From Cellulophaga fucicola (GTDB lineage Bacteria; Bacteroidota; Bacteroidia; Flavobacteriales; Flavobacteriaceae): a stretch of 64,000 nt of DNA. A program made the position numbers and the translations under genes. Below are positions 1 through 64,000 of this stretch, in pieces; position 1 is the first letter of the stretch, and each line of letters begins with the position of its first letter. The stretch lies in the NCBI RefSeq assembly GCF_900119145.1, contig NZ_FPIY01000001.1, forward strand, positions 186,001 to 250,000, read 5' to 3'. The notes beneath the pieces were generated by a model. The model did not search any database and was not told where the DNA came from. It was given only the letters and a program-made list of their open reading frames with translations.

Positions 1-1898
1 AGCGTATTGTAGACGCGGGTAAAACAGGTAAAAGTGTTTTAGGTGGCGAAAAAGCTAAAGATTTATTAGAGGAGATAACAACTATAGTTATAAAACAGCA
101 GACTAGAAGTTTAAAAATTCTAGGTGATATAGAAAAGGAGTTAGAGACAGAGAATATTTTTATTATTAACGAAAAAGAAGTTAATAAAAACCAAGAAGCT
201 TTTATAAAAACATACTTTACAGAAAAAGTAAGTCCGCGTTTAATGACAATTGTTTTAAACGATTTAAGAGAGTTTCCGTTATTAAAAGATACCGCAGCAT
301 ATTTGGCTATAAAAATGGTATTAAATAATGTTAATGAAAACGGTATTCCTGAGAATAAGTACGCATTAATAGAGATTCCTAAAGAAATAGAACGTTTTGT
401 AGAGTTGCCAAAGGAAGGTGATAAAAATTATATTATTCTTTTAGATGATTTAATTAGATATTCTCTGCGTCATATTTTTAATATGTTTACGTATAAGTCT
501 ATTTCTGCGCATATGATTAAGATTACTAGAGATGCAGAATTAGATATAGATAATGATCTTAGTAAGAGTTTTATAGAGAAAATTTCTTCTAGTGTGGAGC
601 ATCGTAAAATTAGTGATCCAGTACGTTTTGTATACGATAAAAGAATAGCAAAAGATACCTTGGCTTTTTTAATGGAAAAGATGGGGATAGAGGAAACAGA
701 TAGTATAATTCCGGGTGGTATTTACCACAACCGTAGAGATTATATGAAATTTCCTAGTTTAGGTCGTAAGGATCTTATGTACGGGAAAATTACGCCTTTA
801 CCCGTTAAAGATTTTAGTTTAGAAGGTAGTATTTTAGAGCGTATTGCAGAGAAAGATCATTTGCAGTATACGCCATACCATACATTCTCTTACATCACTA
901 AATTTTTAAGAGAGGCAGCATTAGACCCTCAGGTAAGAACCATAAAGCTTACGGTGTATAGGTTGGCGAGTAATTCTCAAGTAGTTTCTTCTTTAATAAA
1001 TGCGGTTAAAAATGGTAAGCAAGTAACGGTGCAAATAGAATTGCAAGCTAGGTTTGATGAGCAAGCAAATATTGAATATGCAGAGTTGTTACAAGCAGAA
1101 GGGGTTAAGCTTATTTTTGGAGTACCAGGCTTAAAAGTGCACAGTAAAATATGTGTTATAGAGAGAGAAGAATCAGAAGGACTTAAGCGTTATGGGTTTA
1201 TTAGTACAGGTAACTTTAATGAATCTACGGCTAAAATTTATACAGATTATACGTTGTTTACAGCGCATTCATCAATATTAAAAGAGTTAAATAAAGTTTT
1301 TGATTTTTTTGAAACTAGCTATAAAATTAATAAGTACAAGCACTTAATTGTATCGCCTCATTATACAAAAAATGTTTTTAGAGCGTTAATAGATCAAGAG
1401 ATTGAAAATGCAAAGGCAGGTAAAGATGCTTTTATAAAAATTAAGATGAATAGCTTAACTTCTTATAAAATGGTAGACAAACTTTACGAGGCTAGTAATG
1501 CTGGGGTAAAAGTTCAATTAATTATTAGAGGTATTTGTTGTTTAGTTCCCGGAGTTAAGGGAATGAGCGAGAATATAGAAGCAATTAGTGTAGTCGATAA
1601 ATTTTTAGAACATACACGTGTTTTTATTTTTGGTAACGATGGTGATACAAAAATTTATATTTCATCTGCAGATTGGATGACAAGGAACTTGGATTTTAGA
1701 GTAGAAGTTGGTTGTCCTATTTACGATAAAGATATTAAAAAACAACTATTAGATACTTTTGATATTTCTTGGAATGATAATTTAAAAGCACGTATATTTT
1801 CAGTTAAACAAGACAATGCATATCGCAAAGATAATATGCCAGAATTGCGATCACAGTTTGCACTGTATAATTATTATAAGGAGAAATTAAATAAATAG
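1..1898 (+). CDS. ppk: Polyphosphate kinase 1, 5' end outside the window
   Basis: PPK1 reversibly polymerises the gamma-phosphate of ATP into inorganic polyphosphate. The frame is open from base 3, so the first ATG at 243 is internal; about 632 residues are visible of a usual ~690, and only the N-terminal few dozen are missing. The core is recognisable from the phospholipase-D-like catalytic modules: a VHSKICVI segment near visible residue 378 (catalytic-histidine region), the STGNFNEST stretch after it, and a second block with SSADWMTRNLDFRVE near residue 560. The stop lies 9 bases before the ppx start, so the two form an operon that makes and degrades polyphosphate. Confidence 0.95.
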   Translation, partial: RIVDAGKTGKSVLGGEKAKDLLEEITTIVIKQQTRSLKILGDIEKELETENIFIINEKEVNKNQEAFIKTYFTEKVSPRLMTIVLNDLREFPLLKDTAAYLAIKMVLNNVNENGIPENKYALIEIPKEIERFVELPKEGDKNYIILLDDLIRYSLRHIFNMFTYKSISAHMIKITRDAELDIDNDLSKSFIEKISSSVEHRKISDPVRFVYDKRIAKDTLAFLMEKMGIEETDSIIPGGIYHNRRDYMKFPSLGRKDLMYGKITPLPVKDFSLEGSILERIAEKDHLQYTPYHTFSYITKFLREAALDPQVRTIKLTVYRLASNSQVVSSLINAVKNGKQVTVQIELQARFDEQANIEYAELLQAEGVKLIFGVPGLKVHSKICVIEREESEGLKRYGFISTGNFNESTAKIYTDYTLFTAHSSILKELNKVFDFFETSYKINKYKHLIVSPHYTKNVFRALIDQEIENAKAGKDAFIKIKMNSLTSYKMVDKLYEASNAGVKVQLIIRGICCLVPGVKGMSENIEAISVVDKFLEHTRVFIFGNDGDTKIYISSADWMTRNLDFRVEVGCPIYDKDIKKQLLDTFDISWNDNLKARIFSVKQDNAYRKDNMPELRSQFALYNYYKEKLNK

Positions 1899-1907
1899 AT
1901 TTTTATT

Positions 1908-2804
1908 TTGAAGATTTTTAAGCTTGCTGCAATAGATATTGGCTCTAACGCCATACGTCTGCTTATACATAACATTATCGAAACCAAAGGAAAGAAGACA
2001 GAGTTTAGAAAAAGCTCCTTGGTTAGGGTGCCTATACGTTTAGGTGAAGATTCTTTTACTGTTGGTGAAATATCTGATAGAAATATAGAACGAATGATTG
2101 ATGCTATGAAGGCATTTAAATTATTAATGAACGTAAATGGTGTAGATGGTTATATGGCTTGTGCTACATCTGCAATTAGAGAGGCTAATAATGGGTACGA
2201 GGTTGTAGAAAAAATACGTAACGAAGCAGGAATAAATATTCAAGTTATAGACGGTAAAAAAGAAGCAGCTATAATTGCTTCTACAGACTTAAAAGAGTTA
2301 ATTAATAACGATCAGGCTTACTTATATATAGATGTTGGTGGTGGTAGTACAGAGTTTACCGTTTTTTCTGAAGGAAAGCTAATAGCCTCTAAATCTTTTA
2401 AAATTGGTACAGTTAGACTTTTAAATGATATGGTTGGAGTTAAAGTCTGGACCCAGTTAGAAGAATGGATTAAGTTGTATACAAAAGACCTTGTAAAAGT
2501 TTCTATAATAGGTTCTGGTGGTAACATAAATAAGTTGCATAAAATGTCTGGCCGTAAAATAGGGGAGCCATTATCTTATATCTGGTTAAATGCTCAGTAT
2601 CACTTTTTAGAAAGTATGAGCTATGAAGATAGGGTGTCTGAACTTGGTTTAAACCAAGATAGGGCAGATGTTATTATACCAGCAACACGTGTTTTCTTAT
2701 CAGCAGCAAAATGGTCTGGAGCAAAGAAAATACACGTGCCAAAAATTGGATTATCAGATGGTATGATCAAGACTTTGTATCAAAAAAATAAAGAGTCTAT
2801 TTAA
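1908..2804 (+). CDS. ppx: Exopolyphosphatase, Ppx/GppA family
   Basis: Predicted to hydrolyse terminal phosphates from polyphosphate (or pppGpp, since Ppx and GppA cannot be separated from sequence alone). The ASKHA fold is visible: phosphate-1 motif AIDIGSNAIRL at residues 8-18, CATSAIREA near 85-93, and the phosphate-2 loop DVGGGSTEF near 141-149. At 298 residues it has only the short catalytic two-domain form, without the C-terminal HD domain of E. coli Ppx. The start is a TTG, 9 bases after the ppk stop. No ATG start fits, because the ASKHA motif begins only seven residues in. It converges on miaE with 8 bases between stops. Confidence 0.92.
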   Translation: MKIFKLAAIDIGSNAIRLLIHNIIETKGKKTEFRKSSLVRVPIRLGEDSFTVGEISDRNIERMIDAMKAFKLLMNVNGVDGYMACATSAIREANNGYEVVEKIRNEAGINIQVIDGKKEAAIIASTDLKELINNDQAYLYIDVGGGSTEFTVFSEGKLIASKSFKIGTVRLLNDMVGVKVWTQLEEWIKLYTKDLVKVSIIGSGGNINKLHKMSGRKIGEPLSYIWLNAQYHFLESMSYEDRVSELGLNQDRADVIIPATRVFLSAAKWSGAKKIHVPKIGLSDGMIKTLYQKNKESI

Positions 2805-2812
2805 TAATTTAA

Positions 2813-3394
2813 TTACCCGTGTATATTTCCTCTTTCGCCTAAGTTTTTCATTAAACTAGCTTCGTATTCTAATAAATCTTGCCATTTTTGGTCAACTTCA
2901 TCACGGTCACCATATTGTCTGGCAAAGTTTAGGAACATAGTATAATGTCCGGCTTCGCTAATCATCAATTTACGATAAAATTCAGCTAAATCTTTATCTG
3001 TAAGTTCTTCAGATAGTAACCTAAAACGTTCGCAACTACGAGCCTCTATTAAAGCGGCATACAAGAGCCTGTGTACCAATTGTGTTGTTCTGCTACCTCC
3101 TTTAGGAAAAAACTTTAAAAGGTCTATTACATACAGGTCTTTGCGGTCTCGGCCTAATGTATTACCACGAGCAATAATACGATCATGAACCATTTTAAAA
3201 TGTCCCATTTCTTCTCTAGATAATGCAATCATTTCTTGTACTAATTCTGTGTATTCTGGAAAGCCAACAATTAACGAAATAGCTGTAGCAGCTGCTTTCT
3301 GTTCGCAAAAAGCATGATCTGTTAATATATCATCTATGTTTTTTTCTACAATGTTAACCCAGCGTGGGTCTGTAGGGAGTTTTAAGCCTAGCAT
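2813..3394 (-). CDS. miaE: tRNA 2-methylthio-N6-isopentenyladenosine(37) hydroxylase
   Basis: MiaE is a non-haem diiron monooxygenase that hydroxylates the isopentenyl group of ms2i6A at tRNA position 37. The 193-residue length fits the family. The diiron ferritin-like ligand pattern is visible: an early DHAFCEQKAA helix (~26-35), SREEMGHFKMVHDR (~80-93, E-x-x-H), EARSCERFRLL (~117-127) and ISEAGHYTMF (~145-154, E-x-x-H). It stands alone on the minus strand. A TAnnTTTG box 19 bases upstream gives a short leader. The ATG at 3394 is the only sensible start. Confidence 0.93.
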   Translation of the reverse strand: MLGLKLPTDPRWVNIVEKNIDDILTDHAFCEQKAAATAISLIVGFPEYTELVQEMIALSREEMGHFKMVHDRIIARGNTLGRDRKDLYVIDLLKFFPKGGSRTTQLVHRLLYAALIEARSCERFRLLSEELTDKDLAEFYRKLMISEAGHYTMFLNFARQYGDRDEVDQKWQDLLEYEASLMKNLGERGNIHG

Positions 3395-3412
3395 AATTTA
3401 TGTATTATAGTG

Positions 3413-3420
3413 CAAAAATA
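3413..3420 (-). promoter_or_regulatory. -7 promoter box of miaE
   Basis: Reads TATTTTTG on the minus strand, an exact TAnnTTTG Bacteroidota -7 element. Transcription would start near 3409, giving a leader of about 15 bases. No TTG -33 box is seen at the usual distance, so the call rests on one element and its position. Confidence 0.5.
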
Positions 3421-3445
3421 GGTATATTGATTAGTATGTAAATAA

Positions 3446-3481
3446 AAAAGACATATTTTCTATGGTAGAAAATATGCCTTT
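3446..3481. other. Strong hairpin between divergent genes
   Basis: An 11-base perfect inverted repeat (CATATTTTCTA at 3452-3462 and its complement at 3466-3476) with a 3-base loop. One mismatch further out, AAAAG/CTTTT extends the stem. It looks like a bidirectional terminator, yet it lies upstream of both flanking genes (miaE leftwards, the ThuA gene rightwards). It might stop stray transcripts entering miaE or end a small RNA. The rest of 3395-3860 (about 465 bases) is very AT-rich, with no ORF or further signal that I could recognise. Confidence 0.5.
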
Positions 3482-3860
3482 TAAAGGTCTAGGTTGATTA
3501 GTTATTTTAAATATAATATTGATTTAAAGAACACTTGTTTGTATAATAGAATACAATAGTAGGTATTACTGTTAAAATTATATTAAAACCTAAATGTAGC
3601 ATAAATCATTCAATAATGAAATAAAATAGACGAAAAAGTAACAAATCTGTACTATTTGTTAAATCATTACATATTCTCTAATGCTCTTGTATTTGTATTA
3701 AATTATTGTATGTTAGTTGTTTGTATGTTTTTTGTTGACTTTTTGTCTAGTTTATATTAGTTTGCTTTTCTGTATCTATTTAAAAATAAATGGTTTAGCT
3801 TTTCATAAATTTATTACCTTACCATTAATTAAGAACAACCATTTAATAAACTATCATTTC

Positions 3861-4589
3861 ATGAAATCTATATTTTTAAAAGTTTTTGTATTTATATTTT
3901 TAAGTATTTCCTTTTTTTCTTGCGGCTTACAAAGTCCTAAAGTTTTAGTGTTTACTAAAACAGAAGGCTTTAGGCACGGATCTATAGAAAGTGGAGTAGT
4001 AGCATTAGAAAAAATGGCTAACGATCATAAATTTGTTATTGATACTACAGCAGATGCAAAGATGTTTACAGAATCTAATTTAAAGCAATATAAAGCGGTT
4101 GTTTTTTTGAATACTACGGGAGATATATTAAATGATGAGCAGCAAGCAGCTTTTGAAAAATATATAAAATCTGGGGGTGGTTATGTTGGTATACACGCTG
4201 CTGCAGATGCAGAATACAGTTGGCCTTGGTATAATAAGTTGGTTGGCGGGTATTTTAATGGTCACCCTAAAGTTCAGAAGGCAACATTACAAGTTATAGA
4301 TAATACTCATTTAGCTACTAAAATGTTAGATGCCACTTGGGAAAAGGTTGATGAATGGTATAACTACAAAGATTTAAATGAAGATGTAAATGTATTACTA
4401 GATATTGATGAAAAGAGTTACTCTGGCGGTACAAATGGTGATAATCATCCAATGGCTTGGTATCATGATTATGATGGAGGTAGAGCTTTTTATACGGGAT
4501 TAGGCCACACTAATGTAACTTTTGAAAACCCTGTATTTTTACAGCATTTATATGGTGGTATAAAATATGCAATGGGAGAGAAGAAGTAA
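3861..4589 (+). CDS. ThuA-like domain lipoprotein
   Basis: A 242-residue exported protein of the ThuA-like (trehalose utilisation, class I glutamine amidotransferase-like fold) family. The start at 3861 gives a lipoprotein signal peptide with lipobox SFFSCG at Cys 20. An in-frame ATG at 3717 would prepend 48 hydrophobic residues that bury this signal, so it is rejected. Family features are FTKTEGFRHGSI (~33-44), GGGYVGIHAAADAEY (~104-118), WYNKLVGGYFNGHP and a C-terminal YTGLGHT. In Bacteroidota such proteins occur with sugar-degrading enzymes, but the biochemical role is not settled. Here it stands alone and converges on dnaX with 3 bases between stops. Confidence 0.85.
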   Translation: MKSIFLKVFVFIFLSISFFSCGLQSPKVLVFTKTEGFRHGSIESGVVALEKMANDHKFVIDTTADAKMFTESNLKQYKAVVFLNTTGDILNDEQQAAFEKYIKSGGGYVGIHAAADAEYSWPWYNKLVGGYFNGHPKVQKATLQVIDNTHLATKMLDATWEKVDEWYNYKDLNEDVNVLLDIDEKSYSGGTNGDNHPMAWYHDYDGGRAFYTGLGHTNVTFENPVFLQHLYGGIKYAMGEKK

Positions 4590-4592
4590 AGG

Positions 4593-6407
4593 TTAAATAC
4601 TTAAATCAAATTCCTGTCGTAGCAAGTCTATTACAGGATTTTTTTCTCTAAGTTTTTGATATTTTTCTTCTGGAGTAAAAGCAAATTTCTTTATAGCTTC
4701 TTCGTTAACCGTAATTTCTAAAGTTATAAAGTAGTTGTTAAGTTCCTTTTTTAGGTACTCCATAAGATCAAACTTTTCACGTTCAACCTCTTTTTTCATA
4801 GTGTCGTTAGGCAATTGTATGGCAATTGTTGTTCTGTCTTTTAACGTTGGTGTATCACTATGTAAGTTAGATGCTAAAATACGCTGTCCTTCGGCTTCTA
4901 TTTTATCAACAAAGATATTCCATAACTCCTGTAGTTTTTCTTCTGTAAAATCATCATCAGGAAGAGTGCTTTCGTCAATTACAACATCAATTTTATTTAG
5001 TTTATGCTCTTGTTTTGCTTTTAAACTAGATAATGATAAGCCAGAAACTCTTTTAGGAGCATTAATGTCTAGTTTTTTTATGGCAGGAGGTGGAGTAATT
5101 TCTGCTGTTGTTACACTTGTTTCTTTGGTTATAACAGTAGGGGTGGCTGTTGTAGGAACTACAATTGGTTTAGTGTCTGCAACAGTTATTTGTTCTTTGG
5201 TCTCTGTAGGCGCAGTTTCATTCTGGTTAGTAGTAGAGTTATTTGTTGTAGCCTTTGTATTGGCTAACTCTATATTTCTGAAATGAGATGCAGGAACCAG
5301 TGATATAATTTGGTTGCTTAATGCTATAGATTCAGGATTTTTTTTTTCTCCATCAAAAGTGATAGAGGCTAATTTCATTAAGGCAAGTTCTATTAACAAG
5401 CGCTGATTTTTACTTGTCTTGTAGTCTAAATCTGTGCTGTTTGCAATGTCTATTGCTTTTAGAAGAAATGCATTGTTGGTTTGTTGTGACTGTTTTAGAT
5501 ATCTTTTCTTGGCTTCATCGCCAACCTCAAGTAAATCTACAGTATTAGGGTGTTTACATACCATTAAATCTCTAAAGTGAGATGCAAGACCTATAATAAA
5601 ATGATGTCCATCAAAACCTTTACTAAGTGTAGTGTTAAACAAGATTAGTAAAGATGGTATATCGTTTTGTAAAATATAATCTGTAGTTGTAAAGTAGGTG
5701 TCGTAATCTAATACGTTTAAATTTTCTGTTACAGCCTTACGTGTAAGCTGCTTCCCAGAGAAACTAACAACCCTATCAAATATAGAAAGAGCATCTCGCA
5801 TTGCACCATCTGCTTTTTGAGCAATAATATGTAAAGCATCATCATCTGCTTCTATACCTTGATTTTCTGCAATGTATTTTAAATATTCTGCTGCGTCTTT
5901 TACTGTTATTCTCTTAAAGTCGAATATCTGACAACGAGACAGAATCGTTGGTATAATTTTATGTTTTTCGGTAGTTGCTAAAATAAAAATAGCGTGTTTA
6001 GGCGGTTCTTCTAATGTTTTTAGAAAAGCATTAAAGGCTGCCTGAGATAACATATGTACCTCATCAATAATATAAACTTTGTATTTACCAACTTGTGGTG
6101 GTATACGTACTTGGTCTATTAAACTTCTAATGCCATCTACAGAGTTATTAGAGGCAGCATCGAGTTCAAAAATATTAAAAGCAAAATCTTCTTCAGACTG
6201 TTCTTCACCGTCAGAATTAATCATTTTTGCTAAAATACGAGCACATGTAGTTTTACCAACACCTCTAGGACCTGTAAACAATAAAGCTTGCGCTAAATGA
6301 TTGTTTTGTATGGCATTTAAAAGTGTATTTGTAATAGCTTGTTGCCCCACAACATCTTTAAATGTTTGTGGTCTGTATTTCCTAGCTGATACTACAAATG
6401 GTTCCAA
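4593..6407 (-). CDS. dnaX: DNA polymerase III subunit gamma/tau
   Basis: The clamp-loader AAA+ subunit of the replicative polymerase. The N-terminal domain shows Walker A GPRGVGKTT (~46-54), Walker B/DExx IIDEVHML (~113-120) and the sensor/arginine-finger segment ILSRCQIFDF (~154-163). The usual four-cysteine zinc module between Walker A and the ELDAASN motif is absent and replaced by a short acidic linker. A Thr/Pro-rich linker (~395-450) leads to a C-terminal tau-like domain (~480-604). No slippery A-tract or frameshift site was evident. Transcribed away from rnpB, with its own -7 box at 6446-6453. Confidence 0.96.
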   Translation of the reverse strand: MEPFVVSARKYRPQTFKDVVGQQAITNTLLNAIQNNHLAQALLFTGPRGVGKTTCARILAKMINSDGEEQSEEDFAFNIFELDAASNNSVDGIRSLIDQVRIPPQVGKYKVYIIDEVHMLSQAAFNAFLKTLEEPPKHAIFILATTEKHKIIPTILSRCQIFDFKRITVKDAAEYLKYIAENQGIEADDDALHIIAQKADGAMRDALSIFDRVVSFSGKQLTRKAVTENLNVLDYDTYFTTTDYILQNDIPSLLILFNTTLSKGFDGHHFIIGLASHFRDLMVCKHPNTVDLLEVGDEAKKRYLKQSQQTNNAFLLKAIDIANSTDLDYKTSKNQRLLIELALMKLASITFDGEKKNPESIALSNQIISLVPASHFRNIELANTKATTNNSTTNQNETAPTETKEQITVADTKPIVVPTTATPTVITKETSVTTAEITPPPAIKKLDINAPKRVSGLSLSSLKAKQEHKLNKIDVVIDESTLPDDDFTEEKLQELWNIFVDKIEAEGQRILASNLHSDTPTLKDRTTIAIQLPNDTMKKEVEREKFDLMEYLKKELNNYFITLEITVNEEAIKKFAFTPEEKYQKLREKNPVIDLLRQEFDLSI

Positions 6408-6445
6408 TTATATTGCTTTTTTTTAGTGAACTACTGTTAACACTA

Positions 6446-6453
6446 CAAATATA
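6446..6453 (-). promoter_or_regulatory. -7 promoter box of dnaX
   Basis: TATATTTG on the minus strand, an exact TAnnTTTG match. It predicts a transcript starting near 6442 and a leader of about 35 bases before the dnaX ATG. The rnpB box lies 65 bases away on the other strand, so this is a compact divergent promoter region. Confidence 0.5.
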
Positions 6454-6518
6454 AAAATACCCTCTTATTTTACCTTGTATTTTGTAAAGATATAGTACTT
6501 ACTTATCAACAATTAAAT

Positions 6519-6526
6519 TACCTTTG
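6519..6526 (+). promoter_or_regulatory. -7 promoter box of rnpB
   Basis: TACCTTTG, an exact TAnnTTTG element. Counting about four bases on gives a start at 6530-6531, which coincides with the first base of helix P1 of RNase P RNA. That agreement makes this one of the best-supported promoter calls in the window, although no -33 TTG is obvious. Confidence 0.65.
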
Positions 6527-6530
6527 CCAC

Positions 6531-6842
6531 GAGCAGGTTACTCTATCGCTTTACAATTTAATTTGTAAAGAGGAAAGTCCGGACACCATAGTGCAGCATA
6601 GCGGGTAACGCCCGTCCGTTGTAAGACGAGGACAAGTGCAGCAGAAAGTATGTACAGGTAATGCTGTAGTGAAACCAGGTAAACTCTATGCGGTGCAACG
6701 CCATGTAAATTAGCGTTATAAGGGTACACGCCCAAGCTAAAGGGTAGGCGGTTTGAGCTTTTGGGTAACCAAAAGCCTAGATAAATGATAGAGGAGTTTC
6801 TTTTAGGAACTTTACAGAATCCGGCTTATTGCCTGCTCTTTT
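6531..6842 (+). ncRNA. rnpB: RNase P RNA (bacterial class A)
   Basis: The catalytic RNA of RNase P, which trims tRNA 5' leaders. Helix P1 is formed by GAGCAGG (6531-6537) and CCTGCTC (6832-6838). The universally conserved core is present: GAGGAAAGTCCGGAC near 6570-6584, CACCATAGTGCAG just after, and the 3' P4 strand ACAGAATCCGGCTTA near 6814-6828. About 310 bases in all. The transcript ends in CTCTTTTTATT directly after P1, a probable U-rich terminator. A 65-codon antisense frame inside it is meaningless. It converges on rsmD. Confidence 0.95.
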
Positions 6843-6848
6843 TATTCT

Positions 6849-7391
6849 TCAGATTTTATTTTCAAAAAAGCTAAAAACACTTCCTCCGTATCTTTTTGCA
6901 TAAGAGAAATGTGGTAGGTGTTCTAATTTTGTGTGTTTAGAGTGCTCTACTATCAACATTCCGTCTTCTAGAAGTAATTCATTTTTAAAAACTAGTTCTG
7001 GAATTTTAGAAAAGTTTTCTAAAGATAAATCGTACGGTGGATCTGCAAAAATTACATTAGACTTTATAGAAGTGCGTTCTAGATATTTAAAAACATCACT
7101 TTTTACAGTAGATAAATTAAACTCTAGTTCTTTTGCAGTTTGATTTATAAATTTAATGCAGCCATAATCTGCATCTACACAAATAATATTTTCTGTACCA
7201 CGAGAAGCAAACTCGTAACTAATGTTGCCTGTGCCAGAAAATAAGTCTAAAAGACTAACATCTTCAAAATAATAATGATTGTTCAAGATGTTAAAAATGG
7301 CTTCTTTAGCCATATCAGTTGTTGGTCTAACAGGCAGTCTTTTAGGAGCTGTTATACGTTTGCTTTTATGTTTTCCAGATATTATGCGCAT
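6849..7391 (-). CDS. rsmD: 16S rRNA (guanine(966)-N(2))-methyltransferase
   Basis: Methylates G966 of 16S rRNA during 30S assembly, using SAM. At 180 residues it is the usual compact RsmD. It starts with MRIISGKHKSK and shows RPTTDMAKEAIFNIL (~22-36), the SAM-binding LLDLFSGTGNISYE (~47-60) and the N6/N2-methylase motif FADPPYD (~115-121). Its start abuts the stop of the DUF3822 gene (sharing base 7391), so translation is probably coupled. It is the last gene of a three-gene minus-strand operon. Confidence 0.95.
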   Translation of the reverse strand: MRIISGKHKSKRITAPKRLPVRPTTDMAKEAIFNILNNHYYFEDVSLLDLFSGTGNISYEFASRGTENIICVDADYGCIKFINQTAKELEFNLSTVKSDVFKYLERTSIKSNVIFADPPYDLSLENFSKIPELVFKNELLLEDGMLIVEHSKHTKLEHLPHFSYAKRYGGSVFSFFENKI

Positions 7392-8218
7392 TATAGAGCG
7401 TTTAAGATGGTAAGGTCAATGTTTTTTTTAGTGTAATCTCCTAATTGAAAAGTACTACTGTCTGGAGCATATATAGAAACATTTTTAAAATGCTTGTAGC
7501 TTCCTTTGTAAATATCACTATCCTCCTCTATTTCTCCAAAAAGTCTAAGTAGTAGGGTTTCGTTATTTAATTTTAATTGCTCGCAAGTAAAAAGTAAATA
7601 GTATAAAAAGTCTTCAGTGGTAGTATACTCAAAACTATTAAAAAGCAATAATTTCTTTTTGTCTAAAACTGTTATATCCATCTGTTTTTCAGAGGCGTAA
7701 ATATAACAAGTAATGTCATTATTTGTATTTGCGTTTAGCAAAGAAGTAATTAGTATAGACGAGCTGTGTTTGTATGTAAACTCACCAAATAGATCATAGA
7801 TGTAATTATTTATGTTAACCAATGGTACATATACATTTATAATGTCGTAGTTGGTAATTTCGTCTTGCGCTAGTAAGTCTGTAGCTAAAACTTTGGTATT
7901 GTATTTCAAATAATTTTTTGCTTCATCCTCAATAAACAACGGTTTAGGAACAAAACAAAATAGTGTATTTCTATGTATACCTATGACTTCAGAAAACTCT
8001 TGCTCGGTAATTTTATGTTCTGTAAACATAGTTACCAACTCTTTTTCTAACTCAATAGGGTTTAGTTCTTCATCAAAAGTTTTTTGGTCTGATACTATAA
8101 TAGAATTATCTAAAGTATCAACAACACAAAAAGAAAGTCCATTCAAACTAATTTGAATGGACAATTTTTTATAATTAGATGTAGAATCTAACGTATTATT
8201 TTTTTTCTTTTCTGTCAT
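7391..8218 (-). CDS. DUF3822 family protein
   Basis: An uncharacterised protein of about 275 residues found beside rsmD in many Flavobacteriaceae. I recognise it as DUF3822. No signal peptide or membrane segment is seen. The N-terminal stretch LSIQISLNGLSFCVVD resembles the first beta-strands of an ASKHA (actin/PilM-like) fold, which is inference only. The ATG at 8218 (MTEKKK) is preferred to one seven codons upstream because it shortens the overlap with the preceding gene to 23 bases. Co-transcribed between the pseudopilin-like gene and rsmD. Confidence 0.75.
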   Translation of the reverse strand: MTEKKKNNTLDSTSNYKKLSIQISLNGLSFCVVDTLDNSIIVSDQKTFDEELNPIELEKELVTMFTEHKITEQEFSEVIGIHRNTLFCFVPKPLFIEDEAKNYLKYNTKVLATDLLAQDEITNYDIINVYVPLVNINNYIYDLFGEFTYKHSSSILITSLLNANTNNDITCYIYASEKQMDITVLDKKKLLLFNSFEYTTTEDFLYYLLFTCEQLKLNNETLLLRLFGEIEEDSDIYKGSYKHFKNVSIYAPDSSTFQLGDYTKKNIDLTILNAL

Positions 8219-8849
8219 AGATTGGAGGCCAGTTACCACTAGTGCTTACATCTTCTAAGTCACCAACAATAATTTCATCGCCGTTTATTTCTTCAACACT
8301 ATTTAAAACTTTTTCTCTTTCTGTTAAATCTTTAGGCTGATCATATAAAACAACATCTTTTTTAGTTGATGCTTTAAATACAGAAACAGCTTTACCACCT
8401 TTTTCAATAGTAGCTGTACTCATTTTAAATTCAGCTTTACCATCTTCAGAGAAAGGAACATACATCATTCTTTCGTATCTCTTATCAGACTTAAATAAAG
8501 AATCTTTAACAGGTACTATGCTTAAAGTATCTACAATTTTTACATCTCTTTGTAAATCAATGCCAAAATCTTTATCATACTCCATATAAGAAGAATCTCT
8601 CTGTTGTATAATATAGTAGTTTCCTTTTTCTACAAAATTAACTAAAGCTTTAAAATTAGGAGCAAATTTACCAGTGGCAGATTTATGAGCTTCTTGTACA
8701 TCTCTAATATCTTTTAGAGAATTTACTACAGCTTGGAAGCGCTCTTGTTTTACTTTTTTAAATTCTATAGGACCATTTACAGATTGGTAGATCATGTATC
8801 CAAAAAAGATAGCTGCTAACCAAAGAACAATTTTAATTACGGTTTTCAT
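8196..8849 (-). CDS. Uncharacterised membrane-anchored protein, pseudopilin-like N-terminus
   Basis: 217 residues of unknown function. One N-terminal transmembrane helix (residues ~5-24) is followed by a charged helix (RFQAVVNSLKDIRDVQEAHK, ~38-57) and then TGKFAPNFKALVNFVEKG. Helix, A/G-x-F-P-like turn and short hydrophobic helix recall the shape of type II secretion pseudopilins, but there is no prepilin peptidase signal. The rest is probably periplasmic, with a proline-containing, charged C-terminus. First gene of the operon with DUF3822 and rsmD, with a good promoter upstream. Confidence 0.7.
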   Translation of the reverse strand: MKTVIKIVLWLAAIFFGYMIYQSVNGPIEFKKVKQERFQAVVNSLKDIRDVQEAHKSATGKFAPNFKALVNFVEKGNYYIIQQRDSSYMEYDKDFGIDLQRDVKIVDTLSIVPVKDSLFKSDKRYERMMYVPFSEDGKAEFKMSTATIEKGGKAVSVFKASTKKDVVLYDQPKDLTEREKVLNSVEEINGDEIIVGDLEDVSTSGNWPPIYDRKEKK

Positions 8850-8883
8850 CAGTATACTGTTGTTTTTATTTAGTGGTTTGACA

Positions 8884-8912
8884 CAAATCTACAATTTTTT
8901 TTTAATCACAAA
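8884..8912 (-). promoter_or_regulatory. Promoter of the 8849-6849 operon
   Basis: On the minus strand TTTG (8912-8909), a 17-base spacer and TAGATTTG (8891-8884). Both Bacteroidota promoter elements are present within the spacing reported for Flavobacterium. The predicted start is near 8880, giving a leader of about 31 bases. Confidence 0.6.
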
Positions 8913-8937
8913 AGTATTTCACCTTAAATTTCATCAT

Positions 8938-8945
8938 TATCTTTG
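8938..8945 (+). promoter_or_regulatory. -7 promoter box of the RecD-like helicase gene
   Basis: TATCTTTG, an exact TAnnTTTG match only 7 bases before the ATG at 8953. Transcription would begin around 8949, leaving a leader of about four bases, so the mRNA may be almost leaderless. Confidence 0.5.
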
Positions 8946-8952
8946 AACACAT

Positions 8953-10392
8953 ATGAATCTACCTACCTCAACATCATTTTTTACAATTTTAAAAGATAAA
9001 TTTCCTTTTGAGCCTACTTTAAAGCAACTTATAACTTTAGAAAAGCTCTCTCAGTTTCTAATTTCAACAGAAAAAGACACGCTATTTCTGTTAAAAGGGT
9101 ATGCTGGTACAGGAAAAACAACAATTATAGGCACAATTGTAACAAATTTATGGCATGTTAAAATGAAAGCCGTTTTGTTAGCGCCTACAGGTAGAGCAGC
9201 CAAAGTAATGTCTAATTACGCAAACACAAAGGCGCTAACTATACACAAGAAAATATATTTTCCTAAAAAACAAAGTGGTGGTGGTATACAATTTACGCTA
9301 GCACCAAATAAACATACAAATACAGTTTTTGTAGTAGATGAAGCTTCTATGATACCAGATGCACCATCTGATTCTAAGTTATTTGAAAACGGTTCTTTGT
9401 TAGATGACTTAATGTCTTATGTGTATTCTGGAAAAAATTGCAAACTAATTTTAATAGGAGATACGGCTCAGTTGCCACCCGTTAGATTAGATATTAGTCC
9501 GGCTTTAGATGAAGACCGTTTGTCTCTAAATTACAATAAAGAAGTAACTAGAGTAGAGCTAGATGAAGTAATGAGACAAGCTGAAGACTCAGGTATTTTA
9601 ATGAACGCAACAAATTTACGAGAACAATTACACGGTAGTTTTTTTGAAGATTTTAAGTTTGATGTTAATCCGTATAAAGACATTGTACGTTTAATAGAAG
9701 GGAACGATATTTTAGAAGCTATAGAAGATTCTTATTCTCAGAACGGAAAAGAAGAAACAGCTTTTATAGTACGTTCTAACAAACGAGCTAATTTGTATAA
9801 CGCTAATATTAGAGGCAGAATTTTATATCTTGAAAATGTAATTGCTACTGGTGATTATATGATGGTGGTTAAAAACAACTACTTCTGGATTAAGCCAACC
9901 ACAGAGGCGGGCTTTATTGCTAACGGAGACATTATAGAGATTTTAGAGATTTTTGCAATTAAAGAATTGTACGGTTTTAAGTTTGCAGAGGTAAACGTAA
10001 AAATGGTAGATTATCCTAATATGCCTCCTTTTGAGACTGTTTTAATGTTAGATACCATAGATGCAGAAACACCGTCTTTACCTTATGAGGATAGTAATAG
10101 ATTATATCAAGAAGTAATGCTAGATTATGCAGATGAAACTTCTAAATATAAAAAATTTTTAAAGGTTAAAAATAACAAATATTTTAATGCTTTACAGGTA
10201 AAATTCTCGTATGCTATTACATGTCATAAATCTCAAGGTGGACAATGGGATACCGTATTTGTAGAACAGCCGTATTTGCCCAACGGTATAGACAAAGATT
10301 ATTTACGTTGGCTATATACTGCTGTAACAAGAGCAAAAAATAAACTGTATCTTATAGGATTTAAGAACGATTTTTTTCTTGATTGGGAATAA
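8953..10392 (+). CDS. ATP-dependent DNA helicase, RecD/UvrD-like
   Basis: A 479-residue superfamily 1 helicase of the short RecD-like type common in Bacteroidota. Visible motifs are Walker A GYAGTGKTT (~47-55), LAPTGRAAKVM (motif Ia, ~76-86), VDEASMI (motif II, ~129-135), LIGDTAQLPP (motif III, ~170-179), and near the C-terminus YAITCHKSQGGQWD (motif V) with YTAVTRAK (motif VI). It lacks the N-terminal domains of full RecD2. It may act in recombinational repair, but its partner is unknown. Monocistronic, divergent from the DUF3822 operon. Confidence 0.85.
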   Translation: MNLPTSTSFFTILKDKFPFEPTLKQLITLEKLSQFLISTEKDTLFLLKGYAGTGKTTIIGTIVTNLWHVKMKAVLLAPTGRAAKVMSNYANTKALTIHKKIYFPKKQSGGGIQFTLAPNKHTNTVFVVDEASMIPDAPSDSKLFENGSLLDDLMSYVYSGKNCKLILIGDTAQLPPVRLDISPALDEDRLSLNYNKEVTRVELDEVMRQAEDSGILMNATNLREQLHGSFFEDFKFDVNPYKDIVRLIEGNDILEAIEDSYSQNGKEETAFIVRSNKRANLYNANIRGRILYLENVIATGDYMMVVKNNYFWIKPTTEAGFIANGDIIEILEIFAIKELYGFKFAEVNVKMVDYPNMPPFETVLMLDTIDAETPSLPYEDSNRLYQEVMLDYADETSKYKKFLKVKNNKYFNALQVKFSYAITCHKSQGGQWDTVFVEQPYLPNGIDKDYLRWLYTAVTRAKNKLYLIGFKNDFFLDWE

Positions 10393-10394
10393 CC

Positions 10395-10402
10395 TATTTT
10401 TG
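10395..10402 (+). promoter_or_regulatory. -7 promoter box before the DUF4126-kdsB-HAD operon
   Basis: TATTTTTG, just after the helicase stop codon. It predicts a start near 10406 and a leader of about 68 bases, longer than most in this window. No -33 box at a normal distance. Confidence 0.4.
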
Positions 10403-10473
10403 GTATAATATATGTGTATAACTAAGCAATAGTTGCTTTTTTTAGCAATTATAAACACATAAAACCATTAGTA

Positions 10474-11043
10474 ATGACAACAGAAACAATAATAAGCATA
10501 TTTTTAGGAATAGGATTAGCCACATCTGTGGGTTTTAGAGTCTTTTTGCCACTCTTTGCGTTAAGTTTAGCCGCATATTTTGGGGTTTGGGAACTAAACG
10601 GAAATTGGGATTGGATAGGTAGTTTACCAGCCTTAATAGTTTTAGGTGTAGCTACATTTGTAGAAGTTTTTGCTTATTTTATTCCTTGGGTAGACAATAT
10701 TTTGGATACTGCTGCCGTACCTTTGGCCGCTATAGCTGGTACAGCGGTAATGGTATCTACAGTAGCTAATTTAGACCCGGTAGTAACTTGGTCTCTAGCT
10801 ATAATAGCAGGTGGTGGTACAGCCACAGCTATAAAGGGGACCTCTGCAGCTGGTAGGTTAACATCTACAGCAACAACTGGTGGTTTAGCAAACCCAATAG
10901 TAGCAACAGTAGAAACAGGTACAGCAGTAGTTGTATCTACAGCAGCCATAATAGCACCAGTAATAGGAGCTGTTTTGGTGGTAATAATATTGACATTAAT
11001 TTTTAGAATGTACAGAAAATTAATGCCCAAACGAAAACAATAG
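10474..11043 (+). CDS. DUF4126 domain membrane protein
   Basis: A 189-residue integral membrane protein of the DUF4126 family, function unknown. Hydrophobic segments lie at ~7-30, 48-70, 80-115 (small-residue rich) and 155-180. The middle part is strikingly rich in Ala, Gly, Thr and Val (GTATAIKGTSAAGRL). It ends in a basic tail, KLMPKRKQ, probably cytoplasmic. The kdsB ATG follows 12 bases after the stop, so it is likely co-transcribed with kdsB. A 127-codon antisense frame is a by-product of the repetitive small-residue codons. Confidence 0.8.
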   Translation: MTTETIISIFLGIGLATSVGFRVFLPLFALSLAAYFGVWELNGNWDWIGSLPALIVLGVATFVEVFAYFIPWVDNILDTAAVPLAAIAGTAVMVSTVANLDPVVTWSLAIIAGGGTATAIKGTSAAGRLTSTATTGGLANPIVATVETGTAVVVSTAAIIAPVIGAVLVVIILTLIFRMYRKLMPKRKQ

Positions 11044-11055
11044 AAAAAGATATAC

Positions 11056-11784
11056 ATGAAGATTATTGCAATGATTCCTGCACGTTATGCAGCATCTAGA
11101 TTTCCGGGTAAACTAATGCAAAATTTAGCGGGTAAGCCCGTAATTGTTAGAACTTATGAAACTGCTGTAAATACAAATTTGTTTGATGATGTATTTGTGG
11201 TTACAGATAGCGATACTATTTACAATACCATTACAGAAGCTGGCGGTAAGGCTATAATGAGTATTAAAGAACACGAGTGTGGTAGTGACCGTATAGCAGA
11301 GGCTGTAGAAAATATGGACGTAGATATTGTTTTTAACATTCAGGGTGATGAGCCTTTTACTCCTAAAGAAGGACTAGAAGAGTTACTGTCTGTTTTTAAA
11401 AACGATGAAACAAAAGAAATAGATCTTGCCACAATTATGTCAGAAATGACAAATGAAGAAGATATTAAAGACCCAAATTTTGTAAAAGTTATAGTAGATA
11501 ACAGAAATTTTGCATTGTACTTTTCTCGTTCTCCAATACCATACCCAAGAGAAAAAAATGTTGATCTTAAATATTATGAGCACAAAGGTGTTTATGCTTT
11601 TAGAAAGTCTGCTTTAATGGATTTTTATAATTTACCAATGTTGCCTTTAGAAGCATCAGAAAAAGTAGAGTGTATACGCTACTTAGAATATGGTAAAAAA
11701 ATAAAAATGATTGTAGATAATACTTCTGGTATAGAGATAGATACCCCAGAAGATCTAGAAAGAGCACAGGCAGAATGGAAGTAG
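11056..11784 (+). CDS. kdsB: CMP-Kdo synthetase (3-deoxy-manno-octulosonate cytidylyltransferase)
   Basis: Activates Kdo (or Kdo8N) with CTP for lipopolysaccharide inner-core synthesis. At 242 residues it is full length. Motifs are [13 protein letters not shown] (~7-19, nucleotide-binding loop), NIQGDEPF (~95-102, metal/cytidine site), [11 protein letters not shown] (~155-165) and the C-terminal [13 protein letters not shown]. Its last ten bases overlap the start of the HAD gene. The KdnB-like enzyme two genes on suggests that the natural substrate could be the 8-amino derivative. Confidence 0.95.
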
Positions 11785-12479
11785 ATTACAAGAATATAAA
11801 AGTTATTGGTTTTGATGCTGATGATACACTTTGGGTTAATGAAACGTACTTTAGAGAAGCAGAAGAGCGTTTTGCAGAGTTATTAGAGGGGTACGAGACT
11901 AAAAATAAAATAGATCAGGAATTGTTTAAAATGGAAATGCAAAATTTAGGTCGTTACGGGTACGGCATAAAAGCATTTGTATTGTCTATGGTAGAGTCGG
12001 CTTTAGAGCTGTCTAACAACAAGGTAAGCAATTCTGTAATAGCAAAAATTTTAGATATTGGTAAAGAGATGATAGCGCAACCGGTAGAGTTATTACCTGG
12101 TGTTGAGTCTGTTTTACAAAAGCTTCAATCTAAATACAGATTAATAGTTTTAACTAAAGGAGATTTACTAGACCAAGAGCAGAAGTTAGCAAAGTCTGGT
12201 CTGCAAAAATATTTTCATCACGTAGAAGTTTTAAGCGACAAAAAAGAGGAGAACTATAAAAACTTGTTAGATCATCTTCAAATTAAAACATCAGAATTTA
12301 TAATGCTTGGTAATTCTTTAAAGTCTGATGTGTTACCAATTGTAAAGTTAGGAGCACAGGCGGTACACATTCCTTTTCATACCACTTGGGTACATGAAAT
12401 GGTTTCTAAAGAAGAACAAGAATCTAATAATTATTTAACTTTAGATAAGATTGAAGATATTTTATCTTATTTAAAATAA
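11775..12479 (+). CDS. HAD-superfamily hydrolase
   Basis: A 234-residue phosphatase-like protein with the four HAD motifs: DADDTLW (~14-20, nucleophile Asp), VLTKGD (~129-134, motif II Thr), a lysine in [11 protein letters not shown] (~155-165) and [10 protein letters not shown] (~177-186, motif IV). The helical cap sits between motifs I and II, as in the haloacid dehalogenase/YjjG type. It is too large and of the wrong cap class for KdsC. The ATG lies inside the kdsB end (ten-base overlap), implying coupling. Substrate unknown; a role in the Kdo pathway is a neighbourhood inference. Confidence 0.85.
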
Positions 12480-12523
12480 CATATTTTAAGAAAAAGAAAT
12501 ATACATAACCAGATAGGTTTACT

Positions 12524-13639
<1,116 letters not shown>

Positions 13640-13660
13640 TAAAGTTATATAAGTTATTAA

Positions 13661-13697
13661 AAAGCCGAAAGTGTTTATTCACTTTCGGCTTTTTTTG
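13661..13697 (+). terminator. Rho-independent terminator of kdnB
   Basis: A perfect 13-base stem (AAAGCCGAAAGTG at 13661-13673 with its complement at 13680-13692) and a 6-base loop, followed by a run of T. Strong intrinsic terminator, and the A-rich left flank makes it usable in both directions. Confidence 0.9.
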
Positions 13698-13732
13698 TAG
13701 TAATTTTATAGATAACTATAAATTAGAACAAA

Positions 13733-14866
13733 ATGTACGTTATTATAGGTGCTGGAATAGGAGGGTTAACAACTGCTTTGGCTTTTGAAAAGCTAAACAT
13801 ACCATATCATTTGTATGAAAAAGCAGCTACTATAAATGCTATTGGTGCAGGTATTTGGTTAGCTCCAAACGCTTTAAAGGTGTTTGAGTGGTTGGGTATT
13901 TTAGATCAGATAAAATTAGCGGGTAACTCTATAGATCGTATAACCATAGCAACATCTACCTTAAAAACCCTAACAGATAGTAAGCAAGATGATGCTAAAG
14001 AACAGTATGGGTATTCTACAGTAGCTATACATAGAGCAGAGTTACAAAAAGTACTAGCTAAGAATGTACCAACAGATAAAATTAGTTGGGGAAAAGGGTT
14101 AAGTAGTTATGTAGAAAATAAAGAGAATATAACACTTACTTTTTTAGATGGTACAACAACTAAAACAGACTATTTAATAGCAGCAGATGGTATAAACTCA
14201 GTAATACGTAAACAACTTTTTCCAGAAAGTGAAATTAGATATAGCGGACAAACATGTTGGCGAGGTGTTACTAGTTTTTCAATAGGGGAAGAGTTTAATC
14301 ATAGAGGTTTAGAAATGTGGGGAAAAGAGACCCGATTTGGTATTTCTAGGCTTTCTAAAGATAAAACATCTTGGTTTGCGGTAGTTAAGAGTAAACCATT
14401 TTTAACAGATAATAGAGAGATTCTAAAAGAAGATTTACTTGCAAGGTATGCGGATTATACAAGTATTGTTAAAGACCTAATAGCAAATACAGATATTAAT
14501 GCAATTCTTAGGAATGATATTATAGACCTTAAGCCAATTAAAAAATGGTATTCTAATAGGGTTTGTTTATTGGGTGATGCTGGGCACGCTACAACACCAA
14601 ATATGGGACAAGGTGGAGCACAGGCTATAGAAGATGCTTATTTTTTATCAAAAGTTATAGCAGAAAATACAACAAAAGATGCTTTTAAGGAGTTTCAAAA
14701 AGTAAGATACAAAAAGGTATCATCTATTGTAAATCAGTCTTGGTTAACGGGTAAAGTTGCACATATAGGTTTTGGTGCAAGTATTAGAAATATGGTGTTT
14801 AAAAGTATGCCAAAATCTATGATAGATAAAAAAATGCATTACATCTATACTTTAGATAAAGAGTAA
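13733..14866 (+). CDS. FAD-dependent monooxygenase, PHBH/zeaxanthin-epoxidase-like
   Basis: A 377-residue class A flavoprotein hydroxylase. The Rossmann motif VIIGAGIGGLTTALAFEK lies at residues 3-20. Residues 37-55 contain GAGIWLAPNALKVFEWLGI, typical of salicylate hydroxylase-like members. YLIAADGINSVIRK (~145-158, DG motif) and GDAGHATTPNMGQGGAQAI (~282-300, second FAD site) complete the fold. The substrate cannot be told from sequence: aromatic hydroxylation, carotenoid epoxidation and tetracycline inactivation all occur in the family. It lies between two promoter/terminator signals and is probably a single-gene unit. Confidence 0.85.
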   Translation: MYVIIGAGIGGLTTALAFEKLNIPYHLYEKAATINAIGAGIWLAPNALKVFEWLGILDQIKLAGNSIDRITIATSTLKTLTDSKQDDAKEQYGYSTVAIHRAELQKVLAKNVPTDKISWGKGLSSYVENKENITLTFLDGTTTKTDYLIAADGINSVIRKQLFPESEIRYSGQTCWRGVTSFSIGEEFNHRGLEMWGKETRFGISRLSKDKTSWFAVVKSKPFLTDNREILKEDLLARYADYTSIVKDLIANTDINAILRNDIIDLKPIKKWYSNRVCLLGDAGHATTPNMGQGGAQAIEDAYFLSKVIAENTTKDAFKEFQKVRYKKVSSIVNQSWLTGKVAHIGFGASIRNMVFKSMPKSMIDKKMHYIYTLDKE

Positions 14867-14868
14867 TG

Positions 14869-14876
14869 TATTTTTG
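14869..14876 (+). promoter_or_regulatory. -7 promoter box of the acyltransferase gene
   Basis: TATTTTTG, three bases after the monooxygenase stop codon. It predicts a start near 14880 and a leader of about 34 bases. No -33 box seen. Confidence 0.45.
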
Positions 14877-14913
14877 TATCTCACTATTGTAATAATGATT
14901 AAGAGGAAGAAAG

Positions 14914-15453
14914 ATGATGCATGCACTAGCTAAATTTATATATTTTAAAATAATGGGGTGGACCGTAAATGGGGCTTTTCCTAAAATTGATAAATGTGTT
15001 GTAATAGTAGTGCCACACACTAGTAATTTAGATTTTTTTATGGGTTTACTTATACGTAGAGTCCTTAATGAAGAGTTTAATTTTGTTGGAAAAAAAAGCT
15101 TGTTTAAATGGCCTTATGGATGGTATTTTAGATGGCAAGGTGGTATGCCAATAGATCGTACAAAAAGCAATAATTTTGTAGATGCTTGTGCAGACTTAAT
15201 AAAAAACACAAAAAAAATACACTTAACATTAGCTCCTGAAGGCACGCGTAGCAAGGTTACTAAATGGAAAACAGGTTTTTACTATATAGCTAAACAAGCT
15301 AATGTACCTGTGGTTTTGGTTGCCTTTGATTATGGTAAAAAAGAAATAAAGATATCTGAAGCTATACGTACTACCGATAATACAGAATTAGATTTTAAAA
15401 CCTACGAAGCTTTTTTTAAAGGAGTAGAGGGTAGAGTAAAAAGAAATATGTAA
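14914..15453 (+). CDS. 1-acylglycerol-3-phosphate acyltransferase family protein (PlsC-like)
   Basis: A 179-residue lysophospholipid-type acyltransferase. The catalytic HX4D motif is PHTSNLD (~34-40), and the phosphate-binding motif is LAPEGTRSK (~109-117). GMPIDRT (~77-83) and VPVVLVAFDYGKKEI (~131-145) also fit. It is short for PlsC (usually about 240) and matches a compact subgroup found in many Bacteroidota and marine bacteria. It may acylate a lysophospholipid or another lipid. Two adjacent ATGs (14914 and 14917) are equally plausible starts. Confidence 0.82.
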   Translation: MMHALAKFIYFKIMGWTVNGAFPKIDKCVVIVVPHTSNLDFFMGLLIRRVLNEEFNFVGKKSLFKWPYGWYFRWQGGMPIDRTKSNNFVDACADLIKNTKKIHLTLAPEGTRSKVTKWKTGFYYIAKQANVPVVLVAFDYGKKEIKISEAIRTTDNTELDFKTYEAFFKGVEGRVKRNM

Positions 15454-15474
15454 TTATTTTTAAGTTTGATAAAA

Positions 15475-15512
15475 AAAAAAGCCCTCAAAATTTTATTTTG
15501 AGGGCTTTTTAT
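15475..15512. terminator. Bidirectional terminator between the acyltransferase gene and yebC
   Basis: A 10-base perfect stem, GCCCTCAAAA (15481-15490) with its complement at 15496-15505 and a 5-base loop, flanked by an A-run on the left and a T-run on the right. It can serve both convergent genes. Confidence 0.9.
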
Positions 15513-15528
15513 ATGAATTTGTTATGTT

Positions 15529-16242
15529 TTATTCTTGCATAGAATGATAAACGTTTTGTACGTCATCATCTTCTTCTAATTTTTCTAAAAGTTTTTCTAC
15601 TTCTGCAACGTGTTCTTCGTTATCAAGAGCTTTAGTTACTTGAGGTATACGTTCAAAACCTGAAGATAATATTTCTAATTCTCTAGATTCTAATTCTTTT
15701 TGTATAGCACCAAAACTTTCAAAAGGAGCATAAATTAAAATACCATCATCATCTACAAAGACCTCTTCGGCACCAAAATCTATCAATTCTAATTCTAATT
15801 CTTCCGGGTCTAATCCTTCAGCAGGTATTCTAAAGTTGCAAGTATGGTCAAACATAAACTCTACAGAACCAGAAGTTCCTAAGCTACCATTGCATTTATT
15901 AAAGTAGCTACGTACGTTTGCAACTGTTCTTGTATTGTTATCTGTAGCAGTTTCTACTAAAATTGCAATACCGTGAGGAGCGTAACCTTCAAAAAGCACT
16001 TCTTTATAATCACCAAGACTTTTGTCAGATGCTCTTTTAATAGCACGCTCAACATTATCTTTAGGCATATTTACAGCCTTTGCATTTTGTATAACAGCTC
16101 TTAAACGTGAGTTAGTGTCAGGATCTGGTCCGCCATCCTTTACAGCCATTACAATATCTTTACCAATACGAGTAAATGCTTTAGACATTGCAGACCAACG
16201 TTTCATTTTTCGTGCTTTTCTAAACTCAAACGCTCTTCCCAT
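15529..16242 (-). CDS. yebC: YebC/PmpR/TACO1 family protein
   Basis: A 237-residue YebC-family protein. It opens with MGRAFEFRKARKMKRW and continues through FTRIGKDIVMAVKDGGPDP (~24-42), NMPKDNVERAIKRA (~59-72) and VRSYFNKCNGSLGTSGSVEFMF (described only in part, ~108-129). Older work names it a transcription regulator. More recent work on YebC/TACO1 proteins supports a translation role at proline-rich stalls. I cannot decide between these here. It has the best promoter match in the window and a shared terminator. Confidence 0.92.
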   Translation of the reverse strand: MGRAFEFRKARKMKRWSAMSKAFTRIGKDIVMAVKDGGPDPDTNSRLRAVIQNAKAVNMPKDNVERAIKRASDKSLGDYKEVLFEGYAPHGIAILVETATDNNTRTVANVRSYFNKCNGSLGTSGSVEFMFDHTCNFRIPAEGLDPEELELELIDFGAEEVFVDDDGILIYAPFESFGAIQKELESRELEILSSGFERIPQVTKALDNEEHVAEVEKLLEKLEEDDDVQNVYHSMQE

Positions 16243-16274
16243 AAATTAAAATGCTATAAAAATTAGTATAAAGG

Positions 16275-16305
16275 CAAATTTAAGAAATTTTAATAGCGTA
16301 GCAAA
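16275..16305 (-). promoter_or_regulatory. Full-consensus promoter of yebC
   Basis: On the minus strand TTTG (16305-16302), exactly 19 bases, then TAAATTTG (16282-16275). This is the complete Bacteroides-type TTTG-N19-TAnnTTTG promoter. The predicted start near 16271 leaves a leader of about 29 bases before the ATG. Confidence 0.75.
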
Positions 16306-16349
16306 TGATGACTAGTCTTTTAGCTAACTAAATTGAGTTTTGTGTATAA

Positions 16350-16385
16350 AAAAAAAGAGAGTTACCAATTGGCAACTCTCTTTTT
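16350..16385. terminator. Terminator-like hairpin downstream of the DsbD-domain gene
   Basis: AAAGAGAGTT (16354-16363) pairs with AACTCTCTTT (16374-16383). After one A/C mismatch, the stem continues inward as CCAA/TTGG. An A-run precedes it and a T-run follows. On the minus strand it would end the dsbD/DsbD-domain transcript. Confidence 0.8.
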
Positions 16386-16408
16386 GGTCTTATTTATGTG
16401 TTTTTCTT

Positions 16409-16858
16409 CTATTGTATAGTAAAATCTAAATCTACATAAGTTGGAGGTAAACATCTAGAGTCGTCACAAACCATAAACTCTACTTCTGCAACAATACTTG
16501 TTTTGCCAGGTTTTGCCAATTTAACACGTTGTGTAAATTTAGCTTTACCTTCAAAATATGTAATTTTCATATTAAACATTTTGTCATCTACAGTATGTCC
16601 TTTTTCTTCTATTGTTTTACCAGATAGTTTATAGTTACTACCTTCTTCAAAGATAAAAGTAGTAGCTATTGGTCCACCTTCAGCTACGTTTTGTGAGTAT
16701 AAATGCCAACCAGCATCTATTGTTGCTGTAGCAATTAAATCATACTCAGTTGCAGATATTTTTTTAACTGATGTTGTCCATTTTACCGGATCTAATATTT
16801 GTCCATAAGAACTAATACTAAGCATTAAAACTACGGCTGCTAAAATGTATTTTTTCAT
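16409..16858 (-). CDS. Stand-alone DsbD N-terminal (alpha) domain protein
   Basis: A 149-residue exported protein. A signal peptide (residues ~1-19, ending SSYGQ) is followed by one immunoglobulin-like DsbD N-domain. It is clearly a paralogue of the N-terminal domain of the next gene: both read QILDPV.W.TSV..IS.TEYDL near the start and share HLYSQ, GGPIAT and a C-x5-C pair (here CDDSRC, ~133-138) that would be the redox-active cysteines. It probably receives electrons from DsbD in the periplasm and passes them to another thiol protein. It starts 47 bases after dsbD. Confidence 0.85.
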   Translation of the reverse strand: MKKYILAAVVLMLSISSYGQILDPVKWTTSVKKISATEYDLIATATIDAGWHLYSQNVAEGGPIATTFIFEEGSNYKLSGKTIEEKGHTVDDKMFNMKITYFEGKAKFTQRVKLAKPGKTSIVAEVEFMVCDDSRCLPPTYVDLDFTIQ

Positions 16859-16905
16859 TATTTGTTTTTTTAGGTTATACTTTAGGTTTGCAAAATGCGT
16901 ACCAA

Positions 16906-18882
16906 TTATTTTTTAGATGTAAAGTTACCAACACCTTCTTTTAACCAGTTGTGATATTCTTCTACATCTGGTGTATAAGCAACTGGGGCATTTAAATTTT
17001 CTTCATTATGGTCTATAAGAACGTAATATGGTTGTGCATTTGTACCATATCGCAATTGTTGTAGTTCACTCCATTGCTGACCTGTATAGCGTAATTTTTT
17101 ACCAGGACGTAATTTAGATTCAGGAGCTTCACCTTCAAACTTTATTTTTTCATCAACATATAAAGAAATCAAGATAACATCATTCTTTAAAACATCTAAT
17201 ACATTGTCTTTTACCCAAACGTTTTGCTCCATTTTTCTACAGTTAACACAAGCGTGTCCTGTAAAATCTATCATAACGGGTTTGTTTACTTTTTTAGCAT
17301 AAGCTAAACCTTTTTCATAATCATTAAAAGCAAGTATGTTATGTGGTGCCATTAAATGTGCGCCTTCTGGTATTTCTTGAGTATGTGTAGCTGTGCCACC
17401 ACCAGTTTGCATATTACCAACACCATAAGGAGATTCGCTATAATGTTGTGGTGGAGGAAAAGCACTAATTAAATTTAATGGTGCTCCCCAAAGTCCAGGA
17501 ATCATATATATTGTAAAGGCAAGGGTAATTAATCCCATACTTAATCTACCTACAGATATATGTTTTAATGGTGAATCATGAGGTAGTTGTAATTTACCAA
17601 ATAAGTATAGTGTTAAGGCTCCAAAAACGGCTATCCATATCGCTATAAATACTTCGCGTTCTAGTAAGTGCATTTGTAAAACCATATCTGCATTAGATAA
17701 GAATTTAAATGCTAAAGCAAGTTCTAAAAATCCTAAAACAACTTTTACAGAGTTTAACCATCCGCCAGATTTTGGTAAAGAGTTTAACCAACCTGGGAAA
17801 GCAGCAAATAAAGCAAATGGTAAAGCAATTGCTAAAGAGAAACCGAACATACCTACAATTGGACCTATTTGGCTACCGCCAGAAGCAGCTTGTACTAATA
17901 ATGTACCAACAATTGGTCCTGTACAAGAGAAAGATACTATAGCTAACGCTAGTGCCATAAAGAAAATACCAACCAAGCCACCACGGTCTGCTTGTTTGTC
18001 TACTTTATTTGCCCAAGAGTTAGGTAACATAATTTCAAAAGCACCTAAGAATGATGCAGCAAAGACTAATAGTAGAACAAAGAAAATAACATTAAACCAT
18101 ACGTTGGTAGACAATGCGTTTAAAGCATCTGCACCAAATACAGCACTAACTATAATTCCTAATAATAAGTATATTACAATAATAGAAATACCATAGATAA
18201 TAGCGTTACGTATTCCTTTGGCTTTTGTCTTACTTTGTTTTGTAAAAAAACTAACCGTCATTGGTATCATAGGAAATACACAAGGAGTTAGTAAGGCTGC
18301 AAAACCAGATAAGAATGCAAGGAAGAAAATAGAGAATAGACCTTTACTTTCATCCTTTTTAGAATTTTTATTTTCAGAAGTAGTTTCTTTTTTAGCAGGA
18401 GCAACTGTTGCTTTTTCCGTGCTAAATTTAAACTCTATGTCTTTGTAAGTAGGAGCTAAACATTGTGTATCATTACACACCATATAATTTACTTCTCCGT
18501 TAACTACAGATAACTCTTTGTTTATAATTTTTATACGTTGTTTAAATGTAGCAGAGTTTTCAAAATACTTTACCATCATATTGTTAAAAGCAGGTTCTGG
18601 AGCAGAATGTCCTTCTTCTTCAGTAGGAGTACCAACAAGCGTATAATTCTCGCTTTCTTTAAAAGTAAAACTTGTAGCTATTGGTCCGCCTTCGTCAAGT
18701 TTTTGAGAATATAAATGCCATGAAGCGTCTATACTGGCTTTCATAACTAAATCGTATTCTGTATCAGAAATTTTTTCTACAGATGTAGACCAACTTACTG
18801 GGTCTAAGATCTGTGCTTTTACAGTACTACTAAAAACAGTAGTAAAAATAACTAGTAGGAAATAAAAAGTACGTTTATTCAA
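16906..18882 (-). CDS. dsbD: Thiol:disulfide interchange protein DsbD
   Basis: Moves reducing power from cytoplasmic thioredoxin to the periplasm. Domain order from the TTG at 18882 (about 658 residues): signal peptide (~1-24), DsbD alpha domain with MVCNDTQC (~140), linker, then a CcdA-type membrane domain with the cysteine-proline signature [11 protein letters not shown] (~200) and the second cysteine in [10 protein letters not shown] (~320). Last comes a thioredoxin-like gamma domain with HACVNCRK (~553). The frame also has a TTG at 18927; 18882 is preferred because it gives a proper MNKRTF signal peptide. Confidence 0.93.
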
Positions 18883-19047
18883 AATATAATATTTATGGAT
18901 ATATAATATAAGACGTAAAAATAACAAAGAACCCTTACTTTAATGTTGTTAAATTTGGTTAATATTTTAAAGTTAAGTTTACGCTTTCTTAATATAAGAG
19001 TAATAAATAACTAAGTTGGGTGACAAATTAGTATAAAATAATGCACA

Positions 19048-19084
19048 AAAAAATCATCTTGATAAATTACCAAGATGATTTTTA
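19048..19084. terminator. Terminator after the TlpA-like lipoprotein gene
   Basis: A 13-base perfect stem, AAAAATCATCTTG (19049-19061) with its complement at 19071-19083 and a 9-base loop, A-rich on the left and T-rich on the right. It lies downstream of the M16/TlpA operon on the minus strand, separating it from dsbD. Confidence 0.85.
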
Positions 19085-19110
19085 TATTTTAAAGTGTATA
19101 GTTTACTGTA

Positions 19111-20490
19111 TTATAACAGGCTATTTAAAACTTCTTTTAACTTAGGGTCAGATGGTCTAGGAGCATTTGCATTTACAATATTACCTTCTGTATCTAATAA
19201 TATAAATTTAGGAATACCTTGTATAACGTAATCTTTAATAAAATCTGAGTCAAAATTATTATCTGCTAATAACTGTACACCTCCTAATTCTTTGTCTACA
19301 ACCATTTGCTTCCATTTTTCATAAGCATCTGGTCTATCTACAGAGATACTTACAAACTCTATGTTTTTACCATGGTATGCTTCTTCAGTTTCTTTTAAAG
19401 CAGGGATTTCTGCTAAACAAGGTCCACACCAAGTAGCCCAAACATCTATGTATACATATTTACCTTTTAAATCTTCTAAAGATGTTTTGCCTCCAGCGTG
19501 GTTTTCATAACCAATAAACTTAGGAGAAAGGTTACCTGCTTCTACAGCCTTTAATTTAGTGTAATACTCTTTTACTGTTTCTTTCTGATCTTCATCTGTA
19601 GAAGCAGCCATAAAAGTATTGTAGTACTCATCTAGTTTTTCTGTAACTGTAATACCAAAAACAGTTTCTTTTAATAAACCATTTCTAATAACCTCTGACT
19701 CTATAGGTGCAATTGTTTTTAACATAGCAAGGTCATAAGACATAGAATCCTTTTCTGCTTTATCTCCTGCAATTTTGCCATAGTGTGCAATTACTAAAGA
19801 TTTGTAAGAACTAGAGTTGCTAAAGTCCTCTTCGTTAGTAATGTCAATAGCACTTAACTCCGCTAAAAAGTTTTCAGAAACTTTAAAGTCTGGCTTTTGA
19901 GCATAATGTTGGTGGTAACTTTCAAAATTAGATAAACTTACAAGGTAGTTGTAGTTGTTATCGTTTTTCTGAGTTGTTTTAAAAGCCTCAGATAAACCTT
20001 CTGTACCATCTAATAAAGAATTAATAGCTGCTTTTTGACTTGCCATTTTTTCCTTAAAAGCAGCTTCTTCTAGAGTATAAGGGTTAGTACCGTCTCTAAA
20101 TTTAGCTTCTTTTTCACTTTTGGCTTTAAAAAAATTGTTTTCTACAGAGCCAGTACCAGTCATAGCTATACTTTTTGCAAAGTCTTTGGCGTCTGCGCTA
20201 AAATTAATGTTAAAACCTTCTTCTAAATAGATACTAGTTCTGTTTTTATCGTTAATAAGTGCATACTGCCCTTTAGGAGATTGTATAGTATCTACAAAAG
20301 AACCATCTGCAGCTAAAGTAAGCGTGTCAATTGCTTTTCTATTCTCATAACTAGCAATTAAAACTTGATTCGTAGTTGCATTAGTAACCTTACCAGTTAC
20401 TATAGCATAATCTATAGGTGCTACTACTTCTTCTTTACAAGAGGCTAAGCTTATTACAGCTAGGCCTAAAACATAAATTGATTTTTTCAT
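19111..20490 (-). CDS. TlpA-like thioredoxin-domain lipoprotein
   Basis: A 459-residue periplasm-facing lipoprotein with signal peptide and lipobox SLASCK (Cys 19). The N-terminal ~120 residues are a beta-rich DUF4369-like domain, followed by a helical middle (~130-310). The C-terminal thioredoxin domain has active site WATWCGPC (~352-359), the strand FVSISVD and the cis-Pro segment GIPKFILLD. It is probably a disulfide reductase of exported proteins. Its ATG follows the M16 peptidase stop by 6 bases. Together with dsbD next door, this 6.9-kb stretch is redox-rich. Confidence 0.88.
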   Translation of the reverse strand: MKKSIYVLGLAVISLASCKEEVVAPIDYAIVTGKVTNATTNQVLIASYENRKAIDTLTLAADGSFVDTIQSPKGQYALINDKNRTSIYLEEGFNINFSADAKDFAKSIAMTGTGSVENNFFKAKSEKEAKFRDGTNPYTLEEAAFKEKMASQKAAINSLLDGTEGLSEAFKTTQKNDNNYNYLVSLSNFESYHQHYAQKPDFKVSENFLAELSAIDITNEEDFSNSSSYKSLVIAHYGKIAGDKAEKDSMSYDLAMLKTIAPIESEVIRNGLLKETVFGITVTEKLDEYYNTFMAASTDEDQKETVKEYYTKLKAVEAGNLSPKFIGYENHAGGKTSLEDLKGKYVYIDVWATWCGPCLAEIPALKETEEAYHGKNIEFVSISVDRPDAYEKWKQMVVDKELGGVQLLADNNFDSDFIKDYVIQGIPKFILLDTEGNIVNANAPRPSDPKLKEVLNSLL

Positions 20491-20496
20491 TAGTTA

Positions 20497-23298
20497 TTAT
20501 TTTTTAGGTTTAAACGCAATCTCGTATGTTTTTGCGCCTTTTAATAATGTTTTAGTGAATTTTTGAATGTCTTTTACTGTAATTGAATTTACAATGTTTT
20601 CAAAATTCTTAGGATCGTTCATATTATAACCTTCTAAAACATAGTTTTGAAGTAGGCTCATATCATACCCATTATAATCTTTAGATTCTTTACGTTCTTT
20701 AATAAAGTTAGTTAAGGTTTTATCTAAATCTACTTGACTAATTTCGCCTTCACCTATTTTTTTGATTTCTGCGTGTACAATTTTTAATAAATCGTCTACT
20801 TTATCAGGGTTACAATCAAAGCTAACACTAATGCTACCTTCAGATACTGGTCTTTTAGAAAAACCTGCACCAGCTCTAGGAGAGTATGCGCCGCCTTCTG
20901 CTTCTCTAACTGTTTCTGTAATCCTTAATTGTAAAATATCACCTAAAGCACTTGCTAAAATATCGTTTTTAAGGCTGTATTTCATTTCGTTTTTATAACC
21001 AACTCTAACAGAACCTTTTTCATCTTCCATTTTCAAGAAAATATCTTTATCTGTAGCATTATTTACCCAAACTGAAGGATCTACTTTGTAGTTCTCTTTT
21101 GTTGTGTTGGCAGAAATACTAGCAATATATTTAGCTAATAAAGGCTTTAACTCATCTTTTTGTACATCACCTACAATAAAGAATGTAAAGTCAGCTGCAT
21201 TGTTAAATCTGTCTAAGTAGATTTCTTTCATTTTATTAAATGAAACATCTTGCATATAAGCCTCGTCCATAACACGTACCTTAGGGTTGTTGTCGCCATA
21301 AAGTGTAACAGTAACGCTATCTTGCATTTTAGAGTTAATATCTTTGCTTTTTCTTGCTAAAAAGTTGGTTATATTACCTTGTAAAACCTTGTATGCATCT
21401 TCATCAAAACGAGGATTTTCAAAACGTAAATAAACCATTTGTAACATAGTCTCTACATCTTTAGTTGTAGAAGAGCCACTAATGCTTTCAGATAAACTAG
21501 ATAAGTTAACACTTGTGTTTGCTGTTTTGCCAGCTAATACTTTAGGTAACTCTGTTGCAGAAAACTCCCCTAAACCAGACATTTGCACTATGTTACCCAT
21601 AATGTTTGCAGATGGCAGGTCTTTGTCTTCTAGTAAAGATGTACCACCATAACTAGTAGCAGTTAATTTTACATCGTTCTTGTTTTTGTCTGCAAACTTG
21701 TAATATACTTTTGCACCATTACTTAGTGTAAAAATTGTAGCGCCAGTTTCTTTGTTTTCTTCTTCAGATACAATGCTACCGGCTTTAATTGTTGTTCCAG
21801 AAATTAAAGTTTTACCACTAAACTCGTCAGCATAAGCAGTTAATTCACTATTGTTTTCTGATCCAGAAATTATAGCTAAACCTTCTTCTTTAGTTAAGTT
21901 CTTTTTTCCTTTTACACCAGTTACGTTAAGTGTTCTATTTTCTTTTGTGTAAAGGTTTTTTATGATTGTATGAAAATCTTCTTTAGTTACCGATGCAAAT
22001 ATTGCTTGTACAATTTTGTACTCTTCTGCAATAGGAGTAATAGTTTCATTAGATAAATAGTTAGCTTTTATAGAGTTAATAAGTTGTCCGTGAGACATAT
22101 CATCTTCTTTACTAATACTATTTTCGTAATAACTTTCATATTGCTTTTTAATACGATCTATTTCGCCGTCTGTAAATCCAAATTTAACAGCTCTGTTAAC
22201 TTCGTCCATTACTGTTTTAAAAGCATCTTGCTGTTGTCCTGGCTTAGGGCTAATGCTAACAGAAAAATCGTTATTTAATCTAGCTTTTTCACTAAAACTA
22301 ACTCTAGCTCCTAAAAAAGTAGCATCTGGTTGTTGTCTAATCTCGTTTAATCTTGTAGATAACATAGAAGTTACCATACCTTTTAATAGCGATTCTTTTA
22401 AATCTCCTACAGTTTGGTCTTTTATTGTTTTAGGATGATTTATACTGAAAGAAATACTTGCAGTAGAAACCTCTTCATCCATAGCAATGTTATAAAGCAT
22501 TTCTTTGTTTCCAGGAATCTCTACAGAAAAACGTTCTTTGGGACTTTTTACAGCTGGAATTTTAGAAAATTTATCTTTTATTTTTTGCTCAATCTCGTCT
22601 ACGTTAATATCACCAACAATAGCAATAGCTTGTAAATCTGTACGGTACCAATCATGGTAAAAATCGCGTAAAGCTTTGTATTCAAAATTGTCTACAACAT
22701 CCATTAAGCCAATTGGTAATCTATTGCTGTATTTAGAGTTGTTAAACATAACAGGTAAAGATTGTTGTAGAATTCTCATTCTACCATTTTGGCGTGTTCT
22801 CCATTCTTCTTTAATAACACCACGTTCTGCATCAATCTCCTCGTCTGTAAGTAATAGGTAGTTAGACCAGTCATTTAATACCAATAAACAAGTATCTACC
22901 AAACCATCTTTAGTTGGTATATTATCCATATTATATACGGTTTCATCAAAACCAGTATACGCATTAATATCTTTTCCAAAAACAGCTCCGTGTTTTTGTA
23001 GTGTATTTAAAATACCTTTTCCAGCAAAGTTTTTGGTACCATTAAAAGCCATATGCTCTAAAAAGTGAGCTAAACCTTGTTGGTCATCGTTCTCTAAAAT
23101 AGAACCTACATTTTGTATAATATAATAACTGGCAACACCTTTTGTTACGTCTGTATTATATATGTAATAAGTCATTCCGTTTGGTAAAACACCTTTTTTA
23201 AATTTAGTGTTTACTGGCAGTGGTTGGTTTAAATCTAACTGCTGAGCAGAGAGCCCAATACATAGAAATAAACTAAGCAGAGTTGTGATTTTCTTCAT
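20497..23298 (-). CDS. M16 family zinc metallopeptidase (pitrilysin-like)
   Basis: A 933-residue exported protease with two M16 halves in one chain. Signal peptide ~1-18 (ends LSAQ). The inverted zinc motif HFLEH is at ~81-85, with the distal glutamate expected in DAERGVIKEEW (~154-164). The second half (~510-933) lacks HxxEH, as is usual for the inactive C-terminal partner, and retains the R/Y-type substrate loop near TVREAEGGAYSPRAG (~808). It probably degrades peptides in the periplasm. First gene of an operon with the TlpA-like lipoprotein. Confidence 0.92.
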   Translation of the reverse strand: MKKITTLLSLFLCIGLSAQQLDLNQPLPVNTKFKKGVLPNGMTYYIYNTDVTKGVASYYIIQNVGSILENDDQQGLAHFLEHMAFNGTKNFAGKGILNTLQKHGAVFGKDINAYTGFDETVYNMDNIPTKDGLVDTCLLVLNDWSNYLLLTDEEIDAERGVIKEEWRTRQNGRMRILQQSLPVMFNNSKYSNRLPIGLMDVVDNFEYKALRDFYHDWYRTDLQAIAIVGDINVDEIEQKIKDKFSKIPAVKSPKERFSVEIPGNKEMLYNIAMDEEVSTASISFSINHPKTIKDQTVGDLKESLLKGMVTSMLSTRLNEIRQQPDATFLGARVSFSEKARLNNDFSVSISPKPGQQQDAFKTVMDEVNRAVKFGFTDGEIDRIKKQYESYYENSISKEDDMSHGQLINSIKANYLSNETITPIAEEYKIVQAIFASVTKEDFHTIIKNLYTKENRTLNVTGVKGKKNLTKEEGLAIISGSENNSELTAYADEFSGKTLISGTTIKAGSIVSEEENKETGATIFTLSNGAKVYYKFADKNKNDVKLTATSYGGTSLLEDKDLPSANIMGNIVQMSGLGEFSATELPKVLAGKTANTSVNLSSLSESISGSSTTKDVETMLQMVYLRFENPRFDEDAYKVLQGNITNFLARKSKDINSKMQDSVTVTLYGDNNPKVRVMDEAYMQDVSFNKMKEIYLDRFNNAADFTFFIVGDVQKDELKPLLAKYIASISANTTKENYKVDPSVWVNNATDKDIFLKMEDEKGSVRVGYKNEMKYSLKNDILASALGDILQLRITETVREAEGGAYSPRAGAGFSKRPVSEGSISVSFDCNPDKVDDLLKIVHAEIKKIGEGEISQVDLDKTLTNFIKERKESKDYNGYDMSLLQNYVLEGYNMNDPKNFENIVNSITVKDIQKFTKTLLKGAKTYEIAFKPKK

Positions 23299-23735
23299 TT
23301 TTAAATTGTGTTAGTTTTTGTTAGTATATTATTAAGAGACGGTTAAATAATGCTATACCCTTATTATTATACTGTTAAATAAATTATAAATAGTAAGTCT
23401 ACCTATTCTTGTTTTGTTACAAAAAATAAATATTTTAACTTTTTGTTTTTCATTGCCCCCCTATTTTTATTAGGTTTTAGGCTACGTACACGTAAGATGT
23501 ATGGTGTACTAGTATGTTCCTTTTATTTTTTACGCTAGTCGATGATATTTTGTTATCCGTCTATTAATAACACTAAGTTTATTTGTATTAACATAAATTT
23601 AAATTGTAATAAGATTAAAAAATCTAAATTAGTAGCTTTTGTTTTTTGATGAATACCAAACAAAAAATAAATGAAGTTGCTTAACTTGTAGCTTTAATCA
23701 ATGAAATTAACCAAATTAACTCAAACTAAATTAAT
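23299..23735. other. 437-base gene-free region between divergent transcription units
   Basis: It separates the minus-strand M16 peptidase gene from the plus-strand GMC oxidoreductase gene and must hold both promoters. It is AT-rich with no credible ORF. TAGCTTTT near 23633 and TAGCTTTA near 23690 are one mismatch from TAnnTTTG, so neither is called. A GC-richer island (GGCTACGTACACGTAAG, ~23478) is the only break in composition; I see no tRNA or hairpin in it. Confidence 0.5.
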
Positions 23736-25454
23736 ATGCAGATAATAGAATCTTCAACTATGTATGATGTTATCATAGTTGGTTCTGGTGCTGGTGGAGG
23801 TATGGCAACTAAAGTTTTGTCAGAAGCCGGACTTAAAGTAGCTGTAGTAGAAGCAGGCCCATTTTTTGACCCCAAAGACCCTAAACAACAAACACAATTT
23901 AAATGGCCTTACGAGTCGCCAAGAAGAGGTGCTAATACCGTAAGAGACTTTGGTGAGTTTGATATGGCTTTAGGTGGCTGGAATATAGAAGGAGAACCGT
24001 ATACGCAAAAAAATGGATCTAAATTTAATTGGTTTAGATCTAGAATGCTTGGTGGTAGAACCAATCACTGGGGACGTATATCTCTGCGTTTTAGTGAAAG
24101 AGATTTTAAACATAAAGATGTAGATGGTTTAGGTGATAACTGGCCTATTGGTTATGAGGATGTTAGACCATATTATGATAAAGTAGATAAATTAATTGGT
24201 GTTTTTGGTTCTAAAGAAGGACTTATTAACGAGCCTGATGGTTTTTTCTTGCCAGCACCAAAACCAAGATTGCACGAGTTGTACTATATGGATGGTGCAA
24301 AAAAATCTGGAGTTCCTGTAATTCCTGCACGTATGTCTATGGTAACTAAAAAAGTAAACAAAGATCGTGGTGTTTGTGTGTATTGTGGGCAATGTGCTAG
24401 AGCTTGCCAGTACTACGCAGATTTTTCATCTGGTAGTTGTTTAATTTTTCCGGCGCAAAATAATGGCGGACAAATAGATTTATTTGTGAACTCTATGGTT
24501 AGAGAGGTTACTACTAATGATGAAGGTAAGGCAACTGGTGTTTTATACATAAATAAAGAAGATCGCAAAGAATACAGATTAAAAGGTAAGGTTGTTGTTA
24601 TGGCAGCATCTGCTTGTAGTTCTGCACGTATTTTATTAAATTCTAAGAGTGAGCAACATCCTGCTGGTTTAGGAAACAGTAGTGGTTTAATTGGTAAATA
24701 TTTACACGATTCTACTGGTGCTAGTAGAGGTGGTTTTATACCATCTATGATGGACCGTAAAATGTACAACGAAGATGGGGTAGGTGGTATGCACGTATAT
24801 TCACCTTGGTGGTTAGATAATAAAAAGTTAGATTTCCCTAGAGGATACCATATAGAAGTTTGGGGAGGTATGGGAATGCCAAACTACGGCTTTGGTTTTA
24901 ATCCTAACAACTTTAACGAGTACTTTGGAGAAAAAGTTGGTGGTTATGGTAATAGTTTACGTTCTGATGTTAAAAAGTACTACGGCGCTACTTTAGGTTT
25001 TGGTGGTAGAGGAGAATCTATTGCTCAAGAAAGTAACTATTGTGAAATAGATCCTAATACAGTAGATGAATTTGGTATCCCTGTATTGCGTTTTAATTAC
25101 CAGTGGACAGATTACGAGCGTAACCAAGCCAAGCATATGCAACAAACCTTTGAAGAAATAATTCATAATATGGGTGGTAAGGTGTTAGGAGATACACCAA
25201 CATTAGAGCAAGATTACGGACTTAATAAGCCAGGAGAAATTATACATGAGGTTGGTACAACACGTATGGGAGATAATCCAAAAACATCTGTTGTTAACCA
25301 ATACGAGCAAATGCATGACGTAGACAATGTGTTTATAGTAGATGCAGGACCTTTTGTTTCTCAAGCAGATAAAAATCCAACTTGGACAATTTTAGCCTTA
25401 GCTTGGAGAACATCAGATTATATAGTAGAACAGTTTAAAAAGCAAAATATCTAA
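23736..25454 (+). CDS. GMC family oxidoreductase (gluconate-dehydrogenase-type large subunit)
   Basis: A 572-residue flavoprotein that should oxidise an alcohol or sugar. FAD Rossmann motif VIIVGSGAGGGMATKVL at ~12-28, GGRTNHWGRISLR near 107-119, and the GMC C-terminal block with HEVGTTRMGDNP (~502-513) and a conserved Asn/His region near NPTWTILALAW. Around residue 214 is a ferredoxin-like cysteine row, CVYCGQCARAC, matching the CxYCGxCxRxC signature of this subgroup; an Fe-S centre is possible. ATGs at 23736 and 23760 are both possible. The next gene, 3 bases on, is its small subunit. Confidence 0.88.
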   Translation: MQIIESSTMYDVIIVGSGAGGGMATKVLSEAGLKVAVVEAGPFFDPKDPKQQTQFKWPYESPRRGANTVRDFGEFDMALGGWNIEGEPYTQKNGSKFNWFRSRMLGGRTNHWGRISLRFSERDFKHKDVDGLGDNWPIGYEDVRPYYDKVDKLIGVFGSKEGLINEPDGFFLPAPKPRLHELYYMDGAKKSGVPVIPARMSMVTKKVNKDRGVCVYCGQCARACQYYADFSSGSCLIFPAQNNGGQIDLFVNSMVREVTTNDEGKATGVLYINKEDRKEYRLKGKVVVMAASACSSARILLNSKSEQHPAGLGNSSGLIGKYLHDSTGASRGGFIPSMMDRKMYNEDGVGGMHVYSPWWLDNKKLDFPRGYHIEVWGGMGMPNYGFGFNPNNFNEYFGEKVGGYGNSLRSDVKKYYGATLGFGGRGESIAQESNYCEIDPNTVDEFGIPVLRFNYQWTDYERNQAKHMQQTFEEIIHNMGGKVLGDTPTLEQDYGLNKPGEIIHEVGTTRMGDNPKTSVVNQYEQMHDVDNVFIVDAGPFVSQADKNPTWTILALAWRTSDYIVEQFKKQNI

Positions 25455-25457
25455 GTT

Positions 25458-26165
25458 ATGGATAGAAGAAAAAGTATAAAATCTATTATTCTTGGTGGTG
25501 TAGCCGGTGGTTTAGCTTTAAACGGATGTAAACCAGGAACAGATAGTGATGCAGTTGTACCTGAAGAGGCAGCTGTAGACGAAAAATATTTTGGTCGTAC
25601 ACCTGAAGAAAAAGAACAAATAGCAAAATTAAACGCAGAACAGTTTTTTAATGAGCACCAAATGGAAACATTAGGTGTCTTATGTGCACTAATTTTACCT
25701 GCAAACGAAAAATATGGTAGTGCTACAGATGTTGGTGTGCCAGATTTTATAGAGTTTATGGCTAAGGATATTCCAGCATATCAAACAGAGCTTAAAGGTG
25801 GTTTAATGTGGTTAGATCATAAAAGTAATAAAGACTATAGTGTAGAGTTTAAAAAAGCTACGCCAGAACAGCAAAAAGTAATTCTAGATGGTATTGCTTT
25901 TCCAGATGAGAAAGAGCCAACATACGAGCAAAATTTCTTTTCTTTAGTACGTAATTTAACAGTAACAGGTTATTACACATCTAAAGAAGGTATAGAAGAT
26001 CTAGGATATAAAGGTAATACACCCAATGTTTGGGATGGAGTGCCGCAAGATGTATTAGATAAACACGGAAAATCTTATCCTAAGGAATGGATGCCTAAGT
26101 TTGTAGATCAAAGCAAACGAAATGTAATGGCAGAATGGGATGATGATATGAATTTAATTACGTAA
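25458..26165 (+). CDS. Gluconate 2-dehydrogenase subunit 3 family protein
   Basis: A 235-residue small subunit. The N-terminus MDRRKSIKSIILGG combines an RR motif with a hydrophobic core and a lipobox LNGCK (Cys 24), so it may be a Tat-exported lipoprotein that carries the folded FAD subunit out of the cell (the hitch-hiker arrangement known for this family). The body contains the family's FNEHQMETLGVLCALILPA segment (~64-82) and the conserved C-terminal YPKEWMPKF. It starts 3 bases after the GMC gene. No cytochrome subunit is present nearby. Confidence 0.85.
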   Translation: MDRRKSIKSIILGGVAGGLALNGCKPGTDSDAVVPEEAAVDEKYFGRTPEEKEQIAKLNAEQFFNEHQMETLGVLCALILPANEKYGSATDVGVPDFIEFMAKDIPAYQTELKGGLMWLDHKSNKDYSVEFKKATPEQQKVILDGIAFPDEKEPTYEQNFFSLVRNLTVTGYYTSKEGIEDLGYKGNTPNVWDGVPQDVLDKHGKSYPKEWMPKFVDQSKRNVMAEWDDDMNLIT

Positions 26166-26189
26166 TCTAATTAAGTTTTAAGTTAAGAG

Positions 26190-26236
26190 TGTTAAATTGC
26201 CTTTGGAGTTATAATCTAAAGGCAATTTTGCTTTTT
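26190..26236 (+). terminator. Terminator of the GMC operon
   Basis: AAATTGCCTTT (26194-26204) pairs with AAAGGCAATTT (26218-26228) across a 13-base loop, followed by TGCTTTTTAT. An 11-base perfect stem. Confidence 0.75.
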
Positions 26237-26260
26237 ATAAAATGATTAGAAAACAGAAGA

Positions 26261-26989
26261 ATGAAACCAAAACACTTATTACCATTATTACTAGTTAGTT
26301 TGTCAATAGCTTGTAAAGAGAATAAAACAACTCCTAAGCTAAATGATGTGCAAAAAGATACAATTACAATTAAACAAGACACAGTTGTTGCTACACCAGT
26401 GGTAAAAGAAATAAAATACAAATCTCTTACAGGTTTGGCAGATACTACATTTGTACGTATAGCAGATTTTAGTGGCGATTTTGCTTATGATTTACGCTAT
26501 GCAACTGCTAATAATTTTTTAAAAGAAAAAGTGTACAATTGCCCTGAGTGTTACACTCGTGCAAAAACTGCTAAAGCTCTTTTAGCTGCTAATGCAGATT
26601 TTATGAAACTTGGATACCGTATTAAGTTTTTTGACTGTTACAGACCAAATTCTGTACAGTATAAAATGTGGAAGATTGTACCAAATCCGCAATATGTTGC
26701 AAACCCTAAAAAAGGGTCTATACACAACAAAGGTGGTGCTGTAGATATTACACTAGAGACATTAGACGGTGTAGAAGTAGATATGGGAACAGATTTTGAT
26801 TTTTTTGGTAAAAAAGCATATCACGATAATACCAATTTGCCTGAAGAAATTTTAGCAAATAGAAAATTGTTAAAAGGAACAATGGAGAAACACGGCTTTT
26901 GGTCTATACGTACAGAGTGGTGGCATTACAATTTATCTGCAATGTCTAATGCAAAGGTGGCTAATTTTAAGTGGGATTGTCCAGAGTAG
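26261..26989 (+). CDS. M15 family D-Ala-D-Ala dipeptidase, VanX/DdpX-like lipoprotein
   Basis: A 242-residue zinc dipeptidase with lipoprotein signal (lipobox SIACK, Cys 18). The zinc and catalytic set is visible: RIKFFDCYRP (~120-129, substrate Arg), SIHNKGGAVDITL (~153-165, H-x6-D) and the C-terminal EWWHYN (~224-229, catalytic Glu and zinc His). It probably degrades D,D-dipeptides from cell-wall turnover in the periplasm. Nothing nearby suggests glycopeptide resistance. It converges on the THUMP-like methyltransferase gene with 4 bases between stops. Confidence 0.9.
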   Translation: MKPKHLLPLLLVSLSIACKENKTTPKLNDVQKDTITIKQDTVVATPVVKEIKYKSLTGLADTTFVRIADFSGDFAYDLRYATANNFLKEKVYNCPECYTRAKTAKALLAANADFMKLGYRIKFFDCYRPNSVQYKMWKIVPNPQYVANPKKGSIHNKGGAVDITLETLDGVEVDMGTDFDFFGKKAYHDNTNLPEEILANRKLLKGTMEKHGFWSIRTEWWHYNLSAMSNAKVANFKWDCPE

Positions 26990-26993
26990 TTTG

Positions 26994-28172
26994 TTATACT
27001 TTACTGCACAACAATACAATTTTATTATTGTTACAATCTGTAGTAAAAAACAGGTAGTTTGTACCACCATCTTTAATTTTAAACTTTTTACGAATGTTTA
27101 CAACGCTTTCAGGGAAATTACGGGTTGTAATATTAGCTTTTGTAAGTTGCAAGCGTTGTATCTCTTTTTTATTATAAGGTATTTGTTTTTCTATTGTAAA
27201 ACGTCTTCCTGCAAAAGCTACTAAGTTTGTAGAAGTGTATAAATGTGCATGCTCGTGCAGTTTATTTATATTGTAATAAGCAGCAACAGATTTAAATGCT
27301 CCAGATTTTAAAATAGCCGAATTGGGTTCGTACAAATAACGTTGAGGTTCATTGTAATTTAAAGCAACCTCCCTTTCATCTGTATAATTAAAAGAAAAAA
27401 GAGCATCTTCAGTTTTAGTTATATTGATGGTTTTTATATTGATATCTGAGGTGTAATCCTTTTTTAATACCCATAATAATTCTTTTACCTCATTGTTTAC
27501 TGCTACAACGTGTATTTCTTTTACATTTTGTAACGATTTTATACCAACTGAAAAATCTAACAGCGGTGATGTTTTTATAAGAATGTTATCAGCTTTGCTA
27601 AAAATTAAATCTAAATGTTCTGGTACGTTAGGCAAACAATCTTCTAAAAAAAAGACTTTTCCTTTGGCGTCATTTCGTCTAGAGGGATCAATGTATATCC
27701 AATCAAAAAAGAGGTCGGTGTTTTGTAGAAACTCTAAACCATTTTCTGCATAGGTTTTAATATTGTTTGCACCTAACGTTTTAAAGTTGTGTGTTGCTAT
27801 TTTAGATACGTTCTTAGAGATTTCGCAATGGTAAACAGTAGTTAATTTTTTAGCGAAGAAAAAGCAATCTACACCTAAGCCTCCGGTAAGGTCTATAAGT
27901 GTTTTGTTATTTACAATAGATGCTTTGTATGCTGCTGTTTTTTCTGATGACGTTTGCTCTATATTTAGTTTGTTAGGGTAATAAATAGAGGGTGTGTTGT
28001 ACCAAGTAGGTAACTTGTCTTTGCACTTGTTTTTGGCTTCAATTTGCTCTGCTAGTTCTTTATTGTCTACAGCGTTAAATGTATTTTTTTTTAACAATAC
28101 AGACATAATATCTGTAGCTAGATTTTCAGTTATAAAATCTTGTATGTTGGTATGTAAAATAGCAGTATTCAA
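26994..28172 (-). CDS. THUMP-like domain class I SAM methyltransferase
   Basis: A 392-residue methyltransferase of the group with a C-terminal THUMP-like domain. An N-terminal helical region contains PSIYYPNKLNIEQTSSEKTA (~63-82). The SAM motif is DLTGGLGVDCFFFAKK (~93-108), motif II includes YHCEISKNVSKIA, and IDPSRRN (~159-165) is the motif IV equivalent. The C-terminal domain (~300-392) has VAFAGRRFTIE and NFPESVVNIRKKFKI. The target (tRNA or rRNA) is unknown. It is the last gene of the tsaD operon, 7 bases after the AI-2E-family gene. Confidence 0.85.
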   Translation of the reverse strand: MNTAILHTNIQDFITENLATDIMSVLLKKNTFNAVDNKELAEQIEAKNKCKDKLPTWYNTPSIYYPNKLNIEQTSSEKTAAYKASIVNNKTLIDLTGGLGVDCFFFAKKLTTVYHCEISKNVSKIATHNFKTLGANNIKTYAENGLEFLQNTDLFFDWIYIDPSRRNDAKGKVFFLEDCLPNVPEHLDLIFSKADNILIKTSPLLDFSVGIKSLQNVKEIHVVAVNNEVKELLWVLKKDYTSDINIKTINITKTEDALFSFNYTDEREVALNYNEPQRYLYEPNSAILKSGAFKSVAAYYNINKLHEHAHLYTSTNLVAFAGRRFTIEKQIPYNKKEIQRLQLTKANITTRNFPESVVNIRKKFKIKDGGTNYLFFTTDCNNNKIVLLCSKV

Positions 28173-28179
28173 ACTAAAA

Positions 28180-29268
28180 TTATAAATTTTTGGTCATAGA
28201 TTTTACAATCTTATTCTCTGCAAAAAACTCTTTTAAAATTACTTTAATAGCAGTGTAACCAGGTACAGCTATTATCATACCTGTAATACCAAAAAGTAAG
28301 CCGCCAATAATAATAACTAAGAAGATTTCTAACGGATGAGATTTTACACTATTTGAAAATATAACAGGTTGCGAAAAGAAATTGTCTACCAATTGACCTA
28401 TAGCAAAACCGATCATAACATAACCTGTTTTTGGTAGTATTACATCGCTAAAACTTTCTCCTAAATTGCTAGACATTGTAAGCGCCATCATTAATACACC
28501 ACCAATAATTGGCCCTACGTAAGGTATAAGGTTTAATAGAGCGCATAAAAAGGCAATTACAATAGCGTTTTCTATACCAATAACAAGTAAAACTATTGTA
28601 TAAATAACAAATAAGATTAAGATCTGAAAAACCAAACCAACAAAATATCTAGATAGCAAGTTGCTAATGGTGTCCATAGATTTTTTAAATCTATTTTCTT
28701 TGGCTTGTGGAGTTAACATTAAAAGACCATCACTAAATAGTTTGCGATCTTTTAAAAAGAAAAAAGTAATAAATAATACAGAAAACAGCCCAATACTTAA
28801 GCTGCCAAGTACGCCAACGAGTGAGTTTAAAAAATCTGGAATAAATGCAAAATCTAATTTACTAAAAAAGTTAGAAGACTTTACGTTTTCTTCTATATCG
28901 TGTGTGCTAACACCAAAGTAATTTACAACTTCTGTGTATAAGTCCTCTGCGTTTCCTTGTAGTTGGTCTATATCTAAAAGTGATAAGTTTTGACCTTGTT
29001 GTATAATAAGCGGAATAAATAAAGCAATAATGCCGCCTATAATGCTAATTAGTAATAGCATTGTAATAATAACAGCTAGTGTGTTATTAAATTTTAATTT
29101 GTCTCGTAAAAAAATAACAATGGGTCTGCCAATTAAAGAGGCAACCGCTGCAATAGAGATGTACGCTAAAACCGAGCTAATTTTATAGAGAAAAAAGCAT
29201 AATAAAAGAACGCCAACTATAATGCCTAGTGCGCGTAAAATACCATCTGCTATTGTTTTTGATTTCAT
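28180..29268 (-). CDS. AI-2E/PerM family membrane transporter
   Basis: A 362-residue polytopic inner-membrane protein of the AI-2E transporter (PerM/TqsA) family. Hydrophobic segments lie at ~10-30, 33-50, 62-85, 150-172, 208-230, 233-265, 270-290 and 305-340. Family landmarks are RPIVIFLRDK near 47-56 and the loop with NLIPYVGPIIGG (~246-257). Members export AI-2 or act as Na+/H+ antiporters, and the substrate here is unknown. It lies between DUF4159 (3 bases) and the methyltransferase gene (7 bases) in one operon. Confidence 0.87.
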   Translation of the reverse strand: MKSKTIADGILRALGIIVGVLLLCFFLYKISSVLAYISIAAVASLIGRPIVIFLRDKLKFNNTLAVIITMLLLISIIGGIIALFIPLIIQQGQNLSLLDIDQLQGNAEDLYTEVVNYFGVSTHDIEENVKSSNFFSKLDFAFIPDFLNSLVGVLGSLSIGLFSVLFITFFFLKDRKLFSDGLLMLTPQAKENRFKKSMDTISNLLSRYFVGLVFQILILFVIYTIVLLVIGIENAIVIAFLCALLNLIPYVGPIIGGVLMMALTMSSNLGESFSDVILPKTGYVMIGFAIGQLVDNFFSQPVIFSNSVKSHPLEIFLVIIIGGLLFGITGMIIAVPGYTAIKVILKEFFAENKIVKSMTKNL

Positions 29269-29271
29269 TAT

Positions 29272-29922
29272 TTAGTTGTTAAAAACATATTTAATAATAT
29301 TGGCTCCCATTTGTAAAGCTTTTAATCTTACTTCTGTAGAGTCGTTATGTACTTCTTGGTCTTCCCAACCATCGCCAAGATCGCTCTCAAAAGTAAATAA
29401 CAATATAAGTCTATTATTGTGAGTTATGCCAAAAGCTTGTGGTCTTTTTCCGTTGTGCTCGTGTATTTTTGGTAAACCATCTGTAAATTTATATTTCTGG
29501 TTAAATATAGGATGATTTGCACCTAATTCTTCAAGCTTATTATTAGGGAATAATTTAGCTAGTTCTTTTCTAATATAAGGCTCCATACCATAATTATCAT
29601 CAATGTGTAAAAAACCACCAGATAATAAATACGTTTTTAGGTTTGTTGCTTCTTCATCAGAAAAAACAACATTGCCGTGTCCTGTCATATGTAAAAATGG
29701 GTACTGAAAAATACCAACACTGTTAACTTCTACAGTTGCAGGTTTTGCCTTTATTTTTGTTCCTATTTCTGTATTACAAAATTGAATTAAATTAGGTAAT
29801 GCAGTAGGGTTAGAGTACCAATCTCCGCCACCATTGTATTTTAAAATAGCAATTTCTTGTGCTTGTAAGCCTGTTGTAATAGCAAATGAAAGTAGCAAGC
29901 AAAAAAGAGCAATTTTTTTCAT
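29272..29922 (-). CDS. DUF4159 domain exported protein
   Basis: A 216-residue protein with an N-terminal signal peptide (cut near LQAQ, residue 21). I recognise DUF4159 by the opening IAILKYNGGGDWYSNP (~24-39), the FLHMTGHGNV segment (~75-84), GGFLHIDDNYG (~101-111) and a C-terminal DLGDGWEDQEVHND. The fold is glutamine-amidotransferase-like and related proteins are fused to von Willebrand domains. Biochemical function unknown. Periplasmic by prediction, and co-transcribed with tRNA/rRNA modification genes. Confidence 0.82.
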   Translation of the reverse strand: MKKIALFCLLLSFAITTGLQAQEIAILKYNGGGDWYSNPTALPNLIQFCNTEIGTKIKAKPATVEVNSVGIFQYPFLHMTGHGNVVFSDEEATNLKTYLLSGGFLHIDDNYGMEPYIRKELAKLFPNNKLEELGANHPIFNQKYKFTDGLPKIHEHNGKRPQAFGITHNNRLILLFTFESDLGDGWEDQEVHNDSTEVRLKALQMGANIIKYVFNN

Positions 29923-29957
29923 AAAATAATAGTGTTGTAATTATGGTTTTAAAAAGA

Positions 29958-30665
29958 CTATCCGTTATTTATCATAGCAACAGTAGCACAGGCTACTATT
30001 GCAGCAGTTTCTGTACGTAATCTATTTTTACCTAAAGATACAGGAACAAAACCATTTTCGTAAGCTTGCTTTATTTCAGACGGAGAAAAATCACCTTCTG
30101 GTCCAATTAAAACGGTAACATCTTTGTCTGCTGCAACTCTTCTTTTTAGTTCTTCTTTTTCCTCATCTTCACAATGTGCAATAAACAATAAATCTTTATG
30201 TTCTTTTTTTACAAATTCTGAATAAGCAATAGGAGCATTTAATTTAGGAAGGTATGTTTGCAGAGACTGTTTCATAGCAGATTGCAATACTTTTTCCATA
30301 CGTTCTAATTTAATAATTTTTCGTTCAGAATGCTCACAAATTATAGGGGTAATCTCGTTTACACCTATTTCCGTAGCCTTCTCTAAAAACCACTCAAACC
30401 TATCATTCATTTTAGTTGGTGCAACAGCTATGTGCATCCAATGCATTGGTCTGTGTTTTTTTTCTTTAGAAGTAATCTGAACTTTACATTTTTTCATATC
30501 AGCAACCATAATCTTAGCAGTAAATAAATAGCCATTACCATTGGTTATGTACAATTCATCTCCTTCAGTTTTACGTAACACCTTAACAATATGTTTGCTT
30601 TCTTCTGGTGGGAAAACAAATTGAGAAATACTATTGTCTAATGTCTCGCTATAAAATAATTGCAT
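29958..30665 (-). CDS. rsmE: 16S rRNA (uracil(1498)-N(3))-methyltransferase
   Basis: A SPOUT-class methyltransferase of 235 residues. The N-terminal PUA-like domain carries HIVKVLRKTEGD (~25-36). The catalytic SPOUT domain shows WFLEKATEIGV (~91-101), ITPIICEHSER and the knot region with VLIGPEGDFSPSEI (~180-193) and SLGKNRLRTETAAI (~205-218). All are diagnostic of RsmE. Second gene of the operon, 31 bases after tsaD. Confidence 0.95.
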   Translation of the reverse strand: MQLFYSETLDNSISQFVFPPEESKHIVKVLRKTEGDELYITNGNGYLFTAKIMVADMKKCKVQITSKEKKHRPMHWMHIAVAPTKMNDRFEWFLEKATEIGVNEITPIICEHSERKIIKLERMEKVLQSAMKQSLQTYLPKLNAPIAYSEFVKKEHKDLLFIAHCEDEEKEELKRRVAADKDVTVLIGPEGDFSPSEIKQAYENGFVPVSLGKNRLRTETAAIVACATVAMINNG

Positions 30666-30696
30666 AAATTTATAATTAGGTTACTGTTTGTTTTGT

Positions 30697-31725
30697 TTAC
30701 TCGTTAATTACGTAACGTGCTTTTGCTGTTATTTCTTGTGTAGCAAATAATTCTTCTTTGTATTTTAAATAGCCAACAATACCAATCATAGCAGCATTGT
30801 CTGTGCAAAATTCAAAAGGCGGAATAAAAGTTTTCCAGCCGTGTTTTTGTTCTGCTTCTTGTAAAACTTTTCTAATTCCCGAATTAGCAGACACTCCGCC
30901 ACCTATGGCTATTTGGTTTACTCCAGTTTGTGCTACAGCCTTTTTTAATTTATCTAATAAAACTCTAATAATTGTGTACTGTATAGATGCACAAATATCA
31001 TTTAAGTTTTCGGTAATAAAATTAGGGTTTTTCTGTGTTTCTCTCTGTATAAAATAGAGTACACTTGTTTTAAACCCGCTAAAGCTAAAGTTTAGTTCGC
31101 CTACTTTAGACTTAGGAAAAGGAAAAGCTTTTGGGTTGCCTAATTGTGCATATTTGTCTATTAATGGTCCACCTGGATAAGGTAAACCTAGTATTTTTGC
31201 ACTTTTGTCAAAGGCTTCACCAACAGCATCATCTAAAGTCTGACCTAGAATTTCCATATCAAAATAACTTTTTACCAACACAATTTGCGTGTGTCCGCCA
31301 CTAATAGTCATTCCAATAAATGGAAATGTAGGTTTTTTACCAGATTCATTATCAATAAAATGAGCTAAAATATGAGCCTGCATATGGTTAACCTCTATTA
31401 AGGGTATGTTTAACCCCAGTGCTAAAGATTTAGCAAAAGAGGTACCAACAAGCAAAGAGCCCATTAAACCAGGTCCTCTTGTAAAAGCTATTGCAGATAA
31501 GTCTTTTTTGTTGATATTTGCCTTAGCTAATGCTTGGTGCACCACCGGCACTATATTTTGTTGGTGTGCTCTAGAGGCTAGCTCGGGAACAACACCTCCG
31601 TATTCTTCATGAATCTTTTGCGTAGCAACAACATTGCTAAGCATTTTAGTGTTGTGTAAAACGGCCGCAGACGTGTCGTCACAAGAAGATTCTATTGCAA
31701 GTATGTAGATATTGTTTTTTTCCAC
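30697..31725 (-). CDS. tsaD: tRNA N6-adenosine threonylcarbamoyltransferase
   Basis: TsaD (Kae1/YgjD) transfers the threonylcarbamoyl group to A37 of ANN-decoding tRNAs with TsaB and TsaE. ASKHA motifs are ILAIESSCDDTSAAV (~7-21), the metal histidines in MQAHILAHF (~111-119), and ISGGHTQIVLV and IGGGVSANSGIR (~270-281). The GTG at 31725 is chosen (342 residues). The longer frame from a TTG at 31779 would need an mRNA starting upstream of the promoter boxes at 31753-31780. It heads the operon rsmE, DUF4159, AI-2E family, methyltransferase. Confidence 0.95.
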   Translation of the reverse strand: MEKNNIYILAIESSCDDTSAAVLHNTKMLSNVVATQKIHEEYGGVVPELASRAHQQNIVPVVHQALAKANINKKDLSAIAFTRGPGLMGSLLVGTSFAKSLALGLNIPLIEVNHMQAHILAHFIDNESGKKPTFPFIGMTISGGHTQIVLVKSYFDMEILGQTLDDAVGEAFDKSAKILGLPYPGGPLIDKYAQLGNPKAFPFPKSKVGELNFSFSGFKTSVLYFIQRETQKNPNFITENLNDICASIQYTIIRVLLDKLKKAVAQTGVNQIAIGGGVSANSGIRKVLQEAEQKHGWKTFIPPFEFCTDNAAMIGIVGYLKYKEELFATQEITAKARYVINE

Positions 31726-31726
31726 G

Positions 31727-31734
31727 TATTTTTG
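31727..31734 (+). promoter_or_regulatory. Candidate -7 promoter box of tamB
   Basis: TATTTTTG, an exact TAnnTTTG match on the plus strand just beyond the tsaD start. It predicts a transcript from near 31738. A TTG lies only 12 bases upstream, too close for a good -33 box. Confidence 0.4.
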
Positions 31735-31752
31735 GAATAAATATTGAAGTAA

Positions 31753-31780
31753 CAAAGGTAAAACATAAAGGGCTATCAAA
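31753..31780 (-). promoter_or_regulatory. Promoter of the tsaD operon
   Basis: On the minus strand TTTG (31780-31777), 16 bases, then TACCTTTG (31760-31753). Both elements are present and the spacer is one base short of the usual range. The predicted start near 31749 gives a 24-base leader to the GTG of tsaD. Confidence 0.6.
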
Positions 31781-34700
31781 AAACTATTTAAAATACTACT
31801 AAGAATATTGCTGTTTATAATACTGCTTTGTCTTATTACGACCCTTATTTTTTCCTTGTCTTCTGTACAGACAAGCCTAGCTAATTACGCTACAAAAACC
31901 ATAAACAAAGATTATGGTACCAATTTAAAAATTGACAAGCTTAAGGTTAACTTTATTACTTGGAACACTTCTGCAAAAGGTATCTACGCAGAGGACGAGA
32001 AAAAAGACACTCTTTTTTATATAGGTGATCTTACCACATCTATCTTAGATATAAAGAATTTAGTAAAGGGTCAGTTAGAGTTTGGAGATATAGATATAGA
32101 TGATCTACATTTAAAATTAAAAAGATATAAAGGGGAACCATCAACTAATTTAGAAGTTTTTATAGACAAGTTAGATGATAAAAAACCACGTGCTGTAGGA
32201 AGTAAACCTTTTAAATTAGGATCTTCTAATGTAAGAATAGAAAATAGTAGGTTTCAGTTAATTGATGATAATTTAGAAAGACCACAGCAGTTAGATTTTA
32301 AAAATTTAAATATTGGAGCAACAGATTTTCTAATATTAGGGCCAGATGTATCTGCGCAAATAAACACACTTACATTTACAAGTAGAAGAGGACCTAAGGT
32401 AGAAAACTTAACCACAGCATTTAAGTATTCTAGAACCCAAATGAGGTTTGATGCTTTAGAGATAAAAACAAAAGAGTCTAATTTAAAAGGAAACTTAGTT
32501 TTTAATTACGATCGAAAAGATTTTGCAGATTTTATTAATAAAGTACAGATAGATGCAAACTTTACAGACTCAGAAGTTGCTTTAGACGATATTAATATGC
32601 TCTATAATGAGTTTGGTAGCGGTAAAAAAGTAACCTTGTCTACAAGAGTAAGTGGTGTTTTAAACGATTTAAAAACAGATCGTTTAATGCTTTTTTCAGA
32701 TAACACAGGTGTTCGTGGAGATTTTAACTTTAAAAACCTATTTACACTAAGTAAGCCTTATGTTATAGATGCAAATATGAAAAGTGTAACAACTAGTTAT
32801 TATGAGTTACGCTCTTTACTGCCTAATATATTAGGTAGTGTTTTGCCTTCTTCTTTTGCAAAGTTTGGACAATTTACGGTTAGGGGAACTACATCTGTTA
32901 CAGAGACTGTGGTAAATGCTAAAGTAAACATAAATACTGCTATTGGTAGTAGTTATGCAGATGTGGAGCTTACGAATATTAATAACATAGACAATGCAAA
33001 TTACCACGGATTTGTTTCTTTAATAGATTTTGACCTAGCTAGCTTTCTAGACTCTAAAAGCTTTGGGAAAGCAACTGTAGATATTAATGTAGATGGTAAA
33101 GGGTTTGTTGCTAAAACAATGAACACAGAGATTACAGGAGAGGTGTATAGTATACAGTTTAACAAGTACACGTATAGAAACATAAAAGTAGTTTCTGGTA
33201 TTTTAAAAGAACAGTTTTTTGATGGTGCTTTAATTAGTAACGATGAAAACCTAAAATTAAACTTTAAAGGTCTAGCCGATTTTTCTTCAGAAAAAAATAC
33301 GTTCGATTTTATTGCATCTGTAGATCACGCAAATTTTAAAGCATTAAATTTTATAAACGATAGTGTGTCTGTTTTTAAGGGTAATATTAATATGGATATT
33401 ACTGGTAATACACTAGATAATATTGTTGGTGCTATTAAGTTTACAGAAACTAGCTATCAGAATAAAAACGATACGTATTATTTTGAAGACTTTAAAGTAA
33501 CATCAGATTTTGAAAATGATTCTCTTCGTAAAATAGCAATTAACTCACCAGATATTATTACCGGTTATTTAGAGGGTAATTTTAGAGTAAACGAGCTTGG
33601 TAAATTAATGCAGAATTCTGTTGGTAGTATTTATACCAATTATAAGCCACATAGAATATCAGAGGGGCAAAACGTAGATTTTAAATTTAATGTTTATAAT
33701 AAAATTGTAGATGTGTTTTTTCCTGAGGTTAAATTTGGGCCAAATACATTTATTAGAGGAAGTGTTGTTGCAGACGAAGGAGATTTTAAACTAACATTTA
33801 AATCACCAGGTATAGAGGCTTATGGTAATAAGTTAGATAAGATAGATGTTAAGATTGATAATAAAAATCCGCTTTTTAACACCTTTATTTCTGTAGACGA
33901 TGCCACTACTAGTTTTTACGATGTTAAAAACTTTAAGTTGATAAATACCAAGTTAAAGGATACACTGTTCTTTAGAACGGAATTTGCTGGTGGCCGTGGG
34001 TATGATGATAATTACTTCTTAAATTTTTACCACACATTTAATAAAGAAAATAGATCTGTAATTGGACTTAAAAGGTCTACTGTTCTATTAAAAGGAAACG
34101 AGTGGGTAATTAATAAAAATAGGGATAAAAATAATAAGGTTGTTATTAATACAACTTTAGATAGTATAGATATTAAAGAAATTGTATTTAACAATGCCCA
34201 AGACGAAAAAATTAAACTTAGCGGTAAAGTTATAGATTCTACCTACAAAGATTTACTGTTAGAGTTTAGCGATGTTTCATTATATAAAGTAACACCTGCA
34301 CTAAAAAATTTAGAATTAGACGGTGAGGTAAACGGATCTTTAAATATTTATCAAGAAGATGGTAAGTATATGCCATCTAGTAATTTAACAATGACAGATT
34401 TTACTGTTAATAAAATTAGATTAGGTAATCTAGGTATAGAGGTTGTTGGTAATGATGATTTAACTGTTTTTGATGTAGAGACGCATTTACGTAACAAAGG
34501 AGAAGACCGCTTAATTGTAACGGGCGTTATTAATAATAACGACAATACACCAACGGCAGATTTAAACGTAGACTTTAAAGATTTCTTGTTAGAACCTTTT
34601 GCAGCTTTAGGAGAAGGGATTATTACTAATATTAGGGGCTCTATAAATGGAGAGGCTAAAATAACAGAAAGTCTTTCTAATCCAGAGATTACTGGTAAGT

Positions 34701-36190
34701 TGTTTTTAAACAATGCAGGCATAGGAGTAGATTATTTAAATGTTGATTATAGTTTTGCAGATAACTCTGTGGTTAACCTGTTTAAGCAAACTTTTGATTT
34801 TGAAGATATACAACTTACAGACATAGCTATGAATACCACGGCAACGCTAGATGGTACAATTAGTCATAAAGAATTTGCTGAGTGGGATTTAGATTTAAAT
34901 GTAAACACAAACAACAATCGTTTTTTAATTCTTAATACAGAATATAGTGAAGAAAGTCTATATTACGGAACAGGCTATTTAAATGGTACCGGAAAAATAT
35001 ATGGTTCAACAAAAGCACTTAATATAGATGTTATAGGAGAAACAGCTAAAGGAACTTCTTTAAAAATACCTTTAAGCGATGTTGCTACTGTGGGCGATTA
35101 TAACTTTATAAACTTTGTAACAAAAGAGACAGAGGAAGAAAAAGGACGTACATTAAAAAACTATGAAGGTTTAGAGTTAATGTTCGATTTAGATGTAACT
35201 CCGGAGGCAGAAGTAGAGATTGTAATAGACCCTAGCACTAAAAGTTCTTTAAAAGGAACCGGTGGTGGTACTATTTTAATGGAGATTAATACCAATGGTA
35301 AATTTAATATGTATGGAGAATTTGCTACAGCTACTGGAGAATACAATTATAAGTACGGAGGTATTATAAATCGTAAGTTTACCGTAGAACCAGGAGGTTC
35401 TATTATTTGGGATGGTTCACCTTTAAATGCAGAGGTTAATATGAAAGCCAAATATTCTTTAGAGGCAAATCCAGCTCCGTTGTTAGATAACTCAGACTAC
35501 AGAAACCGTATACCTGTAGATGTTGTGGTAAGCTTAGAAGGACCATTAGAGAAAACAGAGATAGATTTTAATATAGAATTTCCGGGTACTAGTTCTATTG
35601 TAAAGTCCGAATTAGAGTATAGGCTGCTAGATCATAACTTTGAGCAAAACAATGCATTCTATTTGTTAGCACAGGGGACTTTTGTAAATGAAGAAAGTGG
35701 TTTAAATGCAACTGCTTTAAGTGGTAATTTAGCACAAACAGCATCTGGTTTACTTAATTCGGTTTTTAAAAATAATGGAGAAAACTTAGACTTGGGTATT
35801 GTGTACGAGCAAGGAAATCTTAACCCTAATGCAGTACAAACAGAAAATAGAGTAGGTGTAACTGTATCTACAAGACTTGGAGAAAGAATCTTGTTTAACG
35901 GTAAGTTTGGAGTTCCTGTTGGTGGTGTTGGTGAATCTGTTGTTGCAGGTGATATGGAAGTACAGGTTATCTTAAATGAAAAAGGAACATTAAGTGCTAA
36001 GGTATTTAATAGGGAAAACGAAATTCAACAATTTTTAGCAGAGCGTCAAGGATATACGCAAGGAGTTGGTTTAACGTATCAAGTAGATTTTGATACTTTT
36101 AAAGAGCTAATGCATAAAATTTTTCCTAAAAAAGCGCGTAAAGAAGAAGAGCTAAAAGTAAAGGAAAAGCAAAAAACAGCTCAAAATTAA
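31775..36190 (+). CDS. tamB: TamB-like translocation/assembly module protein (DUF490), start uncertain
   Basis: A very long (about 1,470 residues) AsmA/TamB-type protein: an N-terminal membrane anchor followed by a beta-groove rod expected to span the periplasm and move lipids or assist outer-membrane protein insertion. The C-terminal DUF490 region shows GTGGGTILMEINTNGKFNMYG-like repeats (~1150) and GNLAQTASGLLNSVF (~1320), ending in a charged lysine-rich tail. The only listed canonical start is a TTG at 31808, which removes the basic N-terminus. The frame is open from 31769, and an ATC at 31775 would give KKLFKILLRILLF, a normal anchor. No BamA/TamA partner nearby. Confidence 0.85.
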   Translation: MKKLFKILLRILLFIILLCLITTLIFSLSSVQTSLANYATKTINKDYGTNLKIDKLKVNFITWNTSAKGIYAEDEKKDTLFYIGDLTTSILDIKNLVKGQLEFGDIDIDDLHLKLKRYKGEPSTNLEVFIDKLDDKKPRAVGSKPFKLGSSNVRIENSRFQLIDDNLERPQQLDFKNLNIGATDFLILGPDVSAQINTLTFTSRRGPKVENLTTAFKYSRTQMRFDALEIKTKESNLKGNLVFNYDRKDFADFINKVQIDANFTDSEVALDDINMLYNEFGSGKKVTLSTRVSGVLNDLKTDRLMLFSDNTGVRGDFNFKNLFTLSKPYVIDANMKSVTTSYYELRSLLPNILGSVLPSSFAKFGQFTVRGTTSVTETVVNAKVNINTAIGSSYADVELTNINNIDNANYHGFVSLIDFDLASFLDSKSFGKATVDINVDGKGFVAKTMNTEITGEVYSIQFNKYTYRNIKVVSGILKEQFFDGALISNDENLKLNFKGLADFSSEKNTFDFIASVDHANFKALNFINDSVSVFKGNINMDITGNTLDNIVGAIKFTETSYQNKNDTYYFEDFKVTSDFENDSLRKIAINSPDIITGYLEGNFRVNELGKLMQNSVGSIYTNYKPHRISEGQNVDFKFNVYNKIVDVFFPEVKFGPNTFIRGSVVADEGDFKLTFKSPGIEAYGNKLDKIDVKIDNKNPLFNTFISVDDATTSFYDVKNFKLINTKLKDTLFFRTEFAGGRGYDDNYFLNFYHTFNKENRSVIGLKRSTVLLKGNEWVINKNRDKNNKVVINTTLDSIDIKEIVFNNAQDEKIKLSGKVIDSTYKDLLLEFSDVSLYKVTPALKNLELDGEVNGSLNIYQEDGKYMPSSNLTMTDFTVNKIRLGNLGIEVVGNDDLTVFDVETHLRNKGEDRLIVTGVINNNDNTPTADLNVDFKDFLLEPFAALGEGIITNIRGSINGEAKITESLSNPEITGKLFLNNAGIGVDYLNVDYSFADNSVVNLFKQTFDFEDIQLTDIAMNTTATLDGTISHKEFAEWDLDLNVNTNNNRFLILNTEYSEESLYYGTGYLNGTGKIYGSTKALNIDVIGETAKGTSLKIPLSDVATVGDYNFINFVTKETEEEKGRTLKNYEGLELMFDLDVTPEAEVEIVIDPSTKSSLKGTGGGTILMEINTNGKFNMYGEFATATGEYNYKYGGIINRKFTVEPGGSIIWDGSPLNAEVNMKAKYSLEANPAPLLDNSDYRNRIPVDVVVSLEGPLEKTEIDFNIEFPGTSSIVKSELEYRLLDHNFEQNNAFYLLAQGTFVNEESGLNATALSGNLAQTASGLLNSVFKNNGENLDLGIVYEQGNLNPNAVQTENRVGVTVSTRLGERILFNGKFGVPVGGVGESVVAGDMEVQVILNEKGTLSAKVFNRENEIQQFLAERQGYTQGVGLTYQVDFDTFKELMHKIFPKKARKEEELKVKEKQKTAQN

Positions 36191-36396
36191 AATTGGATAT
36201 AATTTAAGACTATCATCTAAAAAACACTTTTTTTTCATAATTCATCATTTTTCGACTTTAAAATCACACATTTTTAAGAGCTTTTGATAAAACTTATTAA
36301 CGAAAACGTTTGAAGTTTTAGTCGTGCCAAAATTTAGGGTTCATACCGTTAATTTATTAAAATAAGTTTCCTAGCTTTACTACAATAAATTAATAA

Positions 36397-37383
36397 ATGG
36401 CGTCAAAAATTAAAAAAATAGCAGTATTTACATCTGGTGGAGATTCTCCTGGGATGAATGCAGCAATAAGATCTGTTGTACGTACATGTGCTTATTTAAA
36501 AATAGAATGTGTAGGTATTTATAGAGGGTATGAAGGAATGGTTGAAGGAGATTTTAAACCAATGGATGCCCGTAGTGTAAACAATATTATTAACAAAGGA
36601 GGTACTATATTAAAGTCTGCTCGTTCAGATTCTTTTAGAACAAAAGAAGGTCGTAAACAGGCTTACGATAATTTAATAGCAAATAATATAGATGCTTTTG
36701 TTGTAATTGGTGGCGATGGTAGTTTTACCGGAGCAATGATTTTTAATCAAGAATACAACTTCCCAGTAATGGGTATTCCTGGAACTATAGATAACGATAT
36801 TTTTGGTACAACCTATACTTTAGGTTTTGATACTGCTTTAAATACAGTTGTTGAGGTAATAGATAAAATTAGAGATACAGCCAGTTCTCATAACAGACTT
36901 TTCTTTGTAGAAGTAATGGGTAGAGATGTTGGGCATATTGCATTAAACGCTGGTGTTGGTGCAGGAGCAGAGGAAATACTTATTCCAGAAGAAAACTTAG
37001 GTTTAGATCGTTTGTTAGAATCTCTAAAACGAAGTAAAAAATCAGGTAAATCATCTAGTATTGTAATTGTTGCTGAAGGAGATAAAACAGGTAAAAATGT
37101 TTTTGAACTTAAGGAATATGTAGAAGAACATTTACCAATTTACGATGTGCGTGTATCTGTACTAGGTCATATGCAACGTGGTGGTTCGCCTTCTTGTTTT
37201 GATCGTGTACTAGCAAGTAGAATGGGAGTTAGGGCTGTAGAAGCTTTATTAGAAGGTAAAAGTAACCTAATGGTTGGTATTCAGGATAACAAAATTATTC
37301 TAACACCAATAGAACAAGCAATAAAAGGACACACAAAAATAGATAAAGAGCTCATTAGAGTTTCAGACATAATGTCAACATAA
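36397..37383 (+). CDS. pfkA: ATP-dependent 6-phosphofructokinase
   Basis: Commits fructose 6-phosphate to glycolysis. At 328 residues it is the usual PfkA size. Motifs are TSGGDSPGMNAAIRS (~13-27, ATP site), GGDGSFTGA (~108-116), GIPGTIDNDI (~129-138, catalytic Asp) and MGRDVGHIALNAG (~174-186). The glycine after GGDG is consistent with ATP rather than pyrophosphate use. It lies 21 bases before gap and is surely co-transcribed. The 206-base upstream gap holds only a near-consensus TAGCTTTA at ~36372. Confidence 0.95.
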   Translation: MASKIKKIAVFTSGGDSPGMNAAIRSVVRTCAYLKIECVGIYRGYEGMVEGDFKPMDARSVNNIINKGGTILKSARSDSFRTKEGRKQAYDNLIANNIDAFVVIGGDGSFTGAMIFNQEYNFPVMGIPGTIDNDIFGTTYTLGFDTALNTVVEVIDKIRDTASSHNRLFFVEVMGRDVGHIALNAGVGAGAEEILIPEENLGLDRLLESLKRSKKSGKSSSIVIVAEGDKTGKNVFELKEYVEEHLPIYDVRVSVLGHMQRGGSPSCFDRVLASRMGVRAVEALLEGKSNLMVGIQDNKIILTPIEQAIKGHTKIDKELIRVSDIMST

Positions 37384-38406
<1,023 letters not shown>

Positions 38407-38427
38407 TCATTTTATAAATGTGATATA

Positions 38428-38469
38428 GTATCCTGAAAATTGGTTAATATTTACTTTTTTTCAGGATAC
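38428..38469. repeat. 12-base inverted repeat between gap and the amino-sugar kinase gene
   Basis: GTATCCTGAAAA (38428-38439) and its exact complement (38458-38469), with an 18-base AT-rich loop. It could be the gap terminator, but the T-run is inside the loop and right arm rather than after the stem. An operator or mRNA structure upstream of the kinase is the alternative. Confidence 0.6.
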
Positions 38470-38490
38470 ATTAATTTTAAGTAATAACGT

Positions 38491-39342
38491 ATGATTTTAA
38501 TTGTAGATAGCGGTGCTACTAAGTCAGATTGGATTGCCTTGGATGATAAAGGCGAACAATTGTTTATGACGCAAACATTAGGTTTAAGTCCAGAAGTACT
38601 AACTAGAGAGGTTATAGAAGATAGGTTAGCTAATAACTTTGAGTTGTCTAAAAACAAAGATAAAGTTACTAAGTTACATTTCTATGGAGCTGGTTGTGGT
38701 ACCGAGCGTATGCGCTTATTTTTAAAAGAGATTTTTAAAGTCTTTTTTCCTAATGCGGTAGCAGAAGTAAAAGAAGATACTTACGCAGCTATACATGCTA
38801 CTACAAAACTTGGTGACCCTGGTATTGTTTGTATTTTAGGTACTGGATCTAATTGTAGTTACTATGACGGTGAAAATGTACATCAAAAAGTAACATCTTT
38901 AGGGTATATTTTAATGGATGATGGTAGTGGTAACTTCTTTGGAAGAAAGTTACTAAGAGATTACTATTTTCATAAAATACCTAAGGATTTGGCAGATAAA
39001 TTTGCAGCCGAATATGATTTAGAGGCAGATATTATAAAAGAAAATTTATACAAACAGCCTAATCCTAATACATACTTGGCAACTTTTGCTAGGTTTATTA
39101 TAGAGAACAAAGATCACCCTTATTCTAGAGGAGTTATCAATAAAGGATTGCAACAGTTTATCAATAACAATGTAATGCAGTTTGATTTGGCTACTAAAGT
39201 ACCTGTAAATTTTGTGGGTAGTATTTCTTATTTTTTAAGAGATGAATTAGCTAAAGTTATAGAAAGAAACGACCTTATTTTAGGTGTCATAAGAAGAAGG
39301 CCAATTGAAGGATTGGTAGACTTCCATAGAAGCACTATTTAA
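38491..39342 (+). CDS. N-acetylglucosamine/glucosamine kinase-like ATPase, BadF/BadG/BcrA/BcrD family
   Basis: A 283-residue ASKHA kinase. Phosphate-1 loop IVDSGATKSDW (~4-14), the catalytic segment ATTKLGDPGIVCILGTGSNC (~101-120) and the GYILMDDGSGNFFGRKLL block (~134-151) are the pattern of the GlcNAc-kinase-like group in Bacteroidota. It may phosphorylate amino sugars recovered from cell-wall turnover, feeding the glycolytic genes upstream. The exact sugar is inference. A strong terminator follows. Confidence 0.82.
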   Translation: MILIVDSGATKSDWIALDDKGEQLFMTQTLGLSPEVLTREVIEDRLANNFELSKNKDKVTKLHFYGAGCGTERMRLFLKEIFKVFFPNAVAEVKEDTYAAIHATTKLGDPGIVCILGTGSNCSYYDGENVHQKVTSLGYILMDDGSGNFFGRKLLRDYYFHKIPKDLADKFAAEYDLEADIIKENLYKQPNPNTYLATFARFIIENKDHPYSRGVINKGLQQFINNNVMQFDLATKVPVNFVGSISYFLRDELAKVIERNDLILGVIRRRPIEGLVDFHRSTI

Positions 39343-39375
39343 TACTATAGTGTAGTTGTTAAATAGCTTATAAAT

Positions 39376-39412
39376 AGAAAAGCGTAACTTTTAGTAGTTA
39401 CGCTTTTTTTTA
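39376..39412. terminator. Terminator between the sugar kinase gene and ridA
   Basis: AAAAGCGTAAC (39378-39388) pairs perfectly with GTTACGCTTTT (39397-39407), with an 8-base loop and a following T-run. It serves the convergent genes on both sides. Confidence 0.9.
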
Positions 39413-39438
39413 TGTTTTTATTTTTGATAATGTATTAC

Positions 39439-39819
39439 TTAATGAACAGCAATCATAGAGATTTCTACATTTACAAATTTAGGTAAGTTAGCTACTTCTA
39501 CGGTTTCTCTTGCTGGTGCAGTATCTGCATTAAAATAAGAACCGTAAACTTCATTAATTTCTGCAAACTGATGCATATCGTTTACAAAAATACAAGCTTT
39601 CACTACATTTTCAAATGTCATCCCGGCTTCTGTTAGTATGGCTTTTAAGTTTTCCATACTTTGTTTTGTCTCAGCTTTAATATCACCCTCTACCAAATCT
39701 CCTGTCTTTGGATCTATTGGTATTTGACCAGAAATATATAATGTATTGCCAGTTAAAACAGCTTGGTTGTATGGCCCTATTGGAGCAGGTGCATGTACCG
39801 TTGTAATAATTTTTTTCAT
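39439..39819 (-). CDS. ridA: RidA family 2-iminobutanoate/2-iminopropanoate deaminase
   Basis: A 126-residue member of the YjgF/YER057c/UK114 family, which hydrolyses reactive enamines/imines from PLP enzymes. Family signature: GPYNQAVLTGNTLYISGQIP (~18-37), then NLKAILTEAGMTF (~58-70), VVKACIFVND (~73-82) and the catalytic-arginine segment APARETVEVANLPK (~102-115). Cytoplasmic. It follows lptD by 47 bases on the same strand, a pairing common in Flavobacteria. Confidence 0.93.
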   Translation of the reverse strand: MKKIITTVHAPAPIGPYNQAVLTGNTLYISGQIPIDPKTGDLVEGDIKAETKQSMENLKAILTEAGMTFENVVKACIFVNDMHQFAEINEVYGSYFNADTAPARETVEVANLPKFVNVEISMIAVH

Positions 39820-39866
39820 CTTAATTAGTAGTTTTAATTAATGTAAAAGAATAAATAATACCTCTA

Positions 39867-42554
39867 TTATCTCTGACTTCTTTGTTCCCATTTAAGGTCT
39901 TTAAGTATGCTACTCTTAATTCCTATAAAGAAATACCATCTTTCGTAAGTGCCAAATGGTGTCCAGTTAAAGTTAAGTCTAAAACTTTTAAGATCTCTTT
40001 CAAAACGTAATTGTGTTAAAGAAAAACCTTGATTTTTAAAGTCGTAACCAGAAGATACACCAACTTTCCATCTTGGGGTTAAGTCAACATTTCCAGAAAA
40101 CATTAAAGAGTGATTGCTAATTTCATCTTGTCTGTTAGGATTGCTATAGCTAACTGCGTACGCTAATCTAACATCCCAAGGAATGGCATTTTTGTATAGT
40201 GGGTTCTCTTTTACTTCTTCATCTTCATCGTTAGGGTTACCTGGTCTGTCGCTAAAGTCGTCACTTCTGCCAAAAAGATCATCTGTTCTACCACCACTGG
40301 CAGCAACATAGCCATCATCATCCTCATCATCTTCATCCTCTTTTTTATCAAACATTTTACTGCTTAAAGAGTAACCAATATTGGCTCTAGCACTAGTTAA
40401 CCTAGCTAAGCTACCACCATTGTTAATGTTAAGTGTGTTAATTCTAGTTCCTTTGTTATCTATGGCATAAGGATCTAAATTAGCAGAAAAGTTAATAGAC
40501 ATCTTCTTATTCAATATAGTAGTACCACCATTAATTCTAAATGGACTTAAACGTAAAGAATCTGCCTGAAAGTTATAGTTGGTAGAAATATTAAAACTGC
40601 TTAATAAAGATATTTTTTTAGGTTCTGTTGCTGTAGAATCCTTGTCTTTAACTTTGGCTTCTAAAGTATTTTGTAGCGAAAAACTAAGAGCGCTACTCTG
40701 TGTAAGTCCGGGAGCTCCGTTTAATGTACCTTCAAATCTACTGTACTGTATGTATTCTCCATCAGCATTCATATACTCATCATAAGTTTCCTCGAAAGAA
40801 GGAGAGTAGCTGTAGCCTATAGAAGGTCTCATGGTATGTCTAATGGCTTGTATGTTTTTGCTTTCGTCAAATGTCCAAGTACCATACATTGTAGTTCCTA
40901 AACTAGCGCTAAAACTGTATTTGTTGTAACGGTCAAAACCATTTATTTTTTCAGAAATTACAGCATCGGTAGCAGCATCATAAAACTTATCGTATGTTTC
41001 TAATGTCCATACATCTTCATAAGAACCACCAAGGCTAACACTTAATTGTTTAAAAACTTTAAAGTTTGTGCTAACTGGTATTCTGTGTCTTGCTCCTACT
41101 TTTGCATCGTCAAACATTTCAGACTTAAAGAAAAGAGAATCTGATGTTGTGATCTGGTTTTGCGCATTAACATCATACTGGAAATTAATATTCTGTATAA
41201 TTCCTTTTTTTAAACCATCTCTTTTTGCAAACGGAAAAATACGCTCCATACTTGCCTGCATTGTAGGTAAAGTAAGGTTTATAACATCTGTGTTTGTGTT
41301 CTGGTTGTGTGTAGCCGTTAAACTAAGGTTTACAGAAGGGTACTCAGGAAACGTTTTTGAATACGATACAGATGATGATAAGTTGTTATTTTGTGTATTT
41401 GGTACGTTGTATTGGTTTAATGAGCTTCTGTAATAATCGCTACTACCTAAGTTTACACTTGCAGAAAGCCTAGAATTTGGATTATTTTTAGGGTCCTGTG
41501 TATGCGATATTTGTATGTTGTAGTTGGTAGATCTACTGTAATCATCAAACCCTTTTTGACTATTTATCTGATTTTCGTACCTAATATTAACATTACCCCT
41601 GTATTTGTACCTTTTAATATAGGTAGATTGCCCTCTAAAACCATAACTACCATTGGTGTAGAAATCTCCTTGTAATGTTAGGTCTACAAATTCGTTTATA
41701 GGGAAATAATAACCACCATTTTGTAAAAAATAACCACGATCAGGATCACTACCAAAGGTAGGAAAAATTAAACCTGCCGTATTACCTGTAGTCATAGGAA
41801 AATAAGCAAAAGGCAAAGCAATTGGCGTAGGCACATCTGCAATGTACATATTGCTATAACCAGCGATCATTTTTTTGCCAGGTACAAATTTACCTTTACG
41901 AACTAGTATGTAATAATCAGGATTAATAGTATCGTTAGAGGTTGTTATTTTTGCTCTACTCATAAAGTAAACAGAGTCATTTTCTTTTTTAGTTTTTTCG
42001 GCATATACTTTCATCGCATCACTACCAATACTACCTAAACCAGCTTGTTGCTCTGTTCTAGAGTTCCAGATAAGTGCTTTTTGTGTGTCAAAATTAAACC
42101 GAATAGAATCTGGTTTTACAACCTGACTACCTTGTTTAAAATCGGGTAGTTGAGAATAGACACCAGTAGAATCTTTTATACGACCTGCGTAAACTTCATT
42201 TTTAGCAAGGTCCATTATGATAATACCTGCTTTTAGTTCTGTATCTTGGTAGTACAATTCTGCTTTGTCATACAAGTAGATTTTTTGCTCCTTACGATCA
42301 TAACGCATATAGCCTTCTGCCTTCCTTTTTACTATATCTACAAGTAAAGGTTCTTTTGTTTTAGAAGAATCTTGTGTAATGCTGTCCTTTTTTTGCGACT
42401 TGTTTATAATATCCGCAGGAATTAAAGGAGCTACTATAGAATCTTTTTGTTTCTTTACAGTTAATGGAATTACCTTATCTTCTTGTGCAGATAGGCTTAA
42501 AACCCCTAGAAACAGGAGTAAATAAAAAAGTAAACGATGTTTATTTGATTGCAA
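39867..42554 (-). CDS. lptD: LPS-assembly protein LptD-like outer-membrane protein
   Basis: The outer-membrane barrel that inserts lipopolysaccharide into the outer leaflet. From the TTG at 42554 it has about 895 residues: signal peptide MQSNKHRLLFYLLLF... ending LSAQ, an OstA-like beta-jellyroll region (~60-230) and a large C-terminal barrel rich in alternating aromatic strands. An acidic insertion with a run of Asp/Glu (~735-750) lies in one loop. The longer frame starts at a TTG inside the -7 box, so it cannot be used. No LptD-type disulfide cysteines are evident. Divergent from the amidase gene. Confidence 0.88.
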   Translation of the reverse strand: MQSNKHRLLFYLLLFLGVLSLSAQEDKVIPLTVKKQKDSIVAPLIPADIINKSQKKDSITQDSSKTKEPLLVDIVKRKAEGYMRYDRKEQKIYLYDKAELYYQDTELKAGIIIMDLAKNEVYAGRIKDSTGVYSQLPDFKQGSQVVKPDSIRFNFDTQKALIWNSRTEQQAGLGSIGSDAMKVYAEKTKKENDSVYFMSRAKITTSNDTINPDYYILVRKGKFVPGKKMIAGYSNMYIADVPTPIALPFAYFPMTTGNTAGLIFPTFGSDPDRGYFLQNGGYYFPINEFVDLTLQGDFYTNGSYGFRGQSTYIKRYKYRGNVNIRYENQINSQKGFDDYSRSTNYNIQISHTQDPKNNPNSRLSASVNLGSSDYYRSSLNQYNVPNTQNNNLSSSVSYSKTFPEYPSVNLSLTATHNQNTNTDVINLTLPTMQASMERIFPFAKRDGLKKGIIQNINFQYDVNAQNQITTSDSLFFKSEMFDDAKVGARHRIPVSTNFKVFKQLSVSLGGSYEDVWTLETYDKFYDAATDAVISEKINGFDRYNKYSFSASLGTTMYGTWTFDESKNIQAIRHTMRPSIGYSYSPSFEETYDEYMNADGEYIQYSRFEGTLNGAPGLTQSSALSFSLQNTLEAKVKDKDSTATEPKKISLLSSFNISTNYNFQADSLRLSPFRINGGTTILNKKMSINFSANLDPYAIDNKGTRINTLNINNGGSLARLTSARANIGYSLSSKMFDKKEDEDDEDDDGYVAASGGRTDDLFGRSDDFSDRPGNPNDEDEEVKENPLYKNAIPWDVRLAYAVSYSNPNRQDEISNHSLMFSGNVDLTPRWKVGVSSGYDFKNQGFSLTQLRFERDLKSFRLNFNWTPFGTYERWYFFIGIKSSILKDLKWEQRSQR

Positions 42555-42602
42555 GGCTATAAATCCTATTTTTGTATTGATTTGGCTCGGTATTTCGGGT
42601 TT

Positions 42603-42610
42603 CAAACTTA
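42603..42610 (-). promoter_or_regulatory. -7 promoter box of lptD
   Basis: TAAGTTTG on the minus strand, an exact TAnnTTTG element. Transcription would start near 42599, which places the upstream TTG at 42605 outside the mRNA and supports the TTG at 42554 as the real start (leader about 45 bases). Confidence 0.55.
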
Positions 42611-42657
42611 CGCATATTTTTTATTTTAGAATACGCATTAGAATAAATTTAACCTAA

Positions 42658-43920
42658 ATGAATAAAAGATTTAATAATTATATATTAAAATTTAACAAGT
42701 TTTCATCAGTAGGAGTATTGGTGCTTACTTTTTTGTTGTCCTCCTTAAGTGTTGTTTTTAATACAGTTTCTGCTCAAGATAAGTTTGTAGTTGTGTTAGA
42801 TGCAGGTCACGGTGGGCACGATCCAGGTAATTTAGGTAATGGGTATTTAGAAAAGAATATAGCATTAAATATAGTGTTAAAAGCGGGTGAATTACTGTCT
42901 CAGAACCCAAATATTAAGGTTTTATATACAAGAAAAGACGATACGTTTGTAGATTTATTTGAGCGCGGACAAATTGCAAATAAAGCAAATGCAGATTTAT
43001 TTGTGTCTGTACATTGTGACTCTCATACATCAGATGCACACGGAGCTGGTACTTTTGTATTAGGATTACACGCTAATAAACAAAATTTTGATATTGCTAA
43101 AAAAGAGAACTCTGTAATATATTTAGAGGACAATTACCAAGCAAACTATTCTGAGTATAACATTAATTCGCCAGAATCTGTAATTGGTTTAACTATAATG
43201 CAAGAAGAGTTTTTAGACCAAAGTATTGCGTTGGCTAAGTTGTTGCAAGATAAATTTTCTAATAAATTAAAACGTACAGATCGTAAAGTTAAGCAAGCTG
43301 GTTTTATAGTACTACACCAAACATTTATGCCTAGTGTATTAGTAGAAACAGGATTTTTAACAAACAAAAGTGAGGGAGCTTACTTAAATTCTAAATCTGG
43401 ACAATTAGAAATGGGCACGGCAATTGCTGAGTCTGTTTTAGCGTATATGGATCAGCTTGTGTCTAATGCAATTGCATCATCTACAGCTACACCAGAACCT
43501 AAAGAAGTGGTGAAAGAACAGATTAAGGTCGTTGAAGAGAAAAAAGTAGAGGAAAAAAAGCCCGCAGTAGTTGTTCAGGAGCCTAAAGAGAAAGAAGTTG
43601 TAGTTAAAAACGAAATCAAGCCTAAAGAAGTAGAAGAACAGGTGACAACAAGCAGTAATATAGAGTTTAGAGTACAATTATTTGCTAGTTCTAAATCTAT
43701 ACCTTTAGTTTCAGATAATTTTAAAGGACTAAGGGCGTTAACAAAAGAACCAGTAAATAATATGTATCGTTATATGAGCGGACACGCAAAATCTCATTAC
43801 GATGCAAAATTAATTAAGTCTAATGCAGATTTAAAAGGGTATACTTCTTCTTATATTGTAGCATATAAAGATGGAAAGCGAATAAATATTAAAGAGGCAA
43901 TTAAGTACACAAAAGAATAA
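42658..43920 (+). CDS. N-acetylmuramoyl-L-alanine amidase with C-terminal SPOR-like domain
   Basis: A 420-residue exported amidase_3 zinc enzyme that cleaves peptide stems from peptidoglycan. Signal/anchor ~12-39, then VVLDAGHGGHDPGNLG (~44-59, first zinc His), the zinc Glu in LEKNIALN (~63-70), SVHCDSHTS (~120-128, second His) and the catalytic Glu in VLVETGFL (~225-232). A charged Glu/Lys/Val-rich linker (~270-335) leads to a SPOR-like domain with EFRVQLFASS, likely to bind denuded septal glycan. First gene of the envelope run; TAAATTTA at 42644 is a near-match promoter. Confidence 0.9.
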   Translation: MNKRFNNYILKFNKFSSVGVLVLTFLLSSLSVVFNTVSAQDKFVVVLDAGHGGHDPGNLGNGYLEKNIALNIVLKAGELLSQNPNIKVLYTRKDDTFVDLFERGQIANKANADLFVSVHCDSHTSDAHGAGTFVLGLHANKQNFDIAKKENSVIYLEDNYQANYSEYNINSPESVIGLTIMQEEFLDQSIALAKLLQDKFSNKLKRTDRKVKQAGFIVLHQTFMPSVLVETGFLTNKSEGAYLNSKSGQLEMGTAIAESVLAYMDQLVSNAIASSTATPEPKEVVKEQIKVVEEKKVEEKKPAVVVQEPKEKEVVVKNEIKPKEVEEQVTTSSNIEFRVQLFASSKSIPLVSDNFKGLRALTKEPVNNMYRYMSGHAKSHYDAKLIKSNADLKGYTSSYIVAYKDGKRINIKEAIKYTKE

Positions 43921-43960
43921 TTTATAATTCTAATTAAATTTAGAGCAAAACATATTTCTA

Positions 43961-44926
43961 TTGAAACTATCTAGAGAAGTTAAAACAGGTATAATTGTAA
44001 TTGGCGGAATATTGCTATTTATTTTAGGGTTTAGCTATTTAAAGGCAACACCGTTGTTTGATAATAGTAAAACATTTTATGCTATATATGATGACGTTGG
44101 TGGTTTACAACCAGGCACACAAGTATCTATAAATGGTTTTAGCGTTGGTAAAATAAACGATATTAGATTTAAAGATAAATCAGGTAAACTATTAGTTACT
44201 TTTTCGGTAGACAGTAGTTTTGAGTTCTCTAAAAATAGTATAGCAGAATTGTATGATACTGGTATTATTGGAGGTAAGGGAATACAAATTATTCCTGTCT
44301 TTGATGATGCAGCACTTGCAAAATCTGGAGATACTTTGGTTACAAATACAAAACCGGGTTTAACAGATTTAGTTCAGCAGAATTTGGCTCCTTTGCAAAA
44401 TAAGGTTGAAGGCGCAATATCTAATGCAGATTCTCTTTTAGTTAATTTTAATGACATACTAGATGTAAAAACAAAAAAGGATTTGCAAAGCAGTATTTCT
44501 GGTTTAAACGATTTAATTAAAAGCTTTAAAGTAACCACAAACTCACTTAATAGCTTAATGGCTAATAATAAAGAGGAATTAGAAGGGTCTTTATCTAATA
44601 TTAAAAAAATAACAGACGATTTCTCTAAAATATCTACAGCCTTATCTGAAGCAGAACTAGATAAGAGTATAGCAGGCTTACAAAAAACCGTAACAAACTT
44701 AGATAATTTACTAACTAAGATAGATAAAGGAGAAGGTTCATTAGGAAAATTAATGAACAATGAAGAACTTTACAACAATCTGGCAGGGGCATCTAAGGAA
44801 TTAGACCTATTGTTACAAGATTTTAGATTAAACCCTAAACGTTATGTAAACGTTTCTGTTTTTGGAAAAAAACAAAAAGAATACGAGTTGCCAGAAAATG
44901 ACCCTGCAGCCGAAATAAAAAACTAA
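43961..44926 (+). CDS. MlaD/MCE family lipid-transport protein
   Basis: A 321-residue single-MCE protein anchored by one N-terminal helix (~9-28). The MCE domain follows, with YDDVGGLQPGTQVSINGFSVG (described in part, ~44-64) and the GIIGGKGIQI loop (~101-110). The C-terminal half is a long helical, coiled-coil-like region (~130-290) that could form a periplasmic tunnel. The start is TTG at 43961 (MKLSREVKTG). No MlaE permease or MlaF ATPase genes are close, so the complex must be encoded elsewhere. Likely role: retrograde phospholipid movement for outer-membrane asymmetry. Confidence 0.88.
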   Translation: MKLSREVKTGIIVIGGILLFILGFSYLKATPLFDNSKTFYAIYDDVGGLQPGTQVSINGFSVGKINDIRFKDKSGKLLVTFSVDSSFEFSKNSIAELYDTGIIGGKGIQIIPVFDDAALAKSGDTLVTNTKPGLTDLVQQNLAPLQNKVEGAISNADSLLVNFNDILDVKTKKDLQSSISGLNDLIKSFKVTTNSLNSLMANNKEELEGSLSNIKKITDDFSKISTALSEAELDKSIAGLQKTVTNLDNLLTKIDKGEGSLGKLMNNEELYNNLAGASKELDLLLQDFRLNPKRYVNVSVFGKKQKEYELPENDPAAEIKN

Positions 44927-44939
44927 CTAACTATTATAT

Positions 44940-46274
44940 ATGGAGTACCTTCCCAACATTATTTTCTTACTGGTATTAGTTGCTGGTGTAGGATTTTTTG
45001 CGAAAAATGTTAAAACACTTTCCCGTAATATTAAACTGGGGAGAGATGTAGATGTAAGTGATAATAAACCCTTGCGTTGGAAAAATATGGCACGTATTGC
45101 CTTAGGACAAACCAAAATGGTTGTGCGCCCTATTCCAGGTATTTTACACATTATTGTGTATGTTGGTTTTATTATAATTAACATAGAGGTATTAGAAATT
45201 GTTATAGATGGTTTACTGGGAACGCACCGTATTTTTGCTCCACTTGGTGCTGTTTATGATGTGTTAATTGGTTCTTTTGAAATTTTAGCGTTCTTGGTAA
45301 TTGTTTCTGTTGTTATTTTTTGGATTAGAAGAAATGTAATTAGGGTTAAACGTTTTATGAACCCAGAGATGAAAGGTTGGGCTAAAAAAGATGGTAATCT
45401 AATTTTGTACATAGAATTGGTATTAATGGTTCTATTTCTAACAATGAATGCAGCAGATTTTCAACTACAAACTATAGATGCATTACATTATGTTAAGGCA
45501 GGTTCTTTCCCTATTAGTCAATTTATAGCACCAATATTTGGAGGTATGTCAGAGGCTAGTTTAATAGTTGTAGAACGTTCTGCTTGGTGGATGCATATTA
45601 CAGGTATTTTATTGTTCTTAAATTACTTATACTATTCTAAACATTTACATATTCTATTAGCTTTCCCTAATACGTATTACGGTAAAGTACAACCAAAAGG
45701 GCAGTTAGATAATTTAGCAGCTGTAACAGCAGAGGTTAAAATGATGATGGATCCAGATGCAGATCCTTTTGCAGCACCAGCCGAAGGAGCAGAAGATGCT
45801 GGAGAGCCAGATAAGTTTGGAGCATCAGACGTTACAGATTTAAATTGGGTACAATTGCTAAACTCATATACGTGTACAGAATGTGGTAGATGTACAAGTG
45901 AGTGTCCTGCAAACCAAACAGGTAAATTATTATCTCCAAGAAAGATAATGATGGACACTAGAGATAGATTACATGAAGTAGGAGAAAACATAGATAAAAA
46001 TAAAGGCGAGTTTGTTGCAGACGGTAAACAATTATTAGGAGATTATATTACTCCAGAAGAATTGTGGGCTTGTACATCTTGTAATGCTTGTACAGAGGCT
46101 TGTCCTGTAAGTATAGATCCATTATCTATTATTATGGATATGCGTCGTTACTTAGTAATGGAGCAATCTGCAGCACCATCAGATTTAAATAATATGATGG
46201 GGAATATAGAAAATAACGGAGCGCCTTGGCCATTTAATCAAATGGATAGGTTAAACTGGAAAAACGAATCTTAA
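44940..46274 (+). CDS. Membrane-bound 4Fe-4S protein, heterodisulfide-reductase-related
   Basis: A 444-residue inner-membrane iron-sulfur protein. Membrane helices lie at about 5-23, 63-88, 98-123, 155-180 and 215-240 (NarI/HdrE-like). A cytoplasmic domain follows, with two complete clusters: CTECGRCTSECP (~309-320) and CTSCNACTEACP (~378-389). The electron donor and acceptor are unknown. It starts 13 bases after mlaD and is followed 19 bases later by a CCG-domain Fe-S protein, so the two probably make one membrane electron-transfer complex. Confidence 0.88.
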   Translation: MEYLPNIIFLLVLVAGVGFFAKNVKTLSRNIKLGRDVDVSDNKPLRWKNMARIALGQTKMVVRPIPGILHIIVYVGFIIINIEVLEIVIDGLLGTHRIFAPLGAVYDVLIGSFEILAFLVIVSVVIFWIRRNVIRVKRFMNPEMKGWAKKDGNLILYIELVLMVLFLTMNAADFQLQTIDALHYVKAGSFPISQFIAPIFGGMSEASLIVVERSAWWMHITGILLFLNYLYYSKHLHILLAFPNTYYGKVQPKGQLDNLAAVTAEVKMMMDPDADPFAAPAEGAEDAGEPDKFGASDVTDLNWVQLLNSYTCTECGRCTSECPANQTGKLLSPRKIMMDTRDRLHEVGENIDKNKGEFVADGKQLLGDYITPEELWACTSCNACTEACPVSIDPLSIIMDMRRYLVMEQSAAPSDLNNMMGNIENNGAPWPFNQMDRLNWKNES

Positions 46275-46293
46275 ATAGAAATCCAAAATATTT

Positions 46294-47085
46294 ATGAGTA
46301 ACGAATTAAAAGTGCCAACAATGGCAGAGTTATTTGCCGAGGGTAAACAACCAGAAGTATTATTTTGGGTTGGCTGTGCAGGAAGTTTTGATGATAGAGC
46401 TAAAAAAATCACCAAAGCATTTGTAAAAATATTAAATAAAGCAAACGTAAGTTTTGCTGTTTTAGGTACAGAAGAAAGTTGTACTGGAGATCCTGCAAAA
46501 AGAGCAGGGAACGAGTTTCTGTTTCAAATGCAAGCCGTTACCAATATAGAGGTGATGAATGCATATGAAGTAAAAAAGGTGGTAACAGCTTGTCCTCATT
46601 GTTTTAATACAATTAAAAACGAATATCCGGGATTAGGCGGTAACTACGAGGTTGTTCACCATACACAGTTTTTAAAAGATTTATTAACTGAGGGAAAAAT
46701 AACAATGGAAGGTGGTCAATATAAAGGAAAACGTATTACTTTTCACGATCCTTGTTACTTAGGTAGAGCAAATGGTGTGTATGAAGCACCTAGAGATCTA
46801 ATACGTAAGTTAGATGCAGAGCTTGTAGAAATGAAAAACTGCAAGAAAAAAGGATTATGTTGTGGTGCAGGTGGTGCTCAAATGTTTAAAGAACCAGAAA
46901 ATGGTAGCAAAGATGTTAATGTAGAACGTACGGAGCAAGCATTAGATACTAAGCCAGAAATTATAGCAGCTGGTTGTCCTTTTTGTAATACAATGATGAC
47001 GGACGGTGTTAAGAGTAAAGAAAAAGAAGGAGATGTAGAAGTTCTAGATATTGCAGAACTTATTGCTAATGCAGAAGATTTGTAA
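46294..47085 (+). CDS. CCG-domain Fe-S protein (HdrB/GlcF/LutA-like)
   Basis: A 263-residue soluble iron-sulfur protein with two cysteine-rich CCG domains: the first from VGCAGSFDDRAKK (~27-39) to ACPHCFNTIKNEYPG (~103-117), the second from FHDPCYLGR (~152-160) through LCCGAGGAQMF (~191-201) to AGCPFCNTMM. In HdrB these motifs hold non-cubane 4Fe-4S clusters that split disulfides. In GlcF/LutA they serve hydroxyacid oxidation. Here the only partner is the membrane Fe-S protein just upstream, so a role in quinone-linked thiol or hydroxyacid oxidation is inference. Confidence 0.88.
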   Translation: MSNELKVPTMAELFAEGKQPEVLFWVGCAGSFDDRAKKITKAFVKILNKANVSFAVLGTEESCTGDPAKRAGNEFLFQMQAVTNIEVMNAYEVKKVVTACPHCFNTIKNEYPGLGGNYEVVHHTQFLKDLLTEGKITMEGGQYKGKRITFHDPCYLGRANGVYEAPRDLIRKLDAELVEMKNCKKKGLCCGAGGAQMFKEPENGSKDVNVERTEQALDTKPEIIAAGCPFCNTMMTDGVKSKEKEGDVEVLDIAELIANAEDL

Positions 47086-47153
47086 AATAATCTTTTAGGT
47101 AGAATGGAAGTTTTTAAATATTAAACGTCTATTTACTTTTAATAAAAATATAT

Positions 47154-47642
47154 ATGCTAGTAGATTTTAAAGAATTGTCAGACACATCTCGTGTTTGGAT
47201 ATACCAGGCCAGTAGGTCTTTATCAGATCAAGAATTATTAGAAATTGAAGAAGGTTTGAAATCTTTTATTGTAGACTGGACAGCGCACGGTAGTGAGCTT
47301 ACTGCTGGTTACGAAATTAAGTACAAACGTTTTATCATTTTAGCACTAGACCAAACCAATGCATCTGCAACAGGTTGTTCTATAGATGCATCTGTACATT
47401 TTATTCAGTCTTTAGAGAAAAAGTACGAGATAGATTTGTTAGATAAAATGAATGTCTCTTACAAGCAAGGAGAATTTATTGCATATAAGAATTTAATCGA
47501 CTTTAAGAAAATGGCAAAAAATAAGTCAGTTTCTAAAAAAACCATTGTATTTAACAACTTAGTGGCTAATAAGCACGAGTATGTAAATCATTGGGAAGTT
47601 CCAGCAGAAGAAAGTTGGCACGGTAGATTTATGGTTGTATAA
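47154..47642 (+). CDS. Uncharacterised conserved flavobacterial protein
   Basis: A 162-residue cytoplasmic protein of unknown function. Homologues are often labelled ABC transporter ATPase, but there is no Walker A, Walker B or ABC signature here. Visible features are DTSRVWIYQASRSL (~9-22), a helix to ~43, TAGYEIKYKRFIILALDQ (~52-69), a TGCSIDASVHFIQSLEKKY block (~75-93) and the C-terminal EESWHGRFMVV. The conserved Cys, His and Trp positions suggest a small enzyme or binding protein. 68 bases follow the Fe-S gene, so it may be in the same operon. Confidence 0.75.
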   Translation: MLVDFKELSDTSRVWIYQASRSLSDQELLEIEEGLKSFIVDWTAHGSELTAGYEIKYKRFIILALDQTNASATGCSIDASVHFIQSLEKKYEIDLLDKMNVSYKQGEFIAYKNLIDFKKMAKNKSVSKKTIVFNNLVANKHEYVNHWEVPAEESWHGRFMVV

Positions 47643-47744
47643 AAATAGTTTCCCAAGTCTTTTTTTTTACTTCTTCTATCTAAATAGAACAAAGTTCTTA
47701 ACCTAAAAAGTTTACCCAAGAACAAACCTGTTTTACCCTAATTT

Positions 47745-50681
47745 ATGCGGTTATTTTTATCAATTTCTTTATTCTTTTTTAGTTTTTTAGTAGTTAATGC
47801 TCAGGAATTAGATTCGTTAGTGCCCACTGTAGATCCTTTACTAACTAAGGATTATGTTTTGCAAAAAAGATGGGTAGATGACCAGTACAATGCTATGACT
47901 TTAGATGAAAAAGTTGGGCAATTGTTTATGGTTAGTGTAGCGTCTGATCAAAGTAAACAAGCAACAGCTAAAATTAAAGAGCTTGTTACTAAAGAACATA
48001 TTGGGGGAGTTATATTTTCTAAGGGAGGTCCTATTCGTCAGGCTAAATTAACCAACACATACCAAAAAGCAGCAAAAATACCGTTACTTATTGGTATGGA
48101 TGCAGAATGGGGTTTGGCTATGCGTTTAGATTCTACTTACGCGTTTCCTTGGAATATGACCTTGGGAGCAATTAAAAATAATGCTGTTGTAGAAAAAGTA
48201 GCAGAACAAATAGGTAAACACACCAAACGTATTGGTGTACATATAAATTTTGCGCCAGATATAGATATTAATACAAACCCTTTAAACCCTATAATAGGAA
48301 ACAGATCTTTTGGAGAACAAAAAGAAAACGTAGCTAAAAAGGGGATTGCTTTTGTAAACGGATTTGAAAAAGCAGGCGTACTGTCTAGCGGTAAACATTT
48401 TCCAGGTCATGGAGATACAGCAACGGATTCTCATAAAACCTTACCTGTCATTAATTTTACTAAAGAAAGATTAGACAGTATAGAGTTATATCCATTTAAA
48501 GAACTTATAAAACACGGAGGTTTAAGTAGTGTAATGATTGCACATTTAAATATTCCTAGTTTAGAAGAAAGACCAAATTATCCGTCATCTTTATCAGAAA
48601 ATATAGTAACTAATTTATTGCAAGAAGAATTACAGTTTAAAGGCTTAGTTTTTACAGATGCTTTAAATATGAAAGGTGTTGCAGACCATACAGATCCAGG
48701 AGACGCAGATTTAACAGCTTTTTTAGCTGGGAACGATATTTTATTGATGCCTTTAGATGTTGCAAAAGGAAAACAGAAAATAATAGAAGCTTTTAATTAT
48801 GGTGTTATTTCTGAAGAGCGATTGGCACATTCAGTTAAGAAGATTTTAAAAGCGAAATACAAAGCAGGTTTACACAAGCACAAACTAGTAAATCTTAAAA
48901 ATTTGTATGAAGATTTAAATACATTAGAAAATGACTTAGTGTATGAAGAAGCAATTGAAGAAGCAATTACGGTTGTAAAAAATAAGCTAGATTTAATTCC
49001 TGTTGTAAAACTAGAGAATAAAAAAATTGCATATTTAAGTTTAGGAGATGCGTCTGGGGATGACTTTTTACAAGAGCTAAAAAACTACACGACTATTACA
49101 GAAGTAAAAGAGGATAACTTACAAATACTGTTGCAAAAATTAAAGCAGTTTAATATTGTAATTCTTGGGCATCACAAGAGTAATGGTAGTCCTTGGAAAT
49201 CGTATAGATTTTCTCAAAAAGATTTAGAAATAGTAAAAGCAGTATCGGCATTAAGAACATCTAACTCTATCTTGGTAAATTTTGCAAAGCCATATTCACT
49301 TTTAGATATAGATATGTCTGCTTTAGATGTTGTGGTAATGGGATACCAAAACAGTACCTTGGCACAACAAAAAACTGCACAATTACTATTTGGAGCAATA
49401 GGAGCAAAAGGCAAGTTGCCTGTTTCTATAAGTTCTAAATATCCTGTAGGTACAGGAGTTAAATTTGAGTCTCTAAAAAGATTAGGGTACGATTATCCTG
49501 AGCGTGTAGGCTTAAGTAGATACGGCTTACAGAAGATAGATACTATGGTCTTGGCTGGTATAGATTCTTTAATGTTTCCTGGAGCACAAGTTTTAGTAGC
49601 TAGAAAAGGAAAAATAATTTATAATAAGAGTTTTGGTAAACCAACCTACGAGTCTACCGATAAAATTACAAACAACTACATATACGACTTAGCTTCAGTA
49701 ACCAAAATTTTAGGTACACTACCTATGATTATGAAAATGGAGGAGGAGAATAAAATTACTCTAAACAATACCTTTAAAGACTTAAATCCTGCGTATGCAG
49801 ACACCGAATTAAAAGATGTAACTGTTTTAAAAGCACTGTCTCATTATGGTAGATTACCTGCTTGGATAGCTTTTTACGTAAGTACACTAGATAAAAATAG
49901 AAAACCATCTAAGGAGTTTTATAGTAGTGAAGAATCTACAGATTACCCATATAAAGTTTTTGATCATTTATATTTAACAAAAGCCTATAAAGATTCTATT
50001 TACAATAGAATAGGTAGACAAGATTTAAAATCTAATAGATATAGGTATAGTGATGTAGGTTATTATGTATTTAAAAAGTACATAGAAGATACGTATAATG
50101 ATGATTTAGATAAGTTGGTAGATGGTTTTTTGTATCAATCTATAGGAGCAAATCGTACAGCTTACAACCCTTTAGATAAGTTTTCTAAGGATATGATTGT
50201 ACCCTCTGAAAAAGATAATTATTACCGTTATGCAACTGTACAAGGATATGTGCATGATATGGGAGCAGCAATGCAAGGTGGAGTGGGTGGCCATGCAGGA
50301 TTATTTAGCAATGCCAATGATGTAGCAAAAATTATGCAAATGTACTTACAAGGTGGTTATTATGGAGGTACGCGTTATTTTAAAGAGCGTACTATTAAAA
50401 AATTTAATACCTGCTATTTTTGCGATGAAGATGTCCGTAGAGGGGTAGGTTTTGATAAGCCACAAATAAAAGGATCAGGCTCTACCTGTGGTTGTGTGTC
50501 AAGAAAAAGTTTTGGTCATAGTGGTTTTACAGGAACCTATACATGGGCAGATCCAGAAGAAGAAATAGTGTATGTGTTTTTATCTAATAGAACTTATCCT
50601 ACCCAAAATAATAACCTTTTAGTTAAATCTGGGTTAAGAACAAGAATTCAACAAGTAATTTACGACTCCATACTAAATTAA
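47745..50681 (+). CDS. GH3 beta-N-acetylglucosaminidase fused to a class C beta-lactamase-like serine hydrolase
   Basis: A 978-residue exported bifunctional protein. Signal peptide ~1-19 (ends VNAQ). The GH3 domain (~45-400) has the NagZ-type His/Asp dyad motif KHFPGHGDT (~217-225) and the nucleophile in FTDALNMKG (~300). A GH3 C-terminal-like domain follows (~410-580). The serine hydrolase domain (~600-978) has S-x-x-K in LASVTKI (~652), Tyr in RYSDVGYY (~768) and GHSGFTGT near 929 in place of the KTG box. It could remove GlcNAc from muropeptides and trim the peptide in one pass. Known in Flavobacteria as a fused pair. Confidence 0.9.
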   Translation: MRLFLSISLFFFSFLVVNAQELDSLVPTVDPLLTKDYVLQKRWVDDQYNAMTLDEKVGQLFMVSVASDQSKQATAKIKELVTKEHIGGVIFSKGGPIRQAKLTNTYQKAAKIPLLIGMDAEWGLAMRLDSTYAFPWNMTLGAIKNNAVVEKVAEQIGKHTKRIGVHINFAPDIDINTNPLNPIIGNRSFGEQKENVAKKGIAFVNGFEKAGVLSSGKHFPGHGDTATDSHKTLPVINFTKERLDSIELYPFKELIKHGGLSSVMIAHLNIPSLEERPNYPSSLSENIVTNLLQEELQFKGLVFTDALNMKGVADHTDPGDADLTAFLAGNDILLMPLDVAKGKQKIIEAFNYGVISEERLAHSVKKILKAKYKAGLHKHKLVNLKNLYEDLNTLENDLVYEEAIEEAITVVKNKLDLIPVVKLENKKIAYLSLGDASGDDFLQELKNYTTITEVKEDNLQILLQKLKQFNIVILGHHKSNGSPWKSYRFSQKDLEIVKAVSALRTSNSILVNFAKPYSLLDIDMSALDVVVMGYQNSTLAQQKTAQLLFGAIGAKGKLPVSISSKYPVGTGVKFESLKRLGYDYPERVGLSRYGLQKIDTMVLAGIDSLMFPGAQVLVARKGKIIYNKSFGKPTYESTDKITNNYIYDLASVTKILGTLPMIMKMEEENKITLNNTFKDLNPAYADTELKDVTVLKALSHYGRLPAWIAFYVSTLDKNRKPSKEFYSSEESTDYPYKVFDHLYLTKAYKDSIYNRIGRQDLKSNRYRYSDVGYYVFKKYIEDTYNDDLDKLVDGFLYQSIGANRTAYNPLDKFSKDMIVPSEKDNYYRYATVQGYVHDMGAAMQGGVGGHAGLFSNANDVAKIMQMYLQGGYYGGTRYFKERTIKKFNTCYFCDEDVRRGVGFDKPQIKGSGSTCGCVSRKSFGHSGFTGTYTWADPEEEIVYVFLSNRTYPTQNNNLLVKSGLRTRIQQVIYDSILN

Positions 50682-50686
50682 AATAG

Positions 50687-50694
50687 TAATTTTG
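50687..50694 (+). promoter_or_regulatory. Candidate -7 promoter box immediately before bshA
   Basis: TAATTTTG, an exact TAnnTTTG match lying wholly in the 18-base gap between two genes. The start would fall within about two bases of the bshA ATG at 50700, implying a leaderless transcript. Coincidence is possible. Confidence 0.35.
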
Positions 50695-50699
50695 TTATA

Positions 50700-51845
50700 A
50701 TGAAAATAGCTATAGTTTGTTACCCAACGTTTGGAGGAAGTGGTGTAGTTGCCACTGAGTTAGGAATTGCTCTTGCAAATAGAGGACATGAGATACATTT
50801 TGTAACGTATAGACAACCGGTAAGGTTAGAGCTTTTAAACGAGCGTATACATTTTCACGAAGTAAACGTACCAGAATATCCATTGTTTCAATACCAGCCA
50901 TACGAGTTGGCTTTATCTAGTAAATTAGTAGATACAGTTAAGTTTTTTGGTATAGAAATGTTACACGTACATTATGCAATACCGCACGCATATGCGGGGT
51001 ATATGGCAAAAAAGATGTTAGAGGAAGAAGGAATTTATATTCCAATGGTAACAACACTACACGGTACAGATATTACATTGGTAGGTAAGCATCCGTTTTA
51101 CAAACCAGCGGTAACATTTAGCATTAATAAGTCTGAGGTTGTTACGTCTGTATCAGAAAACTTAAAGCAAAGTACATTAGATCTTTTTCATATAAAAAAA
51201 GAAATACATGTAGTTCCAAATTTTATAGATAAAACTAATTATAACGCAGATTATACAGATTGTCAACGTTCTTTAATGGCAAATGATAATGAGCGAATTA
51301 TAACGCACATAAGTAACTTTAGAAAGGTAAAAAGAATACCTGATGTTGTGCAAATATTTAAACAAATACAAGATAAGACTGCAGCTAAATTGGTCATGGT
51401 AGGTGAGGGGCCAGAAAAAGCAAAAGCAGAGCAATTAGCAGAAGAATTAGGTATAAAAGACAAGGTTGTTTTTTTAGGAAACAGCAACGAGGTAGATCGT
51501 ATTTTATGTTTTACAGATTTATTCTTATTACCATCAGAAACAGAAAGTTTTGGTTTGGCAGCTTTAGAAGCTATGATGCATAGAGTACCTGTAATCTCTA
51601 GCAACACAGGTGGTATACCAGAAGTTAATGTAGATGGCGTAACTGGTTATATGAGTAATGTAGGTGATGTAGATGATATGGCATTAAATGCATTAAAGAT
51701 TTTAAAGGACGATGAAACTTTAAATAGATTTAAGGATAACGCAGAAAAAGAGGCGCATAAGTTTGACATCGTAAACATTCTTCCTATGTATGAAAAAATC
51801 TATGAAGATGCCTTTAAAAAGTACTATAAAAATTTGCATCAATAA
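50700..51845 (+). CDS. bshA: N-acetyl-alpha-D-glucosaminyl L-malate synthase
   Basis: The first enzyme of bacillithiol biosynthesis, joining GlcNAc from UDP-GlcNAc to L-malate. A 381-residue GT4 glycosyltransferase. BshA-specific segments are CYPTFGGSGVVATELG (~7-22), EIHFVTYRQPVRL (~32-44), LHVHYAIPHAYAGYMAKK (~84-101) and TTLHGTDITLVG (~118-129). The donor site is PSETESFGLAALEAM (~277-291). No bshB or bshC gene is in the window. It follows the GH3 fusion by 18 bases. Confidence 0.93.
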   Translation: MKIAIVCYPTFGGSGVVATELGIALANRGHEIHFVTYRQPVRLELLNERIHFHEVNVPEYPLFQYQPYELALSSKLVDTVKFFGIEMLHVHYAIPHAYAGYMAKKMLEEEGIYIPMVTTLHGTDITLVGKHPFYKPAVTFSINKSEVVTSVSENLKQSTLDLFHIKKEIHVVPNFIDKTNYNADYTDCQRSLMANDNERIITHISNFRKVKRIPDVVQIFKQIQDKTAAKLVMVGEGPEKAKAEQLAEELGIKDKVVFLGNSNEVDRILCFTDLFLLPSETESFGLAALEAMMHRVPVISSNTGGIPEVNVDGVTGYMSNVGDVDDMALNALKILKDDETLNRFKDNAEKEAHKFDIVNILPMYEKIYEDAFKKYYKNLHQ

Positions 51846-51905
51846 GTTTTGTTAAATACTGTTACACATCGATAAAAGTTGCCCTTTATAAGGTTTTATT
51901 GGGTG

Positions 51906-51913
51906 TAGTTTTG
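51906..51913 (+). promoter_or_regulatory. Candidate -7 promoter box before the left MBOAT-SGNH pair
   Basis: TAGTTTTG, an exact TAnnTTTG element in the 257-base gap after bshA, with a TTG 24 bases upstream (one base beyond the usual 17-23). It predicts a long leader of about 185 bases before the MBOAT ATG. TACCTTTT at ~52027 is a weaker alternative. Confidence 0.4.
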
Positions 51914-52102
51914 TAACTATCTAAATTAGTTGACTTATATCTAAATTTTATGTTTTATGCTTCTTTGTGTTAGATTATCAGTACTTTATGTTTTTGTCTA
52001 ATTGATAAGAACTAGCACTAAATGAATACCTTTTTTTAATATTAGGAAAAATAAAACAGAGACTTTAGAAAAAGAGAATATAAATATAACTTTTAATTTA
52101 AG

Positions 52103-53551
52103 ATGCTTTTTAATTCTATAGATTTTGCAATTTTTTTGCCGGTAGTGTTTATACTCTATTGGTTTGTTCTTAATCGTAATTTAAAAGCACAGAACTTATT
52201 ATTATTAGTTGCCAGTTATGTCTTTTATGGTTGGTGGGACTGGAGATTTTTATCTTTAATAGCGTTTAGTACTTTAGTAGATTATACCCTTGGAGTTCTT
52301 TTAGGAAAAGAAGAAAAAGAAAGTAAACGAAAAATCTATTTATGGATAAGTGTTATTGTAAATCTTGGATTTTTAGGTTTCTTTAAATACTATAACTTCT
52401 TTGTCGAAAGCTTTGTGGATGCATTTACTTTTTTCGGTCAAGATATAAAAGTAGGAAGCCTTTCTATTATATTACCGGTAGGTATTAGTTTCTATACTTT
52501 TCAGACTTTAAGTTATACCATAGACGTTTACAAACGAAACCTAGAACCAACAAAAAAGTTTATAGCCTTTGCAGCTTTTGTTAGCTTTTTTCCGCAATTA
52601 GTTGCTGGTCCTATAGAAAGGGCATCAAATTTACTGCCTCAAATACTTAAAAAAAGAACCTTTAATTATTGCGAAGCTAAAGATGGGTTACGCTTAATGT
52701 TATGGGGTTTGTTTAAGAAAGTGGTAATAGCAGATTCTTTATCGCCCATAGTAAATGATATTTTTTCTAATTATAGTACCTTATCTTCTCCGGTATTAAT
52801 TATGGGAGCTGTTTTCTTTGCTTTTCAGATTTACGGAGACTTTAGTGGGTATTCAGACATAGCTATAGGTACATCAAAACTATTTGGAATAGAATTGATG
52901 TCTAACTTTAAATTCCCTTACTTCTCTAAGAACATAGGAGAGTTTTGGAGACGCTGGCATATTTCTTTGTCTACTTGGTTTAGAGATTATCTTTATATTC
53001 CGTTAGGAGGCTCTAGAGGCTCTAAAATGGTTGGAATAAGAAATGTATTTGCTATTTTCTTGGTAAGTGGATTTTGGCACGGAGCAAATTGGACATTTAT
53101 TTTCTGGGGACTTTTTCACGCATTATTATTTTTACCTAGTTTTTTAATAGGAACCAATAGAAAATATGCAGAAGTTAAAAACACCCGTTTAAATGTGTTG
53201 GCAATGATATCTAATGTATACAGAACATTGCTAACCTTTATATTAGTTACAATTGGATGGGTCTTTTTTAGAAGTGAAACTATTACAGACTCTTTTAGTT
53301 ATTTAAAACGAATTGGATCAAGTTTTTCGGGAATACCATACATACATCCTAATGGATATAGATTAGTAGATTATATAGTGCTACTTGTATTTTTTATAGT
53401 TTATGAATACATTATAAGAAATAATGAGAGAAAGCCAATTGGCTTTAAAAATAGATATGTTCGTTTGTTTGTTTATATATTATTGGTGTTTTTAATGTTG
53501 TTGTTTTATGACGATGGTGTAGATAGATCATTTATTTACTTTCAATTTTAG
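52103..53551 (+). CDS. MBOAT family O-acyltransferase (AlgI-like), left copy
   Basis: A 482-residue polytopic membrane protein that should move an acyl (often acetyl) group across the membrane to an exported glycan. Family features are the opening MLFNSIDFAIFLPVVFILYW, LPVGISFYTFQTLSYTIDVY (~127-146), FFPQLVAGPIERA (~169-181), the FGEFWRRWHISLSTW-type loop (~275-292), and the catalytic His in SGFWHGANW (~327). It ends SFIYFQF, the same last residues as the right-hand copy. Its SGNH partner starts 4 bases later, as in AlgI/AlgJ and PatA/PatB pairs. Confidence 0.93.
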   Translation: MLFNSIDFAIFLPVVFILYWFVLNRNLKAQNLLLLVASYVFYGWWDWRFLSLIAFSTLVDYTLGVLLGKEEKESKRKIYLWISVIVNLGFLGFFKYYNFFVESFVDAFTFFGQDIKVGSLSIILPVGISFYTFQTLSYTIDVYKRNLEPTKKFIAFAAFVSFFPQLVAGPIERASNLLPQILKKRTFNYCEAKDGLRLMLWGLFKKVVIADSLSPIVNDIFSNYSTLSSPVLIMGAVFFAFQIYGDFSGYSDIAIGTSKLFGIELMSNFKFPYFSKNIGEFWRRWHISLSTWFRDYLYIPLGGSRGSKMVGIRNVFAIFLVSGFWHGANWTFIFWGLFHALLFLPSFLIGTNRKYAEVKNTRLNVLAMISNVYRTLLTFILVTIGWVFFRSETITDSFSYLKRIGSSFSGIPYIHPNGYRLVDYIVLLVFFIVYEYIIRNNERKPIGFKNRYVRLFVYILLVFLMLLFYDDGVDRSFIYFQF

Positions 53552-53555
53552 AAGT

Positions 53556-54506
53556 ATGAAAAGAGTTATATTAAAATTTGTAATATATAGTTTAGTGCTA
53601 GTTCTTGCTTTAGAATTGTTAGTTCGTGTTTTTCATTTACATAATGAAAGACCAGAACGATATTTAGATGAGTATGGCGTTGAAAAATGGGTGCCAAACC
53701 AGGAAGGATATTCTGTTACAGGAAATAGAAAACAAAATGTGGGAGCATACAGAATTAATAATTTTGGATTTAATTCTGTTTATGATGATTATACAGTATC
53801 TAAAGACAGTATAGAGGTCGCTATTGTTGGAGATTCGTTTATTGAAGGATTTCATCAAAATTATACAAACTCAATTAGTAGAAAGGTAGAAAAAAAGTTA
53901 CCCAATATAAAAGTATTAGAATTTGGATATGCAGGCTATAATTTATCTGAAGAGTTGAATTTAATAGCATCTTATAATCATCTGTTTAAAGATATAGATA
54001 GAGTAGTTATTTATATGAGGTATACAGACGATTTAATTACAGGGGAATATAAGGTATCTGGTAGATTATCTTTAGATACACCGGTAAATAGATTGCTTAA
54101 AAAAAGCAAGTTAATTGTCTATGCAAAAGATATAGGTGCTTTTGACCCTATTAAAGATAAAATTGCAGCGACAATTAACTTTGTAAAGGGTGTAAAAACA
54201 CCTGAGGTAAAAGAAACTAATAAGGATGCTATATATCTTGCGAACTTTAAAAAACTAATAAAAACATATAATTACGACAAAGAAAAAAATGTTTTATTGT
54301 TAGATTATAGTCTTTGTTCTAGTGAATTTTTGAGTTATTTAAAACAAAACAACTTTAAAACAATTGATTTTAGTTCCGATTTTATAAAGAGTAAAGAACC
54401 TAAAACTTTAATCTATGATCAGCACTGGAATAATCTAGGAAGAGAAATTATAGCAGACGAAATTGTAAATTACATTAAAAATGAAAATATTGAGTTAGTG
54501 AAATAA
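53556..54506 (+). CDS. Membrane-anchored SGNH/GDSL-like protein, left copy
   Basis: A 316-residue protein with one N-terminal helix (~5-22) and a periplasmic SGNH-like domain. Block I is VAIVGDSFIEGF (~88-99, Ser nucleophile in GDS). A Gly-containing EFGYAGYN segment (~122-129) and a C-terminal block DQHWNNLGREI (~289-299) give the Asp-His pair. It is the natural partner of the MBOAT gene just before it, probably acting as the periplasmic O-acetyltransferase or acetyl carrier step. Convergent with the GNAT array, 14 bases from its last gene. Confidence 0.8.
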   Translation: MKRVILKFVIYSLVLVLALELLVRVFHLHNERPERYLDEYGVEKWVPNQEGYSVTGNRKQNVGAYRINNFGFNSVYDDYTVSKDSIEVAIVGDSFIEGFHQNYTNSISRKVEKKLPNIKVLEFGYAGYNLSEELNLIASYNHLFKDIDRVVIYMRYTDDLITGEYKVSGRLSLDTPVNRLLKKSKLIVYAKDIGAFDPIKDKIAATINFVKGVKTPEVKETNKDAIYLANFKKLIKTYNYDKEKNVLLLDYSLCSSEFLSYLKQNNFKTIDFSSDFIKSKEPKTLIYDQHWNNLGREIIADEIVNYIKNENIELVK

Positions 54507-54531
54507 TAGTCATTACTATTTTATTTTTTGC
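54505..54531 (+). terminator. Weak terminator after the left SGNH gene
   Basis: A 6-base stem AATAGT/ACTATT (54505-54510 and 54515-54520) with a CATT loop, followed by TTATTTTTTG. It overlaps the SGNH stop codon and lies only a few bases from the convergent array. AT-only, so weak. Confidence 0.4.
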
Positions 54532-55684
54532 TAACTTTTTGATATTCATTTTCACTTATAATTAGGTAATTGTTCTCTGCTATTAGATATATTTTTATAG
54601 TATCTACGTGTTTTGTAGTTGTATAAGCAAAGTCATACATATATTTTTTTAAAAAATTATAGTCCTTAGTATCAATTGCAATTTCTTTTGAACTATTTAA
54701 ATTAAATTGTTCTGTACCTTTGGTTTTTGTTATTGCCGAAACGGTAATGTTTTCATCCGCTTCTTCAAATTGTTTGCTTTTTAGAAACTTGGTTTTAAGG
54801 TTCGGAATTATTTCATTTATTTTTTTCGCCTTTAAATTTTCTTTAAGCTTTATTTTAAAGATCTCTGTTTTTCCTTTAATCTTAGACAGGAGACTAGCTT
54901 TAGAATAGGTTATATGGTGTTCAAAATTATAAATTGTATCGCTCCACCTTCTTTTGTAATCCATACCGCCAACTCCCATTTCATAAAGCACATAGTTGTT
55001 AGTACAACACCATTCTACTTGTTTGTATATTTCAACATGGCCTAATCCAAATTTAGAATAGTTAATATCGTATGAAGAAATGGTACTAAATAACATTTTA
55101 CCAAAATGATAATTTAAAGAGATTTCTATAGGTTTGTCTTCATCATAAATAACAAAAAGGGAAGCTTGTTTGTTTTTTATTTTCTCGTAAGTTTCATCTA
55201 GTAAAATATCCCATTTATAGAGTTCTTTGTTTACTTCATTTCGCTGCTTAAATCTATTTATAATCATTTCTTTTAACGAGTTAAAAATAAACTCGTAAGT
55301 ATCTTTAGAAATTTCACCGTAATACAATTTGTAGGTTATAGAAAAACAAGCTTCTAATCTATTTACATACCTACGAATTATACTTCTGTATTTAGATTTA
55401 AATTGACGTTGTAAATAAGTGTCAATTGTAGAATCTGAATTTAAATGTATAGCATAACCCCAATTGTTCTGAGCTATTATTTTATGCGCTATTGTTGCGT
55501 CTTTTATATGTAGTTTAATATAACTTGGCACCAAACTTAAAGATAAGTTCTTAGTGTTTATATCATTGTTAATAGTAGTGTTCTCTATCTGCTCGTTAAA
55601 ATAGTTAAGAGAAGTAACTACAGAAGGGATAGAATTACCTTTGAATAAGTGTGTGTTAAATATTATTTTATTGGTTGAAGTCAT
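54521..55684 (-). CDS. FemAB/BioF2-like GNAT acyltransferase, array copy 1 (last in operon)
   Basis: A 387-residue member of a GNAT (Acetyltransf_6/BioF2-like) family, one of six adjacent paralogues. Shared blocks here are NRLEACF (~108-114), YYGEISKDTY (~121-130), RFKQRNE (~144-150), ASLFVIYDEDKPIEISLN (~174-191), YDINYSKFGLGH (~205-216), EWC (~224) and KRRW (~244). A basic amphipathic stretch (~265-310) follows, then the shared C-terminal module with YNFLKKYMYDF (~343). No signal peptide or membrane helix. It lies 19 bases after copy 2. Substrate unknown. Confidence 0.8.
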   Translation of the reverse strand: MTSTNKIIFNTHLFKGNSIPSVVTSLNYFNEQIENTTINNDINTKNLSLSLVPSYIKLHIKDATIAHKIIAQNNWGYAIHLNSDSTIDTYLQRQFKSKYRSIIRRYVNRLEACFSITYKLYYGEISKDTYEFIFNSLKEMIINRFKQRNEVNKELYKWDILLDETYEKIKNKQASLFVIYDEDKPIEISLNYHFGKMLFSTISSYDINYSKFGLGHVEIYKQVEWCCTNNYVLYEMGVGGMDYKRRWSDTIYNFEHHITYSKASLLSKIKGKTEIFKIKLKENLKAKKINEIIPNLKTKFLKSKQFEEADENITVSAITKTKGTEQFNLNSSKEIAIDTKDYNFLKKYMYDFAYTTTKHVDTIKIYLIAENNYLIISENEYQKVSKK

Positions 55685-55703
55685 TGAAACTTATTCTAAA
55701 TAT

Positions 55704-56912
55704 TTATGATGATTTAATACTTATTTTTTGAGTGTTTTTTTCTCCCTTTATATAATAAATGCTAGCTAATTTAGTGTCTTTGTAAACGCTAATGGCTGAG
55801 TTTTTTTCAAAATTTTTGTGTAAAAAATCATTTACATAAAATAAGAGGTTGCTGTATTCTTTATCTAAATAATTAATCTTCACTATTTTTTTATCTTTTG
55901 GTATAGCTACGCCATTAGTTATAATGTAGGTACTATTGTTTTGTGCGTCTTTTTTATTAGATAATCTATATTTAAATTTAATATATTTTCCATATGCTAA
56001 ATGAAATTTCATTTTTTTTAAAAGAGCTACCATTCTAAAACGAAGCTTATGAAATACTATCGTTTTTTTTGCTTTTAGTGTAGCTATTATAGATTTAGAA
56101 TTATATATAATATGCTCTTGGTATAGGTATGTTTTATTTATCCACTGACGTTTATGAAAAAAGTCTCCTCTTCCCATATCAAATAACTTTATACCATTGT
56201 CATAACACCAGCGTAAGTGTTTTATGGTGTTTAAATGCCCTAGATTATACATGCTATAATCAACATCAAAACAACTATTAAAGTGAAGCATTGTTTGTCC
56301 GTCTATAAAATTTAGCGTAATATTTATGGGTTTATCTTTGTCATAAATTACATAGATGCTTGCTTTTTTTTCAAAAATCATTTTAAACATTATTTCTTCA
56401 TAGTAGTTTAAATATGGTAATTCAAAATTATGCTCTTCTTTTTGGGTAAATCGTAAGGCCGTTATTCGTTTTAATTCTTTAAATAACCTTTTATATTCTA
56501 TTTCTTCAATTGCTCCATAGTACATAGTATATGTTGGCGCAATAGATAAGTCTAGTCTGTTTTGGTGTCTTCTAAGCTTGTTTGTTCTAGATTTACCTAC
56601 TTGGTCATTTAAAAAAGCATCACAGGTGTTGTGGTCACCAAAGTAAACAGCATAGCCGTTGTAAAGAGGAAAACTAATTTCTTTTAAGTTTGTCTCTTGT
56701 ATTGTAGTTTTTATGTCTAAATAATTAGGAATATCATATACAATACACGTTTCTATATTATATGTTTTATCTGGAGTATCAGTAGTTTTATAAACAACGG
56801 TTTTTAGGTAGTTATTTGTTATTTTATTGTAAAACCACGGAAAAGTCTTGTCTTTAAAAAAGAGATCAAGAAAAAAAGAAAATCTAGTGTGTGGTTCCAA
56901 ATTGTTTAACAT
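55704..56912 (-). CDS. FemAB/BioF2-like GNAT acyltransferase, array copy 2
   Basis: 402 residues. Array blocks are LRRHQNRLDL (~127), YYGAIEEIEY (~142), RFTQKEEHN (~163), ASIYVIYDKDKPINITLN (~190), FDVDYSMYNLGH (~222) and KRQW (~262). The region after the GNAT core is strongly basic (RFRMVALLKKMKF), suggesting contact with membrane or nucleotide-like polyanions. The C-terminal module reads YSNLLFYVNDFLHK. The 80-base gap before it, the largest in the array, could hold an internal promoter, but I find no TAnnTTTG there. Confidence 0.8.
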   Translation of the reverse strand: MLNNLEPHTRFSFFLDLFFKDKTFPWFYNKITNNYLKTVVYKTTDTPDKTYNIETCIVYDIPNYLDIKTTIQETNLKEISFPLYNGYAVYFGDHNTCDAFLNDQVGKSRTNKLRRHQNRLDLSIAPTYTMYYGAIEEIEYKRLFKELKRITALRFTQKEEHNFELPYLNYYEEIMFKMIFEKKASIYVIYDKDKPINITLNFIDGQTMLHFNSCFDVDYSMYNLGHLNTIKHLRWCYDNGIKLFDMGRGDFFHKRQWINKTYLYQEHIIYNSKSIIATLKAKKTIVFHKLRFRMVALLKKMKFHLAYGKYIKFKYRLSNKKDAQNNSTYIITNGVAIPKDKKIVKINYLDKEYSNLLFYVNDFLHKNFEKNSAISVYKDTKLASIYYIKGEKNTQKISIKSS

Positions 56913-56992
56913 AAGTGTTTACTAAAACGCGATCTATAATTGTAACGCTTTGTTTAAAATAAGTATTGTAATAGTGGTTGCGTAATAACTCT

Positions 56993-58174
56993 TTAATCTA
57001 TAATATTTAAAGACCATTTATTATTTTTAGCTACTACATAAAAATTATTTTTATTATCTAAATTTTTATAAACTTTAATGTCTTTATAGTGTTCTTTAGA
57101 CGTAAAGAGTAAATTAAAAATAGGTCTTTTTAAATAAAAATAAGCTTCATTATTTTCAAAATCTAATTGAACGCTGTTCGCAGTTAGCTGGTTCTCTTCT
57201 ATTTTAGTGTGCGTTACTTTTTTTTCTGTACTAGCGTTATGTGTCTGTTTGTGTAATTTTTGCTTTACTCTTTTATAGTACGTAATAAAATTTGCTTTTT
57301 TTAGAGTATAGTACAGTATATAAGTGCCTTTTGTTTTTATTTTTTTAGCATAAGCATTAAAACTAGCTTGTATAGAGCTAGGATCGTAAATTATGCAGTT
57401 GTAAAAATCAAAAGTAGTGGTTTTCCAATCTTTTTTGTAATAATCATAACCTTTTAGAAGATCATATGTTACTATGTTGTTTTTTATACACCATTCTATG
57501 TTTTTAAGCATGTCTAAGGAGCCTAAATGAAATTTAGAGTAATCTATATCATAGCAGCTCATTATATAGTAGCCAAGTGTTTCCTTAAACATATTAATAC
57601 GTATACTAATAGGTTTTTGGTTATTATAAATAACAAAAATGCTAGCCTCTTTCTTTAAAATTAAATTGTAGATGGTATCTTGGTATTCATCAAAATGGCG
57701 CAACTCATAGTTGTTTTCTTTTTTTTCTTCAAACCGTCTAATTAATAAAGCTTTAAGTTCTATAAATAAACTGTTATATTTTTCTTTTGTAATATCTCCA
57801 TAATAACAAGTGTAAGTAATGTCGAAACATTTTTCTAGTCTGTTTTTATAGCGTCTTAAATTAGACCTACTTTTAGTTCCAAAATTAGCAGTAAGATATT
57901 CTTCTACAGTTGTATACTTTTTTGTTTCAACTAAATATCCTTTTAGAGTTTTTAATTGTATTTTTTTTAATTTTCTAGCCTCGTTAGGTATGTATGTATC
58001 TAAGTAACCTGGTACATCAACCACCTCATAAAATGTGTTTTTGGTATTTTTTATATTGGTGCTTTTTGTAGTGTATAAAGTTTTTGTTTGGTATGTTATT
58101 TTTTTAAAAAATGGTAAGGTATTATCATTAAAAAATAAGCCTTTTAAAAATACAGTTTTATTATGTTTAGCCAT
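56993..58174 (-). CDS. FemAB/BioF2-like GNAT acyltransferase, array copy 3
   Basis: 393 residues. Blocks are LRRYKNRLEKCFDITYTCYYG (given in outline, ~117-137), RFEEKKENNYEL (~158-169), EASIFVIYNNQKPISI (~186-201), YDIDYSKFHLGS (~219-230), EWCIKNN (~238-244) and YYKKDW (~256-261). The GNAT core is followed by a basic segment with YYKRVKQKLHKQ and a C-terminal module (FYLKRPIFNLLF). Starts 2 bases after the stop of copy 4, so translation is probably coupled. Confidence 0.8.
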   Translation of the reverse strand: MAKHNKTVFLKGLFFNDNTLPFFKKITYQTKTLYTTKSTNIKNTKNTFYEVVDVPGYLDTYIPNEARKLKKIQLKTLKGYLVETKKYTTVEEYLTANFGTKSRSNLRRYKNRLEKCFDITYTCYYGDITKEKYNSLFIELKALLIRRFEEKKENNYELRHFDEYQDTIYNLILKKEASIFVIYNNQKPISIRINMFKETLGYYIMSCYDIDYSKFHLGSLDMLKNIEWCIKNNIVTYDLLKGYDYYKKDWKTTTFDFYNCIIYDPSSIQASFNAYAKKIKTKGTYILYYTLKKANFITYYKRVKQKLHKQTHNASTEKKVTHTKIEENQLTANSVQLDFENNEAYFYLKRPIFNLLFTSKEHYKDIKVYKNLDNKNNFYVVAKNNKWSLNIID

Positions 58175-58176
58175 AG

Positions 58177-59370
58177 TTAAAATGCTTTAGCAACTGTTAT
58201 TTTATAGCTTTTTTTTATTCCTTTTAAAATGAAACTTTCTTCATTTTCTTTATAAATAGTAATAGAAGTAATGGGTTCTTGCAAAGTATATAGAATATCA
58301 TAAACAGGCTTTCTTAAAAAATCATATTCTTCTCTAAATAAGTCAATAACTATATCTAATTTAGAAATATCATCATCAATATTTAGCGGTATAGTTTTAT
58401 ATTTATAATTGATATTTGTTTGTTTTAATGCCTCTTCTTTTTCTTTATTATTTTTGTTAATATAGGAGTGGTAAAGATTATCTATGTTAACTTTTTTTAG
58501 CAGTTTAATTATAAAATAGAAGCTTTTAATTTTAAAAGCTTTTATAGAGGCAGAAATAGAAGAGCGTAAATATTTTGGATCAAATGCTATCTGTTTTTGA
58601 AAGTAATATGTACTATTAGTAAATTTTGTTTTATATGAGTAAGATCCTTTTACCAAATCAAAAATTTCCATATTATTGTTAAAGCACCATTCTAATTGAA
58701 AAATTAGATCAGTAAAGCCTAAATAAAATTTAGAATAATGCACATCAAAACCTCTTACAAAACCATACAGAACTTTACCCATTACAGGAGTTAAAGATAT
58801 ACTAATAGGGTTGTTCCCGTCGTAAATTACAAATAGACACGCTCTTTTTTTATTTATTAATTCATAACCATTTTGCTCGTATCTATCCCATACAGATAAA
58901 TCATAATGTTCTGTGCCTAACAAATCAAAACGTTTTTTGATCATTTCGGGAAACTTATTAAACAGGCGGTCATATTCTATTTTTTCAATACTTCCAAAAT
59001 ATACTTTATAGCTTATATTAAAGCATTTCTCTAATCGTTTTTTATATGTATTAAATTGAGATCTTTTTTTTGCATTAAAATGTTTTGTAAGGTAATCTTT
59101 AAGATTGCTATAATTAGTTAAATTAATCATAGAACCTTTATAGGTGTTAAGCTTAATAAATTTTATGTTGTTACTCGTGGCAATAGTTGGTTCTATATAA
59201 TCCGGCACATCATTAAATAAATATGCTTTTTTATTAAAATCTAAAGGAGTAAAAGACTTATTTGCATAGAGAACGCTATTGGTAATCTTATTTTTTAATT
59301 GAACATAGAAAACCGATAAAGCCTTTGGCTTTAGAAGTATGCGGTCTAGAAAGTCTATGTTTATTAACAT
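58177..59370 (-). CDS. FemAB/BioF2-like GNAT acyltransferase, array copy 4
   Basis: 397 residues. It has the array blocks YKKRLEKCFNISYKVYFGS (~107-125), RFDLLGTEHYDL (~148), ACLFVIYDGNNPISISL (~179), FDVHYSKFYLGF (~208), EWCFNNN (~228) and YKTKF in place of the usual KxxW. The otherwise conserved tryptophan after the lysine is thus replaced, hinting at altered specificity or lost activity. C-terminal module EYDFLRKPVYDILYT. It lies 38 bases after copy 5. Confidence 0.8.
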   Translation of the reverse strand: MLINIDFLDRILLKPKALSVFYVQLKNKITNSVLYANKSFTPLDFNKKAYLFNDVPDYIEPTIATSNNIKFIKLNTYKGSMINLTNYSNLKDYLTKHFNAKKRSQFNTYKKRLEKCFNISYKVYFGSIEKIEYDRLFNKFPEMIKKRFDLLGTEHYDLSVWDRYEQNGYELINKKRACLFVIYDGNNPISISLTPVMGKVLYGFVRGFDVHYSKFYLGFTDLIFQLEWCFNNNMEIFDLVKGSYSYKTKFTNSTYYFQKQIAFDPKYLRSSISASIKAFKIKSFYFIIKLLKKVNIDNLYHSYINKNNKEKEEALKQTNINYKYKTIPLNIDDDISKLDIVIDLFREEYDFLRKPVYDILYTLQEPITSITIYKENEESFILKGIKKSYKITVAKAF

Positions 59371-59408
59371 CTTTATTTATTTGCTATAGCTTAAGCTTAG
59401 TTACTTTG

Positions 59409-60350
59409 TTATTTAACTTTGTATAATAATTTATCTAGAGAGAAGTATTTTCCTAGAATTTGTTTATCTCTTAAATACTGCAATAATCTAAATTTTAGCC
59501 GGGTTATTTTTACCCAGGCTATGTCTACTATAGCGTTGTTATTGTAGTACAATCTATTGTAAAAATTATAATGGTAATTACTCCACTTTAGTTTGTAATA
59601 AGTCTCTCCCATAGACAGATCAAAAATACTAACATTATTCTGTATACACCAAGTAATATGGTTTACCATACAGATGTCTCCTATGTTATATATAGAATAG
59701 TCAACATCATAGGCTTGTATATGACTAAAAACAATATCTCTAAGATGAAAATTTAAAGTAATGCCAATAGGCTTTTTATTGTCGTATAAAACAAATAGAG
59801 AAGCTTCTTTTTTTAAAATTTTGTGATACACATAGGTTTGTAAATTATCCCAATCTGCAAGGTATCTGTTATGTGTTTTTTTTTGGTGAAACCTGTTTTT
59901 TAATAAACTATAAAATGTCTTAAAAATTAAGAGGTAAGTATTTTTTTCAATACTACCAAAATAAACACTGTTTGTAATTTTAAAGGAGCTTTCTAATTTT
60001 TTCTGTTTAGAGCGTAAATTTTTCTGATTTCTTTTACTTAGTTGGTCTTGTAAAAAATTAGCAGTACTAACTTGGTTTTTTAGGTTCACTAAAAAGCCTT
60101 TATATTGTGGTACATCTATAAATTTTAAATTTCCTATATTTTCTTTATGCTCGGTAAGTTGTATGTAGCTTGGTATATTTATTATAAGGTGCCTACTAGA
60201 TTTATCAACAACTAAATTTTTAGCAGATGTAATAGGTGTGCTTGTAATTGAATTATATAAGGTGTCATCAAAAAATGAAGGCTTACTTCCCTCTATAAAT
60301 AGACAGAAAACAAAGTTTGTTAATTTTTTAGAGAAATATTTTTCAAGCAT
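59409..60350 (-). CDS. FemAB/BioF2-like GNAT acyltransferase, array copy 5, short form
   Basis: 313 residues, about 80-100 shorter than its sisters. The GNAT core is intact: LRSKQKKLESSFKI (~115), VYFGSIEKNTY (~131), RFHQKKTHN (~155), EASLFVLYDNKKPIGITLN (~183), YDVDYSIYNIGD (~213), TWCIQNN (~232) and YKLKW (~253). It stops after the basic LLQYLRDKQILGKYF segment and lacks the C-terminal module found in the other five. The gene has a proper stop codon, and copy 4 follows 38 bases on, so the short form may be natural. Confidence 0.78.
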   Translation of the reverse strand: MLEKYFSKKLTNFVFCLFIEGSKPSFFDDTLYNSITSTPITSAKNLVVDKSSRHLIINIPSYIQLTEHKENIGNLKFIDVPQYKGFLVNLKNQVSTANFLQDQLSKRNQKNLRSKQKKLESSFKITNSVYFGSIEKNTYLLIFKTFYSLLKNRFHQKKTHNRYLADWDNLQTYVYHKILKKEASLFVLYDNKKPIGITLNFHLRDIVFSHIQAYDVDYSIYNIGDICMVNHITWCIQNNVSIFDLSMGETYYKLKWSNYHYNFYNRLYYNNNAIVDIAWVKITRLKFRLLQYLRDKQILGKYFSLDKLLYKVK

Positions 60351-60358
60351 ACGATACC

Positions 60359-61606
60359 TTATTCTTCTAAATTATAAGCCATAAATGTAGTAACGTTTTG
60401 TAAACCTTTAATATAGTAATAATTCTGTTGGTTTGTTATTTTATAGAGCCTTACATCGTTTAATTTTTCTGATTTCTTGTATAAAAAATCATATACATAT
60501 TTTAAGAGATGTTCATTTTTAACATCAAAAATAGATAACTCTTTTAAGTTTTCTTTTACGGGACTTGTATTGTTTTTTACAGGAACTGTTTTTTCTGTTT
60601 TTTTTGTATTGTTCTTAAGAGCAAATGTAAGTTGATGAAATTTTTTATGAATATTCTTATCTCTTAAATAATTTTTAAAATTAAAAAAGAGTAGCGTTAT
60701 GTGCATCGTTATTTTTGATACAATAGACTTAGAGTCATAGACAATATGGTATTCAAAATTATACGTTGTTGTTGCCCAACGTTCTTTATACTCATAATAA
60801 CCTTTAGAGAAATCTAAAAACTTAATGCCATTGGCAATACACCAATCTAGTTGTTTAATAATACTAGTAGTTCCAAGTCTAAAAGGCGAGTAATCAATAT
60901 CAAACACTCTAATGGTATCAAAAGCAATAGTGTCAGAAAAATTTAATAAGGTAATTGCAATTGGTGTTTCTTTGTTGTAGGTAACAAATAATGCCGCTTT
61001 TTTCTCTAACAGCATTGGGTAAGTCACATCAAAATAAAAGTCCCATTCTTTTGGGTCTAAATTATTATTAGTCTCCTGTTTGTCATTAAAACGTTTTATA
61101 AGTAATTTTTTAAAAGCTGAAAAAAGAGAGTTGTATTTTTCTTTAGTAATAGTTCCATAATACATATTATAACTAATGTCAAAAGAGTGTTCTAGCTTTC
61201 TTTTGTATAGATTAAACTTGTAATTACTGTTCTTACTAAGCCTTTTTTGCATATACTCCTTAACACTTAAAAAGTTTTCTAACTCACATAAGTAACCAGG
61301 GTATTGTATCGTTTTTTTTATTTTATATCTAGAGTTGTTTAAAACACTTTGGGTATTAAAAAAAGTATGTACATCATAAATTAAAAAAGTCTTTTTTAAT
61401 GACGTGTTACTTTCTTCTTTGGCAATAGTGTAGGTAATTCCTTTTGTATTTGTTTTAGCAGTATTTATATATACTAGTTTTTTAGCGCTTTTAAAAAAGC
61501 TAAGATCTGGAAACAGGTTAAACGATACTTCCTTTTGGTCATCCAAAAAATGACTCAACCACTTTTTTATAAAAGTTTTGCTAAGAAAAGGATTGTTGTG
61601 TATCAT
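60359..61606 (-). CDS. FemAB/BioF2-like GNAT acyltransferase, array copy 6 (first in array)
   Basis: 415 residues, the longest copy. Blocks are YKRKLEHSFDISYNMYYGT (~139-157), RFNDKQETNNNL (~180), AALFVTYNKETPIAITLL (~211), FDIDYSPFRLGTTS (~241), DWCIANG (~260) and YKERW (~279). The segment NYLRDKNIHKKFH after the core is close to that of copy 5. A Lys/Thr-rich linker then leads to the C-terminal module LLKYVYDFLYKK. It starts 12 bases after the right SGNH gene, tying the array to the MBOAT-SGNH pair. Confidence 0.8.
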   Translation of the reverse strand: MIHNNPFLSKTFIKKWLSHFLDDQKEVSFNLFPDLSFFKSAKKLVYINTAKTNTKGITYTIAKEESNTSLKKTFLIYDVHTFFNTQSVLNNSRYKIKKTIQYPGYLCELENFLSVKEYMQKRLSKNSNYKFNLYKRKLEHSFDISYNMYYGTITKEKYNSLFSAFKKLLIKRFNDKQETNNNLDPKEWDFYFDVTYPMLLEKKAALFVTYNKETPIAITLLNFSDTIAFDTIRVFDIDYSPFRLGTTSIIKQLDWCIANGIKFLDFSKGYYEYKERWATTTYNFEYHIVYDSKSIVSKITMHITLLFFNFKNYLRDKNIHKKFHQLTFALKNNTKKTEKTVPVKNNTSPVKENLKELSIFDVKNEHLLKYVYDFLYKKSEKLNDVRLYKITNQQNYYYIKGLQNVTTFMAYNLEE

Positions 61607-61618
61607 TTTTTAATAGAA

Positions 61619-62578
61619 CTACTTTTTTTTAGAATCTGATAAAAGTATACTTTTAACATCGTCGCTTAAGGTTTTACTGAACTTTTTAGCACTTTCAGAT
61701 ACCATATGTGTTCCATCATATGTATTGTATTCAGAACTTGTTTCAGAATAATCTAAAAACGAAATATTTTTTACTTTAGCAATGCTGTCAAACTGATAAT
61801 TAAAATTCTCCCACTTTTCATTTTCAAGTTTTAAATTTTCTGGGGTTAAAGGCATACGTACTATAAAAACATCTCCTTTTTGTTTTAAGTAGTCTATTGT
61901 TTTTGCAAAGCTTAGAAATCTAATTTTACTAATTTCTTGTGTTTTTAAAAATTTATCTTGAAATTCAATTGTCTTTTTTTTCCAATTAGTAATATCTTCT
62001 TCCGTAACGGTATAAGATTTACTTTTTAATTTAAACTCATTCCATCCGTTTGGGTGTGCCACTAAGTTATCCCATTTATTAGTTGGGTAAAATGCATTGT
62101 ATAGAGAAATTGGGTAACAATTACTAATATAATCAAAATTTGGAGCAGAAGTAAAATTAGTAATTTTACCAAGAATTTTCTCTTTGTCTAGTTTTTCTAA
62201 GGCAGACTCATCTAAGTTTTTTACAGAGCTAAAACTAATAGGAGAAACAGATAAAATAAATAAACCTTTTTTAGTGGATTTTTTCAACTTGTTTTCTATA
62301 GCGTTTAAATAAGTATCTCCATACTGAGACTGCTCAAAGTTAATGGCAAAATTAACCATTGGTTTATCTAAATTAAACTCACTTAAATTGTCTTCAAATA
62401 TTTGAGGCGAAATGCCTTGACTTGCAGTAGATACTCCTATTATAAGACTACCAGCTTCTTGACAGAATTTCGGATAATTTTCATCTACATAACCAGTAGA
62501 TACTTTATACATAAAACTAAAGTACACGCCAGTTAATACTACACAAAACAGAATTATTTTTAATAAGAAATGTTTCAT
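61619..62578 (-). CDS. Membrane-anchored SGNH-like protein, right copy
   Basis: About 319 residues from the ATG at 62578, 4 bases after the MBOAT stop. A longer frame from 62635 would overlap MBOAT and bury the anchor. One N-terminal helix (~5-22) is followed by a periplasmic domain with block I SLIIGVSTASQGI (~43-55), where GVS replaces the usual GDS, MVNFAINFEQSQYGD (~74-88, Asn block) and a C-terminal YDGTHM (~290-295) supplying Asp and His. It is not closely similar to the left SGNH protein. Presumed O-acetylation partner of the MBOAT. Confidence 0.75.
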   Translation of the reverse strand: MKHFLLKIILFCVVLTGVYFSFMYKVSTGYVDENYPKFCQEAGSLIIGVSTASQGISPQIFEDNLSEFNLDKPMVNFAINFEQSQYGDTYLNAIENKLKKSTKKGLFILSVSPISFSSVKNLDESALEKLDKEKILGKITNFTSAPNFDYISNCYPISLYNAFYPTNKWDNLVAHPNGWNEFKLKSKSYTVTEEDITNWKKKTIEFQDKFLKTQEISKIRFLSFAKTIDYLKQKGDVFIVRMPLTPENLKLENEKWENFNYQFDSIAKVKNISFLDYSETSSEYNTYDGTHMVSESAKKFSKTLSDDVKSILLSDSKKK

Positions 62579-62582
62579 AAGA

Positions 62583-64000
62583 CTAAAATTGAAAATAGAT
62601 GAAAGAGTTCTGTCTGTTAATTCCAAATAACACAATAACTAAGATATAAGCAAAGCATATGAGCCATTTACGGTATTTAGGTTTATCTAGAACTAGTTCA
62701 TACACTTTATCGTTTCCTTTGTAATAATGAATTATTTGTACAATAATTATAAAAAGTACGCATAAAAATAACTCTAGGTAATTGTTAAGCAAGTTAATGT
62801 GTAAACTTCTTAAATTAAACATACTTTTTATATAAAGTATGGCACTAGATACAGATGATGATCTAAAAAATACTAGCGATATTAAGAAGTAAGCAAATCC
62901 AAAAAACCAATGAATTTTGTTTAAGAAAAATTCTAGAAATTTAAATTTTGCAATTAATGCTTTTTTGCTTGGCTTAACAATACTTACTTCAAGTATAATT
63001 AGTAAGGCATTTAGCATACTCCAAACAACAAAAGTCCAGTTGGCTCCGTGCCATAAACCAACAATAAAAAATACAATTAATGTAGCTGTTAATTTGTTAA
63101 GTTTTACTTTATTTATAAGAGGCAAGTAAATATAATCTTTAAGCCATAACATTAAAGATATGTGCCATCGTTGCCAAAAATCAGAACTATTTTTCGCGAA
63201 AATTGGTCTGTTAAAATTCTGCATTAAATCTACACCTAATATTTTAGCAGTACCTATTGCAATGGTTGTATATGCAGAAAAATCATAATAGATCTGGAAC
63301 ATAAAGAAGATAGCACCTAATATTAGAGAAAATCCATGGGGACTTTCTGGATCTGCATAAGCCTCATCTACATATATACCTAGTCTGTCTGCAACTACAA
63401 TTTTTAGAAAAAATCCCCAAGCCATCATAATTAGGCCTTGTTCAATATTTTTAATATTAATAGTTACCTTTTTCTTTAACTGTGGCAATAAAGTAGATGC
63501 TCTCTCTATTGGCCCAGCAACTAACTGCGGAAAATACCCTACATATAAAGCAAAAATACCTAAGTGCCTTTCTGGCTTTATATTTCCTCTATACACATCA
63601 ATGGTATAACTCATTGTTTGAAAAGTATAGAATGAAATTCCTACAGGTAGTAAAATCTGACTTATATGGTAACTTTGCTCAGCCTCTTCAAGAGGTATAG
63701 ATATTCCAAAAAATTCTAATAAACTGGCAAGTGATGTAGAGAAAAAGAATAAATACTTAAAAGCTACTAGTATGCCTATGTTTACAAAAATACTAATACC
63801 GGCAAAGATTTTTTTTGTTCTTTGTATATCGGTAGCATAAATTTTAAGAGCACAGAAATAATCTACTACAGTAGATGCTATTAGTAATAAAACCAAAGCA
63901 GGTTCAGATTTCATATAAAAATAATAACTACCAATTAGTAGCCATATCCATCTAAACTTATGAGGTATACAATAGAAACCTATAACAATAAGCGGTAGAA
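62583..64000 (-). CDS. MBOAT family O-acyltransferase (AlgI-like), right copy, 5' end outside the window
   Basis: The frame stays open through the right edge, so the ATG at 63914 is internal and perhaps 25-35 residues are missing. About 470 residues are visible. Motifs match the left copy: PVGISFYTFQTMSYTIDVY, YFPQLVAGPIERA, FWQRWHISLMLW and the catalytic His in GLWHGANW. It ends NSFIYFQF. First visible gene of the right-hand operon (MBOAT, SGNH, six GNATs). The promoter must be beyond base 64000. Confidence 0.93.
   Translation of the reverse strand, partial: LPLIVIGFYCIPHKFRWIWLLIGSYYFYMKSEPALVLLLIASTVVDYFCALKIYATDIQRTKKIFAGISIFVNIGILVAFKYLFFFSTSLASLLEFFGISIPLEEAEQSYHISQILLPVGISFYTFQTMSYTIDVYRGNIKPERHLGIFALYVGYFPQLVAGPIERASTLLPQLKKKVTINIKNIEQGLIMMAWGFFLKIVVADRLGIYVDEAYADPESPHGFSLILGAIFFMFQIYYDFSAYTTIAIGTAKILGVDLMQNFNRPIFAKNSSDFWQRWHISLMLWLKDYIYLPLINKVKLNKLTATLIVFFIVGLWHGANWTFVVWSMLNALLIILEVSIVKPSKKALIAKFKFLEFFLNKIHWFFGFAYFLISLVFFRSSSVSSAILYIKSMFNLRSLHINLLNNYLELFLCVLFIIIVQIIHYYKGNDKVYELVLDKPKYRKWLICFAYILVIVLFGINRQNSFIYFQF

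Follow-up and report, generated by a model that had tools for sequence, protein, structure and literature searches.

The minus strand of the window (the whole 64,000-nucleotide stretch of Cellulophaga fucicola DNA that was analysed) carries six complete ORFs, 313-415 aa long, which together occupy exactly 54521-61606. We refer to them, in the 5' to 3' direction, as P1 to P6. The original prediction described six consecutive same-strand genes of one family, and this is borne out by the ORFs, by matches to the Pfam profile PF13480 and by a shared core. The gaps from P1 to P6 are 8, 38, 2, 80 and 19 bases; they had been given as mostly 2-38 bases, which is correct with the single exception of 80, and the operon-like layout supports the proposal that the genes are co-transcribed. 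The array and its neighbours are:

52103..53551 (+): MBOAT_a; PF03062 103.7 bits; convergent to the array
53556..54506 (+): SGNH_a, SGNH-like; 14 bases from the P6 3' end; below-cut-off matches to ALGX (E 0.006) and Lipase_GDSL (E 0.013)
54521..55684 (-): P6, 387 aa, final array gene; PF13480 33.8 bits
55704..56912 (-): P5, 402 aa; PF13480 40.7 bits; AlphaFold pLDDT 90.9
56993..58174 (-): P4, 393 aa; PF13480 44.7 bits
58177..59370 (-): P3, 397 aa; PF13480 21.4 bits against a cut-off of 22
59409..60350 (-): P2, 313 aa, without the C-terminal domain; PF13480 42.2 bits
60359..61606 (-): P1, 415 aa, first array gene; PF13480 30.3 bits; AlphaFold pLDDT 93.6
61619..62635 (-): SGNH_b, SGNH-like, upstream of P1; the listed start codon is TTG, though an ATG further on is likelier
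62583..64000 (-): MBOAT_b O-acyltransferase; PF03062 106.5 bits; cut by the window edge, complete at 584-2032 of L010

A Wzx/Wzy-type exopolysaccharide cluster continues past the window edge; the array forms its 3' end and is flanked inside the window by MBOAT genes. SGNH_b had no Pfam match above cut-off; from its motifs, SGNH is its likely reading. The earlier statement that no polymerase, flippase or glycosyltransferase lies within the visible array was incomplete: none is claimed inside it, but all three exist past the window edge, as glycosyltransferases, an EpsG-type polymerase and a flippase that may be Wzx-like. The cluster also holds MBOAT genes, amino-sugar genes, Acyl_transf_3 acyltransferases, a FemX homologue (FemAB_x) and, 2.6 kb upstream of the array and just outside the window, a seventh copy (45.4 bits to PF13480). 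A 4-amino-6-deoxy sugar is implied by its PglF-, DegT- and PglD-like genes. No tRNA gene was found near the array in the window, L010, L011 or L012.

FemAB_x is, judged by its sequence, a homologue of FemX: it matches the solved FemX at E 6e-8, and its Phe294-Lys295 (numbers counted along the printed alignment) aligns with FemX Phe304-Lys305 and is invariant in 29/29 rows. It lies directly upstream of P1 in 59/80 loci. Cupin_8/JmjC-type proteins were recorded at 8/21 named loci that carry four or more copies and at 0/59 that carry fewer. Proteins of this type were also seen near two single-copy arrays.

Shared core, predicted fold and active-site residues

All six array proteins match PF13480 (Acetyltransf_6, BioF2-like) with E from 3e-4 to 2e-11, and five pass the curated cut-off, P3 falling just under it. 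PF02388 (FemABX), the other profile proposed for the family, was matched by none of the six at E<=1. Together with a search of solved structures by sequence with A2, A3 and A4, which returned no match, and a comparison of profiles between the array and FemAB_x, which was not significant, this leaves no sequence link between the array and FemABX. An NCBIfam search with the array proteins gave weak matches only, far under cut-off. The six share 26.6-31.8% pairwise identity over aligned columns and their N-termini are poorly conserved, both as anticipated from the sequence. The shared blocks described earlier are among the 29 invariant columns of the six-protein alignment, but the W of YKxxW is absent from some of the six. 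The core common to the six exceeds chance, since a profile built from them retrieves homologues in other genomes with E down to 1.8e-153.

For the AlphaFold models of P1 and P5, the best fold matches were tandem-GNAT enzymes, mainly aminoacyl-tRNA transferases (MprF, FemX and Sbb17/Sba18). FemX was matched at E 3e-8 by the P1 model and 1.5e-7 by the P5 model, with TM-scores of 0.37-0.47; normalised by query length, as these are, TM-scores of the fold matches were below 0.5. VipF, a CoA-dependent tandem GNAT, was also matched (E 3e-6 to 2e-5). The expectation of one GNAT fold for the six is supported by structure prediction for two of them, whose models show the tandem GNAT fold of FemX. In the P1 model, the C-terminal domain of ~75 residues is folded.

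Lys274 is present in 269/269 aligned relatives, and in 261/269 the residue before it is Y, H, W or F. On motif and fold, rather than residue superposition, it may be equated with FemX Lys305, which together with Phe304 is essential according to PMC4964394. The acyl-CoA P-loop, Gln/Arg-x-x-Gly-x-Gly/Ala before helix 3, is in place in 2/269 relatives; anywhere in the sequence the consensus occurs in 21/269, as against ~5% of shuffled sequences. Atypical P-loops occur in some CoA-using GNATs. With a median pI of 9.3, the array proteins are basic. This charge was considered as a sign of tRNA binding and dropped: it is no proof of tRNA use, because the FemX homologue FemAB_x is not basic (pI 6.55).

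Orthologous classes across the Flavobacteriaceae

Recurrence elsewhere in the Flavobacteriaceae, with a copy number that varies, had been named as support for the idea, and the search found the array there with 1-8 copies. The order P1-P6 is kept in 16/16 loci holding at least four classes, and in the tree the genes of each array position group together in a separate clade that spans genera, so a recent tandem duplication of the six is rejected. By these sequence comparisons P1-P6 are old orthologous classes, which predate the genera compared. The labels are to be read with some care: those of P5 and P7 reach nodes of support 71 and 75, P7 being a mixed group, 33/269 rows carry no P label, and the P5 gene of genome G003 is listed twice (L043 18501-19709 and L044 23-709, overlapping stretches) although it is one gene. 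The loci, 164 in all, and the genomes overlap as sets, loci L062, L063, L064 and L094 being taken as contigs of genomes G003, G007, G018 and G036 respectively.

Members of the P2 class are 313-352 aa long, and the P1 class is also found alone in other genomes. P3 is doubled in 6/16 ordered loci, and P3 or P6 in 8/16; the doubled P3 of G003 is real, both copies being on one contig (L062). Other-family genomes of the order (n=39) gave one weak partial match only. Across the phylum, 109 genomes gave one weak partial match besides the genome itself, with none in the ten other same-family genomes among them.

Every copy compared is under purifying selection, with dN/dS of 0.14-0.30 for array genes; the seven other genes compared gave lower values (0.01-0.12). 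Active-site loops vary by class; residues 230, 233, 243 and 266-268 are class-specific, and class-specific residues occur at the active site. This supports a set of specialised paralogues, in line with the original prediction of enzymes with different acceptors. That the copies are instead superfluous or degenerating duplicates, with no roles of their own, we consider highly improbable. Fragments of array genes do occur elsewhere, as at Arenibacter locus L078, and array dN/dS exceeds that of the other genes; against this stand the six intact ORFs, the purifying selection, classes older than the genera compared and the class-specific residues.

Proposed function and its alternatives

On balance, we favour the array as a tailoring module of the capsule cluster, a set of specialised transferases, probably tRNA-dependent, that would decorate a polysaccharide precursor. 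Each FemX-fold transferase would have its own acceptor or step and would transfer acyl groups, most likely amino acids from aminoacyl-tRNA, onto the precursor in the cytoplasm, the 4-amino-6-deoxy sugar offering the likeliest acceptor in its amino group. Flipping and polymerisation of the precursor would follow, and across the membrane the polysaccharide would be O-acylated by the MBOAT proteins together with the SGNH-like ones as partners. In this scheme we infer the donor, the acceptor, the order of action and the MBOAT role. It draws support from the fold matches of both models, Lys274, the rarity of the consensus P-loop, the FemX homologue, the surrounding exopolysaccharide genes, the kept gene order and the purifying selection; the missing sequence link to FemABX, the TM-scores below 0.5, the VipF match, the atypical P-loops of some CoA-using GNATs and the lack of nearby tRNA genes speak against it. 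Two studies offer precedent: HfsK and its paralogues modify an exopolysaccharide (PMC5362036), and Orf11 loads an amino sugar from Gly-tRNA (PMC12945691). The text consulted on the Cellulophaga O-polysaccharide mentions pseudaminic acid and not aminoacyl groups, which also counts against the scheme. We also drew on PMC13390465, PMC10115844, PMC8131360 and PMC3210612.

The earlier idea of one enzyme per glycan position is doubtful on the transferase counts of three clusters. Among the first 25 families listed for each, this cluster has 7 array enzymes against at least 4 recognised glycosyltransferases and at least 1 sugar-phosphate transferase, and the figures are similar in the two clusters that have a single array enzyme.

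A more elaborate possibility, which we regard as unlikely, is an assembly line that builds a capsule-linked peptide independently of the ribosome. The first amino acid, from aminoacyl-tRNA, would be put by P1 on the amino sugar of every repeat unit, and P2 to P6 would add one specified residue each in turn, in the manner of the cell-wall enzymes FemX, FemA and FemB. The order of the genes would then be the order of action, copy number (1-8) would set side-chain length, and the Cupin_8/JmjC-type proteins would hydroxylate the added residues.

The most serious competitor to the tRNA-dependent tailoring module dispenses with tRNA: the enzymes could be acyl-CoA or acyl-carrier dependent N-/O-acyltransferases of the polysaccharide, differing from one another in the sugar position or acyl chain that they handle. 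The annotation of PF13480 is that of an acetyltransferase domain, the fold matches include CoA-binding VipF, and PglD-like and Acyl_transf_3 acyltransferases are in the same cluster. However, the consensus P-loop is in place so rarely among the relatives, aminoacyl-tRNA enzymes outrank VipF in the fold search and FemAB_x adjoins, and we hold this reading to be possible but rather less probable. It is quite unlikely that the enzymes act, like MprF and FemX, on a lipid of the membrane or a precursor of peptidoglycan, and not on an exopolysaccharide. FemX and domains of MprF do rank among the top fold matches, and basic proteins would also suit a membrane surface, but in the genomes examined in detail the array closes exopolysaccharide clusters, and none of the genes next to it was recognised as one for lipids or peptidoglycan. 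The original prediction also raised a specificity reservoir, in which alternatives could be used one at a time or recombine. Low inter-copy identity, variable copy number and the doubling of P3 or P6 would fit this, but it is not favoured, and appears very unlikely, because the six copies are intact, closely spaced and on one strand, their order is common to several genera and dN/dS is 0.14-0.30.

In the cell-wall, lipid and antibiotic pathways where FemX-fold enzymes are known, they occur alone or a few together. For most members of the large PF13480 family no donor is known. Like HfsK of the Caulobacter crescentus holdfast, a FemX-like tandem GNAT with paralogues CC2278 and CC1244 at ~30% identity that is needed for a normal exopolysaccharide adhesin and has a C-terminal extension, the array encodes FemX-like tandem GNATs with exopolysaccharide genes; as described in PMC5362036, HfsK differs in having three scattered paralogues, against an ordered operon-like six plus one here, and an extension of 25 residues against the folded ~75. 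FemX, FemA and FemB share the tandem GNAT fold, a probably equivalent aromatic-Lys motif and the occurrence of paralogues as a set (PMC4964394); the array differs in lacking a PF02388 match, in its capsule rather than peptidoglycan context and in having up to eight copies. The streptothricin-type enzymes Orf11 and Sbb17/Sba18 share the fold and show that tRNA can serve as the source of an aminoacyl group placed on an amino sugar (PMC12945691), Sbb17/Sba18 having been solved with streptothrisamine according to PDB titles, but they are single enzymes of small antibiotic pathways, shorter and without the C-terminal domain. The aminoacyl-phosphatidylglycerol synthase domain of MprF has the tandem GNAT fold and ranks high in the fold search, but MprF has a lipid acceptor and a fused flippase domain, neither seen in the array.

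The array resembles known FemABX/HfsK-type enzymes, and we found no description of such an array in the open-access papers searched. Five to seven enzymes kept as an ordered set in capsule clusters of marine Flavobacteriaceae would bear on how paralogues divide acceptors, and seven natural variants with class-specific signatures are available in one cluster. The array could show whether bacteria put tRNA-derived amino-acid or peptide decorations on exopolysaccharides.

Tandem genes, their classes and their recurrence

The array consists of six complete minus-strand ORFs spanning 54521-61606, named P1 to P6 in 5' to 3' order:

60359-61606, minus strand, P1
59409-60350, minus strand, P2
58177-59370, minus strand, P3
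56993-58174, minus strand, P4
55704-56912, minus strand, P5
54521-55684, minus strand, P6

All six proteins matched PF13480 in Pfam, five of them above the cut-off. Their pairwise identities are 26.6-31.8%, with 29 invariant columns in the six-protein alignment, and the GC content of the array is 26.2% versus 32.3% for window positions 1-52000. The closest named relatives, by identity of P1, are Cellulophaga sp. 20_2_10 (87%) and F20128 (63%).

We surveyed 100 genomes, including the 3.9 Mb genome of origin, and found an array-profile match in 15: 4/18 in the same genus, 10/43 in the rest of the family and 1/39 in other families of the order, this single match being weak and partial. Array genomes carried 7 (own), 8, 6, 7, 6, 7, 7 and 7 copies, contig-end pieces counted, and six further genomes carried 1-2 copies each. 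When class P1 was used to scan genome contigs, 164 relatives came up, from which we retained 80 loci; because P1 was the query, its presence in this sample is by construction, but its place is not. All but one of the loci are filed under Flavobacteriaceae (79/80), the remaining one being titled (Muricauda) lutisoli. Fragments counted, a locus of ~20 kb held one copy in 20 cases, two in 28, three in 11, four in 2, five in 1, six in 9, seven in 8 and eight in 1.

A maximum-likelihood tree was built on 62 rows, which represent 61 genes because one entered twice through overlapping stretches. The array positions of the Cellulophaga-like genomes and of genomes G023 and G036 each formed a separate clade in it, with support of at least 99/96. 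In a 269-row set limited to copies of at least 290 aa and 100 bits, four or more of the classes P1-P6 were present in 16 loci, among them Cellulophaga, Arenibacter, Flavivirga, Flaviramulus and Gaetbulibacter, and the P1 to P6 order was kept in all 16; P3 was doubled in six, P6 was doubled in two and P5 was absent from three. P1 leads 58 of the 60 multi-copy loci; in the other two, a gene of P7, the mixed class of the seventh copy, stands before P1, beyond MBOAT (O-acyltransferase) and SGNH-like genes. In other genera, different classes follow P1. Neighbouring copies mostly lie on one strand with no gene between (128/157 pairs; median gap 12 bases). The tandem P3 copies of Cellulophaga sp. 20_2_10 (L043, 14809-15987 and 16043-17236; L062 is from the same genome) are ~0.7-0.9 changes per column apart on the tree's end branches, which points to a doubling that is not recent. 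Cellulophaga P1 retains its C-terminal domain (413-415 aa); the first array gene of nine loci (L094, L096, L097, L100, L104, L106, L108, L114 and L137) is a P1 of 332-339 aa without it. Copies 2 and 3 of Robiginitalea sediminis (L112, 11251-13226) have very long branches and an odd amino-acid composition.

Comparison with genome G003 gave dN/dS values of 0.14-0.19 for P1, P2, P4, P5, P6 and P7, and of 0.19 and 0.30 for P3 against the two G003 copies. Since seven other genes compared between these genomes gave 0.01-0.12, the array genes are retained by selection, yet evolve faster than any of the seven.

Setting of the array

Twelve bases separate P1 from an upstream gene that we read as SGNH-like (Pfam did not recognise it), and an MBOAT gene lies 5' of this. 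Past the window edge (L010, L011) are a seventh array copy, a Cupin_8/JmjC protein, the FemX homologue FemAB_x, a PylC-like ATP-grasp protein, a Bac_transf sugar-phosphate transferase and, among the families listed, four recognised glycosyltransferases, Acyl_transf_3, EpsG, polysaccharide pyruvyl transferase, UDP-glucose dehydrogenase and an epimerase, with DegT and a PglF-like Polysacc_synt_2 protein on the opposite strand; Wzx, Wza and Wzc are names that we assigned from the sequences. A second MBOAT gene and its SGNH-like partner (52103-54506) converge on the array from the opposite flank. The array therefore closes a Wzx/Wzy-type exopolysaccharide cluster at its 3' end. GH3/beta-lactamase-type and BshA-like genes adjoin the locus (window 47745-51845); both recur in 20/80 loci, suggesting a fixed site in the chromosome at which polysaccharide clusters can be exchanged.

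The gene directly upstream of P1 is FemAB_x in 59/80 loci and the SGNH-like gene in 11/80. The FemAB_x profile matches solved FemX (E 6e-8), and its Phe294-Lys295 align on FemX Phe304-Lys305 (numbers counted along the alignment). FemAB_x is rarer where four or more copies are present (11/21) than in smaller loci (57/59). MBOAT-like (51/80) and SGNH-like genes (54/80) bear no relation to array size. Cupin_8/JmjC-type proteins occurred in 8/21 loci with at least four copies versus 0/59 with fewer, although the P value of 7e-6 is overstated, the loci being related and the flanks short; in G046 and G057, weaker relatives lie <7 kb from the lone array copy, which counts against the association. Such genes, sometimes inside large arrays, occur at L010 3385-4209 and in L062, L063, L075, L083, L121, L132, L139 and L141.

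Fold and active site

AlphaFold2 models of two of the six proteins, built with sequences from the window and from the P1 contig scan, had mean pLDDT values of 93.6 (P1) and 90.9 (P5). Top-ranked Foldseek matches in the PDB (E 1.6e-10 to 5e-7) were 2hqy, a B. thetaiotaomicron protein of unknown function, MprF domains, FemX, and Sbb17 and Sba18, both titled aminoacyl-tRNA-dependent peptide synthases; ATE1 (E 1.5e-6 and 4.9e-6) and CoA-binding VipF (E 3e-6 to 2e-5) came next. With TM-scores of 0.37-0.47 (P1) and 0.33-0.40 (P5) by query length, and at most 0.60 and 0.49 by target length, the models indicate a match of fold, but not a close one. Because the PF02388 search, sequence searches against solved structures and profile comparison all failed to link the array to FemABX, the predicted kinship is one of fold and motif.

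Lys274, Gly245 and Gly269 are invariant in 269/269 rows, and Y, H, W or F precedes Lys274 in 261; Phe304 and Lys305 of FemX are described as essential in a passage of PMC4964394. The consensus CoA P-loop given in this review is in place in only 2/269 rows, which is no proof against CoA use since the same source describes CoA enzymes with atypical P-loops. P6, P7 and P1 gave weak arginyl-transferase family matches (E about 0.004, below cut-off), which fit this fold group.

We scored 207 positions in 14 loci whose array type is that of the window. Of these positions, 13 were conserved within classes and showed three or more residues across the six classes; nine of the 13 lie in the second GNAT domain (88/207 scored there; P = 0.04). 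Residues 266-268, directly preceding Gly269 and Lys274, read FSK, LSM, LLK, LLK, MGR and MGV from P1 to P6; P3 and P4 share LLK but differ after Gly269. The P1 loop is similar whether a locus has a single copy or is large, suggesting that P1 carries out a common reaction in both.

Candidate function

PglF-, DegT- and PglD-like genes in the cluster point to a single evident amino sugar. Marine polysaccharides are described with 4-amino sugars whose N-acyl groups include amino acids (PMC3210612), although the passages on Cellulophaga mention none; FemX-like paralogues, exemplified by HfsK, are described as altering an exopolysaccharide (PMC5362036), and the FemX-like Orf11 as able to load an amino sugar from tRNA (PMC12945691). 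Given the amino-sugar genes and these precedents, we read the array as transferases that would decorate a polysaccharide precursor. tRNA would be the likelier donor; like it, the acceptor and the order in which the enzymes act are inferred. A PglD/NeuD-type hexapeptide acetyltransferase fused to a FemAB-like GNAT (L010 5298-6995) hints that both parts act on one amino sugar. The single-copy clusters L060 (G057) and L050 (G022) encode an asparagine-synthase-like amidotransferase, a family absent from those listed for the window's cluster.

Transferase counts among the families listed argue against one array enzyme per sugar: seven array enzymes accompany four glycosyltransferases and one sugar-phosphate transferase in the window's cluster, while single-copy clusters have similar numbers (five and two in G057; three and one, with a further GT2 possible, in G022). 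Three readings remain: more than one position on each sugar, distinct donors, or a chain. The chain is the boldest of these and, in our judgement, an unlikely one: P1 would add the first amino acid, and P2-P6 would each add one residue.
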